This document shows, in pieces, positions 1 to 60,379 of a DNA stretch of 60,379 bases. Under the pieces are notes generated by a model, which worked only from the letters and a program-made list of their open reading frames with translations, was not told the DNA's origin and made no database searches. This DNA is from Sedimenticola thiotaurini. GTDB lineage: Bacteria > Pseudomonadota > Gammaproteobacteria > Chromatiales > Chromatiaceae. Both the position numbers and the translations under genes were made by a program. Each line of letters opens with the position of its first letter. Position 1 is the stretch's first letter. The stretch is from positions 1-60,379 of the forward strand of contig VMRY01000043.1 in the NCBI GenBank assembly GCA_007713595.1, given 5' to 3'.

Positions 1-30
1 AAGGTTTTTTTATTTATGCAGAATAACTGA

Positions 31-525
31 CTATTTCACACGGCCTACGGCCTTTGCGAGCTACTTTTGTGACCAAAAGTACCCAAAAGTCTCTCCCCAT
101 CGCCCTGCCCTTCGGGTCCTCTGCGCTTCTCGGAGTGATCGGCGCGCTCATAAACTCGCCCTTAAAGCGGCTCAGACAAATGAGCGCTTGCTTCCGCTCA
201 CCCCTGCGATGCTCGACAGGTCGGAGGGGAACAGATCGAGGGTGGTATTATCTCAAGTTCTTTTTTCGAAAAAGCAAAGCTCGTGGTGCACCACCGCTTT
301 GCGACTTCCACACCACCGAGTATCGCAGCCGGGTACGGATAAAGGCGCGTATCTGTTTGAGCCGCTTTAGCGGCGAGTTATACGCGCCCCGTGCCTGGCG
401 AGAAACGCAGGGAACCCCGCAGGGGTGGTGGGGTGGAGCGAGGGCTTTGGTTACTTTTGCCCGTATAAGTAACACGGCGAAGGGGGCCGGGACCCCCATC
501 AAAATAACAGCGCGTAGCGACACAA
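31..525. repeat. Tandem long repeat, copy 1
   Basis: First of two nearly identical units that start with CTATTTCACACGGCC and recur with a period of 526 bases (31 and 557). Inside the unit the left and right halves are imperfect reverse complements: the stretch AACTCGCC..AAAGCGGCTCA near 145-175 pairs with TGAGCCGCTTTAGCGGCGAGTT near 357-379, and near the right end an interrupted palindrome GTTACTTTTGCCCG..AAGTAAC occurs. The unit could fold into one long hairpin or cruciform. All open frames in it run in several frames on both strands and look like by-products of its GC-rich palindromes, so I call no gene. Confidence 0.85.
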
Positions 526-556
526 GAAGAAGAACTTAATCACCCACATACAAAAT

Positions 557-1049
557 CTATTTCACACGGCCCACGGCCTTTGCGAGCTACTTTTGTGACC
601 AAAAGTACCCAAAAGTCTCTCCCCATCGCCCTGCACTTCGAGTCCTCTGCGCTTCTCGGAGTGATCGGCGCGCTCATAAACTCGCCGCTAAAGCGGCTCA
701 GACAAATGAGCGCTTGCTTCCGCTCACCCCTGCGATGCTCGACAGGTCGGAGGGAAAAAGATCGAGGGTGGTATTATCTCAAGTTCTTTTTTCGAAAAGC
801 AAAGCTCGTGGTGCACCACCGCTTTGCGACTTCCACACCACCGAGTATCGCAGCCGGGTACGGATAAAGGCGCGTATCTGTTTGAGCCGCTTTAGCGGCG
901 AGTTATACGCGCCCCGTACTTGGCGAGAAACGCAGGGAACCCCGCAGGGGTGGTGGGGTGGAGCGAGGGCTTTGGTTACTTTTGCCCGTAAAAGTAACAC
1001 GGCGAAGGGGGCCGGGACCCCCATTAAAAAACATCGCGTAGCGACACAA
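557..1049. repeat. Tandem long repeat, copy 2
   Basis: Second copy of the unit beginning at 31, differing only by scattered substitutions and small indels (for example CCGCTAAAG at about 686 against CCCTTAAAG in copy 1). The palindromes GCCGCTTTAGCGGC and GTTACTTTTGCCCGTAAAAGTAAC are perfect or nearly so here. After the copy, at 1101-1114, the sequence GGCCGTGTGAAATA is the exact reverse complement of the TATTTCACACGGCC that opens each unit, so the array as a whole (32-1114) is bracketed by a 14-bp inverted repeat. No transposase is visible. Nothing else is seen between 1 and 1176. Confidence 0.85.
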
Positions 1050-1176
1050 AAAAAGCTTTTGATCTATGGAAATTACCGACCTACCTCACTAAGAATCGAA
1101 GGCCGTGTGAAATATAAACTCATAAAGAGGCTCGCCTCCCTGCAAACTAAATATCGCAAGACACAATAAAAAAACA

Positions 1177-1431
1177 TCACTTGCCAATCGGAATACCAAT
1201 ACCACCCATCTGGCTCATCTGTTGCTGCTTCCTCACATTTCTCGCCGCCTTCTCACCCACAAACGCCGTGAAATCTTCAACATTTTCATAACCCATCTGC
1301 ATCGCAAACTGAGTCACCGCAAAAACCAGATCGCGGGTCTTGGCAATCTCTTCATGGCTGCGACCGCAACCTGAACAGTGAGTGCCTTCCTGACTACAGA
1401 AGTCGCCGCCTTTACAAGGGCTGAATTGCAT
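1177..1431 (-). CDS. Small Cys-rich hypothetical protein
   Basis: An 84-residue protein I do not recognise. Four cysteines lie in the first 22 residues (C6, C12, C19, C22, the last two as CSGC), a layout that suggests metal binding, perhaps zinc; the rest is probably helical and ends in a Met/Gly-rich tail. The start is well supported: GAGGAG lies 8 bases before the ATG. It follows the secreted protein gene (1453-1899) by about 20 bases on the same strand, so the two are probably cotranscribed. Real gene likely because of the strong ribosome site and the conserved-looking Cys cluster; function unknown. Confidence 0.7.
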   Translation of the reverse strand: MQFSPCKGGDFCSQEGTHCSGCGRSHEEIAKTRDLVFAVTQFAMQMGYENVEDFTAFVGEKAARNVRKQQQMSQMGGIGIPIGK

Positions 1432-1452
1432 AACTTAATCTCCTCACATTTA

Positions 1453-1899
1453 CTACCATTCTGCGGTCATCAGTCGAAACGTACCGATCACCTCTTTTGC
1501 ACCACCATCATGACTATCATAGATCTTGAAAAAGATTCCGCCTGTTGGAAGTTCGCCACCAAATTGGCCCGTGGCAGTGTAGACCCAGTCATCCTGACTA
1601 GCCAACACCGGGTCAAATTTCAGCTTATCGAAAAGCGTACCATCACGATCAAGAATGTCCACCTCAAGCTGATGCTCACCCTTCTCCACAACCAGATTAA
1701 GAACCAGAAAAGCGCCGACATCTTTATCGCTCGCCTTGAGCTTATTAAACACCTTATCGGGTTGTACAAAACCACTCTCTTGCTGCAGTTTATTGGCAAA
1801 ATAGAGATTGGTGAGGTAAGCCGCCTGACGATATTTACCCGCCAGCAGCAGATTGGGAGACAGCATGCCCAGTATGCAGAGGATAGCCAGTGTTCGCAA
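1453..1899 (-). CDS. Putative secreted protein of unknown function
   Basis: A 148-residue protein with an N-terminal hydrophobic segment (about residues 3-19) ending in LLLAG, typical of a Sec signal peptide. The rest looks like a compact beta-rich domain: the stretch about a data-like ligand, VVEKGEHQLEVDILDRDG, alternates polar and apolar residues. The start used is TTG with AGGCG seven bases upstream; the first ATG (1866) would cut the signal peptide in half, so TTG is preferred but not certain. It is followed closely by the small Cys-rich gene on the same strand. I do not recognise the family. Confidence 0.6.
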   Translation of the reverse strand: MRTLAILCILGMLSPNLLLAGKYRQAAYLTNLYFANKLQQESGFVQPDKVFNKLKASDKDVGAFLVLNLVVEKGEHQLEVDILDRDGTLFDKLKFDPVLASQDDWVYTATGQFGGELPTGGIFFKIYDSHDGGAKEVIGTFRLMTAEW

Positions 1900-1987
1900 A
1901 ATATCGCCTAGTTCGCTTGGGGGGTTAATGGATAAAGCACCGAGGCCACAAGGATAGGGGGCGGTTAAAAATTGTCAAGACAACAGG

Positions 1988-3679
1988 CTACTGCACCACG
2001 GTCTTGCCCAGCCCGCGGGGATCACTGGCACCGCTCACTCGTCCACTCTTCTTATCCCAAAACAGGGCTTGCATATTGCCATAACTCGAATCCAGGGGTT
2101 TCAGTTTATGTCCCAGTGCATTCAACTGTTGCTGCTCTTGTGGCGTCAGGGCTTCGGGCTCGAACTGAACCTCATCCGGCAGATACTGGTGGTGATAGCG
2201 TGGACGGCTCACCCACTCTACTGGGTCCTTGCCTTCTGCCAGAGCCAAAACCCCGTGCAGCAACATGCTGATAATCCGGCTACCTCCGGGGGTTCCAAGC
2301 ACTGCCACACCCGCTTCAGTCTCAACAAAGGTTGGGGTCATACTGGATAACATCCGTTTCCCAGGTGCAATGGCGTTGGCTTCCCCTCCTACCAGCCCAT
2401 AAACATTGGGTGTACCCGGACGAGCCGAAAAATCATCCATCTCATCATTCAATAGAATCCCGGTACCCGGCACAACAAAACAGGAACCAAACGGATAGTT
2501 GATACTCAACGTTGCTGAGACCCGATTACCTTCAGCATCGACAATGGAGTAGTGCGTGGTATCCCGCCCCTCTGCATAATCGTGTGGTGGCGTAACCCGA
2601 CTGGGTGTCGCTGCATCCAGTTGAATACTACGTGTCAGACCGGCCGCATAATCTGTATCAATCAACCGTTTGACCGGAATTGAGACAAAATCCGGATCGC
2701 CCAGATACTCGGCACGATCACGATAGGCGCGGCGCATCACTTCAATGATCAGGTGCTTCTGTTCCAACGACGGTAATTTCTCCAGTTTGAACTGGGCCAG
2801 TTGATTAAGCATACTGAGCAGAACAATCCCCCCCGAGGAGGGAGGTGCCGCACTGGTAATCGTCATGCCCCGGTATTCACCCCGTATCGGCTTCCGCTCC
2901 ATAATCCGGTATTGCGCCAGATCATCCAGTGTCCAGATACCACCTGCCTCTCGCACACCGTTAACCAGACGCTCTGCTACACCACCCCGATAAAAACCGT
3001 CATGGCCCTGTTCTGCCATCTGCATCAACGTATCAGCCAGATCCGGCTGTTTGAGCAGATGGCCCGCCACAGGGACAACCCCTTGTTGTAAAAACTGATT
3101 TTGCGCGCCAGGCCAGCGCTGCAGCTGCGCCAGCCGCCACTGGGCCATGCGCCGGTAGTGCTCATCAACGGGAAAGCCCTCTCGGGCAAGATGTATAGCA
3201 GGTGCCAACGTCTGGCTTAATGATAAGCGGCCATATAGCAAGGCCAGATGGGCCAGCGCAGCGGGCTGACCGGGTATACCCGCTGCGAGTGGTCCATTCA
3301 CTGACAGCCCAGGAATGACCTCTCCCTGCTGATCCAGGTAAAGATCGCGATGTGCGGCCAGTGGTGCGCGTTCCCGACCATCCAGCATCACCTCCATACC
3401 ATCCTTCGCACGGTGCAGCATCCAGAAGCCCCCGCCCCCCATACCGGAGCTGTAAGGCTCTACAACTGCCAGCACAGCCGCTACGGTGATAGCCGCATCA
3501 AAGGCATTCCCGCCCTGATTCAAAATAGCCATACCGGCCTCAGTGGCAAGCGGATGTGCTGATGCAATACCCGCTTTTCCCTCTGCAGCCTGTGCAGCGA
3601 CTGTAAAAAACAGCCCGCCGAGCAGAAGGAGAACCAGAAAAAGTGGCAGTCTAAACCTCAAGAACAGTGAGTTACTCAT
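1988..3679 (-). CDS. ggt: Gamma-glutamyltransferase
   Basis: A 563-residue gamma-glutamyltransferase precursor, the usual length for the family. It hydrolyses glutathione and other gamma-glutamyl compounds or transfers the glutamyl group, in the periplasm. Residues 8-31 form a signal peptide ending AAQAAE. The proenzyme is known to cleave itself into large and small subunits before a Thr nucleophile; the matching motif DTTHYSIVD is present at about residue 375, followed by the glycine-rich substrate loops GSCFVVPGTGILLNDEMDDF and MLSSMTPT. Starts at ATG. It stands alone on the minus strand, with no visible link to the aromatic genes. Confidence 0.95.
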   Translation of the reverse strand: MSNSLFLRFRLPLFLVLLLLGGLFFTVAAQAAEGKAGIASAHPLATEAGMAILNQGGNAFDAAITVAAVLAVVEPYSSGMGGGGFWMLHRAKDGMEVMLDGRERAPLAAHRDLYLDQQGEVIPGLSVNGPLAAGIPGQPAALAHLALLYGRLSLSQTLAPAIHLAREGFPVDEHYRRMAQWRLAQLQRWPGAQNQFLQQGVVPVAGHLLKQPDLADTLMQMAEQGHDGFYRGGVAERLVNGVREAGGIWTLDDLAQYRIMERKPIRGEYRGMTITSAAPPSSGGIVLLSMLNQLAQFKLEKLPSLEQKHLIIEVMRRAYRDRAEYLGDPDFVSIPVKRLIDTDYAAGLTRSIQLDAATPSRVTPPHDYAEGRDTTHYSIVDAEGNRVSATLSINYPFGSCFVVPGTGILLNDEMDDFSARPGTPNVYGLVGGEANAIAPGKRMLSSMTPTFVETEAGVAVLGTPGGSRIISMLLHGVLALAEGKDPVEWVSRPRYHHQYLPDEVQFEPEALTPQEQQQLNALGHKLKPLDSSYGNMQALFWDKKSGRVSGASDPRGLGKTVVQ

Positions 3680-3924
3680 CGCTATCTATCCAATCGTATT
3701 GATCACTCTCGTCGAACAGATGTTTATCCATCTGTCTCATCATCTACTGAAGTATACCTGCTATCCGCGAACCCGATAGCTGCAGTAAACCACTTTACTT
3801 GAGGGGGATATGGACTCTCTGTCCGCTCAAATTTCTATGGCATAATTAACCTCTAATGGGTCTGTGCTCAAGGCAGCCTCCTCTACTCGATCACAACGCA
3901 GAATGATTTGGGAACCCCAGCTCC

Positions 3925-4794
3925 ATGACAGACGAAACCATACAGCCATCTCCTAAGGTCACCCTGATGCTGACCGATGCCGGACTTGACTCGACCATCG
4001 CTGTCTCTTCACTGGATGAGCAGGGGCATACCCGGGAAGGTCATATTGCCGCCGAGCGCGCCTTGACGCTCTATCTGAATAAACGTGAATTGGTCACACT
4101 CATGACACTCGGGTCACAACCAGAGATGCTGGTGCTCGGCTGGTTGCGTAATCAGCGACTGATCCAGCAGATGGATCAGATAGAAGCGATTCAGGTCGAC
4201 TGGGAGACCAGCACCGCGGCCGTGCAAACCCGGGAACCGATCGCTGACATTGAACAGAAACTCAGCCGCAAGACCGTAACCACTGGCTGCGGGCAAGGTA
4301 CTGTTTTTGGCGATCTGATGGATGATCTGGAGAAGATCAAACTGCCCGAGACTGTACTGAAACAATCCCTCATCTATGGGTTGCTGAAATCACTGGATCA
4401 ATACAACGAAATCTATCGTCGAGCCGGTGCCGTGCACGGTTGCGCACTCTGCAAAGGCACGGAGATTCTCCATTTCGTCGAAGAAGTAGGTCGCCATAAT
4501 GCCGTCGATACCATCGCTGGTCATATGTGGATGAACCATACCGCTGGTCATGACAAGATCTTCTATACAACCGGACGGCTGACATCAGAGATGGTAATCA
4601 AGGTAGCGCAAATGGGCATACCCATACTGTTATCCAGATCAGGTGTCACGCAGATGGGTCTCGAGCTGGCACAAAAACTGGGGGTGACCCTGGTGGCGCG
4701 CGCCAAAGGTGAACATTTTCTGCTCTATCATGGAGCTGAACAGTTCCTGTTTGACCAGCCGCCCAAAACCATCCGGAAAGCGAAAAAATCATGA
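3925..4794 (+). CDS. fdhD: FdhD-like molybdoenzyme sulfurtransferase
   Basis: A 289-residue member of the FdhD family, which passes sulfur from IscS to the bis-MGD cofactor of formate dehydrogenase-type enzymes in the cytoplasm. Family marks are the N-terminal segment ERALTLYLN, the EEVGRHNAVDTIAG motif (residues 186-199) and the YTTGRLTSEMVIKVAQMGIP region. It departs from the type enzyme: the CGVCG motif of E. coli FdhD is CGQG here (C122-G125), so one redox Cys is gone, while a new CALC (C173-C176) sits where HAAA is usual. It overlaps mobA by four bases. PadB, a DMSO-reductase-type molybdoenzyme in this window, is a possible client; that is inference. Confidence 0.85.
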   Translation: MTDETIQPSPKVTLMLTDAGLDSTIAVSSLDEQGHTREGHIAAERALTLYLNKRELVTLMTLGSQPEMLVLGWLRNQRLIQQMDQIEAIQVDWETSTAAVQTREPIADIEQKLSRKTVTTGCGQGTVFGDLMDDLEKIKLPETVLKQSLIYGLLKSLDQYNEIYRRAGAVHGCALCKGTEILHFVEEVGRHNAVDTIAGHMWMNHTAGHDKIFYTTGRLTSEMVIKVAQMGIPILLSRSGVTQMGLELAQKLGVTLVARAKGEHFLLYHGAEQFLFDQPPKTIRKAKKS

Positions 4795-5393
4795 CCAGCG
4801 ATTCATCATCAAACCAAATTACCGCAGTCATCCTTGCTGGCGGCATGGCCCGTAGAATGGGAGGGGAAGATAAGGGACTTATCGATCTGGACGGCCGGCC
4901 ACTGATCGCCCATGTGCTGGAGCGCATCCAACCTCAGGTCGACCAAGTGGTGATTAACGCCAACCGCAACCTGGAGCAGTATGCCCGCTTCGGCCACCCG
5001 GTAATCAGTGACACGCTCAGCGACTTTCAAGGACCCCTGGCTGGCTTTCTCGCCGTCATGCAACAAGTGGATACCGACTTCATTGTTACCCTGCCCTGCG
5101 ACGGCCCCTGCCTTCCTGATAACCTGATCGAACGCCTACGTAAAGCGCAACAAGCTGCTGATGCCGACATCGCAGTGGCCCATGACGGCAACCGCATGCA
5201 ACCGGTCTATGCACTCATCGCCACACGCCTGCAACCGAGCCTGGAAGCCTTCCTGCAAGCCGGTGAACGAAAGATCGATTGGTGGTATGCCAAACACAAC
5301 ACCGTCACTGTCGACTTCTCCGACGCTCCCGATACCTTCCTCAACATCAACACCCCCGAGGACCGGGAGCGTTATCTCGCCCATCGCGACTAA
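4791..5393 (+). CDS. mobA: Molybdenum cofactor guanylyltransferase
   Basis: A 200-residue MobA, which attaches GMP to molybdopterin to give the guanine dinucleotide cofactor used by DMSO-reductase-family enzymes. The N terminus carries the nucleotide-binding signature LAGGMARRMGGEDKGL (residues 16-31) and later PCDGPCLPDNLI with the metal-binding Asp, then the C-terminal INTPED motif. Its ATG overlaps the fdhD stop as ATGA, so the two are translationally coupled. Together they form a maturation pair for a bis-MGD enzyme; the only such enzyme visible in the window is PadB. Confidence 0.93.
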   Translation: MTSDSSSNQITAVILAGGMARRMGGEDKGLIDLDGRPLIAHVLERIQPQVDQVVINANRNLEQYARFGHPVISDTLSDFQGPLAGFLAVMQQVDTDFIVTLPCDGPCLPDNLIERLRKAQQAADADIAVAHDGNRMQPVYALIATRLQPSLEAFLQAGERKIDWWYAKHNTVTVDFSDAPDTFLNINTPEDRERYLAHRD

Positions 5394-5530
5394 GCCGTCC
5401 AAACAAAGATCAGTAGTTTGGGCTCGTTGTTTGTGCCCACGCGGATAAAACAACATTTAATGATCCATTGAACAATAGTTGCTGCAATATCGGCGCAGGC
5501 AAAACAATGTGATAAGTAATTATAAATGCC

Positions 5531-5557
5531 AGTGTGGCACGAGAACGTGCCCACACT
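5531..5557. repeat. REP-like hairpin
   Basis: AGTGTGGCACG and CGTGCCCACACT form a near-perfect stem (one bulged base) around an AGAA loop, in the space between the convergent ends of mobA and the sensor gene. It resembles the GGTGGGCACG-type extragenic palindrome seen again at 8527-8609. It may also help stop transcription from either side, but it has no T-run. Confidence 0.6.
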
Positions 5558-5567
5558 GCGCGAGTTA

Positions 5568-6962
5568 TCAGGTAGCCAGAGCAGGCACACCCTCAAACGA
5601 CTCCGCATTGAAATCGACCTTGATCTTTAACAGTGTACCGGTACCCTTGGTACCAAACACAGAGACTTCTCCTTTAATCCCTTCCACACGGGAAATCACT
5701 GTATTTAACAGCATCTCAGCCATGTCGGAACCACCTTTGTTATTAGATTTCGGATCAAAACCAACCATATCTTCCAACAGTGAAATCTGAACTGACTGTT
5801 CAGAGAAACTGGTACGTACGACTACCTTGCCCTCGCCTTCACTCTGTTCTACAAACCGCATAACATCCTGTATTACACGATACAGCTCCCACTCTACGCC
5901 TTTGGGTAGGCGCTGGGTCAGCAAACCTTGTTGATAGAGTTTTACCGGTACTCTACCCCGATCATTGTACTGCTTGCACAATATATCCAAGCCATAGGAC
6001 AGCCCGTGCTCTTCAAGACTCTTGGGATTGAGTGTGTGGGAGATCTGCTGAATCGCTTTTACTGCCCTACCCATTTCATGGTTGAGTAAGCTGACCACTT
6101 CATCACTTACCCCCTTATCAGCCATTAGCTCAGGCAATCGATTTTTCAGCCCAATCAAATGCTCTTCAACACTGTCTTCAATTTCAGCTGCAATCGCTTG
6201 TCTCTCATGTTCCTGTGCCCGATTGACCTGGTCAGAGAGTGCTTTCAGTTTGTGATCAGCACTACCACCTTCCCTTAATGTCAGACGCCCAAATAGCAGC
6301 GCGGCAAACAGCAGTGAGCCGCCGGACAGCCCAAGGAAAACCAAAGTGCTTTGGTTCAGATTATTATCCAGCTCCTGATTCAACCTGGCATGTACCGCAT
6401 CAATATCATCGGTGTAGAGACCTGTGCCAATAATCCAGTCCCACTTGGGCAGTGTCTTGACATAACTGACCTTGCCTACCGGATCAGGGAAACCGGGTTT
6501 ATCCCACATGTATTCAGTAAAACCTGTTCCATCCTTAGCTGCCTGATCAATATCGCGAATCAGGAACTTATTATCTTTGCTTTTCAGGTCCCATAGATTA
6601 CGCCCTTCCAAGGCAGGTTTGGCGCCATGAACCAATGTGTTCCCACTATAGTCATTGACAAAGAAATAACCACTTTGGCCATAACTCAGTTTGCGTATGA
6701 TTCCCTTGGCCTCTTCCTGAGCCTGTTGTGGTGCCGTAATAGAATTATTGTATTGAGCATCAATAGCAGACTCTGCCAAATTGGTGTAGCTATGCAGTTC
6801 ATTGCGCCGTAGCGTTAACATTTGATCACGGAATGTCGCATTATTCAGCTCCCCAAAATTCCGTGTTTCATAGATTGCAAAACTCGATATGGCGATGCTC
6901 ACCAACAGTGTTGGTAACATGGCCAGAAGCATCATGCGGTATTTCAATGAAATGGTTTTCAC
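5568..6962 (-). CDS. Cache-domain sensor, degenerate histidine kinase
   Basis: A membrane sensor: a first transmembrane segment near the N terminus (LLAMLPTLLVSIAISSFAIY), a periplasmic single-Cache domain with the typical GYFFVNDYSGNTLVHG run, a second membrane segment (STLVFLGLSGGSLLFAALLF), then a NarX/DegS-type dimerisation and ATPase region. The phospho-acceptor motif, normally RELHD, reads AEIED, so the catalytic His is Glu; the N box (VIQDVMRFV) lacks its Asn and the G1 box reads LEDMVGFD. It is therefore probably a kinase-dead or phosphatase-only protein. Start: GTG at 6962, with AAGGAGGA about five bases upstream, fits better than the ATG at 7019. No response regulator is adjacent. 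Confidence 0.8.
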   Translation of the reverse strand: MKTISLKYRMMLLAMLPTLLVSIAISSFAIYETRNFGELNNATFRDQMLTLRRNELHSYTNLAESAIDAQYNNSITAPQQAQEEAKGIIRKLSYGQSGYFFVNDYSGNTLVHGAKPALEGRNLWDLKSKDNKFLIRDIDQAAKDGTGFTEYMWDKPGFPDPVGKVSYVKTLPKWDWIIGTGLYTDDIDAVHARLNQELDNNLNQSTLVFLGLSGGSLLFAALLFGRLTLREGGSADHKLKALSDQVNRAQEHERQAIAAEIEDSVEEHLIGLKNRLPELMADKGVSDEVVSLLNHEMGRAVKAIQQISHTLNPKSLEEHGLSYGLDILCKQYNDRGRVPVKLYQQGLLTQRLPKGVEWELYRVIQDVMRFVEQSEGEGKVVVRTSFSEQSVQISLLEDMVGFDPKSNNKGGSDMAEMLLNTVISRVEGIKGEVSVFGTKGTGTLLKIKVDFNAESFEGVPALAT

Positions 6963-7130
6963 CCCATCCTCCTTTAATTTATTATTGAATAGATCCCCAG
7001 CCCTAAGCATAGAATCCATACTTTTTTTCAGTACAGTTCATTTCACTGATTTTCGTTATCTGTATCACGTTTTACGGCTGACTTTTCTCATAAACGCGCA
7101 CTTTGTTTCTTATGTAACTATTTCACGGAT

Positions 7131-7159
7131 AAAAAAAAGGGTGCCATTTAAAGGCACCC
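7131..7159 (-). terminator. Rho-independent terminator after gcdH
   Basis: On the minus strand GGGTGCC and GGCACCC form a 7-bp stem with a TTTAAAT loop, followed by eight T. It lies about 90 bases past the gcdH stop and would end the whole minus-strand benzoyl-CoA transcript before the sensor gene. Confidence 0.9.
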
Positions 7160-7189
7160 AAAGAGAGAATAGGAGAACAACATGAGCGG

Positions 7190-7223
7190 TATCAGCTCAC
7201 CCGATGCATAGAGTGAGCTGATA
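7190..7223. repeat. Perfect hairpin between gcdH and its terminator
   Basis: TATCAGCTCAC and GTGAGCTGATA make a perfect 11-bp stem with a 12-base loop, 24 bases past the gcdH stop and before the T-run terminator. It may protect the 3' end of the message or act as a first pause site. No T-run follows it. Confidence 0.65.
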
Positions 7224-7246
7224 GGTCTTGCATTTTCTAGAACAAT

Positions 7247-8440
7247 CTATGGCGCAAACGCCTGGATTCCGGTCTGGGCGCGCCCAAGGATAAGCGCGTG
7301 TACATCATGAGTACCCTCATAGGTATTGACAGCCTCAAGATTCATGACATGACGAATCACATGGAACTCATCAGAGACACCATTACCGCCATGCATATCA
7401 CGGGCGATACGTGCAATATCCAACGCCTTGCCAGCGTTGTTACGTTTCATCATGGAGATCGCTTCAGGCGCGGCATTACCCTCATCAAACAAGCGACCAA
7501 GCTGCAGGCAACCCTGCAGACCCAGCGTTATCTCTGTCTGCATGTTCGCCAGTTTTAATTGGATAAGCTGATTGGCTGCCAATGGACGACCAAACTGCTT
7601 ACGATCCAGCGTGTAAGTACGTGCACGATGCCAGCTATCCTCTGCTGCACCCAGAACACCCCAGGCGATACCATAGCGTGCGCGGTTAAGACAACCAAAG
7701 GGGCCAGAGAGGCCTTTTACATTCGGCAGCAGATTGTCGGCTGGTACAAATACCTCATCCATGACTATTTCACCGGTGATAGATGCACGCAGTGAAAACT
7801 TGCCTTCAATCTTTGGAGCCGAGAGGCCTTTCATCCCCTTCTCCAGAATAAAACCGCGAATGACACCCTCATCATCCTTGGCCCAGACCACAAAAACATC
7901 AGCGATGGGTGAGTTGGTGATCCACATTTTGGAACCAGATAGCGAATAGCCACCATCAACAGTTCTTGCGCGCGTCTTCATGCCAGCCGGATCAGAACCG
8001 TGATCAGGCTCTGTCAGACCAAAGCAACCAACCAGTTCTCCCGTAGCGAGTTTTGGCAGGTATTTTTCGCGCTGCTCTTCTGTGCCATAGGCATAGATGG
8101 GATGCATGACCAAGCTGGATTGCACACTCATGGCTGAACGATAACCAGAGTCAACACGCTCAACTTCACGGGCAATCAAACCATAAGAGACATAATTAAG
8201 TCCGGCGCAATCATAGCCGTCAATGGTGCAGCCAAGCAGACCCAGCTCACCCATCTCATTCATGATCTCGCGATCAAATACTTCATTGCGATTGGCCATC
8301 AGTACGCGCGGCATCAACTGTTCCTGACAGTACTTATGCGCGGTATCTCGCACCATCCGCTCTTCTTCCGTCAGCTGCTGATCAAGCAGCAGTGGATCTT
8401 CCCACTTGAATGGGGCTCTTGCCTGGGTTTTTGAATTCAT
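7247..8440 (-). CDS. gcdH: Glutaryl-CoA dehydrogenase
   Basis: A 397-residue FAD enzyme of the acyl-CoA dehydrogenase family that oxidises and decarboxylates glutaryl-CoA to crotonyl-CoA, the last specific step of anaerobic benzoate breakdown. The family marks are [12 protein letters not shown] and [19 protein letters not shown] in the middle and the catalytic Glu in [17 protein letters not shown] near the C terminus. The sequence throughout reads as the glutaryl-CoA branch. ATG at 8440 has GGAAGAG six bases upstream; a GTG two codons earlier is possible. It is last in the minus-strand series, 170 bases after the SDR gene, and is followed by a strong terminator. Confidence 0.95.
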
Positions 8441-8466
8441 AGCCACTCTTCCGGTTATCTGAGAAT

Positions 8467-8491
8467 GGTGGATGCGCTACGCTTATCCACC
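8467..8491. repeat. REP-like palindrome
   Basis: GGTGGAT and ATCCACC flank GCGCTACGCTT. The phrase TGGATGCGCTACGCTTATCCACCCT is a common type of extragenic palindrome in proteobacteria (from general knowledge). It sits between the SDR gene and gcdH with a second palindrome at 8527-8609. Confidence 0.6.
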
Positions 8492-8526
8492 CTGCGTCTC
8501 TATCAATTGTTAAGTTGAACCATCAC

Positions 8527-8609
8527 GTAGGGTGGGCACGTCGTTCGCGCCCACCACTTTGTCCCGTGCCGCACCTTCTTGTGTGGGCAAAAAAGCGTGC
8601 CCACCCTAC
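8527..8609. repeat. Inverted repeat of GTAGGGTGGGCACG type
   Basis: GTAGGGTGGGCACG (8527-8540) and its exact reverse complement (8596-8609) enclose 55 bases that hold a further GCGCCCACC / GTGTGGGC pair. This is a REP or BIME-like extragenic element just downstream of the SDR stop, similar to 5531-5557. It may affect the amount of message reaching gcdH. Confidence 0.7.
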
Positions 8610-8613
8610 CGAG

Positions 8614-9321
8614 CTAAATATACTGCCCACTGTCTACTTTAATCACTTCACCAGTAATCATACGCGCCGCATCCGACAACAGGAACAGTACGGCATTGGC
8701 GATATCTTCAGGTGTAGCCAGCTCTTTCAGCACTGTTTCATCCAGTGCCTTCTGCAAAAACTCGGGAGGAAGTTTTTTGGCCATCTCGGTTAGCACCATA
8801 CCGGGAGCCACCGCATTGACGGTAACACCTTTACCACCTAATTCACGGGCTGCAGTCTTGGTCAACCCGATCATCCCGGCCTTGGCTGAACTGTAGTTGG
8901 CCTGCCCGAACTTCCCACGCATGCCATTGATCGAAGTGATATTAACAATGCGTCCATAACCCTGTTCACGCAGGCGTGGTGCCAATGCCCGGATCAGATA
9001 AAAGGCGCCACCCAGGTTGATATTGATGACAGAACTCCATTCATCATCACTCATCTTGGCAATGCTCTTATCCCGGGTAATTCCCGCATTATTAACCAAC
9101 AGCGTTACATCATTGGGTAATGAATCAACTGCGGCCTGAACGCTTGCCGGGTCACCGATATTGACCTCATGGAAGGTGCCAGGTGACGATTCTGCGTCAC
9201 CCATGCTCAGATCAAACACATGCACTTCAGCGCCAGCCTGTTCCAGCATTTCGGCGATAGTCCTGCCGATGCCGCTGGCACCTCCGGTAACAATCGCCTT
9301 TCGGCCAGTAAAGTTCCACAT
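8614..9321 (-). CDS. SDR dehydrogenase, 3-hydroxyacyl-CoA/FabG type
   Basis: A 235-residue short-chain dehydrogenase with the cofactor motif TGGASGIG near residue 13, NNAG, the catalytic Ser in NITSINGMRG and the YSSAKAG Tyr-Lys pair. It looks like acetoacetyl-CoA reductase or 3-oxoacyl reductase. From its place between the ring-reduction genes and gcdH, a role as 3-hydroxypimelyl-CoA (or 3-hydroxybutyryl-CoA) dehydrogenase is likely, but that is inference. Start: ATG at 9321 with GAGG eight bases before it; a GTG at 9342 would add seven residues and overlap the GNAT gene. Confidence 0.85.
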   Translation of the reverse strand: MWNFTGRKAIVTGGASGIGRTIAEMLEQAGAEVHVFDLSMGDAESSPGTFHEVNIGDPASVQAAVDSLPNDVTLLVNNAGITRDKSIAKMSDDEWSSVININLGGAFYLIRALAPRLREQGYGRIVNITSINGMRGKFGQANYSSAKAGMIGLTKTAARELGGKGVTVNAVAPGMVLTEMAKKLPPEFLQKALDETVLKELATPEDIANAVLFLLSDAARMITGEVIKVDSGQYI

Positions 9322-9331
9322 GACAGCAGCC

Positions 9332-10246
9332 TCAGATCGCACAGGAGAGTGACAACTCCTGAGCAGGACGGAAGCCTGCGCTGGAGAGGAAACGATTCAG
9401 ATCAAAGTTCTCCCACTCCACCTCAGTGCGTACATTCTCGACCTGCAGTGACGCCAGGTTATCCATCAACTGCGCCATCAGGGCGGAACCTATACCGCTG
9501 CCTTTATATTCAGGTCCAACGCCCAGTGTATCTACAACGGCGGTTGAGTCTGCCCGACCAAAGCTACCATAATCAACCCGCGCCATGACAAAGCCGGCAA
9601 CCATACCATCCTGCTCAGCCACCATGGAGACACGAATACCGCTATCAGAAATAACCTCTGAGACCTTCTGCTGTAGATAGGTCGAGCGGTCTTCATTGGT
9701 GATATGTCTGTCGATACGACGAATTGAATCGAGATCAGTCTCAGCCAGTGAGCGCACAGGGCGGAGACCAATATCATCCTCTTCATCCAATGCAAGCGGA
9801 CTGGTATCACGGGTCAGCACGTTACGTGCCGCCAAAGCAAATTCGGCATTGGCAAAAAAGGCCAGCAACTCCTGCTGATGCCAATCAGCCTGCGTCTGCA
9901 GAGAGCCACAACCACGTTTCTTTGCCTCAGCTTTAAGGGCATTCATCAGCATCATGCCGACACCTGATCCCTGTTCGCCAGGCTGTACACCCAGTGCGTC
10001 AATCACCGCAACCGGTTGATGCGTACCGAATTCACCTTGCAGAACATGAGCAAAAAGAAACCCACATATCTGTCCATCCATACTGGATACAAGGCTAATA
10101 TAGGTCGCTGGTGAACGCCCCATCGCCTGCAGACGTTTATTAAAAAACTCAGGGCGAGCACTTCCGCCCAGATTTTTATCCAATCCAATAACCTGCTCTA
10201 CGTCGCCTTCCTGCAATGGCTGGATCTGGCATTTTTTTTCAGACAT
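9332..10246 (-). CDS. Tandem-GNAT N-acetyltransferase
   Basis: A 304-residue protein with two GNAT domains, about residues 5-150 and 158-300. Each carries the acetyl-CoA loop: GVQPGEQGSGVGMMLM and GVGPEYKGSGIGSALM, each preceded by a VxD(A/T)LGV strand. ATG at 10246 is chosen because GGAGGTGGG lies about 7 bases upstream; the frame is open farther back. It sits between ferredoxin and the SDR on the benzoyl-CoA strand. In Rhodopseudomonas palustris the GNAT protein BadL of the bad cluster acetylates aminobenzoates and thereby affects regulation; other GNATs acetylate aryl-CoA ligases. Either role is possible here; the substrate is not evident from the sequence. Confidence 0.85.
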   Translation of the reverse strand: MSEKKCQIQPLQEGDVEQVIGLDKNLGGSARPEFFNKRLQAMGRSPATYISLVSSMDGQICGFLFAHVLQGEFGTHQPVAVIDALGVQPGEQGSGVGMMLMNALKAEAKKRGCGSLQTQADWHQQELLAFFANAEFALAARNVLTRDTSPLALDEEDDIGLRPVRSLAETDLDSIRRIDRHITNEDRSTYLQQKVSEVISDSGIRVSMVAEQDGMVAGFVMARVDYGSFGRADSTAVVDTLGVGPEYKGSGIGSALMAQLMDNLASLQVENVRTEVEWENFDLNRFLSSAGFRPAQELSLSCAI

Positions 10247-10388
10247 CTCAACCCACCTCCGGGTATTTTGTTTAGCTTGTCGGTGCACAATCATGCATCT
10301 TTCGGCAAGCACTCAAAGCTAGCAAGTACATTGCTGTTGCCACTTACATGCCATACAGCAATTCCCACTGCCTGCAATAGTGTAGAAC

Positions 10389-10631
10389 TTAATGCAGCGT
10401 CTCGTACTTTGCCATCAGCTCTTCTTCTGTCTCTTGAAAATCCGGATTAGGGACAATACAATCCGGCGGACAGACCAGTTGACACTGCGGCTCATCTTCA
10501 GCACCCACACACTCGGTGCACTTCATAGGATCAATTACATAGATCTCTTCACCCGCAGTGATTGCTTCGTTTGGACATTCAGTAACGCATGCATCACAAG
10601 CAGTGCAATCTTCATTGATTAAAAGGGCCAT
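10389..10631 (-). CDS. fdx: 2[4Fe-4S] ferredoxin for benzoyl-CoA reductase
   Basis: An 80-residue low-potential ferredoxin of the Allochromatium/Thauera type. The first cluster motif is CTACDACVTECP; the second is CTECVGAEDEPQCQLVCP, which has the characteristic eight-residue insertion, followed by a C-terminal helix. In Thauera aromatica such a ferredoxin carries electrons from 2-oxoglutarate:ferredoxin oxidoreductase to benzoyl-CoA reductase, and here the gene follows bcrD by 62 bases on the same strand. A close paralogue lies at 51526-51771. Confidence 0.95.
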   Translation of the reverse strand: MALLINEDCTACDACVTECPNEAITAGEEIYVIDPMKCTECVGAEDEPQCQLVCPPDCIVPNPDFQETEEELMAKYETLH

Positions 10632-10693
10632 ATCATTCTCTCCTTATTCAACCTTTAGTGGGCCGTTGTCGACCCTCAAAACAGATAGAGTGG

Positions 10694-11539
10694 TTAAGAA
10701 GCCTGAGCCAGCTCATCACCCTGAGCAGCCAATTTCTCAAACCGATAGGCACCCCAGATAGCAGCGCCGATAGCACCGGAATAGGGCGAATCAGGATGAC
10801 TGACTGCCTTTCCCTGCACTTTCATCTTGACCATCGCTTCATTAATTGAAGCCGTCAGACCGTCATCCAGTGCCAGGCCGCCACTCAGGAAAGTAACACC
10901 CTCATTTGCCTTGATGACCCGTAACAGTTTAACGAGTCGGCCCGCCATGGAGTCATGAATGCCCTTGAGAATATTTGGAGCAGAGATGCCACGGGATACC
11001 ATGTTAATCACGTCGGTTTCAGCCAGCACAGCACAGATACTGGAGACATTCTCTGGATCATCGGCCTGCATGGAGAGCTCGCCAATCTCATTCTGGGCAA
11101 TGCCCAGATAACGTGAAATATTCTCCAGGAACTGACCTGATCCTGATGCGCATTGACTGGTCATGCGGTATGTCAGAACCTTACCCTTCGCATCCATTTT
11201 AACCGCACGACCGTTCAGCGCGCCCATATCCAATACTGAGCGTGACTCAGGATTAAGATAGATAGCGCCACGGCTGTGCGTGGTCATAGAGTAAAAATGA
11301 CCGGTGGAAAAAGTGATATTCTCACCCTCGCCAGTCGTTGCTGTGTAATCGATATCTGCCTCTGTCAGGCCGGCCTCTTCAATTACCTCATCATAGGCAC
11401 GGCGCGCCAGCTCCATTGGATCACGTTGACGGATCTTGTCATTACGACGTGCCACCCACTCGATCTGATCACCGTTTACTTTAAACAAAACAGTCTTAAT
11501 ACAGCCGGTACCTACATCGATGCCAATACTGGTAGTCAT
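10694..11539 (-). CDS. bcrD: Benzoyl-CoA reductase subunit D (ATPase)
   Basis: A 281-residue ASKHA-fold subunit. With BcrA it forms the ATP-driven electron activator that feeds the BcrBC active-site module. Visible are the phosphate loop GIDVGTGCIKTV, the second nucleotide motif DMGALNGRAVKM, the cluster Cys C130 in SQCASGSGQ and C169 in SICAVLAETD, and the C-terminal FLSGGLALDDG loop. The two Cys, together with the pair in BcrA, are expected to hold the bridging [4Fe-4S] cluster. ATG at 11539 is preceded by GAGGAGG at seven bases and lies just past the bcrA stop. Length matches Thauera BcrD. Confidence 0.95.
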   Translation of the reverse strand: MTTSIGIDVGTGCIKTVLFKVNGDQIEWVARRNDKIRQRDPMELARRAYDEVIEEAGLTEADIDYTATTGEGENITFSTGHFYSMTTHSRGAIYLNPESRSVLDMGALNGRAVKMDAKGKVLTYRMTSQCASGSGQFLENISRYLGIAQNEIGELSMQADDPENVSSICAVLAETDVINMVSRGISAPNILKGIHDSMAGRLVKLLRVIKANEGVTFLSGGLALDDGLTASINEAMVKMKVQGKAVSHPDSPYSGAIGAAIWGAYRFEKLAAQGDELAQAS

Positions 11540-11541
11540 GT

Positions 11542-12861
11542 TCAAGCCTCCTCAACGGCACGGCGTGCAAACTCTGCACCACCCAACGCACCGGTGTAAA
11601 TTGAATCCGGGTCGATATTGATCTTTACATCACCGTAGTTTTCGTTCACCAGCTGCCGCAGTTGATTAACCGCCGCCTCATTCTTGGCTACACCACCGGT
11701 GAAGGTAAACTCATCCGTAATACCACCCGAGCGGGAGATAATGGACATGGCACGCAGAATAATAGCGCGATGCAAGCCTGCCATAATATTTTCGCGTTTC
11801 TCACCCATTGCCAGGCGATCACGTAACTCAGCGCCAGCAAATACGGTACAGGTAGAGTTGATGCGTGTGGTCTTGGTTGCCTGCATGGCCATGGGGCCTA
11901 GTTCATGCAAACCGAGATTCATCTCATCGGCAATATAGCCCAGGTAACGGCCACAGCCAGCAGCACAACGGTCATTCATCTGAAAGTTGACCACGATACC
12001 TTTGTCGTCAACCTGAATGCCTTTGGTATCCTGACCACCGATATCCAATACCGTACGGGTCTTTGGATACATCAGATGCGCACCCAAACCATGGCAGAGG
12101 ATCTCCGAACGGATATGCTCTTTCGGGAATGGCAGGCGGACACGACCATAACCGGTACCAACAACGAAGGTCTCCTCAAGATCCAGATCGAGAACGGCCT
12201 TGATCGCCTTCATCACATCACCTGAATCAACACTCAGATCAGTCTCTTCCCTCAGAACATTTTCCAAAGCGCGGAGGAATTTTCCCTCCATATCATCATT
12301 GGGTGGACGATTCTCCACTTCAATGATTGACTTGTCGTAGATGTTGATCAGGGTATCAAATGATGCCTCCATCTCCTTCGCGGTCTCTTCGGCGATGTTC
12401 ATATACTCTGAACCCGCCAGATCGCGGAAGAAATCAGACTTACGCACAACCCCTGGAGCAAACAGTCCTTTCAAACTATCCGCCAAACGGGTAAATGCGA
12501 CATCCAATACACCGCAGATCTTATCCTTCTGCCCCGGATAACGGAGATCATCCGCATTATGGGCACAGGTCTGATGCAGATCATTAAGCTGTTCCAGGAA
12601 CAGCTCCAGACGGAAATGACGTTCCAGATTGAACAGCAGGCGATCGATCTTCTCACCTTCCAGTCCAGCCAATCCCTCCAGGGCACGATGAAACAGAGTC
12701 AGACGTGTACTGATGAACGCTTCCAACTTCGCCACCCGACTGGCTGTATCATAATTTGAACGGGAGTTGGTAATGCCGCGCCCCAGGACTTCGCCTTTTT
12801 CGTCCATCACCACCGCTTTGGTGGTGGTAGAACCTAAGTCAATACCTATATAACACTTCAT
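11542..12861 (-). CDS. bcrA: Benzoyl-CoA reductase subunit A (ATPase)
   Basis: The larger ASKHA ATPase subunit, 439 residues. It opens with [12 protein letters not shown], then has a long helical insertion (about residues 40-215) absent from BcrD, then the second half of the nucleotide site ([10 protein letters not shown]), the cluster Cys C299 (NDRCAAGCG) and C338 (NSTCTVFAG), and the FTGGVAKN adenosine motif. With BcrD it binds one [4Fe-4S] cluster and couples ATP hydrolysis to low-potential electron transfer. Its stop is only three bases from the bcrD start. The gene order bcrC-B-A-D is that of Thauera. Confidence 0.95.
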
Positions 12862-12872
12862 CTTTCGCCCCC

Positions 12873-14162
12873 TTAAAATTGTCTGCTGGACTGACGTTTC
12901 TGATCCACCATCTGGAAGTAACTCTCCAGGCGGTTCTTCACGTTAGCTGCAGAGAAGTAACGTGGATCAACCAGATCAGTCTCAATAAAGGCACCCGGCT
13001 TACCGGTGCGCTTCTCAATCTCATTCATCATCATCAACTGACCAGCGGAGAAGCTGTTACAGCTCTTAATGGAGTTGATCAGAAGTCCATCGGCCTGATA
13101 CTCATTCATATACTTTTCCAGCATATCCACACGACTGGGCATATTGCGATTGGTGTAACAACCCAGGCAGTAATCAGCCAATGACTCAAGCGGGTTCTCA
13201 GGATCGTGGCGGAAGCCCAGGTCGTATACTCCACCTACCTTGGTATAGGTACTGGATACAACAACCGCACCTTCGTCATAAAACATCTTCCAGAACTCGC
13301 GGAAACTGGTCCAGTTTGGCGGACCCTCTACGACCAGGCGATACTTCTCCTCACCCATATCACCTTCAGGCGTAATGGGACCGAGACCGGCTTCAATACG
13401 CTTTTCAATCTCACCGCGCAGCAACTGGTAGTACTCAATAGCATCCTGAGTACCACGGAAAGCGGTGAAGATTGGACCAATGTAATAGACGCCACCAAAG
13501 TAGGCATCAATTGGCGAGCGAACCTTTTTGGCACTTTCCAAAACCCAGACAAGATCATCCTCAGCCTTGGCTGAACGCGCCAGGTTTTCACGCAGACGAT
13601 CGATATCAAACTTGTTACCGGAGACACGCTCCAGGGTAGGAATGACCTCTTCCTTCAACTGCTTGACCACAAAATCGCGCATATTATCAGTGATAATTCC
13701 ATCACCGGTATAAGGCACCTGCAGCATCACCGTTTCGCAGTTGTACTCTTTGCGCAACAACTCAAACCATTTCATGAAGGTGAAACAACCGGTGTATGAC
13801 AACAGCAGCAGATCAGGGGCTGGCATTGGCTTGCCATTTGGTGCGATATTGCCCTTTGACATCATGCCAATATCGGCCTTCACGTAGGTGCAAACATCTT
13901 CCGAGTGACCGGAACGTTCAGCGTCCATAATCATGGCGCCACTCTGTTTACGCATACCGTTGTTAATGGCATTGATCTCTGGCAGGTTGTTCAACATACC
14001 AAAGCTGCTAATCAACTCATTAAGGTTACCTGGAACAAAAGTCGAGGCTACCTTCTGACCCGTTTCAGGAGCGGAGGTAATGGCATCATAGTTACGTGCG
14101 ATCATCTCCTTCTGCTTGAGCATCGAAGCGTCTTTTATCACTTCAGCTTGAATATCGGCCAT
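12873..14162 (-). CDS. bcrB: Benzoyl-CoA reductase subunit B
   Basis: A 429-residue HgdB/BcrB-family subunit that, with BcrC, binds benzoyl-CoA and the active-site [4Fe-4S] clusters. Cys residues that may ligate clusters include [24 protein letters not shown] and SIKSCNSFS. It ends two bases from the usual spacing, 11 bases before bcrA, and starts with ATG preceded by GAGGAG. ATP-dependent (class I) ring reduction follows from this gene set; the class II BamB type is not present in the window. Confidence 0.95.
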
Positions 14163-14164
14163 GG

Positions 14165-15334
14165 TTATATCTCCTCACCCCAAAGTTTAATCGAGTCAGC
14201 AAAGGTACCTGCCTGCTCACGAATCGGCTGCATCTGACCCGAGTTCTCCGCGTACTTAAACGATATGTGCGGCACATTGTTTTCAGCCATCTTGGCAGCT
14301 AACAGTGGACGCTCCAGCAGTGCAGGATCACAGAATGAAGGTGCTGCGAAGATGACACCTTCCGCCTTGTTTTTCTGTACAGAGTCATACAGGTACTGCC
14401 CCACTTTCTCCTGGGTATCACTGTACTTGGCAGATGAATCAGCCGAATGATGCAGGAAGGCATCCGCCAGATTCTTAATCGGGTCACCCTCTGTTGGTAC
14501 CTCTTCCATCAACCAGCGATTGACCAGCATGTAGTCATCATCCACTACATAGCAACCGGACATCTCAAGCGACTTGATCAGGTTCAGCGGTGGTTGTTCA
14601 CAGAACGCTCCGGTAGTAATGATGCGGCAGTTATCACGTCTCGGACGATCTTCCAGCTGTGCTGCGGCCATGTAGGCTTTCAGCATAGGGATGTGCTCTT
14701 CCACAGGCAGAACCATGCCGGCACGCATCAGCAGATAGACTTCTGAACTCGGCACTTTCCACGGCTCATCAGAGCGCATCTGATAAACATCGCGCACCAA
14801 TTGACGATGCTCGTTGAAGATCTTGATGGAATTTCTGATTGCTTCATCCGTAATCTTACGTCCTGATATTTTTTCCATATCATGACGCAGCTCCTGCATC
14901 TCCTGCTGGTAATACTCACCACCAATGTCATCACGATAATTCTGTGGCACGTCAAAATACTTGGCGTAGACATTTGGCTTCATCAGTTTCCACATACCGG
15001 ACAGGTTGCGGATAACGTCACAGATACTGGGGAACAGCATGCCATCCACAAAATCCAGGCGACCTGTCAGTCCCAACTCAATAGTGGAACGGGGAATACG
15101 ACAGATATAGCTCTGATAGAAGGCATCTCCATGGATCACTTCAAGCTCATCACCTCCGCCCAGGATACCCAGCGGTAGCATGCCTGCCGCATGAATGATC
15201 TCTTCAGGAATGTAGACCGGCATAAAGCCAATCACTTTGCGGCCAGGCTCGGCCTCTTTCCATGCACGTGATGCGGCGAAGGTGGTATCTTCATACAACT
15301 CTTCACAGCGTGCGATTATCTCTGCAGTACTCAT
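14165..15334 (-). CDS. bcrC: Benzoyl-CoA reductase subunit C
   Basis: The second active-site subunit, 389 residues and paralogous to BcrB. It carries CEELYEDTTFAASRAWKE at the N terminus, GFMPVYIPEEIIHAAGMLP, CRIPRSTIELG, FPSICDVIRNLSGMWK and FAAPSFCDPALLERP, all characteristic of the family. ATG at 15334 (MSTAEI) is preferred because GGAGGACAGG lies about 10 bases upstream and it then falls just after the dch stop; the upstream ATG at 15352 would overlap dch and has a distant ribosome site. The resulting length is close to Thauera BcrC. Confidence 0.94.
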   Translation of the reverse strand: MSTAEIIARCEELYEDTTFAASRAWKEAEPGRKVIGFMPVYIPEEIIHAAGMLPLGILGGGDELEVIHGDAFYQSYICRIPRSTIELGLTGRLDFVDGMLFPSICDVIRNLSGMWKLMKPNVYAKYFDVPQNYRDDIGGEYYQQEMQELRHDMEKISGRKITDEAIRNSIKIFNEHRQLVRDVYQMRSDEPWKVPSSEVYLLMRAGMVLPVEEHIPMLKAYMAAAQLEDRPRRDNCRIITTGAFCEQPPLNLIKSLEMSGCYVVDDDYMLVNRWLMEEVPTEGDPIKNLADAFLHHSADSSAKYSDTQEKVGQYLYDSVQKNKAEGVIFAAPSFCDPALLERPLLAAKMAENNVPHISFKYAENSGQMQPIREQAGTFADSIKLWGEEI

Positions 15335-15336
15335 AC

Positions 15337-16107
15337 TTACCTGTCCTCCCATTTGGCTGGACGTTTCTCCAGGAACGCATTCAAACCTTCTACTGCATCA
15401 TGGCTGGCCATCAGGCTGTCCAGATAAAGGGCTTCAACACTTGCCAGTTTGGCTTTGATACGCGCCACCACATCAGTTCTAGCCGCCTGCACTGCAAAAC
15501 GCAGAGAGGAGGCTGAGTGGGGAGCAAGAAATTTTTCAAAATAAGCGATGGCTGCTGCTTCGGGATAGTCAGATAACTGATTCACCAACCCCATGGCGAG
15601 TGCCTCTTCGCTTTTAACGCTACGCCCGGAAAAGAGCAGATCCTCTGCATTTGCCTGACCTATACGCTCCGGCAACAGACAGGAGGCCGCTGGCGCAAAC
15701 ACGGCCAGTTGAATCTCCGGCTGACCGAGACGAGCATCGGTTGAGGCAAACAGCAGACTGCCGGCTGCCGCCACTTCCAGTCCACCGCCCAGGCACTGAC
15801 CTTTTATGGCCACCAGAATTGGCACGGGGAAATCCAGCATGGTTTCTATCAACCGGTGTAACGACCGGAGCATCTGGGCGCAACCGCCTGGCAGGTGCTC
15901 CTCAACGCTGGCACCGAAACTGAAGTGGGGACCTTCAGCATCCAGCAGCACAGCGCGAAGAGACGCCTGCCCGACATGTTGCTCAAAGGCCGTTTGCAGT
16001 GCGCCAATCATGGCCGCATCGACAATATTGGCCTTGGGACGATCAAGACGCAGACGCAGCAGCGTACCATCCTGATCCAACCAAACCTTGAGCGGTGAAT
16101 CGCTCAT
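15337..16107 (-). CDS. dch: Cyclohexa-1,5-diene-1-carbonyl-CoA hydratase
   Basis: A 256-residue crotonase-fold hydratase adding water to the dienoyl-CoA formed by benzoyl-CoA reductase, giving 6-hydroxycyclohex-1-ene-1-carbonyl-CoA. The oxyanion-hole strands are seen as FSFGASVEEH and KGQCLGGGLEVAAAGS, followed by ARLGQPEIQLAVFAP. Sits three bases before bcrC and four bases after oah, inside the same operon; GAGGACT precedes the ATG. The assignment to Dch rather than a general enoyl-CoA hydratase rests on position, length and the N-terminal wording of the family. Confidence 0.9.
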   Translation of the reverse strand: MSDSPLKVWLDQDGTLLRLRLDRPKANIVDAAMIGALQTAFEQHVGQASLRAVLLDAEGPHFSFGASVEEHLPGGCAQMLRSLHRLIETMLDFPVPILVAIKGQCLGGGLEVAAAGSLLFASTDARLGQPEIQLAVFAPAASCLLPERIGQANAEDLLFSGRSVKSEEALAMGLVNQLSDYPEAAAIAYFEKFLAPHSASSLRFAVQAARTDVVARIKAKLASVEALYLDSLMASHDAVEGLNAFLEKRPAKWEDR

Positions 16108-16110
16108 GCT

Positions 16111-17247
16111 TCAGTCCTCCTTACCAGGCATCAGACTCTCGATCAGCTCTTGCGACCAGGGAGTAGCCTCTGCCAGCGCTTGACGTAAGGCGACAAAATC
16201 AATCTCACGACCCACCTCACGATTACCTTCATTGAAAGCACGGAAACCGGTATTGGCCTCATTCATCATGTTAAGTGCCAACCAAGCACGTGAATTTTCT
16301 TTATTGCGATTCCACGCATCCAGTTTTGGTTTGCGCAGCTCTTCCAGACTTTTGGTCATGCACTCCGGGAAGGTTTCAATCAGCTTGGCGCAGAGATCCT
16401 CAACAGCCTGGTCCAGCAGACTCAGATCAATCTCACCACTCTTCAGCAGAGCCTTGGCTGCCTTGGCCTCTTCACCCGTCTTGAATTCACCATGCACGAT
16501 GCGCCCGTACTGATCCAACATCTGATCAGTGACCGCCATCGGATTAGCAACAAACTCACCGTTTACTTTCAGCGCAGGGACAATCTGGGAAACGATACCC
16601 AAGCGATAAGCCTTGTGTGCCGAGAAGGGTTCGCACAGAGTGCCGGAGACCATCGCCTGTTCACAGCCAATCATGACTGGAAGAAAATCGGTGGCACCAC
16701 CAATAGCAGCCGAACCGTGTTTGGGTCCTGCCTGGCCGAAGTTGGCCAGATCCTGTGCAACTGAGTAATCCGCTGCCATACCAATCTCTTGACCGCCACC
16801 GATTCGCATTCCGTTTACACGGCAGATAACCGGTTTGTCACAGCCCAGCATGGAACTGACCATGTCATTGAACAGACGCATATACTGACGGTATTCCTGT
16901 GGATTACCGGCATAGTACTCGGCATACTCTTTGGTATTGCCACCGGTACAGAACGCCTTGTCACCAGCACCGGTAAAGACCACTGCATTAACATCTCGTG
17001 CATTGCTCGCTGCACGGAATGCGAGGATGACGCCCTTTACCATTTCGGTGGTATAGGAGTTGTACTGGCTTGGGTTATTCAGGGTAATCCACATGTTGTA
17101 GAGCCCTTCAGCCACCGTGCCATCACGACGCTTGGCCGGGCGCTTCTCAACCAACAGACCTTCGAAGCTCAGCTCCGGAACCAGGTTGTGATCGACCGCA
17201 TGGGCCGGTTTGGAGTCATTGATAATGCTACGTGTTGAATCTCTCAT
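16111..17247 (-). CDS. oah: 6-oxocyclohex-1-ene-1-carbonyl-CoA hydrolase
   Basis: A 378-residue ring-opening hydrolase of the crotonase superfamily that adds two waters to 6-oxocyclohexenoyl-CoA, yielding 3-hydroxypimelyl-CoA. It has the long N-terminal extension typical of Oah (NLVPELSFEGLLVEKRPAKR), the TGAGDKAFCTGGNTKEYAEY oxyanion region, and GMRIGGGQEIGMAADYSVA. Length and gene order (had-oah-dch) match Thauera and Azoarcus. Starts at ATG 12 bases after the had stop. Confidence 0.95.
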   Translation of the reverse strand: MRDSTRSIINDSKPAHAVDHNLVPELSFEGLLVEKRPAKRRDGTVAEGLYNMWITLNNPSQYNSYTTEMVKGVILAFRAASNARDVNAVVFTGAGDKAFCTGGNTKEYAEYYAGNPQEYRQYMRLFNDMVSSMLGCDKPVICRVNGMRIGGGQEIGMAADYSVAQDLANFGQAGPKHGSAAIGGATDFLPVMIGCEQAMVSGTLCEPFSAHKAYRLGIVSQIVPALKVNGEFVANPMAVTDQMLDQYGRIVHGEFKTGEEAKAAKALLKSGEIDLSLLDQAVEDLCAKLIETFPECMTKSLEELRKPKLDAWNRNKENSRAWLALNMMNEANTGFRAFNEGNREVGREIDFVALRQALAEATPWSQELIESLMPGKED

Positions 17248-17259
17248 AATACGTCCCCT

Positions 17260-18333
17260 TTAAAGATTCGGAACCAAAATGGCACGCTCGGTCAAAAGGT
17301 GGTTTTTAGCCGCCTCAAACACTGCGTTGATGTCGTTTAATGAATGCAGTTTTACAAACGGCTTCATCTGGATCTTGTTCTGCATCACCAGATCAAGCGC
17401 TTTTGGATAGTATTCAGGCAGACAGCCCCAGTTACCCTGCAGGCGTGCACTGAATGCCATCAGATTAGAGAGACGCAACTCCAGCTTGGCCATGGTGAAA
17501 CCGACTACCGCCAGATGCGACCCGTAAGTGATCAGACTGAATGCCGTCTCCTGCCCAGGCGCTGAACCGGAACACTCAAAGATCTTCCATTCGGTCGCGC
17601 GCAGAGCGTTGTTTTTTACATACTCTTTAATCAGTTTTTTGATTGCCCGGGCGTCGTGCTCCTTGGCATTGATGGTCAGTGAAGCACCAAAATCTTTCAG
17701 CTGATCCAACTTGGCCTGATCAACATCAATGGCAATCACGTTGGCGCCCATCGCATTGGCAATCTGTACCGCGTATCCACCGACACCACCGACACCGATC
17801 ACAATTGCCACATCACCTTCATTGATCTCAGCCAGTACGGCGGCCTGAAAAGGCGTGGTAACGGCGTCAGCCAGTACAGCTACTTCAGCCAGACTCATAC
17901 CGGCCGCTTCAAGCTGTTTCTCATCCACCGGACAGAGACCACGCGCTGGTACATTGATGTGGGTAGCAAAGCCACCCTGGATATCGTTTCCGGGCATCTT
18001 CTGGCTACGGCACATGGTGCCCAGGCCACGCTTGCAGAGATCACACTCACCACAGGGCATTACGGCCGGAATCACAACCGCCTTACCGGTCAGCGCCTCG
18101 GCACCTTCACCCGCAGCAACTACACGACCGCTGATCTCATGACCCAATGTCAGGGGCAATTCATGATTAGTGCGGACACCGTCATAGAGGAAACCAAGAT
18201 CAGTATGGCAGACACCACACCCAGCGACTTCAACCGTCACCTCGCCCGCCGCAGGCAGTTCAGGCGTAAAATCTTCCTTTACAAAGGGTTCTCCAACTGC
18301 AGTCATCAGCCAACGGTGTCCGTTAATACTCAT
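17260..18333 (-). CDS. had: 6-hydroxycyclohex-1-ene-1-carbonyl-CoA dehydrogenase
   Basis: A 357-residue zinc-dependent medium-chain alcohol dehydrogenase that oxidises the hydroxy intermediate with NAD. The catalytic zinc motif [15 protein letters not shown], the GHEISGRV segment, the structural-zinc Cys set [15 protein letters not shown] and the Rossmann loop [13 protein letters not shown] are all present. It is the promoter-proximal gene of the minus-strand operon, with GGAGAG before its ATG. Family-specific naming follows from the neighbours oah, dch and bcr. Confidence 0.93.
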
Positions 18334-18384
18334 AGTGTGTTCTCTCCGAAATTTTCATTTCACGTACTAATGCCATGGCAATGA

Positions 18385-18412
18385 ATTATATTTCACTTTT
18401 ACCCCTTGTCAA
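18385..18412 (-). promoter_or_regulatory. Sigma-70 promoter of had-bcr operon
   Basis: Read on the minus strand: TTGACA (18412-18407), 16 bases, TATAAT (18390-18385), both hexamers at consensus. A 10-bp palindrome TGCCATGGCA at 18371-18380 falls close to the expected start of transcription and is a candidate operator. Such a strong core promoter in a substrate-induced pathway suggests control by repression, which would fit a BzdR-type repressor; that link is inference. Confidence 0.8.
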
Positions 18413-18437
18413 CTTAAATTTGTGTATTATATTTCCT

Positions 18438-18466
18438 TTGACATGCTTCAAATCATGAAATATGAT
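18438..18466 (+). promoter_or_regulatory. Sigma-70 promoter of korAB
   Basis: TTGACA (18438-18443), 17 bases, TATGAT (18461-18466) on the plus strand, about 75 bases before the korA ATG. It is back to back with the had promoter, the two -35 boxes being about 25 bases apart. In the leader the palindrome CAGTA-AAT-TACTG (18498-18510) may be an operator. Confidence 0.75.
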
Positions 18467-18541
18467 TCATTTACACTGCGTTTAGCGGGGTAATTCCCAG
18501 TAAATTACTGTGATATATGCCCTATATATAAGGTATAAGCT

Positions 18542-20299
18542 ATGAACGATATTGCATTCACTAGTAGTAGTAACGGCAAAGGCGCGCCTCGCTCACTCTC
18601 CATTGCCATGCTTGGCAGCGGTGGATCAGGCGTTATGACAGCAGGTGGACAACTACTGGATGCAGCGGGCCAAGCCGGTTGGTACGGCATGATGACCCGC
18701 TCCTCTGGCCCGCAGATTCGTGGTGGAGAAGCGGCTGCGCTGCTACGTCTTTCGCCTCAACCGGTGGAAACACATAAGGGACGTTTTGATATATTGCTGG
18801 CCATCGACTGGCTGAATGCCGATCGGTTTGTTGGCGAAATCATTCTGGATGAGAAGAGTATTGTTATTGGTGATACCGGCGGAACGGTACCCGACGCCAT
18901 CAGTAACATGGGTGGTCGCTATGTCGAGATCCCTCTGAGCGAACTGGCCAAAGGTATCAGCGGTGGCCGACCCAATATGGTAGCACTGGGCGCCTTGGCC
19001 CAACTGATAGGACTACCAATCAGCGCATTGGAAGTCGTGCTGACCAAATCATTAAAGAAAAAGGGTCAGGAAGCGATTGAAGCCAGCATCGCTGGTATCA
19101 ACGCGGGGGCTGCACAGGCCTCTGAGATACCCGATATCCCGGACTTTTCTGTCACCCCCTCCCCTGAACGGGAACGTTGGAGCATTACCGGTAATGAAGC
19201 GGCCGGCTTGGGCGCTATTCGCGGCGGTGTCCGTTTTGTTGCGGCCTACCCCATCACCCCCGGCACAGAGATCCTTGAGTGGCTGGCACCTAATCTGAAA
19301 AAAGTGGGTGGTGTTCTGGTACAGGCGGAAGATGAACTGGCCTCAATCAATCAGCTGATTGGCGGATCATTTGGTGGCACACCTTCCCTCACGGCCACCT
19401 CAGGGCCGGGTCTTGCTCTGATGATTGAATCTATCGGGCTTGCGGTTGCTTCAGAAACCCCTGTAGTCGTGGTGGATGTAATGCGCGGCGGCCCCTCTAC
19501 AGGTATACCAACAAAATCAGAACAGAGTGATCTCAACATTGCCATCTATGGTCTGCATGGCGATGCGCCCCACATTGTGGTGGCACCCATGTCGATCGGT
19601 GACTGTCTGTTTACCACGCAATGGGCAACCCATCTGGCTGAGACGCTACAAACTGCCTCCATTGTGCTTTCTGATCAATCCCTGGGACAGACCCGTGCAT
19701 TGATCGAGCGCCCTGCCGATATCGCTTTTGTTTCGGGCGGTCGTACGATCACCAGCAAATCAGAGGATTATCGCCGCTATGTGGTTAATGACTCCGGCGT
19801 TTCCCCGATGTCGATCCCAGGCACACCGGGCTGCCAATACACTGCAGATGGTCTGGAACATTCACCAACCGGCACACCATCGAGTCGTGCGGAAGATCAC
19901 ATCCAGCAATTGAACAAGCGCAAACGCAAACTGGATCAGTTTGACTACGGCGATCATTGGGCCCGCACAGAGGGTGAGGGAGAGATAGCTGTACTCACCT
20001 GGGGCTCCAGTACTGGGGCTGTCAGTGAAGCCATAGCAATGCTGGAAGCAGAAGGTCATAAGATCAGATTGATCAGTATGCGTCTGTTGCTTCCTGCACA
20101 ACCTGAACGTTTGGCCGCTGCCCTGTCCGGCGTGGAGAGAATACTGATTGTCGAGCAGTGCCACGGCGCGCAGTTCTACCATTATCTACGGGCACACTAT
20201 GACCTGCCGGGAGAGATTCGATCAATGGCCGTCCCCGGCCCCTTGATGATCCGCCCAGATGATGTCTACAGCGAACTTAAAGCGTGGGAGAACGAATAA
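18542..20299 (+). CDS. korA: 2-oxoacid:ferredoxin oxidoreductase, gamma-alpha fusion
   Basis: A 585-residue subunit in which a gamma domain (about residues 18-190, with GSGGSGVMTAGG and SSGPQIRGGEAA) precedes the alpha or pyrimidine-binding domain (from about 215, AAYPITPGTEILEWLA, TATSGPGLALM, GPSTGIPTKSEQSDL). This is the two-gene KorAB layout of Thauera, where 2-oxoglutarate:ferredoxin oxidoreductase recharges the ferredoxin that drives benzoyl-CoA reductase. It is transcribed away from had-bcr from a shared regulatory region. A second copy lies at 48900-50630. Substrate 2-oxoglutarate is inferred from the neighbours; a different 2-oxoacid cannot be excluded. Confidence 0.88.
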   Translation: MNDIAFTSSSNGKGAPRSLSIAMLGSGGSGVMTAGGQLLDAAGQAGWYGMMTRSSGPQIRGGEAAALLRLSPQPVETHKGRFDILLAIDWLNADRFVGEIILDEKSIVIGDTGGTVPDAISNMGGRYVEIPLSELAKGISGGRPNMVALGALAQLIGLPISALEVVLTKSLKKKGQEAIEASIAGINAGAAQASEIPDIPDFSVTPSPERERWSITGNEAAGLGAIRGGVRFVAAYPITPGTEILEWLAPNLKKVGGVLVQAEDELASINQLIGGSFGGTPSLTATSGPGLALMIESIGLAVASETPVVVVDVMRGGPSTGIPTKSEQSDLNIAIYGLHGDAPHIVVAPMSIGDCLFTTQWATHLAETLQTASIVLSDQSLGQTRALIERPADIAFVSGGRTITSKSEDYRRYVVNDSGVSPMSIPGTPGCQYTADGLEHSPTGTPSSRAEDHIQQLNKRKRKLDQFDYGDHWARTEGEGEIAVLTWGSSTGAVSEAIAMLEAEGHKIRLISMRLLLPAQPERLAAALSGVERILIVEQCHGAQFYHYLRAHYDLPGEIRSMAVPGPLMIRPDDVYSELKAWENE

Positions 20300-21138
20300 T
20301 GGAAACAGCTACCCAGTGTCCCAGCCTGAAACCAAAAGATTACAAGTCTGGCACCAAGCCTGTATGGTGCCCTGGCTGCGGTGATTACAGCGTCCTGCTT
20401 GCCATCACAAAAGCGATGGCAGAGATGAATCTTGCACCTGAGAATGTCGCTCTTGTATCAGGCATTGGTTGCTCGTCACGTCTGCCAGCTTATCTCAATG
20501 TCTATGGGTTTCATGCGGTACACGGACGCGCCCTGCCAGTAGCAACTGGTCTGAAGGTCTCGCGCCCAGATCTAACCGTCCTTGCTGCAGGTGGCGATGG
20601 TGATGGCTTCTCCATTGGCGGCAATCATTTTATGCATGCCTGCCGACGCAATGTAGACATGACCTACATCGTCATGGATAACCAGGTTTATGGCATGACC
20701 AAAGGCCAGGCCTCCCCCACAACTGATCCCGACTGGGATAAGAGCAAGCTCACCCCAGGTGGCACGAAGATCAATCCCTACTACCCACTGGTGGTTGCAC
20801 TGGCATCCGGCGCAAACTTTATTGCCCGAGCATCGAGCACCGATCCCAATGGAGCAGCTAAAGTACTGGTAGACGCCATCAAACATCCCGGCTTTTCATT
20901 TGTGCATATGTTAAGCCCCTGCGTCACCTTCCGCCCGGAGCAGAAAGATTGGAAAAAGATGGTACGTTCAGCACCTGTTGACCCAACGACTGATCCGGCG
21001 GTTGCTGCAAAGCGTCTAATGACTGATGACAACTTTTTCCTTGGCACACTCTACAAAGGTGATCGCGCTCCCTATCAACCGGAGCTGAAGACAACCATCG
21101 AAAACATCTCAGAACTCGACAGAGGATTCATCCTGTGA
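20299..21138 (+). CDS. korB: 2-oxoacid:ferredoxin oxidoreductase beta subunit
   Basis: The thiamine diphosphate-binding beta subunit, 279 residues from the ATG that overlaps the korA stop (TAATG). The cluster and TPP motifs are visible: WCPGCGDYSVL near residue 25, SGIGCSSRLP, the GDGDGFSIGGNHFMHACRRN block with its Mg-binding residues and VMDNQVYGMTKGQASPT. Works with KorA in the cytosol, oxidatively decarboxylating the 2-oxoacid with ferredoxin as acceptor. A longer reading from 20284 adds five residues without a better ribosome site. Confidence 0.92.
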   Translation: METATQCPSLKPKDYKSGTKPVWCPGCGDYSVLLAITKAMAEMNLAPENVALVSGIGCSSRLPAYLNVYGFHAVHGRALPVATGLKVSRPDLTVLAAGGDGDGFSIGGNHFMHACRRNVDMTYIVMDNQVYGMTKGQASPTTDPDWDKSKLTPGGTKINPYYPLVVALASGANFIARASSTDPNGAAKVLVDAIKHPGFSFVHMLSPCVTFRPEQKDWKKMVRSAPVDPTTDPAVAAKRLMTDDNFFLGTLYKGDRAPYQPELKTTIENISELDRGFIL

Positions 21139-21653
21139 ACGAATCAAGCATTCTAAGTAAGGCTGAACTGTTGGCCCGTACTTTGACTATGCTTTCTGAA
21201 ACAGTGGACCGGTACGATCTGTTTGCTGATCAGATGGATGTGGTCAATAACCCGGAAGCTGCGAATATCTTTCGCTGGCTCTCTAACAAACAAAACAGCC
21301 GGACTCAAGTGGTACAAAAGTTAAGTGAAGGATTGGAGTTACCCCATATCTCACCCTGGGATTATGACTGGGATGACGCCATCAATACTGAAGTACCTGG
21401 TCATAGCAGTGCCCACTATATGATGACGCCCTATCACACACTCAGTCTGGCCATTGATGTAGAACAGAGCGCAGCAAACTTATTCAGTGAAATAGAACGT
21501 ACCGCACAATCGCCAGAAACAAAAAAGCTTGCGCGAGGTTTTGCACGCGAAGCAAACGAGTTTTGTGATTACTTAAAGGTTAAACGCTCCGAGCATCCAA
21601 TGCCTGAAGCCGGATGGGATGAGGATCATGATCCTCCATTGTTACTCGAATAG
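21135..21653 (+). CDS. Ferritin-like small protein linked to korB
   Basis: A 172-residue all-helical protein that starts at a GTG overlapping the korB stop, so it is coupled to KorB translation. Its two helix pairs resemble the rubrerythrin/ferritin-like fold: segment 27-64 (FADQMDVV..FRWLSNKQNSR) and 105-148 (LAIDVEQSAANLFSEIE..FAREANEFCDYL). The usual ExxH iron ligands are mostly absent: where EExxH is expected the sequence reads KQNSR and EANEFC. It may therefore be a structural or assembly partner of KorAB rather than an iron enzyme. I do not know a described function; the fold call is tentative. Confidence 0.65.
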   Translation: MNESSILSKAELLARTLTMLSETVDRYDLFADQMDVVNNPEAANIFRWLSNKQNSRTQVVQKLSEGLELPHISPWDYDWDDAINTEVPGHSSAHYMMTPYHTLSLAIDVEQSAANLFSEIERTAQSPETKKLARGFAREANEFCDYLKVKRSEHPMPEAGWDEDHDPPLLLE

Positions 21654-21727
21654 TTACATATGATACTTTTTTTCAATTCCGATTTATGCGGTACTTAAAT
21701 AACTAAAAACAGGTAGCAATATGACAT

Positions 21728-21753
21728 ATATCAGTTATTTCTCAATCTGATAT
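21728..21753. promoter_or_regulatory. Inverted repeat, candidate operator of pad operon
   Basis: ATATCAG, 12 bases, CTGATAT: exact 7-bp arms. It ends eight bases before a likely -35 box, so its centre is about 55 bases before the expected transcription start, a usual place for an activator dimer. The half-site ATATCAG recurs at 35362-35368 just ahead of the BzdR-like regulator gene. Confidence 0.5.
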
Positions 21754-21761
21754 AAAACAAG

Positions 21762-21789
21762 TTGACGTTCTGTAAATTTAGTTTATTTT
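21762..21789 (+). promoter_or_regulatory. Probable promoter of the pad operon
   Basis: TTGACG (21762-21767), 16 bases, TATTTT (21784-21789), about 100 bases before the thioesterase ATG in an AT-rich 239-base gap. The weaker -10 together with the upstream inverted repeat fits an activated promoter. Confidence 0.55.
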
Positions 21790-21892
21790 GAAACTATTAT
21801 TACACAACAAGACTGAAACTAATTCCATCGCACAAGAAACAATGTGCTGACGTTTTTCCAGAAACCAACAACAGACCATAAAGGCAAAGGCC

Positions 21893-22297
21893 ATGAAAGA
21901 GAGCTTGCAAGCAGGACTTACCAAAACTGATCGCTATGAGATTGACAAACCACGCACGGTAAATTTTGTTGGTGATGAGTGTGCTGTCTACTCAACACCG
22001 AGCCTTATTTATGACATGGAAGTAACCAGTCGCAATCTCCTGCTGGAACACCTGGATGAAGGGGAAGATTCTGTCGGAACGCGCGTGGAGATGGATCATA
22101 CCGGCGCCACCCTGCTCGGCATGTGGGTTGAGATAACAGCTACTATTACAGAAGTCAAAGGTCGCATGGTGAGTTATGAATTCACTGCCCGCGATGCCCT
22201 GGAAAATGTCGCCAAGGGAAAACACTATCGATTTGTAGTGGACACCGCCCAGACAGCCGAACGTCTAAAAGCCAAGGCAGCAAAAGCAAATAGCTAA
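21893..22297 (+). CDS. FlK-like hotdog thioesterase
   Basis: A 134-residue hotdog-fold protein resembling fluoroacetyl-CoA thioesterase FlK. The FlK triad Thr42/Glu50/His76 has counterparts at T35 (YSTPSL), E43 (DMEVTSR) and H69 (DHTGAT), with exactly the same spacing of 8 and 26 residues. The FTARDALENVAKGKHYRFVVD C-terminal strand pair is also typical. It is the first gene of the pad operon, 12 bases before padB. PadBCD oxidises phenylacetyl-CoA at the alpha carbon; the expected phenylglyoxylyl-CoA must be hydrolysed to phenylglyoxylate, so this protein may supply that hydrolysis or clear dead-end acyl-CoAs. The role is inference. Confidence 0.82.
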   Translation: MKESLQAGLTKTDRYEIDKPRTVNFVGDECAVYSTPSLIYDMEVTSRNLLLEHLDEGEDSVGTRVEMDHTGATLLGMWVEITATITEVKGRMVSYEFTARDALENVAKGKHYRFVVDTAQTAERLKAKAAKANS

Positions 22298-22309
22298 AGG
22301 CAGACCAGT

Positions 22310-25045
22310 ATGAGCCAGAATTCACCCACAGGTAATACCAAGATCCCGACATACTGTTACCAGTGTGTTGCGGGACCTGATCTACTCAATGTCCGAGTAG
22401 AAGATGGCATCGCTACTGAAGTACAACCAAACTTTGGCGCAGCAGATTGCACACCTGCCGGCGGCAAAGTCTGTGTTAAGGCTTTCGGGTTGATTCAAAA
22501 GGTTTACAACCCGCATCGTATTCTTACGCCGATGAAGCGCACCAATCCGAAAAAAGGGCGTAACGAAGACCCAAAGTTTGTCCCGATCAGTTGGGATGAA
22601 GCACTCGATACGATCGCGGAGAAGGTCAACAAAATTCAGGCTGAGGGAAAGATTGACGAAGCGGGTTATCCCCGCGTCGCTGCCAGTTTTGGTGGCGGCG
22701 GTACGTCAACCTATTACATGGGTACCTTCCCGGCATTCCTGAGTACGCTCACTCCCATCGACATGGGTTTTGGTAGCGGCCAGGGTGTCAAGTGTTACCA
22801 CTCTGAACATCTGTATGGAGAGCTCTGGCATCGTGCCTTTATTGTGGCTCCAGACACACCCAAATGTGATTACATTATCTCCTTCGGAATGAATATCGAA
22901 GCTTCAGGCGGCGTGTGCGGTGTTCGTCGTCATGCCGATGCACGCGATCGTGGTGTGAAGCGAATTCAGATTGAACCACATCTTTCCCAGACAGGTGCAG
23001 CCTCTGCAGAATGGGTACCGATCAAACCAAAAACTGACCCGGCATTTATGTACGCACTGATTCATGTGCTATTGCATGAACAACGCGACCGACTGGACAA
23101 AGTGTTTTTGCGGGATCGTACGGGATCACCCTATCTGGTGGCACCAAATGGCTTCTATCTGCGCGATCCTGAAACAAAGAAACCACTGGTCTATGACCTG
23201 AAGAGCAAGCAAGCTGTACCCTTTGATACTGCTGATATTGAACCAGCGCTGGAGGGTCAGTTTGTCTTGAGCGGCATCGAACTCGGTGCCGATAATGATA
23301 AGTGGGAACACCACGACATCAAGGTTACCACTGCGTTTGAAAAACTGATTGAACACATGAAGCCGTTCACCCCGTTGTGGGCAGCGCGTGTCTGCGACGT
23401 GGATAACAAGATTATTCGTCGCATCGCACTGGAGTATCTGGACCACGCCAAGGTGGGTGAGACCATTGAGGTCGATGGTCGTACCATGCCGTTACGCCCG
23501 GTGGCCGTAACCTTGGGCAAAACCGTAAACAATGGTTGGGGCGGTTATCACTGCTGCTGGGCCCGGACCATGCTGGCAGTTCTCGTCGGCGCACTGGAAG
23601 TACCTGGTGGCACCATTGGCACCACGGTGCGTATTAATCGTCCAGCCTCAGATCGCAATGACAGCGTCAAACTTTCAGAAGATGGTTTTCTCGCCTACCC
23701 GATGAATCCAACCGACAAAGAGAACTGGCTGGCTAAACCAGATGTGCGCAACGCTAACCGCACCCTGATACCACTGGTCGGCAACTCGGCCTGGAGTCAG
23801 GCACTGGGTCCTACCCACCTTGCCTGGATGCAGCAGGATAAAGGCCCCGATCACTGGCCACAGGCCACCAAGCCTGATCTGTGGTTTGTCTACCGCACCA
23901 ACCCGGCGGTCTCCTTCTGGGATACCAACCAGATCACCAATACCATTGCCACTTTTCCGTTTACGGTCTGTTTCGCCTACACCCGTGACGAAACCAATCA
24001 CATGGCTGATATCCTGCTTCCCGACAGAACTGATCTTGAAGGACTACAACTGATCCGGGTCGGTGGAACCAAGTTTATCGAGCAGTTCTGGGATCACCAG
24101 GGATTTGCCCTGCGTCAGCCTGTGACAGAGCCCCAGGGTGATACCCGCGACTTTACCTGGATCAGTACCGAACTCGCGAAACGCTGCAATGTACTGGAAC
24201 AGTACAACAAGGCGCTCAACCGCGGGGCAGCGGGTGTTGCACTAAAAACAGACAAGTACGACTTCAGCCTCGACATCACAAAAGAGCATGATGTTGAGAC
24301 TATCTGGGACGCCAACTGCAAGGCCGCCAGCGCAGAGATTACTGGTGGAAAAGAGCAACAGGGACTGGAGTATTACAAAGAAAAAGGCTATCGACTGACC
24401 GATTTCCCGCGCATCAAATGGTACCTCACCGCCAAGATGGAAGATGAGGGGGTTCGTTATGAACTGCCCTATCAAGAGACCCTGAAACGGGTCGGTGTCC
24501 AGTTGGGCAGACGTCTGCATGAGAAAGGCATCAGCTGGTGGGATGAGCAGCTCGAGGAGTATGAAGCACTGCCTGACATGATGGATTTTCAGGCCCTCTG
24601 GGAGGGTGCTCTGGAACGTAATTTCGGCGTCGATATCAGTGACTATCCCTTCTGGTTGGTCACTTCCCGCAGTATGCAGTACGCCTGGGGCGGCAACGTC
24701 TCCATCCAGATGATTCGTGAAGTCTCAAAGAATATTGGTACACACGGCGGACTGGTAATGAACACCGGCAGGGCCCACAAGATGGGACTGAAAGACGGCG
24801 ACCGGGTAGAGATCACCTCACCGCTCAGTGCCACCCGCGGCATCCTGGTGACCCGCGAGGGTATCCGACCTGACACCCTGATGCTGATGGGCCAGTTCGA
24901 CCACTGGGCCACCCCCTTTGCCAAAGATTTTGATGTGCCAAGCATGAACGCACTGGTACCCATGCTATTGGATCTGACGGATTCAAGTGGTTCAGGTGCA
25001 GACTTGGCCAGAGTAAAGATCAAGAAGATTGGAGATGCCAAATGA
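22310..25045 (+). CDS. padB: Phenylacetyl-CoA:acceptor oxidoreductase, Mo subunit
   Basis: A 911-residue molybdopterin oxidoreductase of the DMSO-reductase family. The N terminus holds an iron-sulfur site (CYQCVAG at residues 16-22, then GGKVCVKAFG), followed by FGGGGTSTYYMG, the cofactor-binding middle (SFGMNIEASGGVCGVRRHAD, QIEPHLSQTGA) and the C-terminal GRAHKMGLKDGDRVEI beta-barrel typical of the family. Best match by length and context is PadB of Thauera/Azoarcus, which converts phenylacetyl-CoA to phenylglyoxylate with quinone as acceptor. No Tat signal is seen, so the active site faces the cytoplasm. The stop overlaps the padC start (ATGA). Confidence 0.92.
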   Translation: MSQNSPTGNTKIPTYCYQCVAGPDLLNVRVEDGIATEVQPNFGAADCTPAGGKVCVKAFGLIQKVYNPHRILTPMKRTNPKKGRNEDPKFVPISWDEALDTIAEKVNKIQAEGKIDEAGYPRVAASFGGGGTSTYYMGTFPAFLSTLTPIDMGFGSGQGVKCYHSEHLYGELWHRAFIVAPDTPKCDYIISFGMNIEASGGVCGVRRHADARDRGVKRIQIEPHLSQTGAASAEWVPIKPKTDPAFMYALIHVLLHEQRDRLDKVFLRDRTGSPYLVAPNGFYLRDPETKKPLVYDLKSKQAVPFDTADIEPALEGQFVLSGIELGADNDKWEHHDIKVTTAFEKLIEHMKPFTPLWAARVCDVDNKIIRRIALEYLDHAKVGETIEVDGRTMPLRPVAVTLGKTVNNGWGGYHCCWARTMLAVLVGALEVPGGTIGTTVRINRPASDRNDSVKLSEDGFLAYPMNPTDKENWLAKPDVRNANRTLIPLVGNSAWSQALGPTHLAWMQQDKGPDHWPQATKPDLWFVYRTNPAVSFWDTNQITNTIATFPFTVCFAYTRDETNHMADILLPDRTDLEGLQLIRVGGTKFIEQFWDHQGFALRQPVTEPQGDTRDFTWISTELAKRCNVLEQYNKALNRGAAGVALKTDKYDFSLDITKEHDVETIWDANCKAASAEITGGKEQQGLEYYKEKGYRLTDFPRIKWYLTAKMEDEGVRYELPYQETLKRVGVQLGRRLHEKGISWWDEQLEEYEALPDMMDFQALWEGALERNFGVDISDYPFWLVTSRSMQYAWGGNVSIQMIREVSKNIGTHGGLVMNTGRAHKMGLKDGDRVEITSPLSATRGILVTREGIRPDTLMLMGQFDHWATPFAKDFDVPSMNALVPMLLDLTDSSGSGADLARVKIKKIGDAK

Positions 25046-25695
25046 CCCGCTATGTAATGGTCGCTGACATCAACCGTTGCGTCGGTTGCCAGACCTGCAC
25101 AGCCGCCTGCAAACACACCAATGCCACTGCACCCGGCGTGCAGTGGCGCAAGGTACTGGATTTTGAAGTCGGTACTTACCCCAATGTGCAGCGTGCATTT
25201 ATCCCGGTTGGTTGCAATCACTGTCTGGAAGCCCCCTGTGCCGATGTCTGCCCGACTTTGGCCACCTATAAGCGCCCCGATGGCATTGTCTCGATCAATT
25301 ATGATCTCTGCATTGGTTGTGCCTACTGCATTCAGGCCTGCCCTTATCAGGCGCGGGATCGGGTGGATATACCGAATAAGGCCTACGGCAAAGAGTTCGG
25401 CCAGATGAAGCATGAACAGAAAGTGCCGCACTCGGAACGCAGAGCCGTGGCGCAGAAGTGCACCTTCTGCTCTGACCGCATCGACTACGGCACCGCCAAC
25501 GGCCTGACACCCGGCATTGATCCTGATGCCACACCGGCCTGCGCCAACTCCTGTATTGCCAACGCGCTGACCTTCGGTGACATTGATGATCCCAACAGCA
25601 ATGTCTCTGAACTGCTGCGCACACATGAGCACTTCCAGATGCACGAAGAGCTGGAAACCGGCTCGGGCTTCTACTATCTATGGGAGCGTAAATAA
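25042..25695 (+). CDS. padC: Phenylacetyl-CoA oxidoreductase, 4[4Fe-4S] subunit
   Basis: A 217-residue DmsB/NrfC-type electron-transfer protein with four cluster motifs in order: CVGCQTCTAACK (residue 12 onward), CNHCLEAPCADVCP, CIGCAYCIQACP and CTFCSDR with later CANSCIANAL. It carries electrons from the Mo subunit PadB to the membrane subunit PadD. Its ATG overlaps the padB stop by four bases and its stop overlaps the padD start (TAATG). Confidence 0.92.
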   Translation: MTRYVMVADINRCVGCQTCTAACKHTNATAPGVQWRKVLDFEVGTYPNVQRAFIPVGCNHCLEAPCADVCPTLATYKRPDGIVSINYDLCIGCAYCIQACPYQARDRVDIPNKAYGKEFGQMKHEQKVPHSERRAVAQKCTFCSDRIDYGTANGLTPGIDPDATPACANSCIANALTFGDIDDPNSNVSELLRTHEHFQMHEELETGSGFYYLWERK

Positions 25696-26579
25696 TGTTG
25701 GGTCCAACTTTGCAAAAACGCTGGGACTGGCGAGCAGCAGGTAACTTCATCTGTGGCGGCACCGGGACCGGACTGATGATCCTGGCGGCCACGCTCTCTG
25801 CCATGGGACTCGCTACTACCAATTATGCCCTGCTAGCCAGCTTATTCGTTGCAGCGGGCTTGGGACTGGTCTGGCTTGAGATTGGCCGGCCCCTTCGCTC
25901 AATGAACGTGTTCCGTAACCCTGCCACCTCCTGGATGACACGGGAAGGCATGGTGGCCCTGCTATTGATACCCATGGGGATACTCACTTTCTTTATTGAG
26001 TCAAACTCACTGCTGGTATTAACGGCGCTGCCTGCTGCCTTCTTCCTGTTTGCCCAGGCCCGCATACTGCATATGGCAAAGGGTATCCCGGCCTGGCGTA
26101 CGCATGCCATCAATCCAATGATCCTGACAACGGGTCTTGTTGAAGGGATGGGGGTACTGCTGATCCTGACCGGTCTCATCAGCGGCAACATCGAGGCGTT
26201 CTTCAAAGGCTACGGCTGGATAGTTGCGCTGTCACTGGTTTTCCTGCGTGGCGTCGCCTGGCTGAACTACCGCTACTCCCTCTCCAACAATGCACCGGAA
26301 CAGACCCTCAGAGTGCTGGAGCGGTCCAATATCGTCATTGTTCTGCTGGGCTTCGCAACACCCATCGTGTTGCTGTTCATGGGCAAGCAGTATGCAGTCT
26401 ATCAGTTAGGGCTGGCTGCTGCAGCCGGTGCTTTCATGCTATTCACAGGCTGGTTCCTAAAATACCAGATCATCATCTACGCCGCCTATTACCAGGGCTT
26501 TGCCATCACACACACACCCGCTCGCGGTGCTGGCAAACCCGGCCCCGGGCTGAAGCCTGGCTGGAGATTACCGCAATGA
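25695..26579 (+). CDS. padD: Phenylacetyl-CoA oxidoreductase, membrane subunit
   Basis: A 294-residue DmsC/NrfD-like integral membrane protein with about eight hydrophobic helices (for example TGLMILAATLSAMGLA, GLVWLEIGRPLRSMN, MVALLLIPMGILTFFIE, IVIVLLGFATPIVLLFMG). The RPLRSMNVFRNPATSWMTRE segment after the second helix is typical of the family. It anchors PadBC and passes electrons to the quinone pool. The stop overlaps the padE start. Confidence 0.9.
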   Translation: MLGPTLQKRWDWRAAGNFICGGTGTGLMILAATLSAMGLATTNYALLASLFVAAGLGLVWLEIGRPLRSMNVFRNPATSWMTREGMVALLLIPMGILTFFIESNSLLVLTALPAAFFLFAQARILHMAKGIPAWRTHAINPMILTTGLVEGMGVLLILTGLISGNIEAFFKGYGWIVALSLVFLRGVAWLNYRYSLSNNAPEQTLRVLERSNIVIVLLGFATPIVLLFMGKQYAVYQLGLAAAAGAFMLFTGWFLKYQIIIYAAYYQGFAITHTPARGAGKPGPGLKPGWRLPQ

Positions 26580-27175
26580 CAACTGCCGTAGCACAAAAGA
26601 CAACTCACGAAGTACGACTGCATGGCCGTGGCGGTCAGGGTGCCGTGCTGGCATCAAAGATACTCGCCAAGGCCATCGCCATGAGCGGTCTGTACGTGAC
26701 GGCCATTCCCGCCTTTGGCTTTGAAAGACGTGGCGCACCGGTTGCGGCATTCATGCGTTACTCGGAAAAACCACTACGGGCCGTCACCAATATTTATGAT
26801 CCCGATTACATCATCTGTATCGATCCCAGCATTCCAAAAGCGGTGGATATTTTTGCCGGTGTTCAGCCCAACAGCACTTTGATTCAGGCCACCCGACATG
26901 CGGTGGAATCACTCAACTGTCCTGGGGACATCAGCACAGTCGTGCTATGCGATGCTGTCAAAATCGGCATGGAAGTGTTCAGGCGCCCCATCACCAACAC
27001 CATCATGCTGGGTGCATTTGCCCGGGCAACCGGCATCATCACCATGGATGAGTTACGTGCCGGACTGGAGTCCGCCAATTTCCGCGATGCCGGCCTGGAA
27101 CAGAACCTGATCGCAGTTGAACGCGGTTATAACGAAGCGATTATTAAACAGCGACAAGGAGACGTGTGGGTATGA
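26576..27175 (+). CDS. padE: Phenylglyoxylate dehydrogenase gamma subunit
   Basis: A 199-residue POR/KOR gamma-domain protein with the GRGGQGAVLASKILAKA loop near residue 15 and the PAFGFERRGAPVAAFMRYS segment. In Azoarcus, PadEFGHI form phenylglyoxylate:NAD (or acceptor) oxidoreductase, which converts phenylglyoxylate, CoA and NAD to benzoyl-CoA, CO2 and NADH. Here the gamma subunit is separate, in contrast to the gamma-alpha fusion of KorA in this window. Starts inside the padD stop. Confidence 0.92.
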   Translation: MTTAVAQKTTHEVRLHGRGGQGAVLASKILAKAIAMSGLYVTAIPAFGFERRGAPVAAFMRYSEKPLRAVTNIYDPDYIICIDPSIPKAVDIFAGVQPNSTLIQATRHAVESLNCPGDISTVVLCDAVKIGMEVFRRPITNTIMLGAFARATGIITMDELRAGLESANFRDAGLEQNLIAVERGYNEAIIKQRQGDVWV

Positions 27176-27465
27176 GTAAGATGAAGGCCCATCCACGACC
27201 CGATATGAGTCAGGTGCCGGACAATCTCTGTCCGATAGCCACAATTGAAAATCCCATGCTGCCTGGTGACTGGCGCGCTGAGCGCCCTATTGTCGACCGA
27301 GCCAAGTGTGTCAAGTGTGGCATCTGCTGGATCTTCTGTCCGGTACAGTGCATCGTCGAAAAACGCGCCTGGTTTGATGTCAACTACGACACCTGCAAGG
27401 GTTGCGGCATCTGCGCTGTAGAGTGCCCGCAGAATGCCATCAAGATGATAGAGGAGGTCAAATAA
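27172..27465 (+). CDS. padF: Phenylglyoxylate dehydrogenase delta (ferredoxin) subunit
   Basis: A 97-residue protein with two [4Fe-4S] motifs, CVKCGICWIFCP and CKGCGICAVECP, about residues 43 and 73, as in pyruvate oxidoreductase delta subunits. The ATG at 27172 overlaps the padE stop (ATGA) and is preceded by AAGGAG at ten bases; a GTG two codons upstream is the alternative. The stop overlaps the padG start as TAATG. Confidence 0.92.
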   Translation: MSKMKAHPRPDMSQVPDNLCPIATIENPMLPGDWRAERPIVDRAKCVKCGICWIFCPVQCIVEKRAWFDVNYDTCKGCGICAVECPQNAIKMIEEVK

Positions 27466-28706
27466 TGGCCAGCCCCGCACTAAAAACCACCCACCCTGGA
27501 TGCGCGCAATCTATTGTCTGTGACGGCAATGAAGCGGCTGCCTGGGCCGTCGCCCTGGCTCGTCCAGACGTTGTGGCTGTCTATCCGATCACCCCACAAT
27601 CATCACTGGTTGAATATGTCTCACAGTTTATTGCCGATGGAAAAATCCAGGCGGAGCTGATGAATGTGGAAGGCGAGCACAGTGTGCTCTCCGCCCTGCA
27701 TGGTGCCGCACTGGCCGGCGGGCGTACCTATACCGCTACCTGCGGTCCCGGCCTCGCCTTCATGTTTGAACCCTACTGGCGAACACCTGGCATGCGACTA
27801 CCGATTGTTGCCTCACTGGTTACCCGTGACGGCATCACCCCACAGTGTGTCTGGGGCGGTCAGCAGGACGCCATGACCATGAAGGAGACCGGCTGGATTC
27901 AGATCTATTGCGAGACCGTACAAGAGGTACTGGATACCACCATCATGGCCTACCGAATTGCGGAACACCACGATGTGATGCTGCCGGTCAATATCTGTCA
28001 CGATGGTAACTACCTCTCTTACGGTGTCACTCAGGTGGATGTCCCGGAACAGCAGGCGGTCGACGATTATCTCGGTGAAAAAAATATCAACTGGCATGTG
28101 GCGCTTGATCCATTGCGACCCATGGCGGTTGATCCACTAACCGGCGGTTCCGGTGGCACTGGACCGAGTAAATTTGTCGCCTACCGGAAAGGACTTTGTG
28201 AAGGCATGCAAAATTCCCTTCGGGTAATCGAAGAGGCGCATCGCGAGTGGGGTGAGATCTTCGGCCGTGACTATGCACCCCTGGTTGAAGAGTACCGCCT
28301 GGATGATGCGGACTACGCCCTGATCACCATTGGCTCGATGACCGGTGCTGCCAAGGATGCCATTGATACCGCCCGCGAACGCGGTGAGAAAGTAGGACTG
28401 ATCAAGATAAAGACCTTCCGGCCCTTCCCGATAGAGGCGATGACGCGCGCCCTATCAAAAGTACAGGCTGTTGGTGTTGTTGATCGTTCTGTTCACTACG
28501 GCTGGAACTGTGGGCCGCTCTATCAGGAGGTAATGAGCTGCCTCTATCGAACCGGAAAACAGATCACCGCCAGACCCTTTATCGGCGGACTCGCCGGTGC
28601 TGATCTGACCGAATCACACTTTGCCAAGGCGATTCAGGCCACCGCCACCATGTGGGCCGATGAGACAGCCATCGATAGCCCGATCTGGCTTAATGAGAAT
28701 GACTGA
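27465..28706 (+). CDS. padG: Phenylglyoxylate dehydrogenase alpha subunit
   Basis: A 413-residue POR alpha-type subunit. Family motifs are YPITPQSSLVEYVSQFIADG (residues 40-59), EGEHSVLSALHGAALAG and TCGPGLAFMFEPYW; the C-terminal part holds GSMTGAAKDAIDTARERG. It pairs with the beta subunit PadI for the thiamine diphosphate chemistry. ATG at 27465 is preceded by GAGGAGG; the frame is open upstream but overlaps padF. Confidence 0.92.
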   Translation: MASPALKTTHPGCAQSIVCDGNEAAAWAVALARPDVVAVYPITPQSSLVEYVSQFIADGKIQAELMNVEGEHSVLSALHGAALAGGRTYTATCGPGLAFMFEPYWRTPGMRLPIVASLVTRDGITPQCVWGGQQDAMTMKETGWIQIYCETVQEVLDTTIMAYRIAEHHDVMLPVNICHDGNYLSYGVTQVDVPEQQAVDDYLGEKNINWHVALDPLRPMAVDPLTGGSGGTGPSKFVAYRKGLCEGMQNSLRVIEEAHREWGEIFGRDYAPLVEEYRLDDADYALITIGSMTGAAKDAIDTARERGEKVGLIKIKTFRPFPIEAMTRALSKVQAVGVVDRSVHYGWNCGPLYQEVMSCLYRTGKQITARPFIGGLAGADLTESHFAKAIQATATMWADETAIDSPIWLNEND

Positions 28707-28716
28707 GGAACGCCTG

Positions 28717-29970
28717 ATGAACCAGACACATTATCTCATCGCCGGCGCCAGCCATGCTGGACTGGAAGCAGTACACAGGATTCGCCTGGTGGATGAGACA
28801 TCATCAATCACTGTCGTCACCCGTGACGCACAACTCCCCTACTCGCCAACCATTCTGCCCTATGTAGTTTCCGGGCAAAGCGAGCCAAATCGAGTGGTGC
28901 TTCGTAATGCCGATTATTTCAAATCGCAAGACGTTAACCTGATCACCGGTAACGAACTGATCGCGATTAATGAAGCAGACCAAAAGGTCACACTGAAATC
29001 CGGGGAAGAGTGGCACTACGAGAAACTGCTGCTGGCCACGGGTGCCGATCCAATCATTCCACCCATACCAGGACTAGCTGAAACACCATTTCATGTCCTG
29101 CGTACCATGCAGGATGCGGTTAACCTGCGCACCCATGCCGGAAATGCCAAAACCGCCATTGTACTGGGTGCCGGCCTGATCGGTATGCACGGTGCGGAGA
29201 ACCTGCGTCACGCCGGACTGGATGTGACGATTGTTGAGATGTGCGATCAGGTACTGCCTGGCTATTTCGATACTCAGGCCGCTTCCGTTATCCAGAGCGC
29301 ATTCAACAGCAATGGCATTCACATGTTAATGGGCAGTGGCGTGATCAAGGTTGAGAGCCTGGATAGCGGTTGTCAGGCCACTCTTGAGAATGGCCAGACC
29401 GTGCAAGCTGATCTACTGTTGGTGGCAACCGGCGTAAAACCAAAACTGGACTATCTGAGCGGCACATCAATTCAGACCGACCAGGGCATACTGGTAGATC
29501 GCACCATGCGCACGGATGCCATCAATATCTGGGCCGCCGGTGACGTCGCCCAAGCCGCTGATTTCTACAAGGATGAACAGGTGATGATGGGCATTCTGCC
29601 CAATGCGGTTACCCAGGGTGCTATCGCTGCCATGGATATGACAGAGGATGAAGCGCTGCAACCCTACAGTGGCGGTGTACCCATCAATACCTATACCTTC
29701 TTTGGACAGCAGGCGATCTCCGTTGGCCAGTCTGTGGCGGGTGAACAGATCGAAACCCTGAGCCGGGTCGATGACGCAAATCAGCGCTATCTGAAGATCC
29801 TTCTAAAAGACAATCAACTGCAGGGTATCTCCAGCATTAACGAGGAGATGGATGCCGGCATCATGTGGCAACTGATCCTGCGCAAGATTGATCTTACACC
29901 AGTAAAAGACGCCTTTATCGCTCAGCCGCTAGAGACTGGCCGCGCCCTCATGTCCAGCACCTGGCGATAA
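28717..29970 (+). CDS. padH: Phenylglyoxylate dehydrogenase epsilon (FAD/NADH) subunit
   Basis: A 417-residue FAD-dependent pyridine nucleotide-disulfide oxidoreductase-like subunit. It shows an N-terminal FAD fold (LIAGASHAGLEAVHRIRLVD), LLLATGADPIIP, the NAD-binding loop VLGAGLIGMHGAENLRHAG and the second FAD motif WAAGDVAQAADFY. It takes electrons from the core enzyme and reduces NAD. ATG at 28717 (TGAGGAACGCCTG upstream) fits both the ribosome site and the fold; ten bases separate it from padG. Confidence 0.92.
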   Translation: MNQTHYLIAGASHAGLEAVHRIRLVDETSSITVVTRDAQLPYSPTILPYVVSGQSEPNRVVLRNADYFKSQDVNLITGNELIAINEADQKVTLKSGEEWHYEKLLLATGADPIIPPIPGLAETPFHVLRTMQDAVNLRTHAGNAKTAIVLGAGLIGMHGAENLRHAGLDVTIVEMCDQVLPGYFDTQAASVIQSAFNSNGIHMLMGSGVIKVESLDSGCQATLENGQTVQADLLLVATGVKPKLDYLSGTSIQTDQGILVDRTMRTDAINIWAAGDVAQAADFYKDEQVMMGILPNAVTQGAIAAMDMTEDEALQPYSGGVPINTYTFFGQQAISVGQSVAGEQIETLSRVDDANQRYLKILLKDNQLQGISSINEEMDAGIMWQLILRKIDLTPVKDAFIAQPLETGRALMSSTWR

Positions 29971-29985
29971 CGGGAGAACAGATTA

Positions 29986-31317
29986 ATGACTGCCTATAAT
30001 ACGATCGCCTTTGATCCATCACGCTGTGAAAGCTGCAACGACTGTGACGCCTGCATCACGGCCTGTTCACAAATCAAGTCCGGCACAGATGATCCACTGC
30101 ATTCACGTATCAAGATAGTTGCCGGACTAAACGGCAACCTTCCCGAACTGGCACTCTGTCGTCAGTGTGGTGACCCGGAATGTACCAAGAGCTGCCCCTC
30201 AACGGCACTGACCAAGAACGAACAGACGGGCATTATCGACTGGGACAAGAGTCTCTGTATCGACTGCCTGCTCTGTACCGTCGGTTGTACCTATGGCGGC
30301 ATCACCTACAACATGACACTGAAGCACGTTGCCAAGTGTGATATGTGTGATGGCGACCCGGCCTGTGTCAAGGCCTGCCCCACTGGCGCGCTGACTTACA
30401 TCACCTCTGCCAGCATTTTCAATGAACAGCATGAGCGGGAAGACCTGTTCGTTCCCGGTCTCTCTGCATGCCAGGGTTGCAACTCGGAAATGATCATGCG
30501 CCACTCACTGCGTAAGGTGGGACCGGATACCGTACTGGCCACACCGCCTGGTTGTATCCCCGGCATGGGCTCGGTTGGTTTCAATGGTACAACGGGCACC
30601 AAGGTTCCCGTGTTCCATCCACTGCTGACCAACACAGCATCAATGCTGGCTGGATTGAAAAAACAGTACAACCGTATGGGCCGCAAAGTGACGGCAATGG
30701 CGCTCGCCGGTGATGGTGGTGCAGGCGATGTCGGCTTCCAGTCACTCTCCGGTGCCGCTGAACGCAACGAGCAGATGCTGTTTATCGTGGTCGACAACGA
30801 AGGCTACATGAACACCGGCATGCAGGCATCTGGCAGTACCTCGTACGGTTCCTGGACGACCACCACACCGGTCGGAACAGAGATGAAGGGTAAGCGTACC
30901 AACCAGAAAAATCTCGCCATGATCATGATGAACCATAACTGCGAGTATGTGGCGACAGCCTCCACCGCCTTTGTTGAAGATTACTATGAGAAGCTCGACA
31001 AGGCACTGGAAGCGTCAGAGCGTGGTTTTGCCTATCTGCATATCTACTCGCCCTGCCCAACCGGCTGGCGCTTCCCCTCATCACAAACGATTGAGGTGTG
31101 TCGCAAGGGCGTGGAGACAAACTTTGCTCCCTTATGGGAGTACGAGCGAGGCGGTGAACTGCGCTTCACTCATTCGATCGATAATCCACTACCGGTAGAG
31201 GCCTATCTGAATCTCAGTGGCAAATACCGTCATGTCAATGAACAGCAGCTGGAACATATCCAGCAAGAGGTAAACGATCGGGTAAAAATCCTGAAACGAT
31301 TTGCCGGAATGCATTAA
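29986..31317 (+). CDS. padI: Phenylglyoxylate dehydrogenase beta subunit, ferredoxin-TPP fusion
   Basis: A 443-residue two-part subunit. Residues 10-135 hold four Cys groups (CESCNDCDACITAC, CRQCGDPECTKSCP, CIDCLLCTVGC, CDMCDGDPACVKACP) like a polyferredoxin; the rest is the POR/KOR beta domain with CQGCNSEMIMRHSL, PPGCIPGMG, the TPP motif GDGGAGDVGFQSLSGAAERN and VVDNEGYMNTG. The polyferredoxin would carry electrons from the TPP site to PadF/PadH. ATG with GGGAG upstream, 15 bases after padH. Confidence 0.92.
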   Translation: MTAYNTIAFDPSRCESCNDCDACITACSQIKSGTDDPLHSRIKIVAGLNGNLPELALCRQCGDPECTKSCPSTALTKNEQTGIIDWDKSLCIDCLLCTVGCTYGGITYNMTLKHVAKCDMCDGDPACVKACPTGALTYITSASIFNEQHEREDLFVPGLSACQGCNSEMIMRHSLRKVGPDTVLATPPGCIPGMGSVGFNGTTGTKVPVFHPLLTNTASMLAGLKKQYNRMGRKVTAMALAGDGGAGDVGFQSLSGAAERNEQMLFIVVDNEGYMNTGMQASGSTSYGSWTTTTPVGTEMKGKRTNQKNLAMIMMNHNCEYVATASTAFVEDYYEKLDKALEASERGFAYLHIYSPCPTGWRFPSSQTIEVCRKGVETNFAPLWEYERGGELRFTHSIDNPLPVEAYLNLSGKYRHVNEQQLEHIQQEVNDRVKILKRFAGMH

Positions 31318-31341
31318 AAAAACCAGGAGGAGTGTGACACC

Positions 31342-32652
31342 ATGTCTAATACAGGTGCCGATAATTACTATTTTGACGCTGAAGCGGAGTGCATGCCCCG
31401 CGGGCAACTGTTGCAACTGCAACTACAACGACTGAAGAAAATCCTTCAGCATGCTTATGAAAATGTTCCACACTACCGTGAGGCATTTGATAAACAGGGT
31501 GTAAAACCGGAGCAGCTCGAGTCACTGGAAGATCTGGCGAAGTTCCCCTTCACAATCAAGAACGATCTGCGGGATGCCTATCCCTTTAACATGTTCGCCG
31601 TGCCACGGGAGCAGATCTCACGCCTGCACGCCTCTTCTGGCACCACCGGCAAACCGACTGTGGTTGGCTATACTGATGGTGATATCAACAACTGGGCCAA
31701 TCTGATGGCACGCAGTATCTCCTGTGCCGGCGCCCGCCCTGGTGACATCGTGCACAACGCCTATGGCTATGGTCTGTTTACCGGTGGACTGGGTGCCCAT
31801 TACGGCGCCGAGCGACTGAAGTGCACCGTCACCCCTATGTCAGGCGGGAATACTGAAAAGCAGATTGCAGTGATGAGCGACTTTGGCTCCCACGTACTGC
31901 TCTCCACCCCCTCCTACGCCCTCAATATTGCCGAAGTGGCCAGGAGTGAAGGCGTGGATCTGGCGGCCGGACCACTGCGCGTCGGCATATTCGGTGCCGA
32001 GCCCTGGAGCGACGAGATTCGTGGCGAGCTGGAGAAACAGCTTGGCGTGAAGGCGATGGATATCTATGGCCTGTCCGAGATTATGGGTCCGGGCGTGGCC
32101 TGCGAATGCACCAAGCAGAACGGCCTGCACGGCTGGGAAGATCACTTCCTGTTCGAGATCGTCGATCCCGATACCCTGGAGCCGCTACCCTATGGCGAGG
32201 TGGGCGAACTGGTGATCACCACCCTGACCAAGGAGGCGCTGCCGATCATTCGCTACCGCACTCACGACATCACCAAACTGACAGACGAGACCTGCAGCTG
32301 CGGCCGCTCCCATGTGCGCATCCTGCGCGTAACCGGTCGTAACGATGACATGATGATTATTCGTGGTGTCAATGTTTATCCCTCACAGATTGAGTCTGTT
32401 CTGGTCAGCATTGAAGGCGTTGCCCCCCATTATCAGTTAGTGATCAAACGTGAAGGTGTGCTGGATACACTGACCGTTGATATTGAAGCGGAGCCCGAGT
32501 TCACTGGCGATCGCAATGCCCTGGGAGCAGAAGTAAAGCACCACATCAAGTCACTGATCGGTGTCACCTGTACAGTCAATGTCCTGGGTACCGGTGAAAT
32601 ACCCCGCTCACAAGGCAAGGCGGTTCGGGTCAAAGATCTGCGGAAAAAATAA
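31342..32652 (+). CDS. padJ: Phenylacetate-CoA ligase
   Basis: A 436-residue AMP-forming aryl-CoA ligase of the PaaK family. Motifs: the phosphate loop SSGTTGKPTVVGYT, YGLSEIMGPGV, YRTHDITKL, the RNDDMMIIRGVNVYP hinge and the catalytic Lys region SQGKAVRVKDL at the C terminus. It activates phenylacetate for PadBCD. AGGAGGAG precedes the ATG, 24 bases after padI. In an anaerobic operon PadJ is the correct assignment; the aerobic PaaK paralogue cannot be told apart by sequence alone. Confidence 0.93.
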   Translation: MSNTGADNYYFDAEAECMPRGQLLQLQLQRLKKILQHAYENVPHYREAFDKQGVKPEQLESLEDLAKFPFTIKNDLRDAYPFNMFAVPREQISRLHASSGTTGKPTVVGYTDGDINNWANLMARSISCAGARPGDIVHNAYGYGLFTGGLGAHYGAERLKCTVTPMSGGNTEKQIAVMSDFGSHVLLSTPSYALNIAEVARSEGVDLAAGPLRVGIFGAEPWSDEIRGELEKQLGVKAMDIYGLSEIMGPGVACECTKQNGLHGWEDHFLFEIVDPDTLEPLPYGEVGELVITTLTKEALPIIRYRTHDITKLTDETCSCGRSHVRILRVTGRNDDMMIIRGVNVYPSQIESVLVSIEGVAPHYQLVIKREGVLDTLTVDIEAEPEFTGDRNALGAEVKHHIKSLIGVTCTVNVLGTGEIPRSQGKAVRVKDLRKK

Positions 32653-32662
32653 GGAGTCGATT

Positions 32663-32869
32663 GTGAGCTTTTGCCAAGATTGTAACCACTGGCGCTTTGA
32701 ACAGAATGCCGCGTTGCGTAATGAACATGAGCAGGATGGTTTCGGCATCTGTGAACTGTTCGATCAGATGCGTGCCAATCCGCTGCGGGCAATTGTCCGC
32801 GCAGATGATGAATTTGCCACCATCCAGATGCGTGGTGAATTTGGTTGCAATCTGTTTGAGGCAAAATAG
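32663..32869 (+). CDS. 68-aa protein with four cysteines
   Basis: A small protein starting at GTG with AAGGAG eight bases upstream, ten bases after padJ, so it belongs to the pad operon. C4 and C7 form a CQDC pair followed by HW; C30 and C62 stand alone, so a four-Cys metal site (zinc or iron-sulfur) is possible. The charged middle (RNEHEQDGFGICELFDQMR) looks helical. I do not recognise the family. Its place between the ligase and the AOR suggests a role with one of these enzymes, without further evidence. Confidence 0.7.
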   Translation: MSFCQDCNHWRFEQNAALRNEHEQDGFGICELFDQMRANPLRAIVRADDEFATIQMRGEFGCNLFEAK

Positions 32870-32887
32870 TTCGCCACTAGCGTACGA

Positions 32888-32921
32888 GGTCGGAGTCGAG
32901 TTTGTAAATTTGACTCCGACC
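32888..32921. repeat. GGTCGGAGTC hairpin
   Basis: GGTCGGAGTC and GACTCCGACC make a perfect 10-bp stem with a 14-base AT-rich loop, between the 68-aa gene and the AOR gene. Related hairpins lie at 39895-39928 and 43670-43705. The loop and stem fit the common GTCxGAGTCxAATTTGACTCxGACC extragenic repeat; here it could attenuate read-through into the AOR gene. Confidence 0.75.
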
Positions 32922-33003
32922 CCTGATGAATGCCTTGGCGGGTCGCATGGAACAAACGAGCTACAAGGCTTCCGGCAACGGCAGTACATTTAGAGGAATG
33001 GCT

Positions 33004-35328
33004 ATGAATACCCAAGATCGCGTCAATGCACTGCTCCAACGTATGCATGACACACCACAGTATCCTACTCAGGGCGCGGTCCTGTTTGTCAATCTTACCG
33101 ATCGCACACATCAGAAGGCCTACCTGCCGAAAGAGGTGCTTACCACCTTCCTCAGCGGCCGTGGCGCCAACATGTACCTGCTCTACAATCTGCTCGCTAC
33201 CGAGAAGATGGAGGCACTGGATACAGAGGTACCGCTGATCTTTGGTAATGGCGTGTTTACCGGCTACATGGCCTCTGCCACCCGTGGTAATGTGACCAGC
33301 CTGTCGCCCGAGAGTGATGCCATTCTCGACAGTAATGCGGGCGATTATTTTCCTGCCTTCATGAAACATCACGGTTATGAGCATATTGTCCTGTACGGAC
33401 GCAATCCACAATGGACCCTGCTCAAGATCGCCTTTGATGAGATCAAATTCCTTGATGCCTCGCCCTATCTCGGCCTCAACAATCTGGACGTCACAGAAGC
33501 GATTGAGCGTGACTTTGAACGCACCGAACGCAAGGACATGGCACTGGCACGCATTACCAGCGCAGGAGAAAACCTCGCCCTCAGCGCCGGTATCATGGGT
33601 GGCATCAAGGCGATCTGGGCACGGGGTGGCGCCGGCGCCAAGATGGGTTCACTCGGGCTGAAGGCGATCATGATAGATGGCGCACCCGGCAGGGTTGTTA
33701 CCAGCAAAGAGTTTAAACTGGGCAATAAAGAGATCAGTAACAAGGTCATCAGCACCAGTGTTATACGTAATGCATTAAAGACTGTCGGCACGCCGTTCCT
33801 CTATAAACCAAGTCGCATCCTCGGTGCCATTGGCACCAAAAATAATCAGGAGAACACCTGGGTTGAGGATCTTGATGCAGATAACTTCGATGTCTATCGC
33901 ACCGGCATGGATGGCTGCTACAAATGCCCGGTGAAATGTCGCCCCCTGAATGATATGACACCGGGTGCCGAAGGGGGCTTTGGTGCCAATGCCCTGAAAG
34001 GTGTCAAAGGCAATGCCAGTTATGACACGACGCAGGCAGAAGTTCAGCATGAACATAGCGCCAGCTACCAGGGCATCAAGGGTGATGGCATCTTCGATAA
34101 ATATGACAAGGGCGATGGCCCCGAGTATGTCACTGTCGGCAAGTTTGGCCCCAACATTGGTATCACCGCACCGGAACAGGTACTGCGACTTAACAATATT
34201 CTGAACGATCTTGGCTTTGACTCCTCCGGAGCTGGTGGCGCAATTGGCTGGGCCATGGAGTTGTACCAACGCGGCATTATTGATCAGCAGACTACCGGCG
34301 GACTGGATCTCAGCTGGGGCAACTATGACGCCGTTGAAAAGCTACTGTTCATGATGGCCAAGCGGGAAGGATTTGGTGATGTGGTCGCCGACTCTGGCCA
34401 GGCCGTTGCCACCGGCAAATATCCCAGGGAAGCACTTGATTATCGTATGACAGTCAAGGGGCTGTTTCAATCCGACCCCCACGACAGTCGCATCCTTAAG
34501 GCATTTGCCTTGGGACTGGCGGTCGCAACCCGTGGCATGGATCACCTGCGTAATCGGGTGACCCTGGAAATCAACGCCCGTATTAACGATGACGCCGAGT
34601 TCAAGGCCGAACTGTATGGCGGCAAGGTATCTGCCGAGCCCAATGCTTACGGCGGCAAAGAGTTTGCCGTGCGCCGCTGTGAAGACACCTTTGCCGTGGG
34701 CGATTCCGTCGGCATGTGTCGCTTTACTACCAAGCTATTCAACTCACCCTCGCTTACCGGTACAGATGAGTTTTCCACACAACTCAAACTGCTGACCGAG
34801 ATCGACATGAGCAGTGACGATCTGCTCAATGCCGGACGCAATATTATCGCCCTGGAGCGCATGATCAATGCCCACCGGGGACTCACGGCGGCCGATGATA
34901 CGTTACCGAAACGCTGGTTCGAGGAACCCAATACAGCCGGACCCTTTACCGGCGAGAAGATTGATCAAGCAGAATTTGAAGAGCTGAAGCAGCGCTTCTA
35001 TGAGGTCTCTGGTTTTGAACGAGACGGATTGCCGAATAGTGATTGGTGGAATGATCTTTCAGAAGTCATCACTGGCTACCACTTGAAGGTGAATCTGCCA
35101 AAACTGCCTGGCGTATCCCGCAACAGCCTGATTCTGAACCGGCCGGTAAAAGATATTGCAGAACTGCGCCGACAACTTATCACCGCCCTGCCACAAGCCG
35201 CAGAGGCCCTGAACGACAGTGCGCTGGGTATAGCGATCAACGATCATCTACTGGTCGCCACAGAAATGGGGCAGACCCTGAACAGTGGCGACGAGATCAG
35301 TCTCGTGCCAATGCTGGCAGGAGGGTAG
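33004..35328 (+). CDS. Aldehyde:ferredoxin oxidoreductase with C-terminal MoaD domain
   Basis: A 774-residue tungsten/molybdenum aldehyde:ferredoxin oxidoreductase. The AOR part (residues 20-690) has the [4Fe-4S] ligands C305, C308, C312 (CYKCPVKC) and a fourth Cys near 572 (SVGMC), plus GGIKAIWARGGAGAKMGS. Residues about 695-774 form a MoaD/ThiS-like beta-grasp domain: INDHLLVATEMGQTL, SGDEISLVP, ending exactly in GG as a sulfur carrier needs. MoaD-like proteins supply sulfur for molybdopterin. ATG at 33004 is set by AGAGGA seven bases upstream. Phenylacetaldehyde is the likely substrate, by position after padJ and by analogy with the Aromatoleum AOR. No separate AorA/AorC-type subunits are nearby. 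Confidence 0.9.
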   Translation: MNTQDRVNALLQRMHDTPQYPTQGAVLFVNLTDRTHQKAYLPKEVLTTFLSGRGANMYLLYNLLATEKMEALDTEVPLIFGNGVFTGYMASATRGNVTSLSPESDAILDSNAGDYFPAFMKHHGYEHIVLYGRNPQWTLLKIAFDEIKFLDASPYLGLNNLDVTEAIERDFERTERKDMALARITSAGENLALSAGIMGGIKAIWARGGAGAKMGSLGLKAIMIDGAPGRVVTSKEFKLGNKEISNKVISTSVIRNALKTVGTPFLYKPSRILGAIGTKNNQENTWVEDLDADNFDVYRTGMDGCYKCPVKCRPLNDMTPGAEGGFGANALKGVKGNASYDTTQAEVQHEHSASYQGIKGDGIFDKYDKGDGPEYVTVGKFGPNIGITAPEQVLRLNNILNDLGFDSSGAGGAIGWAMELYQRGIIDQQTTGGLDLSWGNYDAVEKLLFMMAKREGFGDVVADSGQAVATGKYPREALDYRMTVKGLFQSDPHDSRILKAFALGLAVATRGMDHLRNRVTLEINARINDDAEFKAELYGGKVSAEPNAYGGKEFAVRRCEDTFAVGDSVGMCRFTTKLFNSPSLTGTDEFSTQLKLLTEIDMSSDDLLNAGRNIIALERMINAHRGLTAADDTLPKRWFEEPNTAGPFTGEKIDQAEFEELKQRFYEVSGFERDGLPNSDWWNDLSEVITGYHLKVNLPKLPGVSRNSLILNRPVKDIAELRRQLITALPQAAEALNDSALGIAINDHLLVATEMGQTLNSGDEISLVPMLAGG

Positions 35329-35418
35329 CAATTATCAGAAAATAGTGTGGAAAAGGTACAAATATCAGTATCATGTTACTATCGGACGGAAGAGGACACC
35401 AAGTAGGATTGTGAGCAC

Positions 35419-36312
35419 ATGACTGAGACCATTAACGCCACTATCGGCGGCGAGATGACCATTGAGCAACTGACCGAAGAGGTCGGCTCACGGGTTCGTT
35501 CGGTCCGGTCACGGCGCGGCCTGACGCGGAAAAACCTCGCTTTTCACTCGGATGTCTCAGAGCGTTACCTGGCCCAACTGGAGCGTGGCACCGCCAATGT
35601 CTCACTGGCCCTGCTGTCGCGGATCGCCAAGGCACTCGGGGTACGCATTGGCTCCCTGCTGCCGGAACAGGAAGAGAGTTGTATCAAGTATCCCCCACTG
35701 GGCGAGTTGATCGAGACCTTTCCCGCAGAGACCCAGGAGAAGGCCTATCAGCTACTTCGTGGCGCCTTCTCACAAGGTCAGGGGGCTTACCGGGGTGTGG
35801 CGCTGATTGGTCTGCGGGGTGGCGGTAAAAGCACCCTGGGCGAACAGCTGGCCAAGCACTTCCAGGTGCCATTTATTCGCATGCAGAATGTAATTGCGCA
35901 ACTGGCCGGCATGGATATGGGCGAGCTGATCTCACTCACCGGACAGGGTAACTACCGGCGACTGGAACTTCAGGCACTGCAACGGACCATCACTGACTAC
36001 CGCCATGTGGTGATTGAGACCGGCGGTAGCCTGATCTCAGAAGCAGAGACCTATCGCATCCTGCGGGAGCACTTCTTTACCGTCTGGGTACGCGCACTGC
36101 CGGAAGATCACATGAACCGTGTCATTGAGCAAGGTGACATGCGACCCATGGCAGGTAACCAGCAGGCGATGGATGACCTGAAACTGATACTGACTGAACG
36201 TGAGACCGATTATCGACTGGCTGATTATCAGATAATGACATCAGGCCAGACCATTGAGCAGAGTCTTGAGACCCTGATCAAACAGTGCGCGCCCTACTTG
36301 CAGGGAAGTTAA
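35419..36312 (+). CDS. BzdR/BoxR-type regulator, HTH plus shikimate-kinase-like domain
   Basis: A 297-residue regulator of the BzdR family. Residues 18-72 are an XRE-type helix-turn-helix (RRGLTRKNLAFHSDVSERYL, then LLSRIAKALGV). Residues about 125-290 resemble shikimate kinase with a P-loop GLRGGGKSTLGEQL. In Azoarcus CIB, BzdR represses the benzoate operon until benzoyl-CoA binds the kinase-like domain; BoxR does so for the aerobic box route. Its place between the AOR and the lower-pathway genes makes it the candidate controller of the bcr, kor and pad promoters. Which promoters it binds is not shown by the sequence. Confidence 0.9.
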   Translation: MTETINATIGGEMTIEQLTEEVGSRVRSVRSRRGLTRKNLAFHSDVSERYLAQLERGTANVSLALLSRIAKALGVRIGSLLPEQEESCIKYPPLGELIETFPAETQEKAYQLLRGAFSQGQGAYRGVALIGLRGGGKSTLGEQLAKHFQVPFIRMQNVIAQLAGMDMGELISLTGQGNYRRLELQALQRTITDYRHVVIETGGSLISEAETYRILREHFFTVWVRALPEDHMNRVIEQGDMRPMAGNQQAMDDLKLILTERETDYRLADYQIMTSGQTIEQSLETLIKQCAPYLQGS

Positions 36313-36408
36313 ACAGCACTGAACCGATAACGCCTCATCCGCCTGACCAAAGCTTCAAGGCATAGTCAGGCATCACCTTTCCCCACGCTCTTATCTGAAT
36401 ACGGCACG

Positions 36409-36438
36409 TGCATAGGCCGCTGTCTGCATGCGCCTGCA
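36409..36438. promoter_or_regulatory. TGCA cluster, possible BzdR-type operator
   Basis: Three TGCA tetramers start at 36409, 36425 and 36435, in the 230-base gap between the regulator and the thiolase gene. BzdR of Azoarcus binds operators built from repeated TGCA. Four-base sites are common by chance, so this is only a candidate. Confidence 0.35.
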
Positions 36439-36542
36439 ATCCGTGTCCTCCAATTAAATACTCGTCCCTGCCCATGCTGACCATCAGCCCAGGCAGAGTG
36501 AAACGCTCAATTACTGTTTAACTAAAAGCAAGGATCTGAACC

Positions 36543-37748
36543 ATGCCTGAAGCCTTTATCTGTGATGCCATCCGCACCCCTATCGGACGCTATGGCGGTG
36601 GTCTCTCCTCCCTCCGTACCGATGACCTTGCCGCCCTGCCAGTCAAGGCACTGATGGAACGCAATCCCGATGTGGACTGGTATCGGATTAATGACCTGAT
36701 CTACGGCTGCGCCAATCAGGCCGGTGAAGATAATCGCAATGTAGGCCGGATGACCGCACTGCTGGCGGGGCTGCCGGATGCCGTCCCCGGCGTTACCCTG
36801 AATCGTCTCTGCGGCTCAGGTATGGATGCGGTAGGCACTGCTGCCCGCGCGATAAAGAGTGGCGAAGCAGAACTGATGATTGCGGGCGGTGTGGAATCCA
36901 TGTCGCGCGCCCCCTTTGTGATGGGCAAGGCGGAGAGCGCCTTTTCACGCCAGGCAGAGATCTTCGACACCACCATCGGCTGGCGCTTCATCAATCCACT
37001 GATGAAAAAACTGTATGGCGTGGACTCTATGCCAGAGACAGCGGAAAACCTGGCTGTAGAGTTCGGCATCAGCCGTGAAGATCAGGATGCCTTTGCCCTG
37101 CGCTCACAACAACGCACTGGGGCGGCTATCGCCGCTGGGCGACTTGCCGAAGAGATTATCCCGGTCACACTGCCACAACGAAAAGGCGATCCGCTGATCA
37201 TCAGTCAGGATGAACATGCCCGACCCCAGACAACCCTTGAACAACTCAGCAAACTGCGGCCCATTGTCCACCCTGAGGGCAGCGTCACAGCGGGGAATGC
37301 CTCCGGTGTCAATGATGGCGCCTGTGCGCTGATCATTGCTTCCGAACAATCAGCAAAAGAACAGGGACTGACGCCCCGTGCCCGTATCCTCGGCATGCAG
37401 ACCGCAGGCGTACCACCTCGTACCATGGGCTTTGGTCCGGCACCCGCGAGTGAACAGCTCCTGGCACGACTCGGGCTAACCCTCAATGACCTGGATCTGA
37501 TCGAACTCAACGAAGCCTTTGCCGCACAAGCACTGGCTGTCACACGCCATCTGGGACTGTCTGATAATGACCCGCGTATCAACCCGAACGGTGGTGCTAT
37601 TGCCCTGGGCCACCCGCTCGGAATGAGCGGCGCACGACTGCTGACAACGGCTACCAATGAACTGCACCGAACCCAGGGTCGCTACGCACTTTGCACCATG
37701 TGTATTGGCGTCGGACAGGGTATCGCCGTCGTCATCGAACGCATCTGA
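36543..37748 (+). CDS. Acetyl-CoA C-acyltransferase, beta-ketoadipyl-CoA thiolase type
   Basis: A 401-residue thiolase with the nucleophilic Cys in NRLCGSGMDAVG (about residue 90), GGVESMSRAPFVMGK, the His in GGAIALGHPLGMSGAR and the second Cys in CTMCIGVGQG. It resembles PcaF/PaaJ (3-oxoadipyl-CoA thiolase). In this cluster 3-oxopimelyl-CoA, from benzoyl-CoA ring opening, is a chemically close substrate and would give glutaryl-CoA for GcdH; this is inference. AAGGA precedes the ATG; 42 bases separate it from the next gene. Confidence 0.88.
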   Translation: MPEAFICDAIRTPIGRYGGGLSSLRTDDLAALPVKALMERNPDVDWYRINDLIYGCANQAGEDNRNVGRMTALLAGLPDAVPGVTLNRLCGSGMDAVGTAARAIKSGEAELMIAGGVESMSRAPFVMGKAESAFSRQAEIFDTTIGWRFINPLMKKLYGVDSMPETAENLAVEFGISREDQDAFALRSQQRTGAAIAAGRLAEEIIPVTLPQRKGDPLIISQDEHARPQTTLEQLSKLRPIVHPEGSVTAGNASGVNDGACALIIASEQSAKEQGLTPRARILGMQTAGVPPRTMGFGPAPASEQLLARLGLTLNDLDLIELNEAFAAQALAVTRHLGLSDNDPRINPNGGAIALGHPLGMSGARLLTTATNELHRTQGRYALCTMCIGVGQGIAVVIERI

Positions 37749-37790
37749 GCCCTACAGCAATCAAACAACATAAGACTGACTGAGACTACT

Positions 37791-39848
37791 ATGACAACAC
37801 CTACCGCACTTGATACAGAGACGATTACTGCCCTGCTGCAGAACGCCGCCGATTCACAGCAATGGTCGCTCGACTCAGCGTCACTGCATCAGTTATTGGA
37901 ACAGACAGGCCTGCCTGTTTCTGTTGCTGATTCGGTTTCTGGCAACGCACTCTGTCTGAGCCTTCGCAACACCCGAGAATTCGGCCAGGTGATCACGGTT
38001 GGACTCGGGGGCGACCAAGGGGAACTCCTTAAAAACTGTCTACTAAAAGGGCAGCACAGCGTCAGCGCCGCAGCCGGTCTGACCCAGGGAGACGATCTGC
38101 TGGATGGCTTTCAACAGACACTCGCCTATAAGCAGCTAAATGGAGAGGTCAGTAACGAGACACTGGCGAACTGCTTCGATAGCCTGATTAAACTGGCCCA
38201 GCACTACGCGCCTAACAATCCAGATGCACCTTTCATACTGGATGAACTGACGTTAAACCCTTGCACCTTTGAAGATAGCCAACTCCTGATCGAATCTGCC
38301 AGCTGTCAATTCAGCGAACCCCAGCCAGTCCCGGCGGCTAGGCCAGCAGAGAAGATCGGTAAGATGCTGCACCCGAAATCGATCGGCATCATCGGTGTCT
38401 CCGGCAGCAAAATGAATTTTGGCCGTATCATCCTCAAGAACATTCTGGCAAGCGGTTATCCCGCCGACCAACTCACTATCATCCGTCCCAATGAAGAGTC
38501 GATTGACGGAGTGAAGTGTGTCGAGAGCCTCAACGCCCTGGAACAGAAGCTGGATCTGTTCGTGGTCGCCATCGCCGCAGATGCAGTATTTGATCTGGTA
38601 GATGAAGTGATTGCCACCCAGGCCGCTGAGGCCGTCATGCTCATTCCTGGTGGACTGGGTGAAACGGCGGCCAGCCGAGAACAGGCAGCGGCCATGATGA
38701 AACGGATTAATGATGCACACCGCTCAGATGCCGGTGGCCCGGTATTCCTCGGTGGCAACTGCCTTGGTATCGTCTCCCATCCGGGCGAGTATGACACCTG
38801 GTTCATCCCGAAAAACCGCCTTCCCCAAGGTCAGAAAAAACAGCAACGCAACTCTGCACTGATCAGTCAGAGTGGCGCCTTCATGATCACCCGCATCAGT
38901 CACAATCCCTGGCTCGATCCCGCCTACATGACTGCACTGGGCAATCAGAACGACATCACCCACGGCGACATGGTCAACTACTTTGCCGAACTGGATGAGA
39001 TCAAAACCATCGGCGTCTACTCAGAAGGCTTCCGTGATCTGGATGGCCTCACCTTCGCCAAGGCCGTGCGCAAGGCGACACTGCAAGGCAAGCAGGTAGT
39101 GCTCTACAAAGCCGGGCGCTCACTTCCCGGAGCGATGGCTGCCATGGGTCACACCGCTTCAATTGCTGGTGACTTTGATCTCTGCGAATCCATCATCACA
39201 CAGGCGGGTGGGATCGTATCAAATGACTTCGACCGCTTTAATGACCTCTTCTACATCGCTGACTGCCTGCATGATAAAACCATCGGTGGCAACCGACTGG
39301 GTGCCGTGAGTGGTGCCGGGTTTGAGGCTGTTGGCATGGCAGACAACATCCATGTCGACAACTTCTCTCTGGAAGTCCCCGCCCTGTCACCGCAGACCGA
39401 ACAGCGTATTGCCGAGATCCTCGCAGCAAAACGACTGGATGCCCTGATGGAGATCCGCAACCCGATGGACATCAATCCCGGTGCCGACGACGAGGCCCAT
39501 CTGCAGTGTGCCAAGGCGTTCGCCAATGATCCCAACATCGATGCCGTGGTAGTGGGACTTGACCCCATGTCACCGGTCATGCGCACGCTGGTAGAAAACA
39601 AACTACGTCCCGGCTACGACCTGAGCGATGAACAGAGTATTGCCCACCAGATGCCAAAGATGGTCCAGGCGCTGGACAAACCCCTGATCGGTATTGTCGA
39701 TGGCGGCGAACTCTACGAACCCCTGGTGGCAAAAATGAAAGACCAGGGCGTGTGCGTCTTCCGCTCCTGCGGCAGCGGCGTCAAGGCCCTAGCCCAATAC
39801 ACCCGCGCCAGACTGCGGGCAGAAGAAATCAGGAAGCGGTTTGAGTAA
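37791..39848 (+). CDS. NDP-forming acyl-CoA synthetase
   Basis: A 685-residue protein of the acetate-CoA ligase (ADP-forming) family. Residues about 30-165 look like a shortened ATP-grasp part (FGQVITVGLGGDQGE); then the CoA-binding domain begins (MLHPKSIGIIGVSGSKMNFG at about 193), followed by the succinyl-CoA-ligase-like domain with SQSGAFMITRIS and the phospho-His candidate in GHTASIAGDFDLCES. The order with the ATP-grasp piece in front and the absence of a full ATP-grasp core are unusual. It could recover ATP from an acyl-CoA of the lower pathway. Follows the thiolase, probably in one operon. Confidence 0.8.
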   Translation: MTTPTALDTETITALLQNAADSQQWSLDSASLHQLLEQTGLPVSVADSVSGNALCLSLRNTREFGQVITVGLGGDQGELLKNCLLKGQHSVSAAAGLTQGDDLLDGFQQTLAYKQLNGEVSNETLANCFDSLIKLAQHYAPNNPDAPFILDELTLNPCTFEDSQLLIESASCQFSEPQPVPAARPAEKIGKMLHPKSIGIIGVSGSKMNFGRIILKNILASGYPADQLTIIRPNEESIDGVKCVESLNALEQKLDLFVVAIAADAVFDLVDEVIATQAAEAVMLIPGGLGETAASREQAAAMMKRINDAHRSDAGGPVFLGGNCLGIVSHPGEYDTWFIPKNRLPQGQKKQQRNSALISQSGAFMITRISHNPWLDPAYMTALGNQNDITHGDMVNYFAELDEIKTIGVYSEGFRDLDGLTFAKAVRKATLQGKQVVLYKAGRSLPGAMAAMGHTASIAGDFDLCESIITQAGGIVSNDFDRFNDLFYIADCLHDKTIGGNRLGAVSGAGFEAVGMADNIHVDNFSLEVPALSPQTEQRIAEILAAKRLDALMEIRNPMDINPGADDEAHLQCAKAFANDPNIDAVVVGLDPMSPVMRTLVENKLRPGYDLSDEQSIAHQMPKMVQALDKPLIGIVDGGELYEPLVAKMKDQGVCVFRSCGSGVKALAQYTRARLRAEEIRKRFE

Positions 39849-39894
39849 TATTCATCAGTTGGGCTGAGCCTGCGAAGTCCAACAAACTACGGGG

Positions 39895-39928
39895 TCAGAG
39901 ATCGAGACAGATTTGTCTCGATCTCTGA
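39895..39928. terminator. Long perfect hairpin after the acyl-CoA synthetase
   Basis: TCAGAGATCGAGACA and TGTCTCGATCTCTGA form a perfect 15-bp stem with a GATT loop, 46 bases after the stop of the preceding gene. Upstream, GTTGG..CCAAC (39858-39883) is a second, weaker stem. No T-run follows, so it is an extragenic repeat that may also act as a transcription barrier. Confidence 0.55.
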
Positions 39929-40009
39929 TTTCCACACTTACTTTCCCCTTTCTTCATCAAGCCTAAAAATCAGCTAGACTAATGAGCCAGACTTATTGGA
40001 CACTGATTG

Positions 40010-40855
40010 ATGTCACGTAGCCAGGTATTTACTCTCACCCTGATCGCCATGATTGCCTTTGCAGGTAACTCATTGCTCTGCCGTCTGGCTTTGAAACACA
40101 CAGCCATTGATGCGGCCAGCTTTACCTCCATACGCATCCTCTCTGGCGCCCTAATGCTTTGGTTTATCGTACAGATACGCAGTGACGCACCCAAGGCATC
40201 GGGCAATTGGCCTTCAGCACTGGCGCTCTTCACCTACGCCGCTGGTTTCTCCTACGCCTATATCAGTCTACCGGCAGGAACGGGAGCTTTGTTACTGTTT
40301 GGCGCGGTACAGGCAACCATGATTGGTTACGGGCTGTTGTCTGGAGAGCGTCTGCAACTGCGTCAGATCACCGGCCTTGTGCTGGCGATTGGCGGACTGA
40401 TTGGACTTCTACTCCCCGGACTTTCTGCCCCACCCCTTCAGGGCTCTCTGTTAATGCTCGCCGCCGGCATTGCCTGGGGCGTCTATTCGTTGCGAGGCAA
40501 AGGCGCTGACGACCCAACTCGTGTAACCGGGGGTAATTTCTTGCGGGCGGCGCTCTTCGCAGCAGGGCTAAGCGCGATCATGCTACCTTGGACCTCAATC
40601 GACAGCGCGGGCTTCTGGTATGCCGTTGCTTCAGGGGCCATCGCATCAGGCATTGGTTACGCCATCTGGTACACCGCTCTGGGTGGATTAAAGGCGACCA
40701 GTGCAGCCACAGTACAACTCAGCGTTCCAGTTATTGCAGCGATTGGAGGCATCGTTTTTCTCGGTGAACCAATCACACCACGGTTCTTTATCACCTCGAT
40801 TGCCATTCTGGGTGGTGTAGCGCTGGTTATTATTCAGCGACAGCGTATCCAATGA
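40010..40855 (+). CDS. EamA/DMT-family transporter
   Basis: A 281-residue membrane protein with about ten hydrophobic helices, the size of a drug/metabolite transporter. The N-terminal RSQVFTLTLIAMIAFAGNSLLCRLAL and the second EamA half beginning QGSLLMLAAGIAWGVYSLRGKG show the two-repeat layout. The C terminus ends LGGVALVIIQRQRIQ. Substrate unknown. ATG at 40010; a TTG one codon earlier is less likely. It stands alone on the plus strand. Confidence 0.85.
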   Translation: MSRSQVFTLTLIAMIAFAGNSLLCRLALKHTAIDAASFTSIRILSGALMLWFIVQIRSDAPKASGNWPSALALFTYAAGFSYAYISLPAGTGALLLFGAVQATMIGYGLLSGERLQLRQITGLVLAIGGLIGLLLPGLSAPPLQGSLLMLAAGIAWGVYSLRGKGADDPTRVTGGNFLRAALFAAGLSAIMLPWTSIDSAGFWYAVASGAIASGIGYAIWYTALGGLKATSAATVQLSVPVIAAIGGIVFLGEPITPRFFITSIAILGGVALVIIQRQRIQ

Positions 40856-41318
40856 GGACTCGACGTGCGATCACTGGTCATCATCACTCTTATTGGTGGC
40901 AACCCTGGTTTATGAGTAGTGCAGGGAACCCAAAGGATGGCATGATGGAGCTGTGATCGGATGAGTGGTCGGTAGCCGCCCCGGCGATCGACTGAATATA
41001 GATGCTTCAGTATGCTGCTTTTGGGCTGAGTTTCGTGGGTATCTATCCAACCATCTGACATTCATATTAACGCTGTTACTCTCGCCTCTTCGGGAATCAA
41101 GCTTTTGATCACAGTTCAATTCACACTTATTCACCTCCAATCAGAATCAACTGGTTGATGGCAAAATTAAAAAAAATTGAACCGCTGTCGATAACTTACC
41201 GACATAAAAGTATTGCCACTTTCAATAAATGAATGGCTTGCATGAATCCATGCCCTATAAATGTAGGCGAGCCGTTGAAAGGATTCACATCTAGACAGAT
41301 TTAAATATGGAGATCACA
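40856..41318. other. Gene-free stretch before secreted protein gene
   Basis: About 460 bases without a convincing gene. The short frames present overlap on both strands and lack ribosome sites. The 3' half (from about 41155) is AT-rich and probably holds the promoter of the secreted protein gene, but I see no clear -35/-10 pair. GTGCAGGGAACCCAAAGG near 40919 looks like a remnant of a repeat; I cannot name it. Confidence 0.5.
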
Positions 41319-43658
41319 ATGAGTCGCTCTGCTTATCTAGCATCCACACTACTTATAACTGCGGCATTCGGAATCAATGCCCAAACCGTTGGAAACCGGA
41401 CGCTGATCCAGCCAGGAGATCAGCAGGTTCCCGCCATGCTGGGCAGTCAGAATCCAACGCTCATGGCTAATCCTGCACAGGCACCCGCTCAACCGCTTCA
41501 GCAGCAAATTCAGCAATCCGGTCGAGTGATGCTTTCACCACAAAACACCACCACTCAGGTACTTGAGCTACCGACTCCTTCACCCGCTGTCAATTCAGGT
41601 CCTGCTATAGGGGCACCAAAGCCCACTGGCGCATTGCCCTCCGCTATCAATGCGCCCCCCCAAAACACCCTGCAAGGCCACCCAGGGGGACAGGTAATTC
41701 AACTCAAGAAACGTCCAACACTGGAAGAGACACGCGCCCAGATGAAACAAGGTAAATGGCCAGACCCAAGCATTTGTGTTAATCCGACCCCCGCCGCCAA
41801 GAAGAATGTCTGCTTGCCGCCGAAACTGAGCCTGGGGGCAAAATCACCTGTTAAAGCCGGGGACACGGTCAAACCCGTGGTTGAATTCAGTTATGTACAA
41901 TCGGCCGAATTAGTTTCCATCGACCTGAAGACCAACCACCGATCGGTCGTATGGCGATTCAACAATGGCGACCCCGGCCGCTACTACTACCCTGCAGATC
42001 TGAAGATCCCCACGGTCAATATCAACAACAGCACACGCTTGCAGTTGATCGCAAAGAACCCTTACTACCCGATACCCTCTGTGGCAAACAAGGGGATTGT
42101 GTTTACCACCATTCATACGCAGCCCGCTACTGGAAGCCAGCACAACGTCATTCTTCAACCAGGAGAGAATAGCGCCACCCCAAGGGCAGGATTCGCAGGC
42201 GGCTTTGTGAACGCCCCCAACACAGGTGGCTTTGCCACAATGAATAACAACCCCTCCTGTATCCCGGTAAAAGATGTCTGGAACTGCAGAAAACCGCAGA
42301 TTATCGGCATTTCGTTATCCAAGCAGGGACAGGATATTCTTGATGGAAAAAAGGGCAACCCAATTGGCCAAAGAATCGATTTCACACTGACCTACAGTAA
42401 TGCGGAAAAACTTGATGTATCCTCACCTTACAAACACTTCTCACCTCTGTCGCTCATCAGTGAAACAGCATTAAAACCAAAGCAAAATGTCACTGTTAAT
42501 GTACCCTTGACCATTAGGCAGCAGAGCTTCAGTCTGGTAATCGCTGCAAGCAATCCACATGGCTCGGCGCAATTAACACGTAACTATTCAACTAAATATG
42601 ACATCCCCCCCCAACTCACAACAAAGTGGACGGATCAGACAGGGAACACTACGACAGTAGACCCCGGTGAGCTGGTCAACTTAACCCTTGATCAAGTCGT
42701 CAACACCGACTCCATTGGCCTCAAACTTACCACCTCGCCTGCTGCCTGCGCCGGCACTGTATTCAAGGCAAGCGGATCAGACAGCATTATCGTGAGCAAT
42801 CCACTCGGTATGTCCAGCACACGAACAATGCTCACTGTTCCTGTTGTTCCATCTGCCTGCTCTGGAAACGCGTACACCATCTATGCAGAAGTAACCCCTA
42901 TGCAGAACCGAGTGGTTATCCAATCTGCTAAACAACTGAGCCAGAAGCTTCAGGTCACCGGGCCTAAACTGGCTAATCCAAAAATCATCAGCTTTAAAAT
43001 GACTGCAAAAAACCCCCGGCCTAACGGTGTTATCCTGGCGGGTGACGATGTCACCATCAATATGGAGTTTGCAAATGCAGATGAGATTATTGTGAAATCC
43101 CATGATGGGAAAACCATCCTAACCCGCAATACGGGATTTGGTCGAAAGTATGTTAAAGGACCACTGTTCTTCAAAGCAGATGATGCATTTGCCCGTGGGT
43201 TTGATGTAATTGTGCAGGCATCAGGGGCCAATCAGACACTACAGGATGTTAAGCGGGTCATACCAACTGTCAGACGACTTGCTAGGCTGACGACTCAGGT
43301 AAAATGGAATGTAGCACCAAGCTCAAAGACCCTTCCAAGTACAATTGATATTTCTTGCGAGATAACCAATCACAAACAGGGGGCAGCAAACAAGCTGCAA
43401 ACGCTTTCCTTAAACGGGCAGCACCAGGGAAGCAAAACCTTTATATACGAGCTGGAGATGCCACTGAGAAATGACAGCAGTGATCAGACACAGCTGCACT
43501 ACAGTTGCAGTGCAACTTCGCAAGGCCCCGCCAATCCCCAGGCCAATGTTCTAATAGGCCATGGCACGATCAGCAGTGCACTGCCTTACACCTTTGCGAG
43601 TTGGCCGGTTAGTGAAGTTATAATCAACACACAGACGCTACAGTTGATCAATCTGTAA
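41319..43658 (+). CDS. Large secreted protein of unknown function
   Basis: A 779-residue exported protein. Residues 3-20 are a signal peptide (YLASTLLITAAFGINAQ). After it comes a Pro/Gln/Ala-rich, probably disordered segment to about residue 140 (repeats of PAQAPAQPLQQQ kind), then several beta-rich stretches with paired Cys (for example CVNPTPAAKKNVC, CIPVKDVWNC) that read like immunoglobulin-like or carbohydrate-binding modules. Thr/Asn are abundant. ATG at 41319 with GGAG seven bases upstream is preferred to the ATG at 41307. I do not recognise the family and no neighbour hints at its role. Confidence 0.75.
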   Translation: MSRSAYLASTLLITAAFGINAQTVGNRTLIQPGDQQVPAMLGSQNPTLMANPAQAPAQPLQQQIQQSGRVMLSPQNTTTQVLELPTPSPAVNSGPAIGAPKPTGALPSAINAPPQNTLQGHPGGQVIQLKKRPTLEETRAQMKQGKWPDPSICVNPTPAAKKNVCLPPKLSLGAKSPVKAGDTVKPVVEFSYVQSAELVSIDLKTNHRSVVWRFNNGDPGRYYYPADLKIPTVNINNSTRLQLIAKNPYYPIPSVANKGIVFTTIHTQPATGSQHNVILQPGENSATPRAGFAGGFVNAPNTGGFATMNNNPSCIPVKDVWNCRKPQIIGISLSKQGQDILDGKKGNPIGQRIDFTLTYSNAEKLDVSSPYKHFSPLSLISETALKPKQNVTVNVPLTIRQQSFSLVIAASNPHGSAQLTRNYSTKYDIPPQLTTKWTDQTGNTTTVDPGELVNLTLDQVVNTDSIGLKLTTSPAACAGTVFKASGSDSIIVSNPLGMSSTRTMLTVPVVPSACSGNAYTIYAEVTPMQNRVVIQSAKQLSQKLQVTGPKLANPKIISFKMTAKNPRPNGVILAGDDVTINMEFANADEIIVKSHDGKTILTRNTGFGRKYVKGPLFFKADDAFARGFDVIVQASGANQTLQDVKRVIPTVRRLARLTTQVKWNVAPSSKTLPSTIDISCEITNHKQGAANKLQTLSLNGQHQGSKTFIYELEMPLRNDSSDQTQLHYSCSATSQGPANPQANVLIGHGTISSALPYTFASWPVSEVIINTQTLQLINL

Positions 43659-43669
43659 ACAGCAGGAGT

Positions 43670-43705
43670 GGTCGGAGTCAAAGAATCAAAACTTTGATTC
43701 CGGCC
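43670..43705. repeat. GGTCGGAGTC-type hairpin
   Basis: GGTCGGAGTCAAAG and CTTTGATTCCGGCC pair over 14 bases with two G-T wobbles and an eight-base loop. It lies 11 bases after the secreted-protein stop and is a relative of 32888-32921. It may serve as a terminator for that gene, though no T-run follows. Confidence 0.6.
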
Positions 43706-43820
43706 CGGCTCAAAGCTTGATTACAGACCTTTTAAACACCGATTTCAGGAGAGCATTTTTAATAGCACAAAGTGCCGATAAGGTAGCAGGTAGTTATTCA
43801 GTTGCACGCATAGTTATCGA

Positions 43821-44705
43821 TCAAGCCAATACCTGTTTCGGTACCCGCCAGTAACGATAGACAATGAGAGTATGAACCAACATGCCAGCGGCGGACAGGT
43901 AGCCGATCATGCCGTCATAATTCCCCACTACAAAACTGAATGCACTTGCAGTATCCAACTCGGTAAATTGACGCACGAGCTTGATGACAAACACAAAACC
44001 AGCGTGCAAACCGATGCAATAGGCGATATTGCCGGTTCTCTCCCTGACTACCGCAAAGAATGCGCCTAATCCAAAGAGCGCGAGAAAGGAGTCAAAAATC
44101 GCCCAATCGGTATATTGAGAAAATGCACCGGATAAAATCTTTATCCCGCTAAACCAGGTATGTGCTTCGTCACCCGTAAGCGGCGGGGGATTGATAAAAT
44201 GCAGGCCCGCATAGAAGAGGCTTGAAAGCAGCAGCGTCACAGTAAAACTGTGCTGTTTACGGATGGCGCTAAAAAGTCCGCCACGAAAAAACGTCTCTTC
44301 AATAAAACCAATTAGCAGCCCGCCAATAAGCGCCACCAAGGTTGTCTTGAACAGCAGAAAGAACAGCTCATCAACAGGAGGCCTGATTACACGAACACCC
44401 AGTAACAGCAGAACCGCACTCAGTAGTAACAGAATCAGAAAACCACTCAACCAGCCATGCAGGAGATCTCGAATAAAGGCAGGGCGTGGCAGGCCATAAC
44501 CCAGTCCAGCCTTATTGGCGATAGCAAAGTGTCTGAGAAGTAGAATGAATCCGGGTATGGCAATCAGTTTGGCCGTTGTATTGATCAGCTTGTGCGGACC
44601 TTTGCTCAAACCCTCTTGAAGCAGTGCATAAATGGGGTAATTAATGAGGGCGCTGATAACAAGTGCCCCCAGAATGAGCAGTACAAAATAGCTAAACGCG
44701 CGCAT
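43821..44705 (-). CDS. CPBP-family intramembrane metalloprotease
   Basis: A 294-residue polytopic membrane protein with the CPBP (Abi/CAAX protease-like) motifs: GFIEETFFRGGLF, where two Glu and Arg form motif 1, and SLFYAGLHF, with the His of motif 2; a third region near GLHAGFVFVIK supplies another His. ATG at 44705 (MRAFSYFVLL) gives a natural membrane start; the TTG at 44738 is unlikely. Such proteins cut prenylated or other membrane peptides or act in peptide maturation; no substrate is suggested by the neighbours. Confidence 0.85.
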   Translation of the reverse strand: MRAFSYFVLLILGALVISALINYPIYALLQEGLSKGPHKLINTTAKLIAIPGFILLLRHFAIANKAGLGYGLPRPAFIRDLLHGWLSGFLILLLLSAVLLLLGVRVIRPPVDELFFLLFKTTLVALIGGLLIGFIEETFFRGGLFSAIRKQHSFTVTLLLSSLFYAGLHFINPPPLTGDEAHTWFSGIKILSGAFSQYTDWAIFDSFLALFGLGAFFAVVRERTGNIAYCIGLHAGFVFVIKLVRQFTELDTASAFSFVVGNYDGMIGYLSAAGMLVHTLIVYRYWRVPKQVLA

Positions 44706-44897
44706 CGAATCCAAAAACCCCCGAAAAACCACACACAAAGTTATGCATGGTAAAATTATTGCGCATTCTACCGAAAAATCTTCCCGATGGTTAATTCAAT
44801 AAGAGCCCCGGAGGCTATTACCCACTCAAGGCGTGACCCCAGCACCCACCTGCATCCCTACGAAAGAATTTAAATGGTCACGATCAATAACCCTATC

Positions 44898-45443
44898 TCA
44901 TCTGCTTTCAAGCCGCCGCATGACACCCACACTGGCCATTAGCTTCTTTATAGTCTCACGTCCATCAAGGCCGCTCAGCTTAGCACCTTCTGCAAGATTT
45001 TGATTATTATCAGTAAGCGCAACACCTCGATTTTGAAGTTCCTGTAGCAGTTCTTTTTCATCTACCTGAAATAACAACGCGAGGGTTGTAACAGGCGCCG
45101 CCTCAAGTGCTGTGTAGACCGGATTCGGACTGGCCTGCTGACTGAGAGCACTACTGCCCAGAAAAATTCCTGCAATCAATATGATTGAGAGAATACCCAG
45201 CCGGGCAGCACCCTGATTGAGATGTTTTTTTAATGCACTCCAGTTCGAGAGCATGTGAATAAGCATCACTATCACAAATAGCATGCCCAACCATTCATGT
45301 GCCCCTTTCACCACACCCTCACCCATATGAAAGAACAGGAGACCACCGGATAAACCAATAACCAGGGCCAGGGTACCAACCACCGGCGTTATGACCTTTC
45401 TTGGAAACAGTTTAACCACATCTGTATTAGTCCGACTTGCCAT
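44898..45443 (-). CDS. DUF4405-like small membrane protein
   Basis: A 181-residue protein. Residues 17-37, 49-66 and 81-99 are hydrophobic helices, with conserved-looking His in HMGEGVVKGAHEWLG and LIHMLSNWSALKKH, the pattern of DUF4405 or cytochrome-b-like four-helix proteins that may bind heme. The C-terminal part (from about 110) is soluble and contains LLFQVDEKELLQELQNRGV, similar to a DUF4405-associated helical tail. Function unknown. ATG with AAGGGGA upstream. Confidence 0.7.
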   Translation of the reverse strand: MASRTNTDVVKLFPRKVITPVVGTLALVIGLSGGLLFFHMGEGVVKGAHEWLGMLFVIVMLIHMLSNWSALKKHLNQGAARLGILSIILIAGIFLGSSALSQQASPNPVYTALEAAPVTTLALLFQVDEKELLQELQNRGVALTDNNQNLAEGAKLSGLDGRETIKKLMASVGVMRRLESR

Positions 45444-45591
45444 GATAACTTCCCCTTAATAATTAAAGGACAGAAGCGTAGTCTCTGCAGTTTTCTGGGA
45501 TATGTCTGTTGTGTAATAAAATGTAACTGCGGTTATTCGATCCACAGCCCAAGTACTGAATGACCTTTTTCAACCACACAGGTATCCCATT

Positions 45592-46065
45592 TTGATAAGG
45601 CTCAATCCACAATTTATACTTCAGTTGATACTCATTTCGTGTCTGCTCCTCTCCTCGTCACTGCTGGCCGATGAACTCAAACCATTCACCAGCGATGGCT
45701 GCAGTGCTTTTCCAGATGGGACGCTGCAACACCAGTCACTCTGGGCGGAGTGCTGCATTCAACATGATCTGGCCTACTGGCAAGGCGGCACCATAACGCA
45801 GCGTGAGCAGGCCGATAAGGCACTGCAATCCTGTGTGAAACAGGCAGGAGAAGCAGAGGTCGCTGACCTGATGCTGGCAGGGGTACGTGTGGGCGGCTCG
45901 CCCTATTGGCCTACCCCTTTTCGCTGGGGCTATGGCTGGTCTTATGGCAGAGGATATAAACCACTTACATCCGAGGAAAAATCACAGATACAGTCCCAGC
46001 TCAAACAACTTCAGCTGTTACTTGAAACACTCAGTAAGAGCTTGGACGCGACAATGTCTCACTGA
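45592..46065 (+). CDS. Putative secreted phospholipase A2-like protein
   Basis: A 157-residue exported protein. The first 26 residues are a signal peptide (LQLILISCLLLSSSLLADE). After GCSAFPDG comes ECCIQHDLAYWQGG, which matches the CCxxHDxxY catalytic motif of phospholipase A2, with His-Asp as the dyad. A GWSYGRGYKPLT segment and a C-terminal coiled helix follow. The start is TTG at 45592, because no ATG lies before the signal peptide; ACAGG is the only weak ribosome site, so the start is uncertain. Calcium-loop residues (YGxxCG) are not evident, so activity is unsure. Confidence 0.7.
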   Translation: MIRLNPQFILQLILISCLLLSSSLLADELKPFTSDGCSAFPDGTLQHQSLWAECCIQHDLAYWQGGTITQREQADKALQSCVKQAGEAEVADLMLAGVRVGGSPYWPTPFRWGYGWSYGRGYKPLTSEEKSQIQSQLKQLQLLLETLSKSLDATMSH

Positions 46066-46078
46066 CACCCCAACTCAC

Positions 46079-46771
46079 TCAATCTGCTCCTGGTGCAGCC
46101 TCTAACAGCTGCATCAGCTCATCCACCCGTTGCATGAATCCGGCTATCTCATTTGCTTTAAGTCGTTTGCCAAAGCGGTAGCAGAGTAAGTGATCACCAC
46201 GGGCTTCCACGACCAACCCCGGATGATCAAGGAAAAATGCCTGTAAATCCGCATTGAATAAACGTCTGACCGGTTCACTCTCATTGGCCAGTAAGGTGTA
46301 TGACTGACTAAACGCCTTGTTGTTCTGCATTATGATCGGCAAAAAACCAAAGCGTTGCGCCACAGAGCGCATATGAGTATTTGCGGGGCTTATATCAAAA
46401 TCAGGTAAACTAACCCTGGATTGAAGACTGACGACAGTCTGGTTCCTGCGCTCGATATTTATCTGATCATCCACCGCAGGATGCGCCTTAAACCCTTCAC
46501 CCGCCGCAGTAGCATCAAAACTGTAATCGAACACGTCGACCAATCTGCCAGAGTGCGGTCCTGTCATCCGATTACCGATTTCGGATGCCCCCTGCTGTAG
46601 CAGATCGAAGCCCCTCCCTTTCAATTCTGCCGGTATCGGATGAAGCCCTGATTTGAACTCCAGCCCGAGTCGTTTAGCCGTTGCGGCCAGATTGTTTCCC
46701 CGTTGCATCTCGGTATAGATGCCGACGATGACGATTAACGCAATGATGATCAGAATGGCGGCTTTGGTCAT
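46079..46771 (-). CDS. Membrane-anchored hypothetical protein
   Basis: A 230-residue protein with one N-terminal membrane helix (AAILIIIALIVIVGIYTEM) and a soluble domain with alternating beta strands and two helices; near the end GLVVEARGDHLLCYRFGKRL precedes a helix MQRVDELMQLLEA. This outline is like the DUF3137-type or other small integral-membrane hypotheticals, but I do not recognise it with certainty. It runs convergently with the phospholipase-like gene (13 bases apart) and away from the sirtuin gene. Confidence 0.65.
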   Translation of the reverse strand: MTKAAILIIIALIVIVGIYTEMQRGNNLAATAKRLGLEFKSGLHPIPAELKGRGFDLLQQGASEIGNRMTGPHSGRLVDVFDYSFDATAAGEGFKAHPAVDDQINIERRNQTVVSLQSRVSLPDFDISPANTHMRSVAQRFGFLPIIMQNNKAFSQSYTLLANESEPVRRLFNADLQAFFLDHPGLVVEARGDHLLCYRFGKRLKANEIAGFMQRVDELMQLLEAAPGAD

Positions 46772-46868
46772 GTTGTTTTCGATCCCTGGCTGGTGACTAG
46801 TGAGGCCTGCCCCCCTAATCCCGTTGATTGCGATAGACTATCGCAGAGAACAGGAGCAGAAAACCAGC

Positions 46869-47702
46869 GTGAATCAAGCACTGCAACAATTTTTAACAGA
46901 CCATCCCCGGTTATTTGTATTGACTGGCGCGGGCTGCAGTACAGATTCAGGCATTCCTGATTACCGCGATCGATCCGGTGCCTGGAAACGCAGCAAACCC
47001 ATTCTGTTTCAGGAATTCATGCAGAGAGCGGCAGTTCGTCAGCGCTACTGGGCACGCAGCTTTCTGGGCTGGATTCCCTTCAGCCAGGCAGAACCCGGCC
47101 TGGCTCACTTCGCTCTGGCCAGCCTTGAGGCCCAGGGCAGAATCGTTCAGCTCACAACCCAGAACGTGGATGGCCTGCATCAAAAGGCGGGTAGTCAGCA
47201 GGTGGTCGACCTGCATGGCAATCTGGCTCAACTGGTCTGCCAAAATTGCGGAGAGAAGGAGTCACGGTCATGGATGCAGGAGAAGATTGCCTCACTCAAC
47301 CCGGGTATCGACCAGCTTACTGCCCGCCCAGCACCGGATGGTGATGCCGACCTGAAAACCGATTTCAGCCGCATCATCGTCCCTGACTGCCCTATTTGTG
47401 GCGGCATCCTGAAACCTGATGTCGTGTTCTATGGAGAACAGGTACCTCGCCCCCGCATAGAAGCCGCGTATCAGGCAGTGCGGTAGTCCGATGCTATCCT
47501 GGTCGCAGGCACCTCTCTGATGGTCTTCTCTGCCTATCAGTTTATCCGTGAGGCAACCCGCCTGGGGAAACCCATCGTGGCAGTAAACCAGGGCAAGACC
47601 CGCGCGGATGATCTTTTCACCCTCAAAATCGAACAGCCGGTGGGCGAAACACTCGCTCACCTCGCAGCACACTTTTCTGCCCAACAAAAGCGGAATCCAT
47701 AA
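46869..47702 (+). pseudogene. SIR2-family NAD-dependent deacylase, interrupted by TAG
   Basis: A sirtuin of the SIRT4/class II type broken by a single in-frame TAG at 47484-47486. Before it are the NAD loop TGAGCSTDSGIPDYRDRSG, TQNVDGLHQKAGS, the catalytic His in DLHGNL, the zinc pairs CQNC and CPIC, and KPDVVFYGEQVP. After the TAG the same frame continues as SDAILVAGTSLMVFSAYQF and GKPIVAVNQGKTRADDLF to the TAA at 47702. So only one codon is changed; CAG to TAG is the simplest cause. Start: GTG at 46869 with AGGAG upstream; a GTG at 46800 is possible. Either a recent pseudogene, a sequencing error or a suppressed stop. Confidence 0.85.
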
Positions 47703-47705
47703 ACC

Positions 47706-47743
47706 GAAGAGGCCGCCGCGAATCGCTCCACGACGGCCTCTTC
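47706..47743. terminator. Bidirectional hairpin between sirtuin and phoH
   Basis: GAAGAGGCCG and CGGCCTCTTC form a perfect 10-bp GC-rich stem with an 18-base loop, directly after the sirtuin stop and 22 bases past the phoH stop on the other strand. It is placed as a shared terminator of two converging genes; T-runs are short. Confidence 0.6.
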
Positions 47744-47764
47744 CTGCATCACGCCATCAGACGC

Positions 47765-48565
47765 TCACTCATAGCGATCAATCAGCAGACGGACCAAACC
47801 ACTTCGAATGATGTCGCTTCGCTCAAATCTATGGATATGCACATCCGCCAAACCATCCACCCGGTCAAGTGCATCAGCCAGTCCATTCGTCCCACGAATA
47901 TCACTCTGATCCACATCCCCGTTAATCACGACCTTGCAACCCTCGCCAATGCGGGTCAGAAACATCTTCATCTGTGCAGGTGTTGTATTTTGTGCTTCAT
48001 CCAGCACCACAAAAGTGTTCCGACCAAAAGTCTTTCCGCGCATAAAGGCAAGGGGAGCTGCAACGATTCGTCCATGACGCAGCCCGTATTCAACAGCGCC
48101 ACTTCCAAGACGTTCGTTCAGAATATCCCGAAAGGCATCAATATAGACGGCAAATTTATCGTCGATATCACCCGGCAGAAAACCCAGACTCTCACCCGCC
48201 TCCACAGCAGGCCGCGTCAGGATAATCTGTTCAATTCGTCCTGACTCCAACGCCTCGGCGGCAAGGGCTCCAGCACAATAACTTTTACCTGTTCCGGCCG
48301 GACCGGTGCCAAAGGTCAGGCAGTGCTTGTTGATTGCGCAGATATAGCGTTGCTGTGATTCGGTGCGCGCCTTGAAATGTGCTCTTGCCCGTTGCGGGGA
48401 ATAGGCGGTATTGAGTTGGTGGTATTGCGCATTCAGTTCAACAATATTTGGGGCTTCATGATATTGCTTTTTTCTTGCGGATCGGTTGCGGTTTTGTCGC
48501 TCACGTTTTGTATCGGGTTGTCTCTGTTGATTGGCTAAACGTCTTGCTTGAGCTCTTTTCGCCAT
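47765..48565 (-). CDS. PhoH-family ATPase
   Basis: A 266-residue PhoH-like P-loop ATPase, a cytoplasmic RNA-linked enzyme. The N-terminal 45 residues are strongly basic (KRAQARRLANQQRQ, NRNRSARKKQ), likely RNA-binding. The Walker A is GPAGTGKSY, Walker B VVLDEAQN, and GDVDQSDIRG matches the third conserved motif. AAGGAG precedes the ATG. Unlike YbeZ-type phoH genes it is not next to ybeY, so this is the shorter stand-alone type. Confidence 0.9.
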   Translation of the reverse strand: MAKRAQARRLANQQRQPDTKRERQNRNRSARKKQYHEAPNIVELNAQYHQLNTAYSPQRARAHFKARTESQQRYICAINKHCLTFGTGPAGTGKSYCAGALAAEALESGRIEQIILTRPAVEAGESLGFLPGDIDDKFAVYIDAFRDILNERLGSGAVEYGLRHGRIVAAPLAFMRGKTFGRNTFVVLDEAQNTTPAQMKMFLTRIGEGCKVVINGDVDQSDIRGTNGLADALDRVDGLADVHIHRFERSDIIRSGLVRLLIDRYE

Positions 48566-48899
48566 TGTTTCGTGCTCTCCTTCTATTCAACACCAGTTAT
48601 TTGATTACCGAGGCCAAAGGGAACAAATTGGCTGCCTCGCTATCAAACCAACACCCGAAGAGTCAGCTCGCCGGGCTTGGTTAAAGATATACAGGCCAGG
48701 AATTACAGAAATATGAATATGAGGCGATATTCATAATAAGGGCATAAGAAACCCCATTTTTTGGCGTATTAATATGCGCTTAATGAATGATATTTATCAT
48801 TACGATTTGCTCCTAATCGGGTGATGATAAAACTGTGATCTGAAATGATTTCACTCAGACTGACAGCCTCTTACAGACGTTAAGCACAGGAACCGATCA
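48566..48899. other. Regulatory gap upstream of second korAB
   Basis: About 330 bases between the divergent phoH and second korA. Two inverted repeats are seen: TATGAATAT-GAGGCG-ATATTCATA (48712-48735, perfect 9-bp arms) and AATGAT-ATTT-ATCATT (48786-48801). No convincing -35/-10 pair was found for korA. The AGGA just before the GTG at 48900 is the likely ribosome site. Confidence 0.55.
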
Positions 48900-50630
48900 G
48901 TGGATATAAAAACCAATCCGACAGAGACAGTGACCCTCTCCGTGGCCATTGTTGGCTCAGGAGGGACAGGCGTTGTCACTACGGGCAAGATCCTGCTTGA
49001 GAGCATTGCCCGCTTTGGTCTGTATGGCCTGATGTCACGCTCATCCGGCCCGCAAATCCGCGGTGGTGAATCAGCGGTTATGCTGCGCATCGGCACAGCA
49101 CCGGTGGATTCACTGGATGATGACTTTGATCTACTGTTGGCTCTGGATTGGCTGAATGCGGATCGCTTCAGCGACGAAATACCCATCACAGATAACTCAC
49201 TGGTTCTGTTTGATCCTGAGAAAGGTTCCCTACCTGTGGTTTTCAATCGTTCGGCTGATCACCAGCTACACCTGCCACTCGAGCAGCTGGCCAAATCAAT
49301 CGAGAATGGCAGAACCAACATGGTGGGGCTCGGTGTTCTGGCCGGCATGATTGGTCTGCCGCTCGATGTTGTGCGTGCCGCCGCCCAAGACGCCCTGCAG
49401 AAGAAAGGCGATGCAACACTGCAGGCCACCCTCAGTTGTATCCAGGCCGGGTATGCAGAGACTCCTGAAGAGCGACTTATTCCACCACTACCAGCGCCCG
49501 AGCGTATCGAAGAGCGCTGGAACATCAGTGGCAACGAGGCCAGCGGCTTTGGCGCCCTACAGGGCGGTGTGCGTTTTGTTGCTGCCTATCCGATCACCCC
49601 AGCCAGTGAGATCCTTGAGTGGCTGGCACCCAACCTGGAACGCATGGGCGGCAGTCTGCTGCAGGCCGAAGATGAACTGGCCTCAATCAATATGATTATT
49701 GGCGCTTCTTTCGGTGGTGTTCCTTCGCTCACAGCCACGTCCGGTCCCGGCCTGAGTCTGATGATGGAAGGATTGGGACTGGCGGTCGCCAGCGAGACGC
49801 CTGTGGTAGTGGCCAATGTGATGCGTGGCGGCCCATCAACAGGCATACCCACGAAATCCGAGCAGTCTGACCTTAATCTGGCGCTCTACGGTTTTCATGG
49901 TGATGCGCCGCATATCGTGCTCTCAGCCCTGTCGATCAGTGACTGCGCCTTTACGACCGAATGGGCCGTAAAACTGGCCGAGCGGCTGCAAGCCGTGGCT
50001 ATTGTGCTCACCGATCAATCACAGGGCCAGGCCAGGGCGGTGGTTCACCCGCCCAGACAGCCCACCCTGGAAGGGAAACGCAAGCTGGCCGGTGGGGCCG
50101 ACCACTATCAACGCTATGCCCTGTCCGATGATGCGGTTTCACCCATGGCCATTCCCGGTAATGCCAACTGCATCTACACAGCGGATGGACTGGAACACAA
50201 CGAGCAGGGCATCCCCTCTGCCATGGCAAAGGATCATCGCCAGCAATTGGAAAAACGAAAAGTGAAACTGACCCAGTTTGACTATGGGGATGACTGGGCG
50301 GAGATTACCGGCCAGGGAGAAATCTGCCTGGTTACCTGGGGTTCTGCCACTGGCGCAGCCCGCGAAGCAGCCGCACGACTCACCCGGGCGGGGCATCCTG
50401 CAAAAACTGTAGCCGTTCGTCTGCTGGCGCCGTTCTCAGCGGCTCATTTCAGAGCAGCCACGGCCAACGCTAACCAATTGCTGGTTGTAGAACAGAACCA
50501 TGGAGGGCAGTTTTTTGAATACCTGAATGCCCAGCGGGTGCTGCCTGCAAATGCCGAGTCGCTGGCTCAACCAGGGCCGTTGCCGATCAAACCGAATGAA
50601 ATCTTCAACTGCGTACTGCAAGGACTCTAA
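48900..50630 (+). CDS. korA: 2-oxoacid:ferredoxin oxidoreductase gamma-alpha fusion, copy 2
   Basis: A 576-residue paralogue of the korA at 18542, with the same layout: GSGGTGVVTTGKI and SSGPQIRGGESAVM in the gamma part, then AAYPITPASEILEWLAPNL, TATSGPGLSLMMEG and GPSTGIPTKSEQSDL in the alpha part. The GTG start follows an AGGA. Two copies may serve different growth states, for example housekeeping 2-oxoglutarate oxidation and aromatic-induced ferredoxin reduction; here it lies next to a ferredoxin and the coaD housekeeping block. Confidence 0.87.
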   Translation: MDIKTNPTETVTLSVAIVGSGGTGVVTTGKILLESIARFGLYGLMSRSSGPQIRGGESAVMLRIGTAPVDSLDDDFDLLLALDWLNADRFSDEIPITDNSLVLFDPEKGSLPVVFNRSADHQLHLPLEQLAKSIENGRTNMVGLGVLAGMIGLPLDVVRAAAQDALQKKGDATLQATLSCIQAGYAETPEERLIPPLPAPERIEERWNISGNEASGFGALQGGVRFVAAYPITPASEILEWLAPNLERMGGSLLQAEDELASINMIIGASFGGVPSLTATSGPGLSLMMEGLGLAVASETPVVVANVMRGGPSTGIPTKSEQSDLNLALYGFHGDAPHIVLSALSISDCAFTTEWAVKLAERLQAVAIVLTDQSQGQARAVVHPPRQPTLEGKRKLAGGADHYQRYALSDDAVSPMAIPGNANCIYTADGLEHNEQGIPSAMAKDHRQQLEKRKVKLTQFDYGDDWAEITGQGEICLVTWGSATGAAREAAARLTRAGHPAKTVAVRLLAPFSAAHFRAATANANQLLVVEQNHGGQFFEYLNAQRVLPANAESLAQPGPLPIKPNEIFNCVLQGL

Positions 50631-50631
50631 T

Positions 50632-51474
50632 ATGCACGGATCTCCTCCCGGACCACCCCTGAAGGCAAAAGATTACAAATCGGATGTAAAGCCGATCTGG
50701 TGTGCAGGCTGTGGTCATTTCGCGGTACTGAGCGCCATCACCAAGGCCCTGGCACATCTCGCACTACCGCGCGAACAGGTAGCACTGGTATCAGGCATTG
50801 GCTGTTCATCACGGCTGCCGGCCTATACCCATGTTTATGGTTTTCACGGCATCCATGGACGGGCCCTGCCGATCGCCTCTGGTCTCAAGGTTGCCCGTCC
50901 CGATCTGACGGTGCTGGTAACGGGGGGGGATGGTGATGGCTTCTCCATCGGCGGCAATCACTTCATGCATGCCTGCCGGAGAAATCTGGATCTGACCTAC
51001 ATCGTAATGGATAACGAGGTGTACGGCATGACCAAGGGACAGGCCTCGCCCACCACCGCACCGGATTGGGAACAGAGCAGACTGACACCACACGGTACCG
51101 GTCTCCCCAGCTTCAATCCGGCGGCTATTGCATTGGCTTCAGGTGCCGGCTTTATCGCCAGGGGGTTTTCAGGTGATCCTAACGGCCTCACTGATCTGTT
51201 GATCCAGGGCATTCAGTACCCGGGCTTCAGCTTTATCCATGTCATGAGCCCCTGTGTTACCTATCACCCGGAGCAGAAGAGCTGGAAACAGACCATACAC
51301 GAGCAGTCGGAAGCGACCACGGCTGATCCGGTCATCGCTGCACAGCGCATTCAACAGAATGACCATATGGAAACCGGATTACTGTTCAAAGCAGGCTCGC
51401 CTGACAGGTCCAGATTCCCTGCTGAAAACACCAGCCTGGAGCAGATTGCCCGGCAATTTGTTACCCATTCTTAA
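50632..51474 (+). CDS. korB: 2-oxoacid:ferredoxin oxidoreductase beta subunit, copy 2
   Basis: A 280-residue beta subunit matching korB at 20299 along its whole length: WCAGCGHFAVL, SGIGCSSRLPAY, the GDGDGFSIGGNHFMHACRRN TPP block, VMDNEVYGMTKGQASPTT and a C-terminal PCVTYHPEQKSWK. ATG at 50632 lies one base after the korA stop, with AAGGA in the end of korA. It is followed by a two-way terminator and a convergent ferredoxin gene. The small ferritin-like gene that follows korB in the first copy is missing here. Confidence 0.9.
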   Translation: MHGSPPGPPLKAKDYKSDVKPIWCAGCGHFAVLSAITKALAHLALPREQVALVSGIGCSSRLPAYTHVYGFHGIHGRALPIASGLKVARPDLTVLVTGGDGDGFSIGGNHFMHACRRNLDLTYIVMDNEVYGMTKGQASPTTAPDWEQSRLTPHGTGLPSFNPAAIALASGAGFIARGFSGDPNGLTDLLIQGIQYPGFSFIHVMSPCVTYHPEQKSWKQTIHEQSEATTADPVIAAQRIQQNDHMETGLLFKAGSPDRSRFPAENTSLEQIARQFVTHS

Positions 51475-51476
51475 TG

Positions 51477-51506
51477 AAAAAAGGCCCTATGGGAAAGGGC
51501 CTTTTT
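51477..51506. terminator. Bidirectional rho-independent terminator
   Basis: AAAAAAGGCCC, nine bases, GGGCCTTTTT: a stem with A-run on the left and T-run on the right, so it works for korB (plus) and for the ferredoxin gene (minus), which converge here. Confidence 0.92.
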
Positions 51507-51525
51507 CAAATAGAAAACGTACAGA

Positions 51526-52345
<820 letters not shown>

Positions 52346-52528
52346 TTAATCAACTAGATAAAATAGGGTAATTGAACTCTCTGCCACTAAAACAGTAAGG
52401 TCGCCTACCGTGTAAAAGACCAATTCTCCAGCAAAGCAGAATTTAGCCCAATTTATTTCCCCAGGGTGCGAGATAATAGTATCAGATGTGACAAAGTCAA
52501 ATGAGAAATCTCATTTTCCGGTTATTTT

Positions 52529-53152
52529 TTATCCATTATCTGCCGATCGGGTATAGAGTGCATAGACAACTTGGCCAGCTTTTTTCTGTTTAAGCGGTCG
52601 CCAGTTTGCGGGTAATTCAGGTGATGGGCCTTTGAGATCCCATTCCAGATAGATGCGAGGATCAGAGGCCAGCCAACCATTCTGATCAAGTTTTTGACAA
52701 CATTCCGTCAGCAGGTGATCGGCAAAAGGGGGGTCCAGAAAGACGATATCGAAAGCGACTGCCGGTTGCTCCAGCCAACTGAGTGCATCGCCCTGCTGAA
52801 TAGCCAGTTGATTCAGCCTCAGCAGCTGTTGATTCTCCTGCAGCCGATGAAACACCTTCGGGTTCTGCTCAAGCAGGGTGACACGGCCAGCACCTCTGGA
52901 TGCCGCTTCAAAGCCCAGCGCACCACTGCCAGCAAACAGATCCAGACAGGCAGCGCCCGGTAGCATCGGTTGTAGCCAGTTAAACAGCGTTTCACGGGTA
53001 CGGTCAGATGTAGGCCGAAGGCCTTGGCTGTCAGGAAACACCAGCTGGCGACCACGATGCTCCCCGCCAATGATTCTAAGCCGGTTGGTCTGGCCGGGTC
53101 GACGACCCGCTGGCTGCCTTGATTTAGTTGACTGTGTTCGCTTTCTGCTCAT
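52529..53152 (-). CDS. rsmD: 16S rRNA (guanine966-N2)-methyltransferase
   Basis: A 207-residue methyltransferase of the RsmD family. The SAM loop DLFAGSGALGFEAASRGA is near residue 74 and the catalytic motif DIVFLDPPF near residue 138; the N-terminal RIIGGEHRGRQL and RPTSDRTRETLFNWL regions are typical. It methylates G966 of 16S rRNA. ATG at 53152 overlaps the preceding M16 gene by 29 bases on the same strand. The gap to coaD (230 bases) holds no gene. Confidence 0.95.
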   Translation of the reverse strand: MSRKRTQSTKSRQPAGRRPGQTNRLRIIGGEHRGRQLVFPDSQGLRPTSDRTRETLFNWLQPMLPGAACLDLFAGSGALGFEAASRGAGRVTLLEQNPKVFHRLQENQQLLRLNQLAIQQGDALSWLEQPAVAFDIVFLDPPFADHLLTECCQKLDQNGWLASDPRIYLEWDLKGPSPELPANWRPLKQKKAGQVVYALYTRSADNG

Positions 53153-54452
53153 TACCAACCACAACGGTAATCAGGTTTTCAGGCTGAACGCGTCGCTGAA
53201 ACGCCTCACGTATCTGTTCACGCGTGACACCATTAATCTTGCTGACAAACACGTTCAGATAATCCAGCGGCAGATCATAAAAACCGAGCATCGCCAGATA
53301 TTCAAGGATTTTGCTGTTACTGGCTATACGAAGCGGAAAACCGCCCGTGATATTCTGCTTGGCAGCCGTCAATTCATCTTCGCTCGGTCCCTGTTCAACA
53401 AACCTTGCCAGCGTCTGGCGAATTACCGTCAGCGCCTCCTGGGCTTTGGCATTCTGGGTCTGGGCACCAATCAGGAACGGTCCGTTTCGGCGCATCGGTG
53501 AGAAATAGCTATACACACTGTATGAGAGGCCCCGCTTCTCTCTGACCTCTTCACTGAGAAGTGATACCAGTCCGCTGCCACCAAGTATGTGGTTACCAAC
53601 ATAGAGCACGAAATAATCCGGGTCACCACGATAAATGCCCGGCTGACCCATCAGAATATGGGATTGACTGGATGGGAACTGAATATCCACTGCGGTGGCG
53701 GCATCAAGCTGACTCACCATCGGCAGTTCGGGGGCACGCTCACCCGCCTCCAGTCCGTCTGTTATAAGCTCCGCCATTCGTGCTGCCTCTTGCCGATCGA
53801 CTGCACCGACAATGGCAATAACTGCATTCTTAGCCACGTAATAACGCTGATAGTGCTTAAGCACATCCTCTCTTGTGATGGCAGTCAGGGACTCTTTAGT
53901 ACCTTCAACAGGGGAGGCATAAGGGTGTTCCTTGAACAGAGTTTTCATAAACGCCTTCTGGGCTACGCTGCCTGGCGACTGTTCATCATGACTCAGTGAC
54001 GTCAGCATCGCCTTGCGATTGCGCTCCAGTTCCGCCATATCGAAGCGCGGCGCGGAGACTACTTGTGCAAGCGTGTCCAGCGTCTTGGTCAACGCATGCT
54101 TCTCCGTCAATGTCCGCGCACTGACCCATGCCATATCCCGATGAGCACTGGACGTCATCTCAGAACCCACACTATCCAGCCGTTCTGCAATCTCATCAGC
54201 ACTCCAATCACCCGCACCCTCTTCCAGCAGCGCATTGGTGAGCGATGCGACACCAGGTACGGCATCCCGTGCGCTGCCGGCATCAAAAACTATACGCAGA
54301 TCGACCATCGGAAGCTCCGGCGCCTCAACATATAGCACGCGGGCGCCTTTACTGGTTTGCCAGCTCTGGATATCCGGACCTGCCCAGAGTTGACCTGACC
54401 AGGCAACGGCTACCAGTACCAGCCAACGGATGCTTCTACGATCAAATATCAT
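53124..54452 (-). CDS. M16-family peptidase-like protein, non-catalytic partner
   Basis: A 442-residue M16 (pitrilysin) homologue with a signal peptide (WLVLVAVAWSGQLWAG). The zinc motif HxxEH is absent: the matching site reads SLTNALLEEGAG. The C-terminal regulatory domain (ISYSVYSYFSPM-like region, RKGLSYSVYSYF) is kept. Paired M16 proteins often form heterodimers in which one partner is inactive, and the active one is the next gene upstream, with which it overlaps by 11 bases. Periplasmic; substrates unknown. Confidence 0.87.
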   Translation of the reverse strand: MIFDRRSIRWLVLVAVAWSGQLWAGPDIQSWQTSKGARVLYVEAPELPMVDLRIVFDAGSARDAVPGVASLTNALLEEGAGDWSADEIAERLDSVGSEMTSSAHRDMAWVSARTLTEKHALTKTLDTLAQVVSAPRFDMAELERNRKAMLTSLSHDEQSPGSVAQKAFMKTLFKEHPYASPVEGTKESLTAITREDVLKHYQRYYVAKNAVIAIVGAVDRQEAARMAELITDGLEAGERAPELPMVSQLDAATAVDIQFPSSQSHILMGQPGIYRGDPDYFVLYVGNHILGGSGLVSLLSEEVREKRGLSYSVYSYFSPMRRNGPFLIGAQTQNAKAQEALTVIRQTLARFVEQGPSEDELTAAKQNITGGFPLRIASNSKILEYLAMLGFYDLPLDYLNVFVSKINGVTREQIREAFQRRVQPENLITVVVGNEQKANTVN

Positions 54453-55806
54453 GACGACCACCCTTGATTCTACGTTGTGGTTTCGTGTTATCCATTGGCA
54501 GTGGTACCAACTGCGTAACAGTCAGGTTGTCATCTACCAGATAGCGCTCAGCCACCTCGCGCACCTGTTCTGGGGTTATCTGTTTGAGTGCAGTGACATA
54601 CTGATCAATCAGACGCCAATCCAGTCCAACCGTTTCCAGCATGCCAATCTCCATCGCCTGATTGAAGACAGAATCAAGTTCAAACACCTTTGATGCAATG
54701 ACCTGGGTTCGCACACGTTCCAGCTCCTCCTCGGTGACCAGTTCACTGCGTAACCGAGCAATCTCTTGGCGCAGCGCCTTTTCCAGCTCATCCATAGTAC
54801 GCCCCTGAGCAGGTGTTCCATCGATCAGTAACATGCCCGGCAACCGGGTAAAGGCGTTGTATTCAGCACCGGCTGATACGGCTACTTCACTGCCACGCAC
54901 CAGGCGTCGACTGAAGCGCGCACTGTTGCCGCCATCCAGCACCGCAACCAGCATCTCCAGTGCATAAGGTTCCCAGCTCTTTTCTGCCGTGGTTAATGCC
55001 GGTGTCTTATAGCCCATGATCAGATAAGGTTCATTGGCCGGCACCTTGACCACTGAACGCGCTTCACCTTTCTGCTCAGGCTCACGCAGAGGCTTCAGCT
55101 TCGGTATAGCTTCCCGCTTTAGCGGCCCAAAATATTTCTCCGCCAGTTTGAAGACATCTTGCGGATTGACATCACCCACTACCACCAGCGTGGCATTATT
55201 AGGTGCATACCAGAGACGATACCAGTCTGATAGATCTTCGACCTGCATGTGCTCCAGATCATTCATCCAACCAATCACCGGATTGGCGTACGGGAGACTT
55301 CGGTAAGCCAACGCGGAGAAATGCTCATACACCTGGCCGGTCGGTTTATCCTCCGTACGCAGTCGACGCTCCTCTTTGACGACCTCAATCTCTTTGGCAA
55401 ACTCCTCAGCAGGCAGCGTGAGGAAACGCATCCGGTCGGCCTCCAACTCCATTGCAATTTCCAGTCGGTCACTGGACATGGTCTGGAAGTATGCCGTGTA
55501 ATCACGTCCGGTAAAGGCATTCTCACTGCCGCCGTTCTGCGCAATGATGCGCGAGAACTCGCCTGGTTTGTGCGCCTTGGTACCCTTGAACATCATATGT
55601 TCCAGGGCATGGGAGATCCCCGTGATACCATCGGGCTCATAAGAGGCTCCGACCTTGTACCAGACCTGGGATACCATAATAGGCGCCCTGTGATCTTCTT
55701 TAACTATCACCTTCATGCCATTCTCAAGCACGGTTTCGTGTACCCTGCTCTCGGCCAGAAGTGAACTGGAGAGCAGTAACAAGGCTGCACTTAGGATTAA
55801 TCTCAT
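54442..55806 (-). CDS. M16-family zinc peptidase, catalytic subunit
   Basis: A 454-residue secreted M16 peptidase. After a signal peptide (LILSAALLLLSSSLLAES) the inverted zinc motif HALEHMMFKGT gives HxxEH at about residue 69, with the distal Glu in EIEVVKEERR. It is expected to degrade peptides in the periplasm together with the non-catalytic partner downstream. ATG at 55806 is used; a GTG at 55818 is equally near a GGGAG and cannot be excluded. Confidence 0.92.
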   Translation of the reverse strand: MRLILSAALLLLSSSLLAESRVHETVLENGMKVIVKEDHRAPIMVSQVWYKVGASYEPDGITGISHALEHMMFKGTKAHKPGEFSRIIAQNGGSENAFTGRDYTAYFQTMSSDRLEIAMELEADRMRFLTLPAEEFAKEIEVVKEERRLRTEDKPTGQVYEHFSALAYRSLPYANPVIGWMNDLEHMQVEDLSDWYRLWYAPNNATLVVVGDVNPQDVFKLAEKYFGPLKREAIPKLKPLREPEQKGEARSVVKVPANEPYLIMGYKTPALTTAEKSWEPYALEMLVAVLDGGNSARFSRRLVRGSEVAVSAGAEYNAFTRLPGMLLIDGTPAQGRTMDELEKALRQEIARLRSELVTEEELERVRTQVIASKVFELDSVFNQAMEIGMLETVGLDWRLIDQYVTALKQITPEQVREVAERYLVDDNLTVTQLVPLPMDNTKPQRRIKGGRHDI

Positions 55807-56010
55807 AGTGTGTTCCACAACTCCCTTTGCTCTCTGATTGAGCCAGAGGGATAGGTTGATTCCTTACAAAATGTTACGATTCGACTTTAACACTTATACC
55901 CGGTCTACAAGTTATTTTTTCAAGCGAGCTGCTGTGGCTCAACTACCGGGATTCCACTTAAGAGACAAAACGTATCGCCATCAGTTCAATGGCATACTGG
56001 ATTAACCCGT

Positions 56011-57015
56011 ATGTTTGGATTTGGAAAAAAGAAACCCGCTGATTCAGCACCGGAAGAAGTGGTCACTGAAGTAAAAAAGGCAGAACCGGAGACCAAGGCC
56101 GGGCTATTCTCACGACTGAAAAGCCGACTGGTCAAGACCCGTAGCAACCTGACTGATGGTCTTGCCAATCTGATGCTCGGTCGCAAGAGCATTGATGACG
56201 ACTTACTGGAAGAGCTGGAAACACTGCTACTGATGGCCGACGTAGGAGTGGATGCCACAAGCCGGATAATCAAGGATCTGACTGATCGGGTTAAGCGCAA
56301 GGAACTTTCCGATCCTGAGCGCCTGACAGCAATCCTCAAGGAACAGCTGCAGCAGATCCTCGGCAAAAGCGCTAAACCGGTGCAACAGGCCGCCCCCGGC
56401 AAACCCCAGGTGATCCTGATGGTCGGTATCAATGGTGCCGGCAAGACCACTACCATCGGCAAACTGGCCAAGCGCCTGCAGGAAGAGGGGCAGAGCGTCA
56501 TGCTGGCCGCCGGCGATACCTTTCGTGCAGCGGCAGTGGAGCAGCTGCAGACCTGGGGTGAGCGCAATAATATCCCTGTAGTCGCGCAACACACCGGTGC
56601 CGATTCCGCTTCAGTTATCTTTGACGCTTTGCAATCGGCTACCTCCCGCGGCATTGATGTGCTGATTGCCGATACCGCTGGACGCCTGCATACCAAAAGC
56701 AACCTGATGGAAGAGCTGGCAAAGATCGCCCGGGTAATGAAAAAGATAGACCCTGACGCACCGCATGAGGTGATGCTGGTTCTGGATGCGACCACGGGCC
56801 AGAACGCCCTCAATCAGGCCGTGCAGTTTCATCAGACGGTCGGTGTAACAGGTATCACCCTGACCAAGCTGGACGGCACAGCCAAGGGGGGTATCGTGTT
56901 TGCCATCGCTGAGAAGATTGGTCTGCCAATCCGTTTTATCGGGGTAGGTGAAGCGATAGAAGATCTTCGCCACTTTGATGGGGCCGAGTTTGTTAACGCC
57001 CTGTTTGCGGAATAA
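56011..57015 (+). CDS. ftsY: Signal recognition particle receptor FtsY
   Basis: A 334-residue SRP receptor that delivers ribosomes to the Sec translocon at the inner membrane. A short acidic/basic A-domain (residues 1-45) is followed by the N-domain and the GTPase G-domain: GINGAGKTTTIGKLA (G1), DTFRAAAVEQL, DTAGRLHTKSNLM (G3), TKLDGTAKGGIV (G4 region) and FIGVGEAIEDLRHF. ATG start; it diverges from the M16 pair and leads ftsE-ftsX-rpoH, the same order as in E. coli. Confidence 0.97.
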   Translation: MFGFGKKKPADSAPEEVVTEVKKAEPETKAGLFSRLKSRLVKTRSNLTDGLANLMLGRKSIDDDLLEELETLLLMADVGVDATSRIIKDLTDRVKRKELSDPERLTAILKEQLQQILGKSAKPVQQAAPGKPQVILMVGINGAGKTTTIGKLAKRLQEEGQSVMLAAGDTFRAAAVEQLQTWGERNNIPVVAQHTGADSASVIFDALQSATSRGIDVLIADTAGRLHTKSNLMEELAKIARVMKKIDPDAPHEVMLVLDATTGQNALNQAVQFHQTVGVTGITLTKLDGTAKGGIVFAIAEKIGLPIRFIGVGEAIEDLRHFDGAEFVNALFAE

Positions 57016-57036
57016 CCCGGATAAACAGCAACGCCA

Positions 57037-57714
57037 ATGATCCATTTTGACAATGTCACCAAACGTTATCCGGGCGGACACGAGGGCCTGAGTAACGTCA
57101 GCTTCCATATCGAGCCGGGGGAGATGGTATTTCTCACGGGTCACTCGGGTGCGGGTAAAAGTACATTGCTGAAATTGATCGGGCTGCTGGAGCGCAGCAC
57201 ACGCGGGCAGGTTCGCGTGGCCGGACGCAACCTGACACGCCTAAGCCGTGGCCAGATCCCCTATCATCGACGCGAAGTCGGCATGATCTTTCAAGATCAC
57301 CGGCTACTCTATGATCGTACTGTATTTGACAACGTGGCCATGCCGCTTGTCGTCGCCGGACTGGGGCATCTGGAGATAGGCCGTCGAGTACGCGCTGCCC
57401 TGGACAAGGTGGGACTGCTAACCAAAGAGAAAGATCTGCCGATTACCCTCTCTGGCGGCGAACAGCAGCGCGTTGGTATTGCCCGCGCGGTTGTCAGCAA
57501 ACCCCCTGTGGTACTCGCTGACGAACCGACGGGCAATCTCGATCCCGCACTCTCACGGGAGATCATGTCTCTGTTTGAACAATTCAATGATGTGGGCGTC
57601 ACGCTCCTGATTGCCACCCACGATCTGGATCTGATATCCCGCATGAATCGCAGAATTCTGGTTCTGGACAAGAGCCGACTGGCAAAAGATAGCGCAGCCG
57701 AGGTGACCTGTTGA
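57037..57714 (+). CDS. ftsE: Cell division ATP-binding protein FtsE
   Basis: A 225-residue ABC ATPase of the FtsEX complex, which controls peptidoglycan hydrolases at the septum. Walker A GHSGAGKSTL, Q-loop FQDHRLLYDRTVFDNVAMPL, signature LSGGEQQRVGIARAV, Walker B VVLADEPTGNLD and switch His IATHDLDLI are all in place. ATG 21 bases after ftsY; its stop overlaps the ftsX start. Confidence 0.97.
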   Translation: MIHFDNVTKRYPGGHEGLSNVSFHIEPGEMVFLTGHSGAGKSTLLKLIGLLERSTRGQVRVAGRNLTRLSRGQIPYHRREVGMIFQDHRLLYDRTVFDNVAMPLVVAGLGHLEIGRRVRAALDKVGLLTKEKDLPITLSGGEQQRVGIARAVVSKPPVVLADEPTGNLDPALSREIMSLFEQFNDVGVTLLIATHDLDLISRMNRRILVLDKSRLAKDSAAEVTC

Positions 57715-58685
57715 TCCGCAAACAACGCAAAAAGCGGTCTGCCAAAATATCAGCACGCAGCACCCTTCGGGTTGATGTCTGGCTCATGCGACATCTGCAG
57801 GTCGCCCTGGCCAGTCTCGGTCGCCTGGTAAGAACTCCCTTATCAACCCTGATGACAACGCTGGTTATCGGCATCGCACTGGCGCTACCCTCCGGTCTTT
57901 ATCTCCTGCTCAATAACGCTGAAACCTTGAGTGGTAATTGGGATGGTGCCGCCAGCATCTCACTGTTCCTGACCCAGCAGACCAGTGACACAGAGGCTCA
58001 ACAGCTGGCCACAAAACTCCGTCAGGATTCGGCCGTATTGCACGTCCAGGTCATCGGCCGTTCAGAGGCACTGGAAGAGTTTCGCCAACTCAGCGGATTT
58101 GCCGATGTCCTGGAATCACTCAAAGACAATCCGCTTCCTGCGCTACTCATTATCGAGCCAAAGCCAGCGCATGCGGAGCCGGTAGCGGCTGAGGCACTAT
58201 TAACCAGACTGAAAGAAATCAAACAAGTGGAGTTTGCACAATTGGACTTGGAGTGGGTCCGTCGTTTTCATGCAATCACAGAGATCGCGCAGCGGGGTGT
58301 GGTGATCCTGGCATCCCTGCTCGGACTCTCCGTCCTACTGATCGTAGGCAACACTATTCGCCTGGAGATTCAGAATCGCCACGCCGAAATTGAGATCACC
58401 AAGCTCATTGGTGGTACTAATGCCTTCATTCGACGCCCTTTTCTCTATAACGGCGCCTGGTATGGTCTTTTCGGCGGCATCTCTGCCTGGCTGATGGTAA
58501 CAATATCCCTCTTGCTACTGGACAATCCTGTGGCCCATCTTGCAGGCCTCTATCAAAGCGGGTTTGAACTCAAAGGCGCTGACATCAGTACGCTCATCTC
58601 CCTACTCGGCGGCAGTACCCTGCTCGGACTAATCGGCTCCTGGATAGCTGTTGGCCGACACCTCAACGATATTGAACCGACCTGA
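57711..58685 (+). CDS. ftsX: Cell division protein FtsX
   Basis: A 324-residue FtsX with four membrane helices: one near residue 50 (LMTTLVIGIALALPSGLYLL) and three after about residue 195 (VVILASLLGLSVLLIVGNTI, GLFGGISAWLMVTISLLLL, LISLLGGSTLLGLIGSWIAV). The large periplasmic loop between helix one and two contacts the hydrolase activator. The start is TTG overlapping the ftsE stop (TTGA); an internal ATG at 57787 would remove the basic N terminus. Confidence 0.93.
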   Translation: MIRKQRKKRSAKISARSTLRVDVWLMRHLQVALASLGRLVRTPLSTLMTTLVIGIALALPSGLYLLLNNAETLSGNWDGAASISLFLTQQTSDTEAQQLATKLRQDSAVLHVQVIGRSEALEEFRQLSGFADVLESLKDNPLPALLIIEPKPAHAEPVAAEALLTRLKEIKQVEFAQLDLEWVRRFHAITEIAQRGVVILASLLGLSVLLIVGNTIRLEIQNRHAEIEITKLIGGTNAFIRRPFLYNGAWYGLFGGISAWLMVTISLLLLDNPVAHLAGLYQSGFELKGADISTLISLLGGSTLLGLIGSWIAVGRHLNDIEPT

Positions 58686-58722
58686 AGTAATTTCCTTCAA
58701 ATCACTGGAACTATTTTCAGAA

Positions 58723-58749
58723 TTAGCACTCCTATTACGCGAGTGCTAA
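58723..58749. promoter_or_regulatory. CIRCE element upstream of rpoH
   Basis: TTAGCACTC, nine bases, GAGTGCTAA: the exact consensus of the CIRCE operator bound by the heat-shock repressor HrcA. It lies 67 bases before the rpoH ATG and 37 bases past the ftsX stop. Downstream a partial half-site GGGTGCTAA (58774-58782) abuts a TATAAT box at 58783-58788. So rpoH is probably repressed by HrcA in this organism. Confidence 0.92.
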
Positions 58750-58782
58750 AATGGGGTAGCAGCCAATATGCAAGGGTGCTAA

Positions 58783-58788
58783 TATAAT
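58783..58788 (+). promoter_or_regulatory. Likely -10 box of rpoH
   Basis: TATAAT directly after GTGCTAA and 28 bases before the rpoH ATG. No good -35 hexamer is found 16-18 bases upstream. The CIRCE element lies 33 bases upstream of this box, so HrcA bound there would hinder RNA polymerase. Confidence 0.5.
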
Positions 58789-58816
58789 ACCAGACTGAAT
58801 AACTAGGGTATTCCAA

Positions 58817-59665
58817 ATGAATAAACAACTTGCTATCGCAAACACACTGCCCACCGGCAGTATCGACGCCTATATCAGCGCTGCCTACCAGCTGCCGATG
58901 CTAAGTGCCGAAGAAGAGCATAGCTTGGCAGTAAAACTTCAAGAGAACGGTGACCTGGAGGCAGCTCGCGCCTTGGTCATGTCTCATCTGCGCTTCGTCA
59001 TCCGGATTGCCAGAGGTTATTCCGGCTACGGCTTGGCCCTGCCCGACCTGATACAGGAAGGCACTGTGGGCCTGATGAAGGCTGTGCGCCGCTTTGACCC
59101 TGAGCATGGGGTCAGACTGGTCTCATTCGCCGTCCACTGGATTAAGGCAGAGATTCACGAGTATGTTTTGCGCAACTGGCGCATTGTTAAAGTGGCCACC
59201 ACCAAGGCCCAGCGTAAGCTGTTCTTTAACCTGCGCAGTTCCAAGAAGCGTCTGGGGTGGTTTTCACAGGAAGAGGTTGAAGGTGTAGCCAAAGATCTCG
59301 GGGTCAAACCTGAAACCGTCCTGGAGATGGAAGGCCGTCTGAACAACTATGACCTGGCCTATGACGGTATTGATCAGGGCGATGACGACCCAGCCCCCGC
59401 ACCAGCCGCCTATCTGGCCGACACGCGGATGGAGCCCTCGCGCCAGCTTGAAGCTGAAGATAGTGAAGAGAGCAACAGAAACGAGCTCTATCTTGCCCTT
59501 GAAGGGTTGGACGAGCGCAGCCAGGAGATACTGCACGCACGCTGGTTATCTGAGAAAAAGATGACCTTACATGAACTGGCAGACAAGTACGGCGTATCTG
59601 CTGAGCGTATTAGACAGATCGAAAAAGCTGCCATGGGCAAGCTCAAAGTTCATCTGGCCGCATAA
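58817..59665 (+). CDS. rpoH: RNA polymerase heat-shock sigma factor RpoH
   Basis: A 282-residue sigma-32. Region 2 is seen as [37 protein letters not shown] and [18 protein letters not shown]; the RpoH box [15 protein letters not shown] follows; region 4 has [13 protein letters not shown] and [26 protein letters not shown] after a weak AGGG. Next to ftsX as in other gammaproteobacteria, but here it has its own upstream regulatory region with a CIRCE element. Confidence 0.97.
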
Positions 59666-59677
59666 CTTACCCAGCCC

Positions 59678-59713
59678 AGCCCAAAACATGAATAATATTT
59701 CATGTTTTGGGCT
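59678..59713. terminator. Hairpin terminator after rpoH
   Basis: AGCCCAAAACATGAA, six bases, TTCATGTTTTGGGCT: a perfect 15-bp stem 12 bases after the rpoH stop, followed by TTTC. The short T-run is weak, but the place and stem size favour a terminator. Confidence 0.75.
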
Positions 59714-60213
59714 TTCGCATCAACAACCGGGTAATAATATTTCATATTTCTACCTGACATTTCTCATAAAATAAATATTTACTTACATTTGTAACGGTAT
59801 TTTTTTCTGCATATACATCGAGTTAGATGTTTTTTATCTAGCCTCACGACCCCTCTTCCTTTTTCCATAACCCTGTTGACCCAAGCAGGGCGTAACCGTT
59901 ATGCTCACCACTCGAATCCTTAAACAGTGGCATTTAAAGGGTTTTTGTAACGGATAGACCTGCCGCTTAAGAACCATAATGTGCAGGAAAAGCCGTCATA
60001 CCGGCATTAATTAACATACTAATAATTGCATAATATGTATTATTGTTCATGTTAAAGAGGTATGAAAGCCCCCCTATACCTTAGGTTTCGCACGGTAATA
60101 ATTAGAATGTATAGTAGTGCTCAGCGTAGATGCAGTGAAAGTTATTAAGCACAGCAGTTAACGCAAGAAAACACAACAAATTACAGACAGAGTATTGAGG
60201 AGCGATCATAAAC
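59714..60213. other. Gene-free leader of the binding-protein gene
   Basis: About 500 AT-rich bases without a gene. The phrase AATAATATTTCAT occurs at about 59691 and again at about 59734 (once with T, once with C following). Small dyads are CCCTG..CAGGG near 59872-59890 and CCACT..AGTGG near 59910-59932. GAGGAG at 60197-60202 is the ribosome site of the next gene. No clear promoter or sigma-54 box was found. Confidence 0.45.
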
Positions 60214-60379
60214 ATGATGAATATTAAAAAAAGCATGACAGCCCTGGCGATCAGCGGCGTATTGGCGCTGGGCGCGGGACAGGCTGTTGCGGCGGATCCG
60301 ATCAAGATCGGTACGTTTCTGGCGGTGACGGGCCCGGCGTCGTTCCTGGGTGATCCGGAGCTAAAGACCCTGCAGATGT
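60214..60379 (+). CDS. Periplasmic ABC-type binding protein, N-terminal part
   Basis: Runs off the right end of the window; 55 residues are visible. It starts with a signal peptide (KKSMTALAISGVLALGAGQAVAA) followed by DPIKIGTFLAVTGPASFLGDP, the opening of LivK-like branched-chain amino acid or aromatic-acid binding proteins. GAGGAG lies 11 bases before the ATG. The codons are rich in GCG/GGC and differ from the neighbouring genes. Near an aromatic island it could carry aromatic acids, but the sequence shown cannot decide. Confidence 0.8.
   Translation, partial: MMNIKKSMTALAISGVLALGAGQAVAADPIKIGTFLAVTGPASFLGDPELKTLQM

Follow-up and report, generated by a model that had tools for sequence, protein, structure and literature searches.

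A MoaD-type domain at the carboxyl terminus of an aldehyde:ferredoxin oxidoreductase-family protein of Sedimenticola thiotaurini and its association with benzoyl-CoA reductase

The linkage of aldehyde:ferredoxin oxidoreductase (AOR) with MoaD-like sulfur carriers has been described in several forms. An Azoarcus AOR carrying MoaD fused at its carboxyl terminus was already recorded by Iyer, Burroughs and Aravind in 2006, who also proposed that AOR-linked MoaD genes serve tungsten cofactor synthesis (PMC1779556). The Azoarcus fusion has the same domain order and the same fused end as the protein described here, so that the architecture as such is not new; the text and the table comment on it concern Azoarcus only and contain no clade, pathway link or active-site analysis (PMC1779556). 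Separate MoaD-like genes near AOR genes, cited as known in the preliminary description of our locus, are likewise a published pattern (PMC1779556) and occur in the S. thiotaurini genome itself, as well as in P. acidaminophilum, where an annotated MoaD lies beside AOR as a separate gene (locus L087). In the tungsten-dependent AorABC-DE system of Aromatoleum aromaticum (PMC6365974), and in the L077 operon of our own genome, the large subunit is linked to a MoaD-like protein, as it is here; in both of them, however, MoaD is a separate gene and Fe-S and FAD subunits are present, and the L077 AOR copy keeps Glu313 and Tyr427 (P. furiosus AOR numbering), unlike the fused clade. WorX, the MoaD/ThiS-like partner of single-subunit WOR found beside some Class I WORs, is encoded separately, no fusion to WOR being described there (PMC13328260). 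One Ubl of T. kodakarensis takes part in making the tungsten cofactor, and the archaeal Ubls of this organism are described as serving both sulfur transfer and conjugation (PMC11323500).

Two further members of the family invite comparison. The class II benzoyl-CoA reductase subunit BamB resembles the fused clade in belonging to the AOR/WOR family, in its benzoyl-CoA context and in being devoid of the AOR second-shell residues (PMC12096430); it differs in using a Cys ligand to W (Cys322), whereas in the fused clade no cysteine beyond the four Fe-S ones is conserved throughout, an indirect comparison that draws on conservation within the clade. The putative second W-protein of A. aromaticum, 'AOR1', which is also present in related bacteria (PMC12096430), is another second AOR-like protein of an aromatic-degrading denitrifier and, by analogy, may belong to the same clade as the fused protein; the word MoaD is absent from the main text of that paper. 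Beyond the architecture, the analysis brings out a tie to benzoyl-CoA reductase and changes in the active site, for which a literature search confined largely to freely accessible papers found no published statement; the fusion itself was found stated only in PMC1779556.

The window analysed here is a whole stretch of 60,379 nucleotides of S. thiotaurini DNA (contig VMRY01000043.1), in which the fusion gene (33004..35328, forward strand, as are all its features given below) forms an open frame of 774 codons plus stop. The mechanical ORF begins at 32926, and alignments with homologues begin from 33004. Pfam analysis revealed an AFOR_N domain at residues 25-226 (33076..33681; PF02730, E 1.2e-43) and the AFOR_C domains at residues 242-684 (33727..35055; PF01314, E 2.9e-90), the latter including cysteines 305, 308, 312 and 572, which we take to be Fe-S ligands from alignment with 1aor. 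Since the nine top rows of a Foldseek search with the whole model were also AOR/WOR structures, domains and fold both bear out the AOR-family body that had been proposed from the sequence. A short junction (residues 685-691, 35056..35076), gap-free in an alignment of 23 proteins, leads into a MoaD-type beta-grasp domain at residues 692-774 (35077..35325), recognised by Pfam, AlphaFold2 and Foldseek, and the last two codons (35320..35325) encode Gly-Gly.

Assignment of the tail relied on several kinds of search. The Pfam ThiS family (PF02597) matches residues 713-774; the match scored 20.7 bits (E 6.3e-4) in the whole protein, where the gathering score of 22.5 was not reached, 24.8 bits in a six-frame genome search and 25.6 bits (E 1.9e-5), above the gathering score, when the last 89 residues were searched alone. 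The NCBIfam and curated MoaD models TIGR01682, TIGR01687 and PRK11130 gave weak matches below their cut-offs, and phmmer against PDB sequences likewise returned only weak MoaD matches (best E 0.035). BLAST aligned the fused domain with the genome's own MoaD over the last 32 residues only (E 2e-4), and hhalign placed it about equally near to that MoaD (probability 90.6) and to the genome's AorD (86.8). The AlphaFold2 model of the whole chain, built on 22 aligned sequences, has a mean pLDDT of 76.4 and a pTM of 0.85, with pLDDT below 50 at residues 267-286, 299-354, 369-377 and 483-519. Its tail follows the beta-grasp order of strands and helices, with block pLDDT of 82-93 over residues 691-770, and the last four residues drop to pLDDT 49, as expected of a free tail. 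Directly after the nine AOR/WOR rows, Foldseek with the whole model listed MoaD of E. coli (1nvi_D; E 4.6e-3, TM normalised by target length 0.80) and of H. pylori (3rpf_C). With a model of the tail only (pLDDT 73.7, pTM 0.57), these two MoaD entries came first, with E 1.3e-4 for 1nvi_D. Domain search and structure prediction thus agree on the MoaD/ThiS-type domain suggested earlier, and the predicted fold of the tail is a beta-grasp of MoaD type. At the junction a predicted helix (679-689) leads, after four residues, into the first strand (694-697), which is modelled at high pLDDT; so short and gap-free a connection argues against the presence of a long cleavable linker.

A scan of genome contigs yielded 22 loci, comprising 17 of the fused group and five Chloroflexota relatives, and the whole-genome samples added more. 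Members of the fused group share at least 61% identity, and the next relatives among the loci compared are those of Chloroflexota, at 40-42% over the alignment. Altogether 28 loci lie at or above 61% identity, one of them (L028) being the window's own gene; the count covers the 25 that extend to the 3' end, with 23 distinct proteins among them, while L005 (part of the window's own gene) and L027 and L036 (both cut by contig ends) were left out of the 3'-end count. Every one of the 25 loci ends exactly in GG, as do all 24 loci and 22 distinct proteins that remain when the window's own is set aside. The free Gly-Gly at the stop codon, with nothing behind it, is therefore confirmed in 23/23 distinct proteins, and the view that the fusion is no frameshift has held, since all 24 other loci reaching the 3' end carry the domain as well. 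Taken together, the sequences support both the fusion and its conserved GG end well. Records of the fused group are labelled as Sedimenticola species and Motiliproteus, with further MAGs labelled Proteobacteria, Gammaproteobacteria, Betaproteobacteria, Rhodocyclaceae, Arenicellales and, in one case, Deltaproteobacteria. All 81 records from the plasmid collection fell below 60% identity, and the phylum sample gave a single genome of 398 at E 1e-100, which was our own.

Conservation was compared in 13 full-length proteins with pairwise identities below 80%. Column identity averages 0.78 over the body versus 0.59 over the domain; 231 of 665 body positions are invariant, as against five of 81 domain positions apart from the terminal two, and both terminal glycines are invariant. 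The chance of both last positions falling among the seven invariant ones of 83 is about 0.006, and the retention of GG while the rest of the domain drifts is not expected of a structural remnant. Among the loci compared, a search with a model of the fused domain found no AOR-length frame with such a domain outside the group. This model included the genome's own MoaD and AorD, which therefore match by construction, and missed the annotated P. acidaminophilum MoaD (L087); with this limited reach, it found no MoaD gene at E 0.01 beside the Chloroflexota relatives (L021-L025).

The body of the protein departs from described AORs in its active site. Cysteines 305, 308 and 312 are each present in 21/21 distinct proteins with a letter at the position and Cys572 in 23/23; with Cys559 found in 20/23, these four are the only cysteines kept without exception wherever a letter is aligned. 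For the known AORs, a 2025 review describes Glu313, His448 and Tyr427 as universally conserved, assigns Glu313 a role in proton transfer and mentions a change of Tyr to His in one known enzyme (PMC12096430). Alignment to P. furiosus AOR places Val376 (34129..34131) at the Glu313 site, His493 (34480..34482) at the Tyr427 site and Arg518 (34555..34557) at the Tyr452 site. Throughout the clade, the Glu313 site holds Val in 18, Ala in two and Thr in one of 21 distinct proteins, and the Tyr427 and Tyr452 sites hold His and Arg, respectively, in 23/23. Thr is kept at the Thr243 site (21/21) and His at the His448 site (23/23); Glu311 is retained wherever a distinct protein has a letter at its site, and Tyr312 in 19/21. 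The second shell of AOR sensu stricto (Thr243, Glu313, Tyr427, His448) is thus incomplete across the clade, Glu313 and Tyr427 both being replaced. The other two AorB proteins that this genome encodes have retained Glu and Tyr at these two sites, where the five relatives from Chloroflexota carry Ser and His. The name aldehyde:ferredoxin oxidoreductase, under which the gene had been introduced, is sound as far as family membership goes and doubtful as an enzyme name, because Glu313, Tyr427 and Tyr452 are replaced clade-wide. By domains and fold the body belongs to the AOR family, and by its aligned active-site residues it falls outside AOR sensu stricto, so the aldehyde name should be read as a family label only and would be better dropped.

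Just before the GPEY motif that holds the Glu313 site lies an insert of 53 residues (317-369, 33952..34110), defined by the alignments and mostly modelled at low confidence. Its length is 53 residues in 19 of the 21 distinct proteins holding the region, 50 in L015 and 38 in L009, and it is absent from the five Chloroflexota relatives; AlphaFold2 confidence is low around both the insert and the GPEY motif. The proteins of L013 and L016 deviate from the others in having Ala at the Glu313 site and Gly at the Tyr312 site, with AMP-binding proteins encoded nearby, and perhaps act on a different substrate.

The fusion gene is surrounded by genes of anaerobic aromatic catabolism. Benzoyl-CoA pathway genes occupy 10694..18333 on the reverse strand, where bcrA (11542), bcrB (12873) and bcrC (14165) match TIGR02259, TIGR02260 and TIGR02263 far above cut-off; the gene at 10694 is presumably bcrD, and we take further genes of this block to be of the ech/oah/had type. 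They are followed on the forward strand by a 2-oxoacid:acceptor oxidoreductase (18542..21138) whose alpha subunit exceeds the cut-off of TIGR03710, the korAB name and the beta subunit being our assumption, and by a padBCDEFGHI-padJ-type operon (22310..32652, forward strand), in which PadH and PadI match NF045765 and NF045766 above cut-off and the other pad names are assumed. The phenylacetate-CoA-ligase-like gene of this operon scores 606 bits with the PaaK model TIGR02155, without reaching its cut-off of 646. At 90 bases downstream of the fusion gene lies a regulator (35419..36312, forward strand) that matches NF006015, 'anaerobic benzoate catabolism transcriptional regulator', above cut-off and is presumably of the BzdR/BoxR type. 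As the neighbours are pad-type genes and this regulator, and not AorA- or AorC-type genes, the earlier observation that the cluster has no obvious extra AOR subunits stands. Encoded after korB (21135-21653) is a protein of 172 residues whose match to rubrerythrin slightly exceeds the cut-off, and directly before padB (21893-22297) a small protein with a match to the FlK thioesterase family. A second pair of ORFs that we take to be korAB-like lies away from the aromatic cluster at 48900-51474, and the window gave no Rfam match above gathering score.

Neighbourhoods were compared in 19 fused loci that have a flank of 6 kb or more (the window and 18 others), and the short contigs L006, L008, L019, L020 and L027 were left out of the tally; pad genes do lie beside the fusion in L027. 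Homologues of bcr, korAB, oah/had or pad genes were found near the fusion in 13 of the 19 loci, and no such pathway genes near it in the other six (L012, L013, L016, L119, L121, L124). L012 has thiolase, CoA-ligase and regulator homologues nearby, and AMP-binding proteins are encoded near the fusion in L012, L013 and L016. The korAB genes lie directly or one gene upstream of the fusion in L011, L026, L122 and L123, the intervening gene of L123 giving the rubrerythrin match of its window homologue after korB. In L011, L026 and L123 a homologue of that window gene separates korB from the fusion gene, and homologues of the small FlK-type protein occur in L009 and L014; in L014 an FdhD/NarQ-family gene (8465-9289) adjoins the padB homologue. 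The contig of L026, whose protein is identical to that of genome G093, starts inside a bcrA-like gene.

Co-occurrence was examined in a class sample of 369 and a family sample of 57 genomes, which share four genomes, make 422 in total and both include our own. The fused AOR is present in 10 of the 422 genomes, and all 10 possess benzoyl-CoA reductase, which was found in only two of the 412 genomes without the fused gene. In the class sample, BcrB (E 1e-60) occurred in 11 genomes, namely in 9/9 with the fused AOR and in 2/360 without it (G076 and G120), with a Fisher p-value of 1.7e-16, or 5.8e-15 without our own genome; these values are uncorrected for kinship, the nine genomes spanning seven families. 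The family sample gave both proteins in G000 and G415 only (2/2 versus 0/55). The gene of G211 was counted as fused, its contig end cutting it at residue 620, before the domain. The fused AOR and Bcr lie about 300 kb apart on one contig in G061 and G332, and on separate contigs or side by side in the other fused genomes, an arrangement that in drafts speaks neither for nor against linkage. The reductase of the fused genomes is of class I, and all 10 genomes contain a second AOR-family match. PadB was detected in eight of the 10 (our own and seven of nine others) and also in G120, which has Bcr without the fusion. A strict tie to the pad genes was considered and rejected, as G093 and G214 have no PadB though Bcr is present; PadB missing in these two fused genomes and present in G120 indicates that the fused gene is tied more closely to the benzoyl-CoA pathway than to pad. 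G371, a near-complete genome of the window genome's genus, has neither the fused AOR nor BcrB.

The genes needed for a sulfur-carrier function are present in the genome besides the fused domain. One MoaE match with an adjoining MoaD was found, together with one strong ThiF-family match of MoeB size, which we take to be MoeB, and two weaker ones over cut-off, the ThiF-family genes all lying on other contigs than the fusion. The genome also encodes one ThiS-like protein, as well as an aor operon with its own MoaD, beside which lies a PBP_like_2 binding protein that is presumably TupA-like. Two aorABC-type loci exist besides the fusion, L077 (3004-9388, contig C110) and L078 (3085-6871, contig C92), one of them with MoaD and transporter genes alongside, so the genome has at least three AOR-family enzymes. 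Of the nine other fused genomes, all but G087 gave a MoaE match, and in seven of these eight, G265 being the exception, a MoaD-family match lies next to it; our own included, MoaD adjoins MoaE in 8/9 MoaE-bearing fused genomes, and supply in cis is accordingly not needed for viability. The frame of this adjacent MoaD was seen to end in GG in five of the seven other genomes; the stretches from G214 and G211 did not show such an end. The idea that the fused domain is the only MoaD of the cell was rejected, given a separate MoaD beside the only MoaE and another in the aorABC-type operon, which makes the fused domain an extra MoaD. Also rejected was a second kind of fusion in G061, with MoaD on the FAD subunit of another AOR, the FAD protein and MoaD being separate adjacent frames. 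A 643-residue ThiS frame of G061 reads as a Ubl-rhodanese-E1 protein, its rhodanese and E1 parts being our assumption.

Our preferred interpretation, to which we give about an even chance, is that the protein is a paralogous AOR/WOR bis-metallopterin enzyme of anaerobic aromatic catabolism with its own MoaD on the chain, and that this carrier is probably still functional. MoeB of the cell would adenylate the free C-terminal glycine of the fused domain and a sulfurtransferase would convert it to the thiocarboxylate, after which the fused MoaD could dock its tail in MoaE and deliver sulfur for the metallopterin, so that the cofactor would be made next to its client apo-enzyme, with the MoaD domain staying attached afterwards. 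Such loading of the cofactor in cis is a plausible proposal. The mature enzyme, whichever metal it may bind, would probably exchange electrons with ferredoxin and act on an aromatic compound of the benzoyl-CoA or phenylacetyl-CoA pathways. A narrower proposal makes it a metallopterin enzyme dedicated to the class I benzoyl-CoA pathway, with an acid or CoA-ester and no free aldehyde as its substrate, which would produce its cofactor itself by means of a thiocarboxylated MoaD that stays attached for good; it draws on the invariant Arg and His in place of two active-site tyrosines and on the loss of the base Glu313, and we consider it unlikely in this full form.

Among the competing explanations, the one with most in its favour regards the MoaD domain as a fixed structural or assembly module that has ceased to carry sulfur and might, for instance, provide a surface on which MoaE, MoeA or an electron partner docks. 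The short, gap-free junction, the availability of other MoaD-family genes to serve the cofactor and the lower conservation of the domain relative to the body would all suit such a module, but it offers no obvious reason for GG exactly at the last codon in all 23 distinct proteins, and we hold it to be somewhat unlikely. That a protease frees MoaD after translation, the fusion only fixing the stoichiometry, would agree with the separate MoaD published beside AOR (PMC1779556) and seen in P. acidaminophilum and our own genome; the same short junction, where only four residues and no long loop separate the predicted helix from the first strand, makes such a polyprotein improbable. That the GG end serves conjugation, or sulfurates the metal site itself, in place of pterin synthesis has a precedent in the dual role of the T. 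kodakarensis Ubls (PMC11323500), and unusual metal chemistry would be conceivable with the altered second shell, yet the ThiF-family genes of the genome lie on other contigs and nothing else favours this highly improbable use. A frameshift or assembly artefact joining two genes has practically no likelihood left, as the same open frame recurs in 25/25 loci with a 3' end, from many assemblies and sampled genomes.

The fusion offers, in a single natural chain, a system in which possible channelling of cofactor sulfuration to a client enzyme can be studied. The company of benzoyl-CoA reductase in every sampled genome with the fusion, together with the missing catalytic residues, points to a redox step in anaerobic aromatic degradation.
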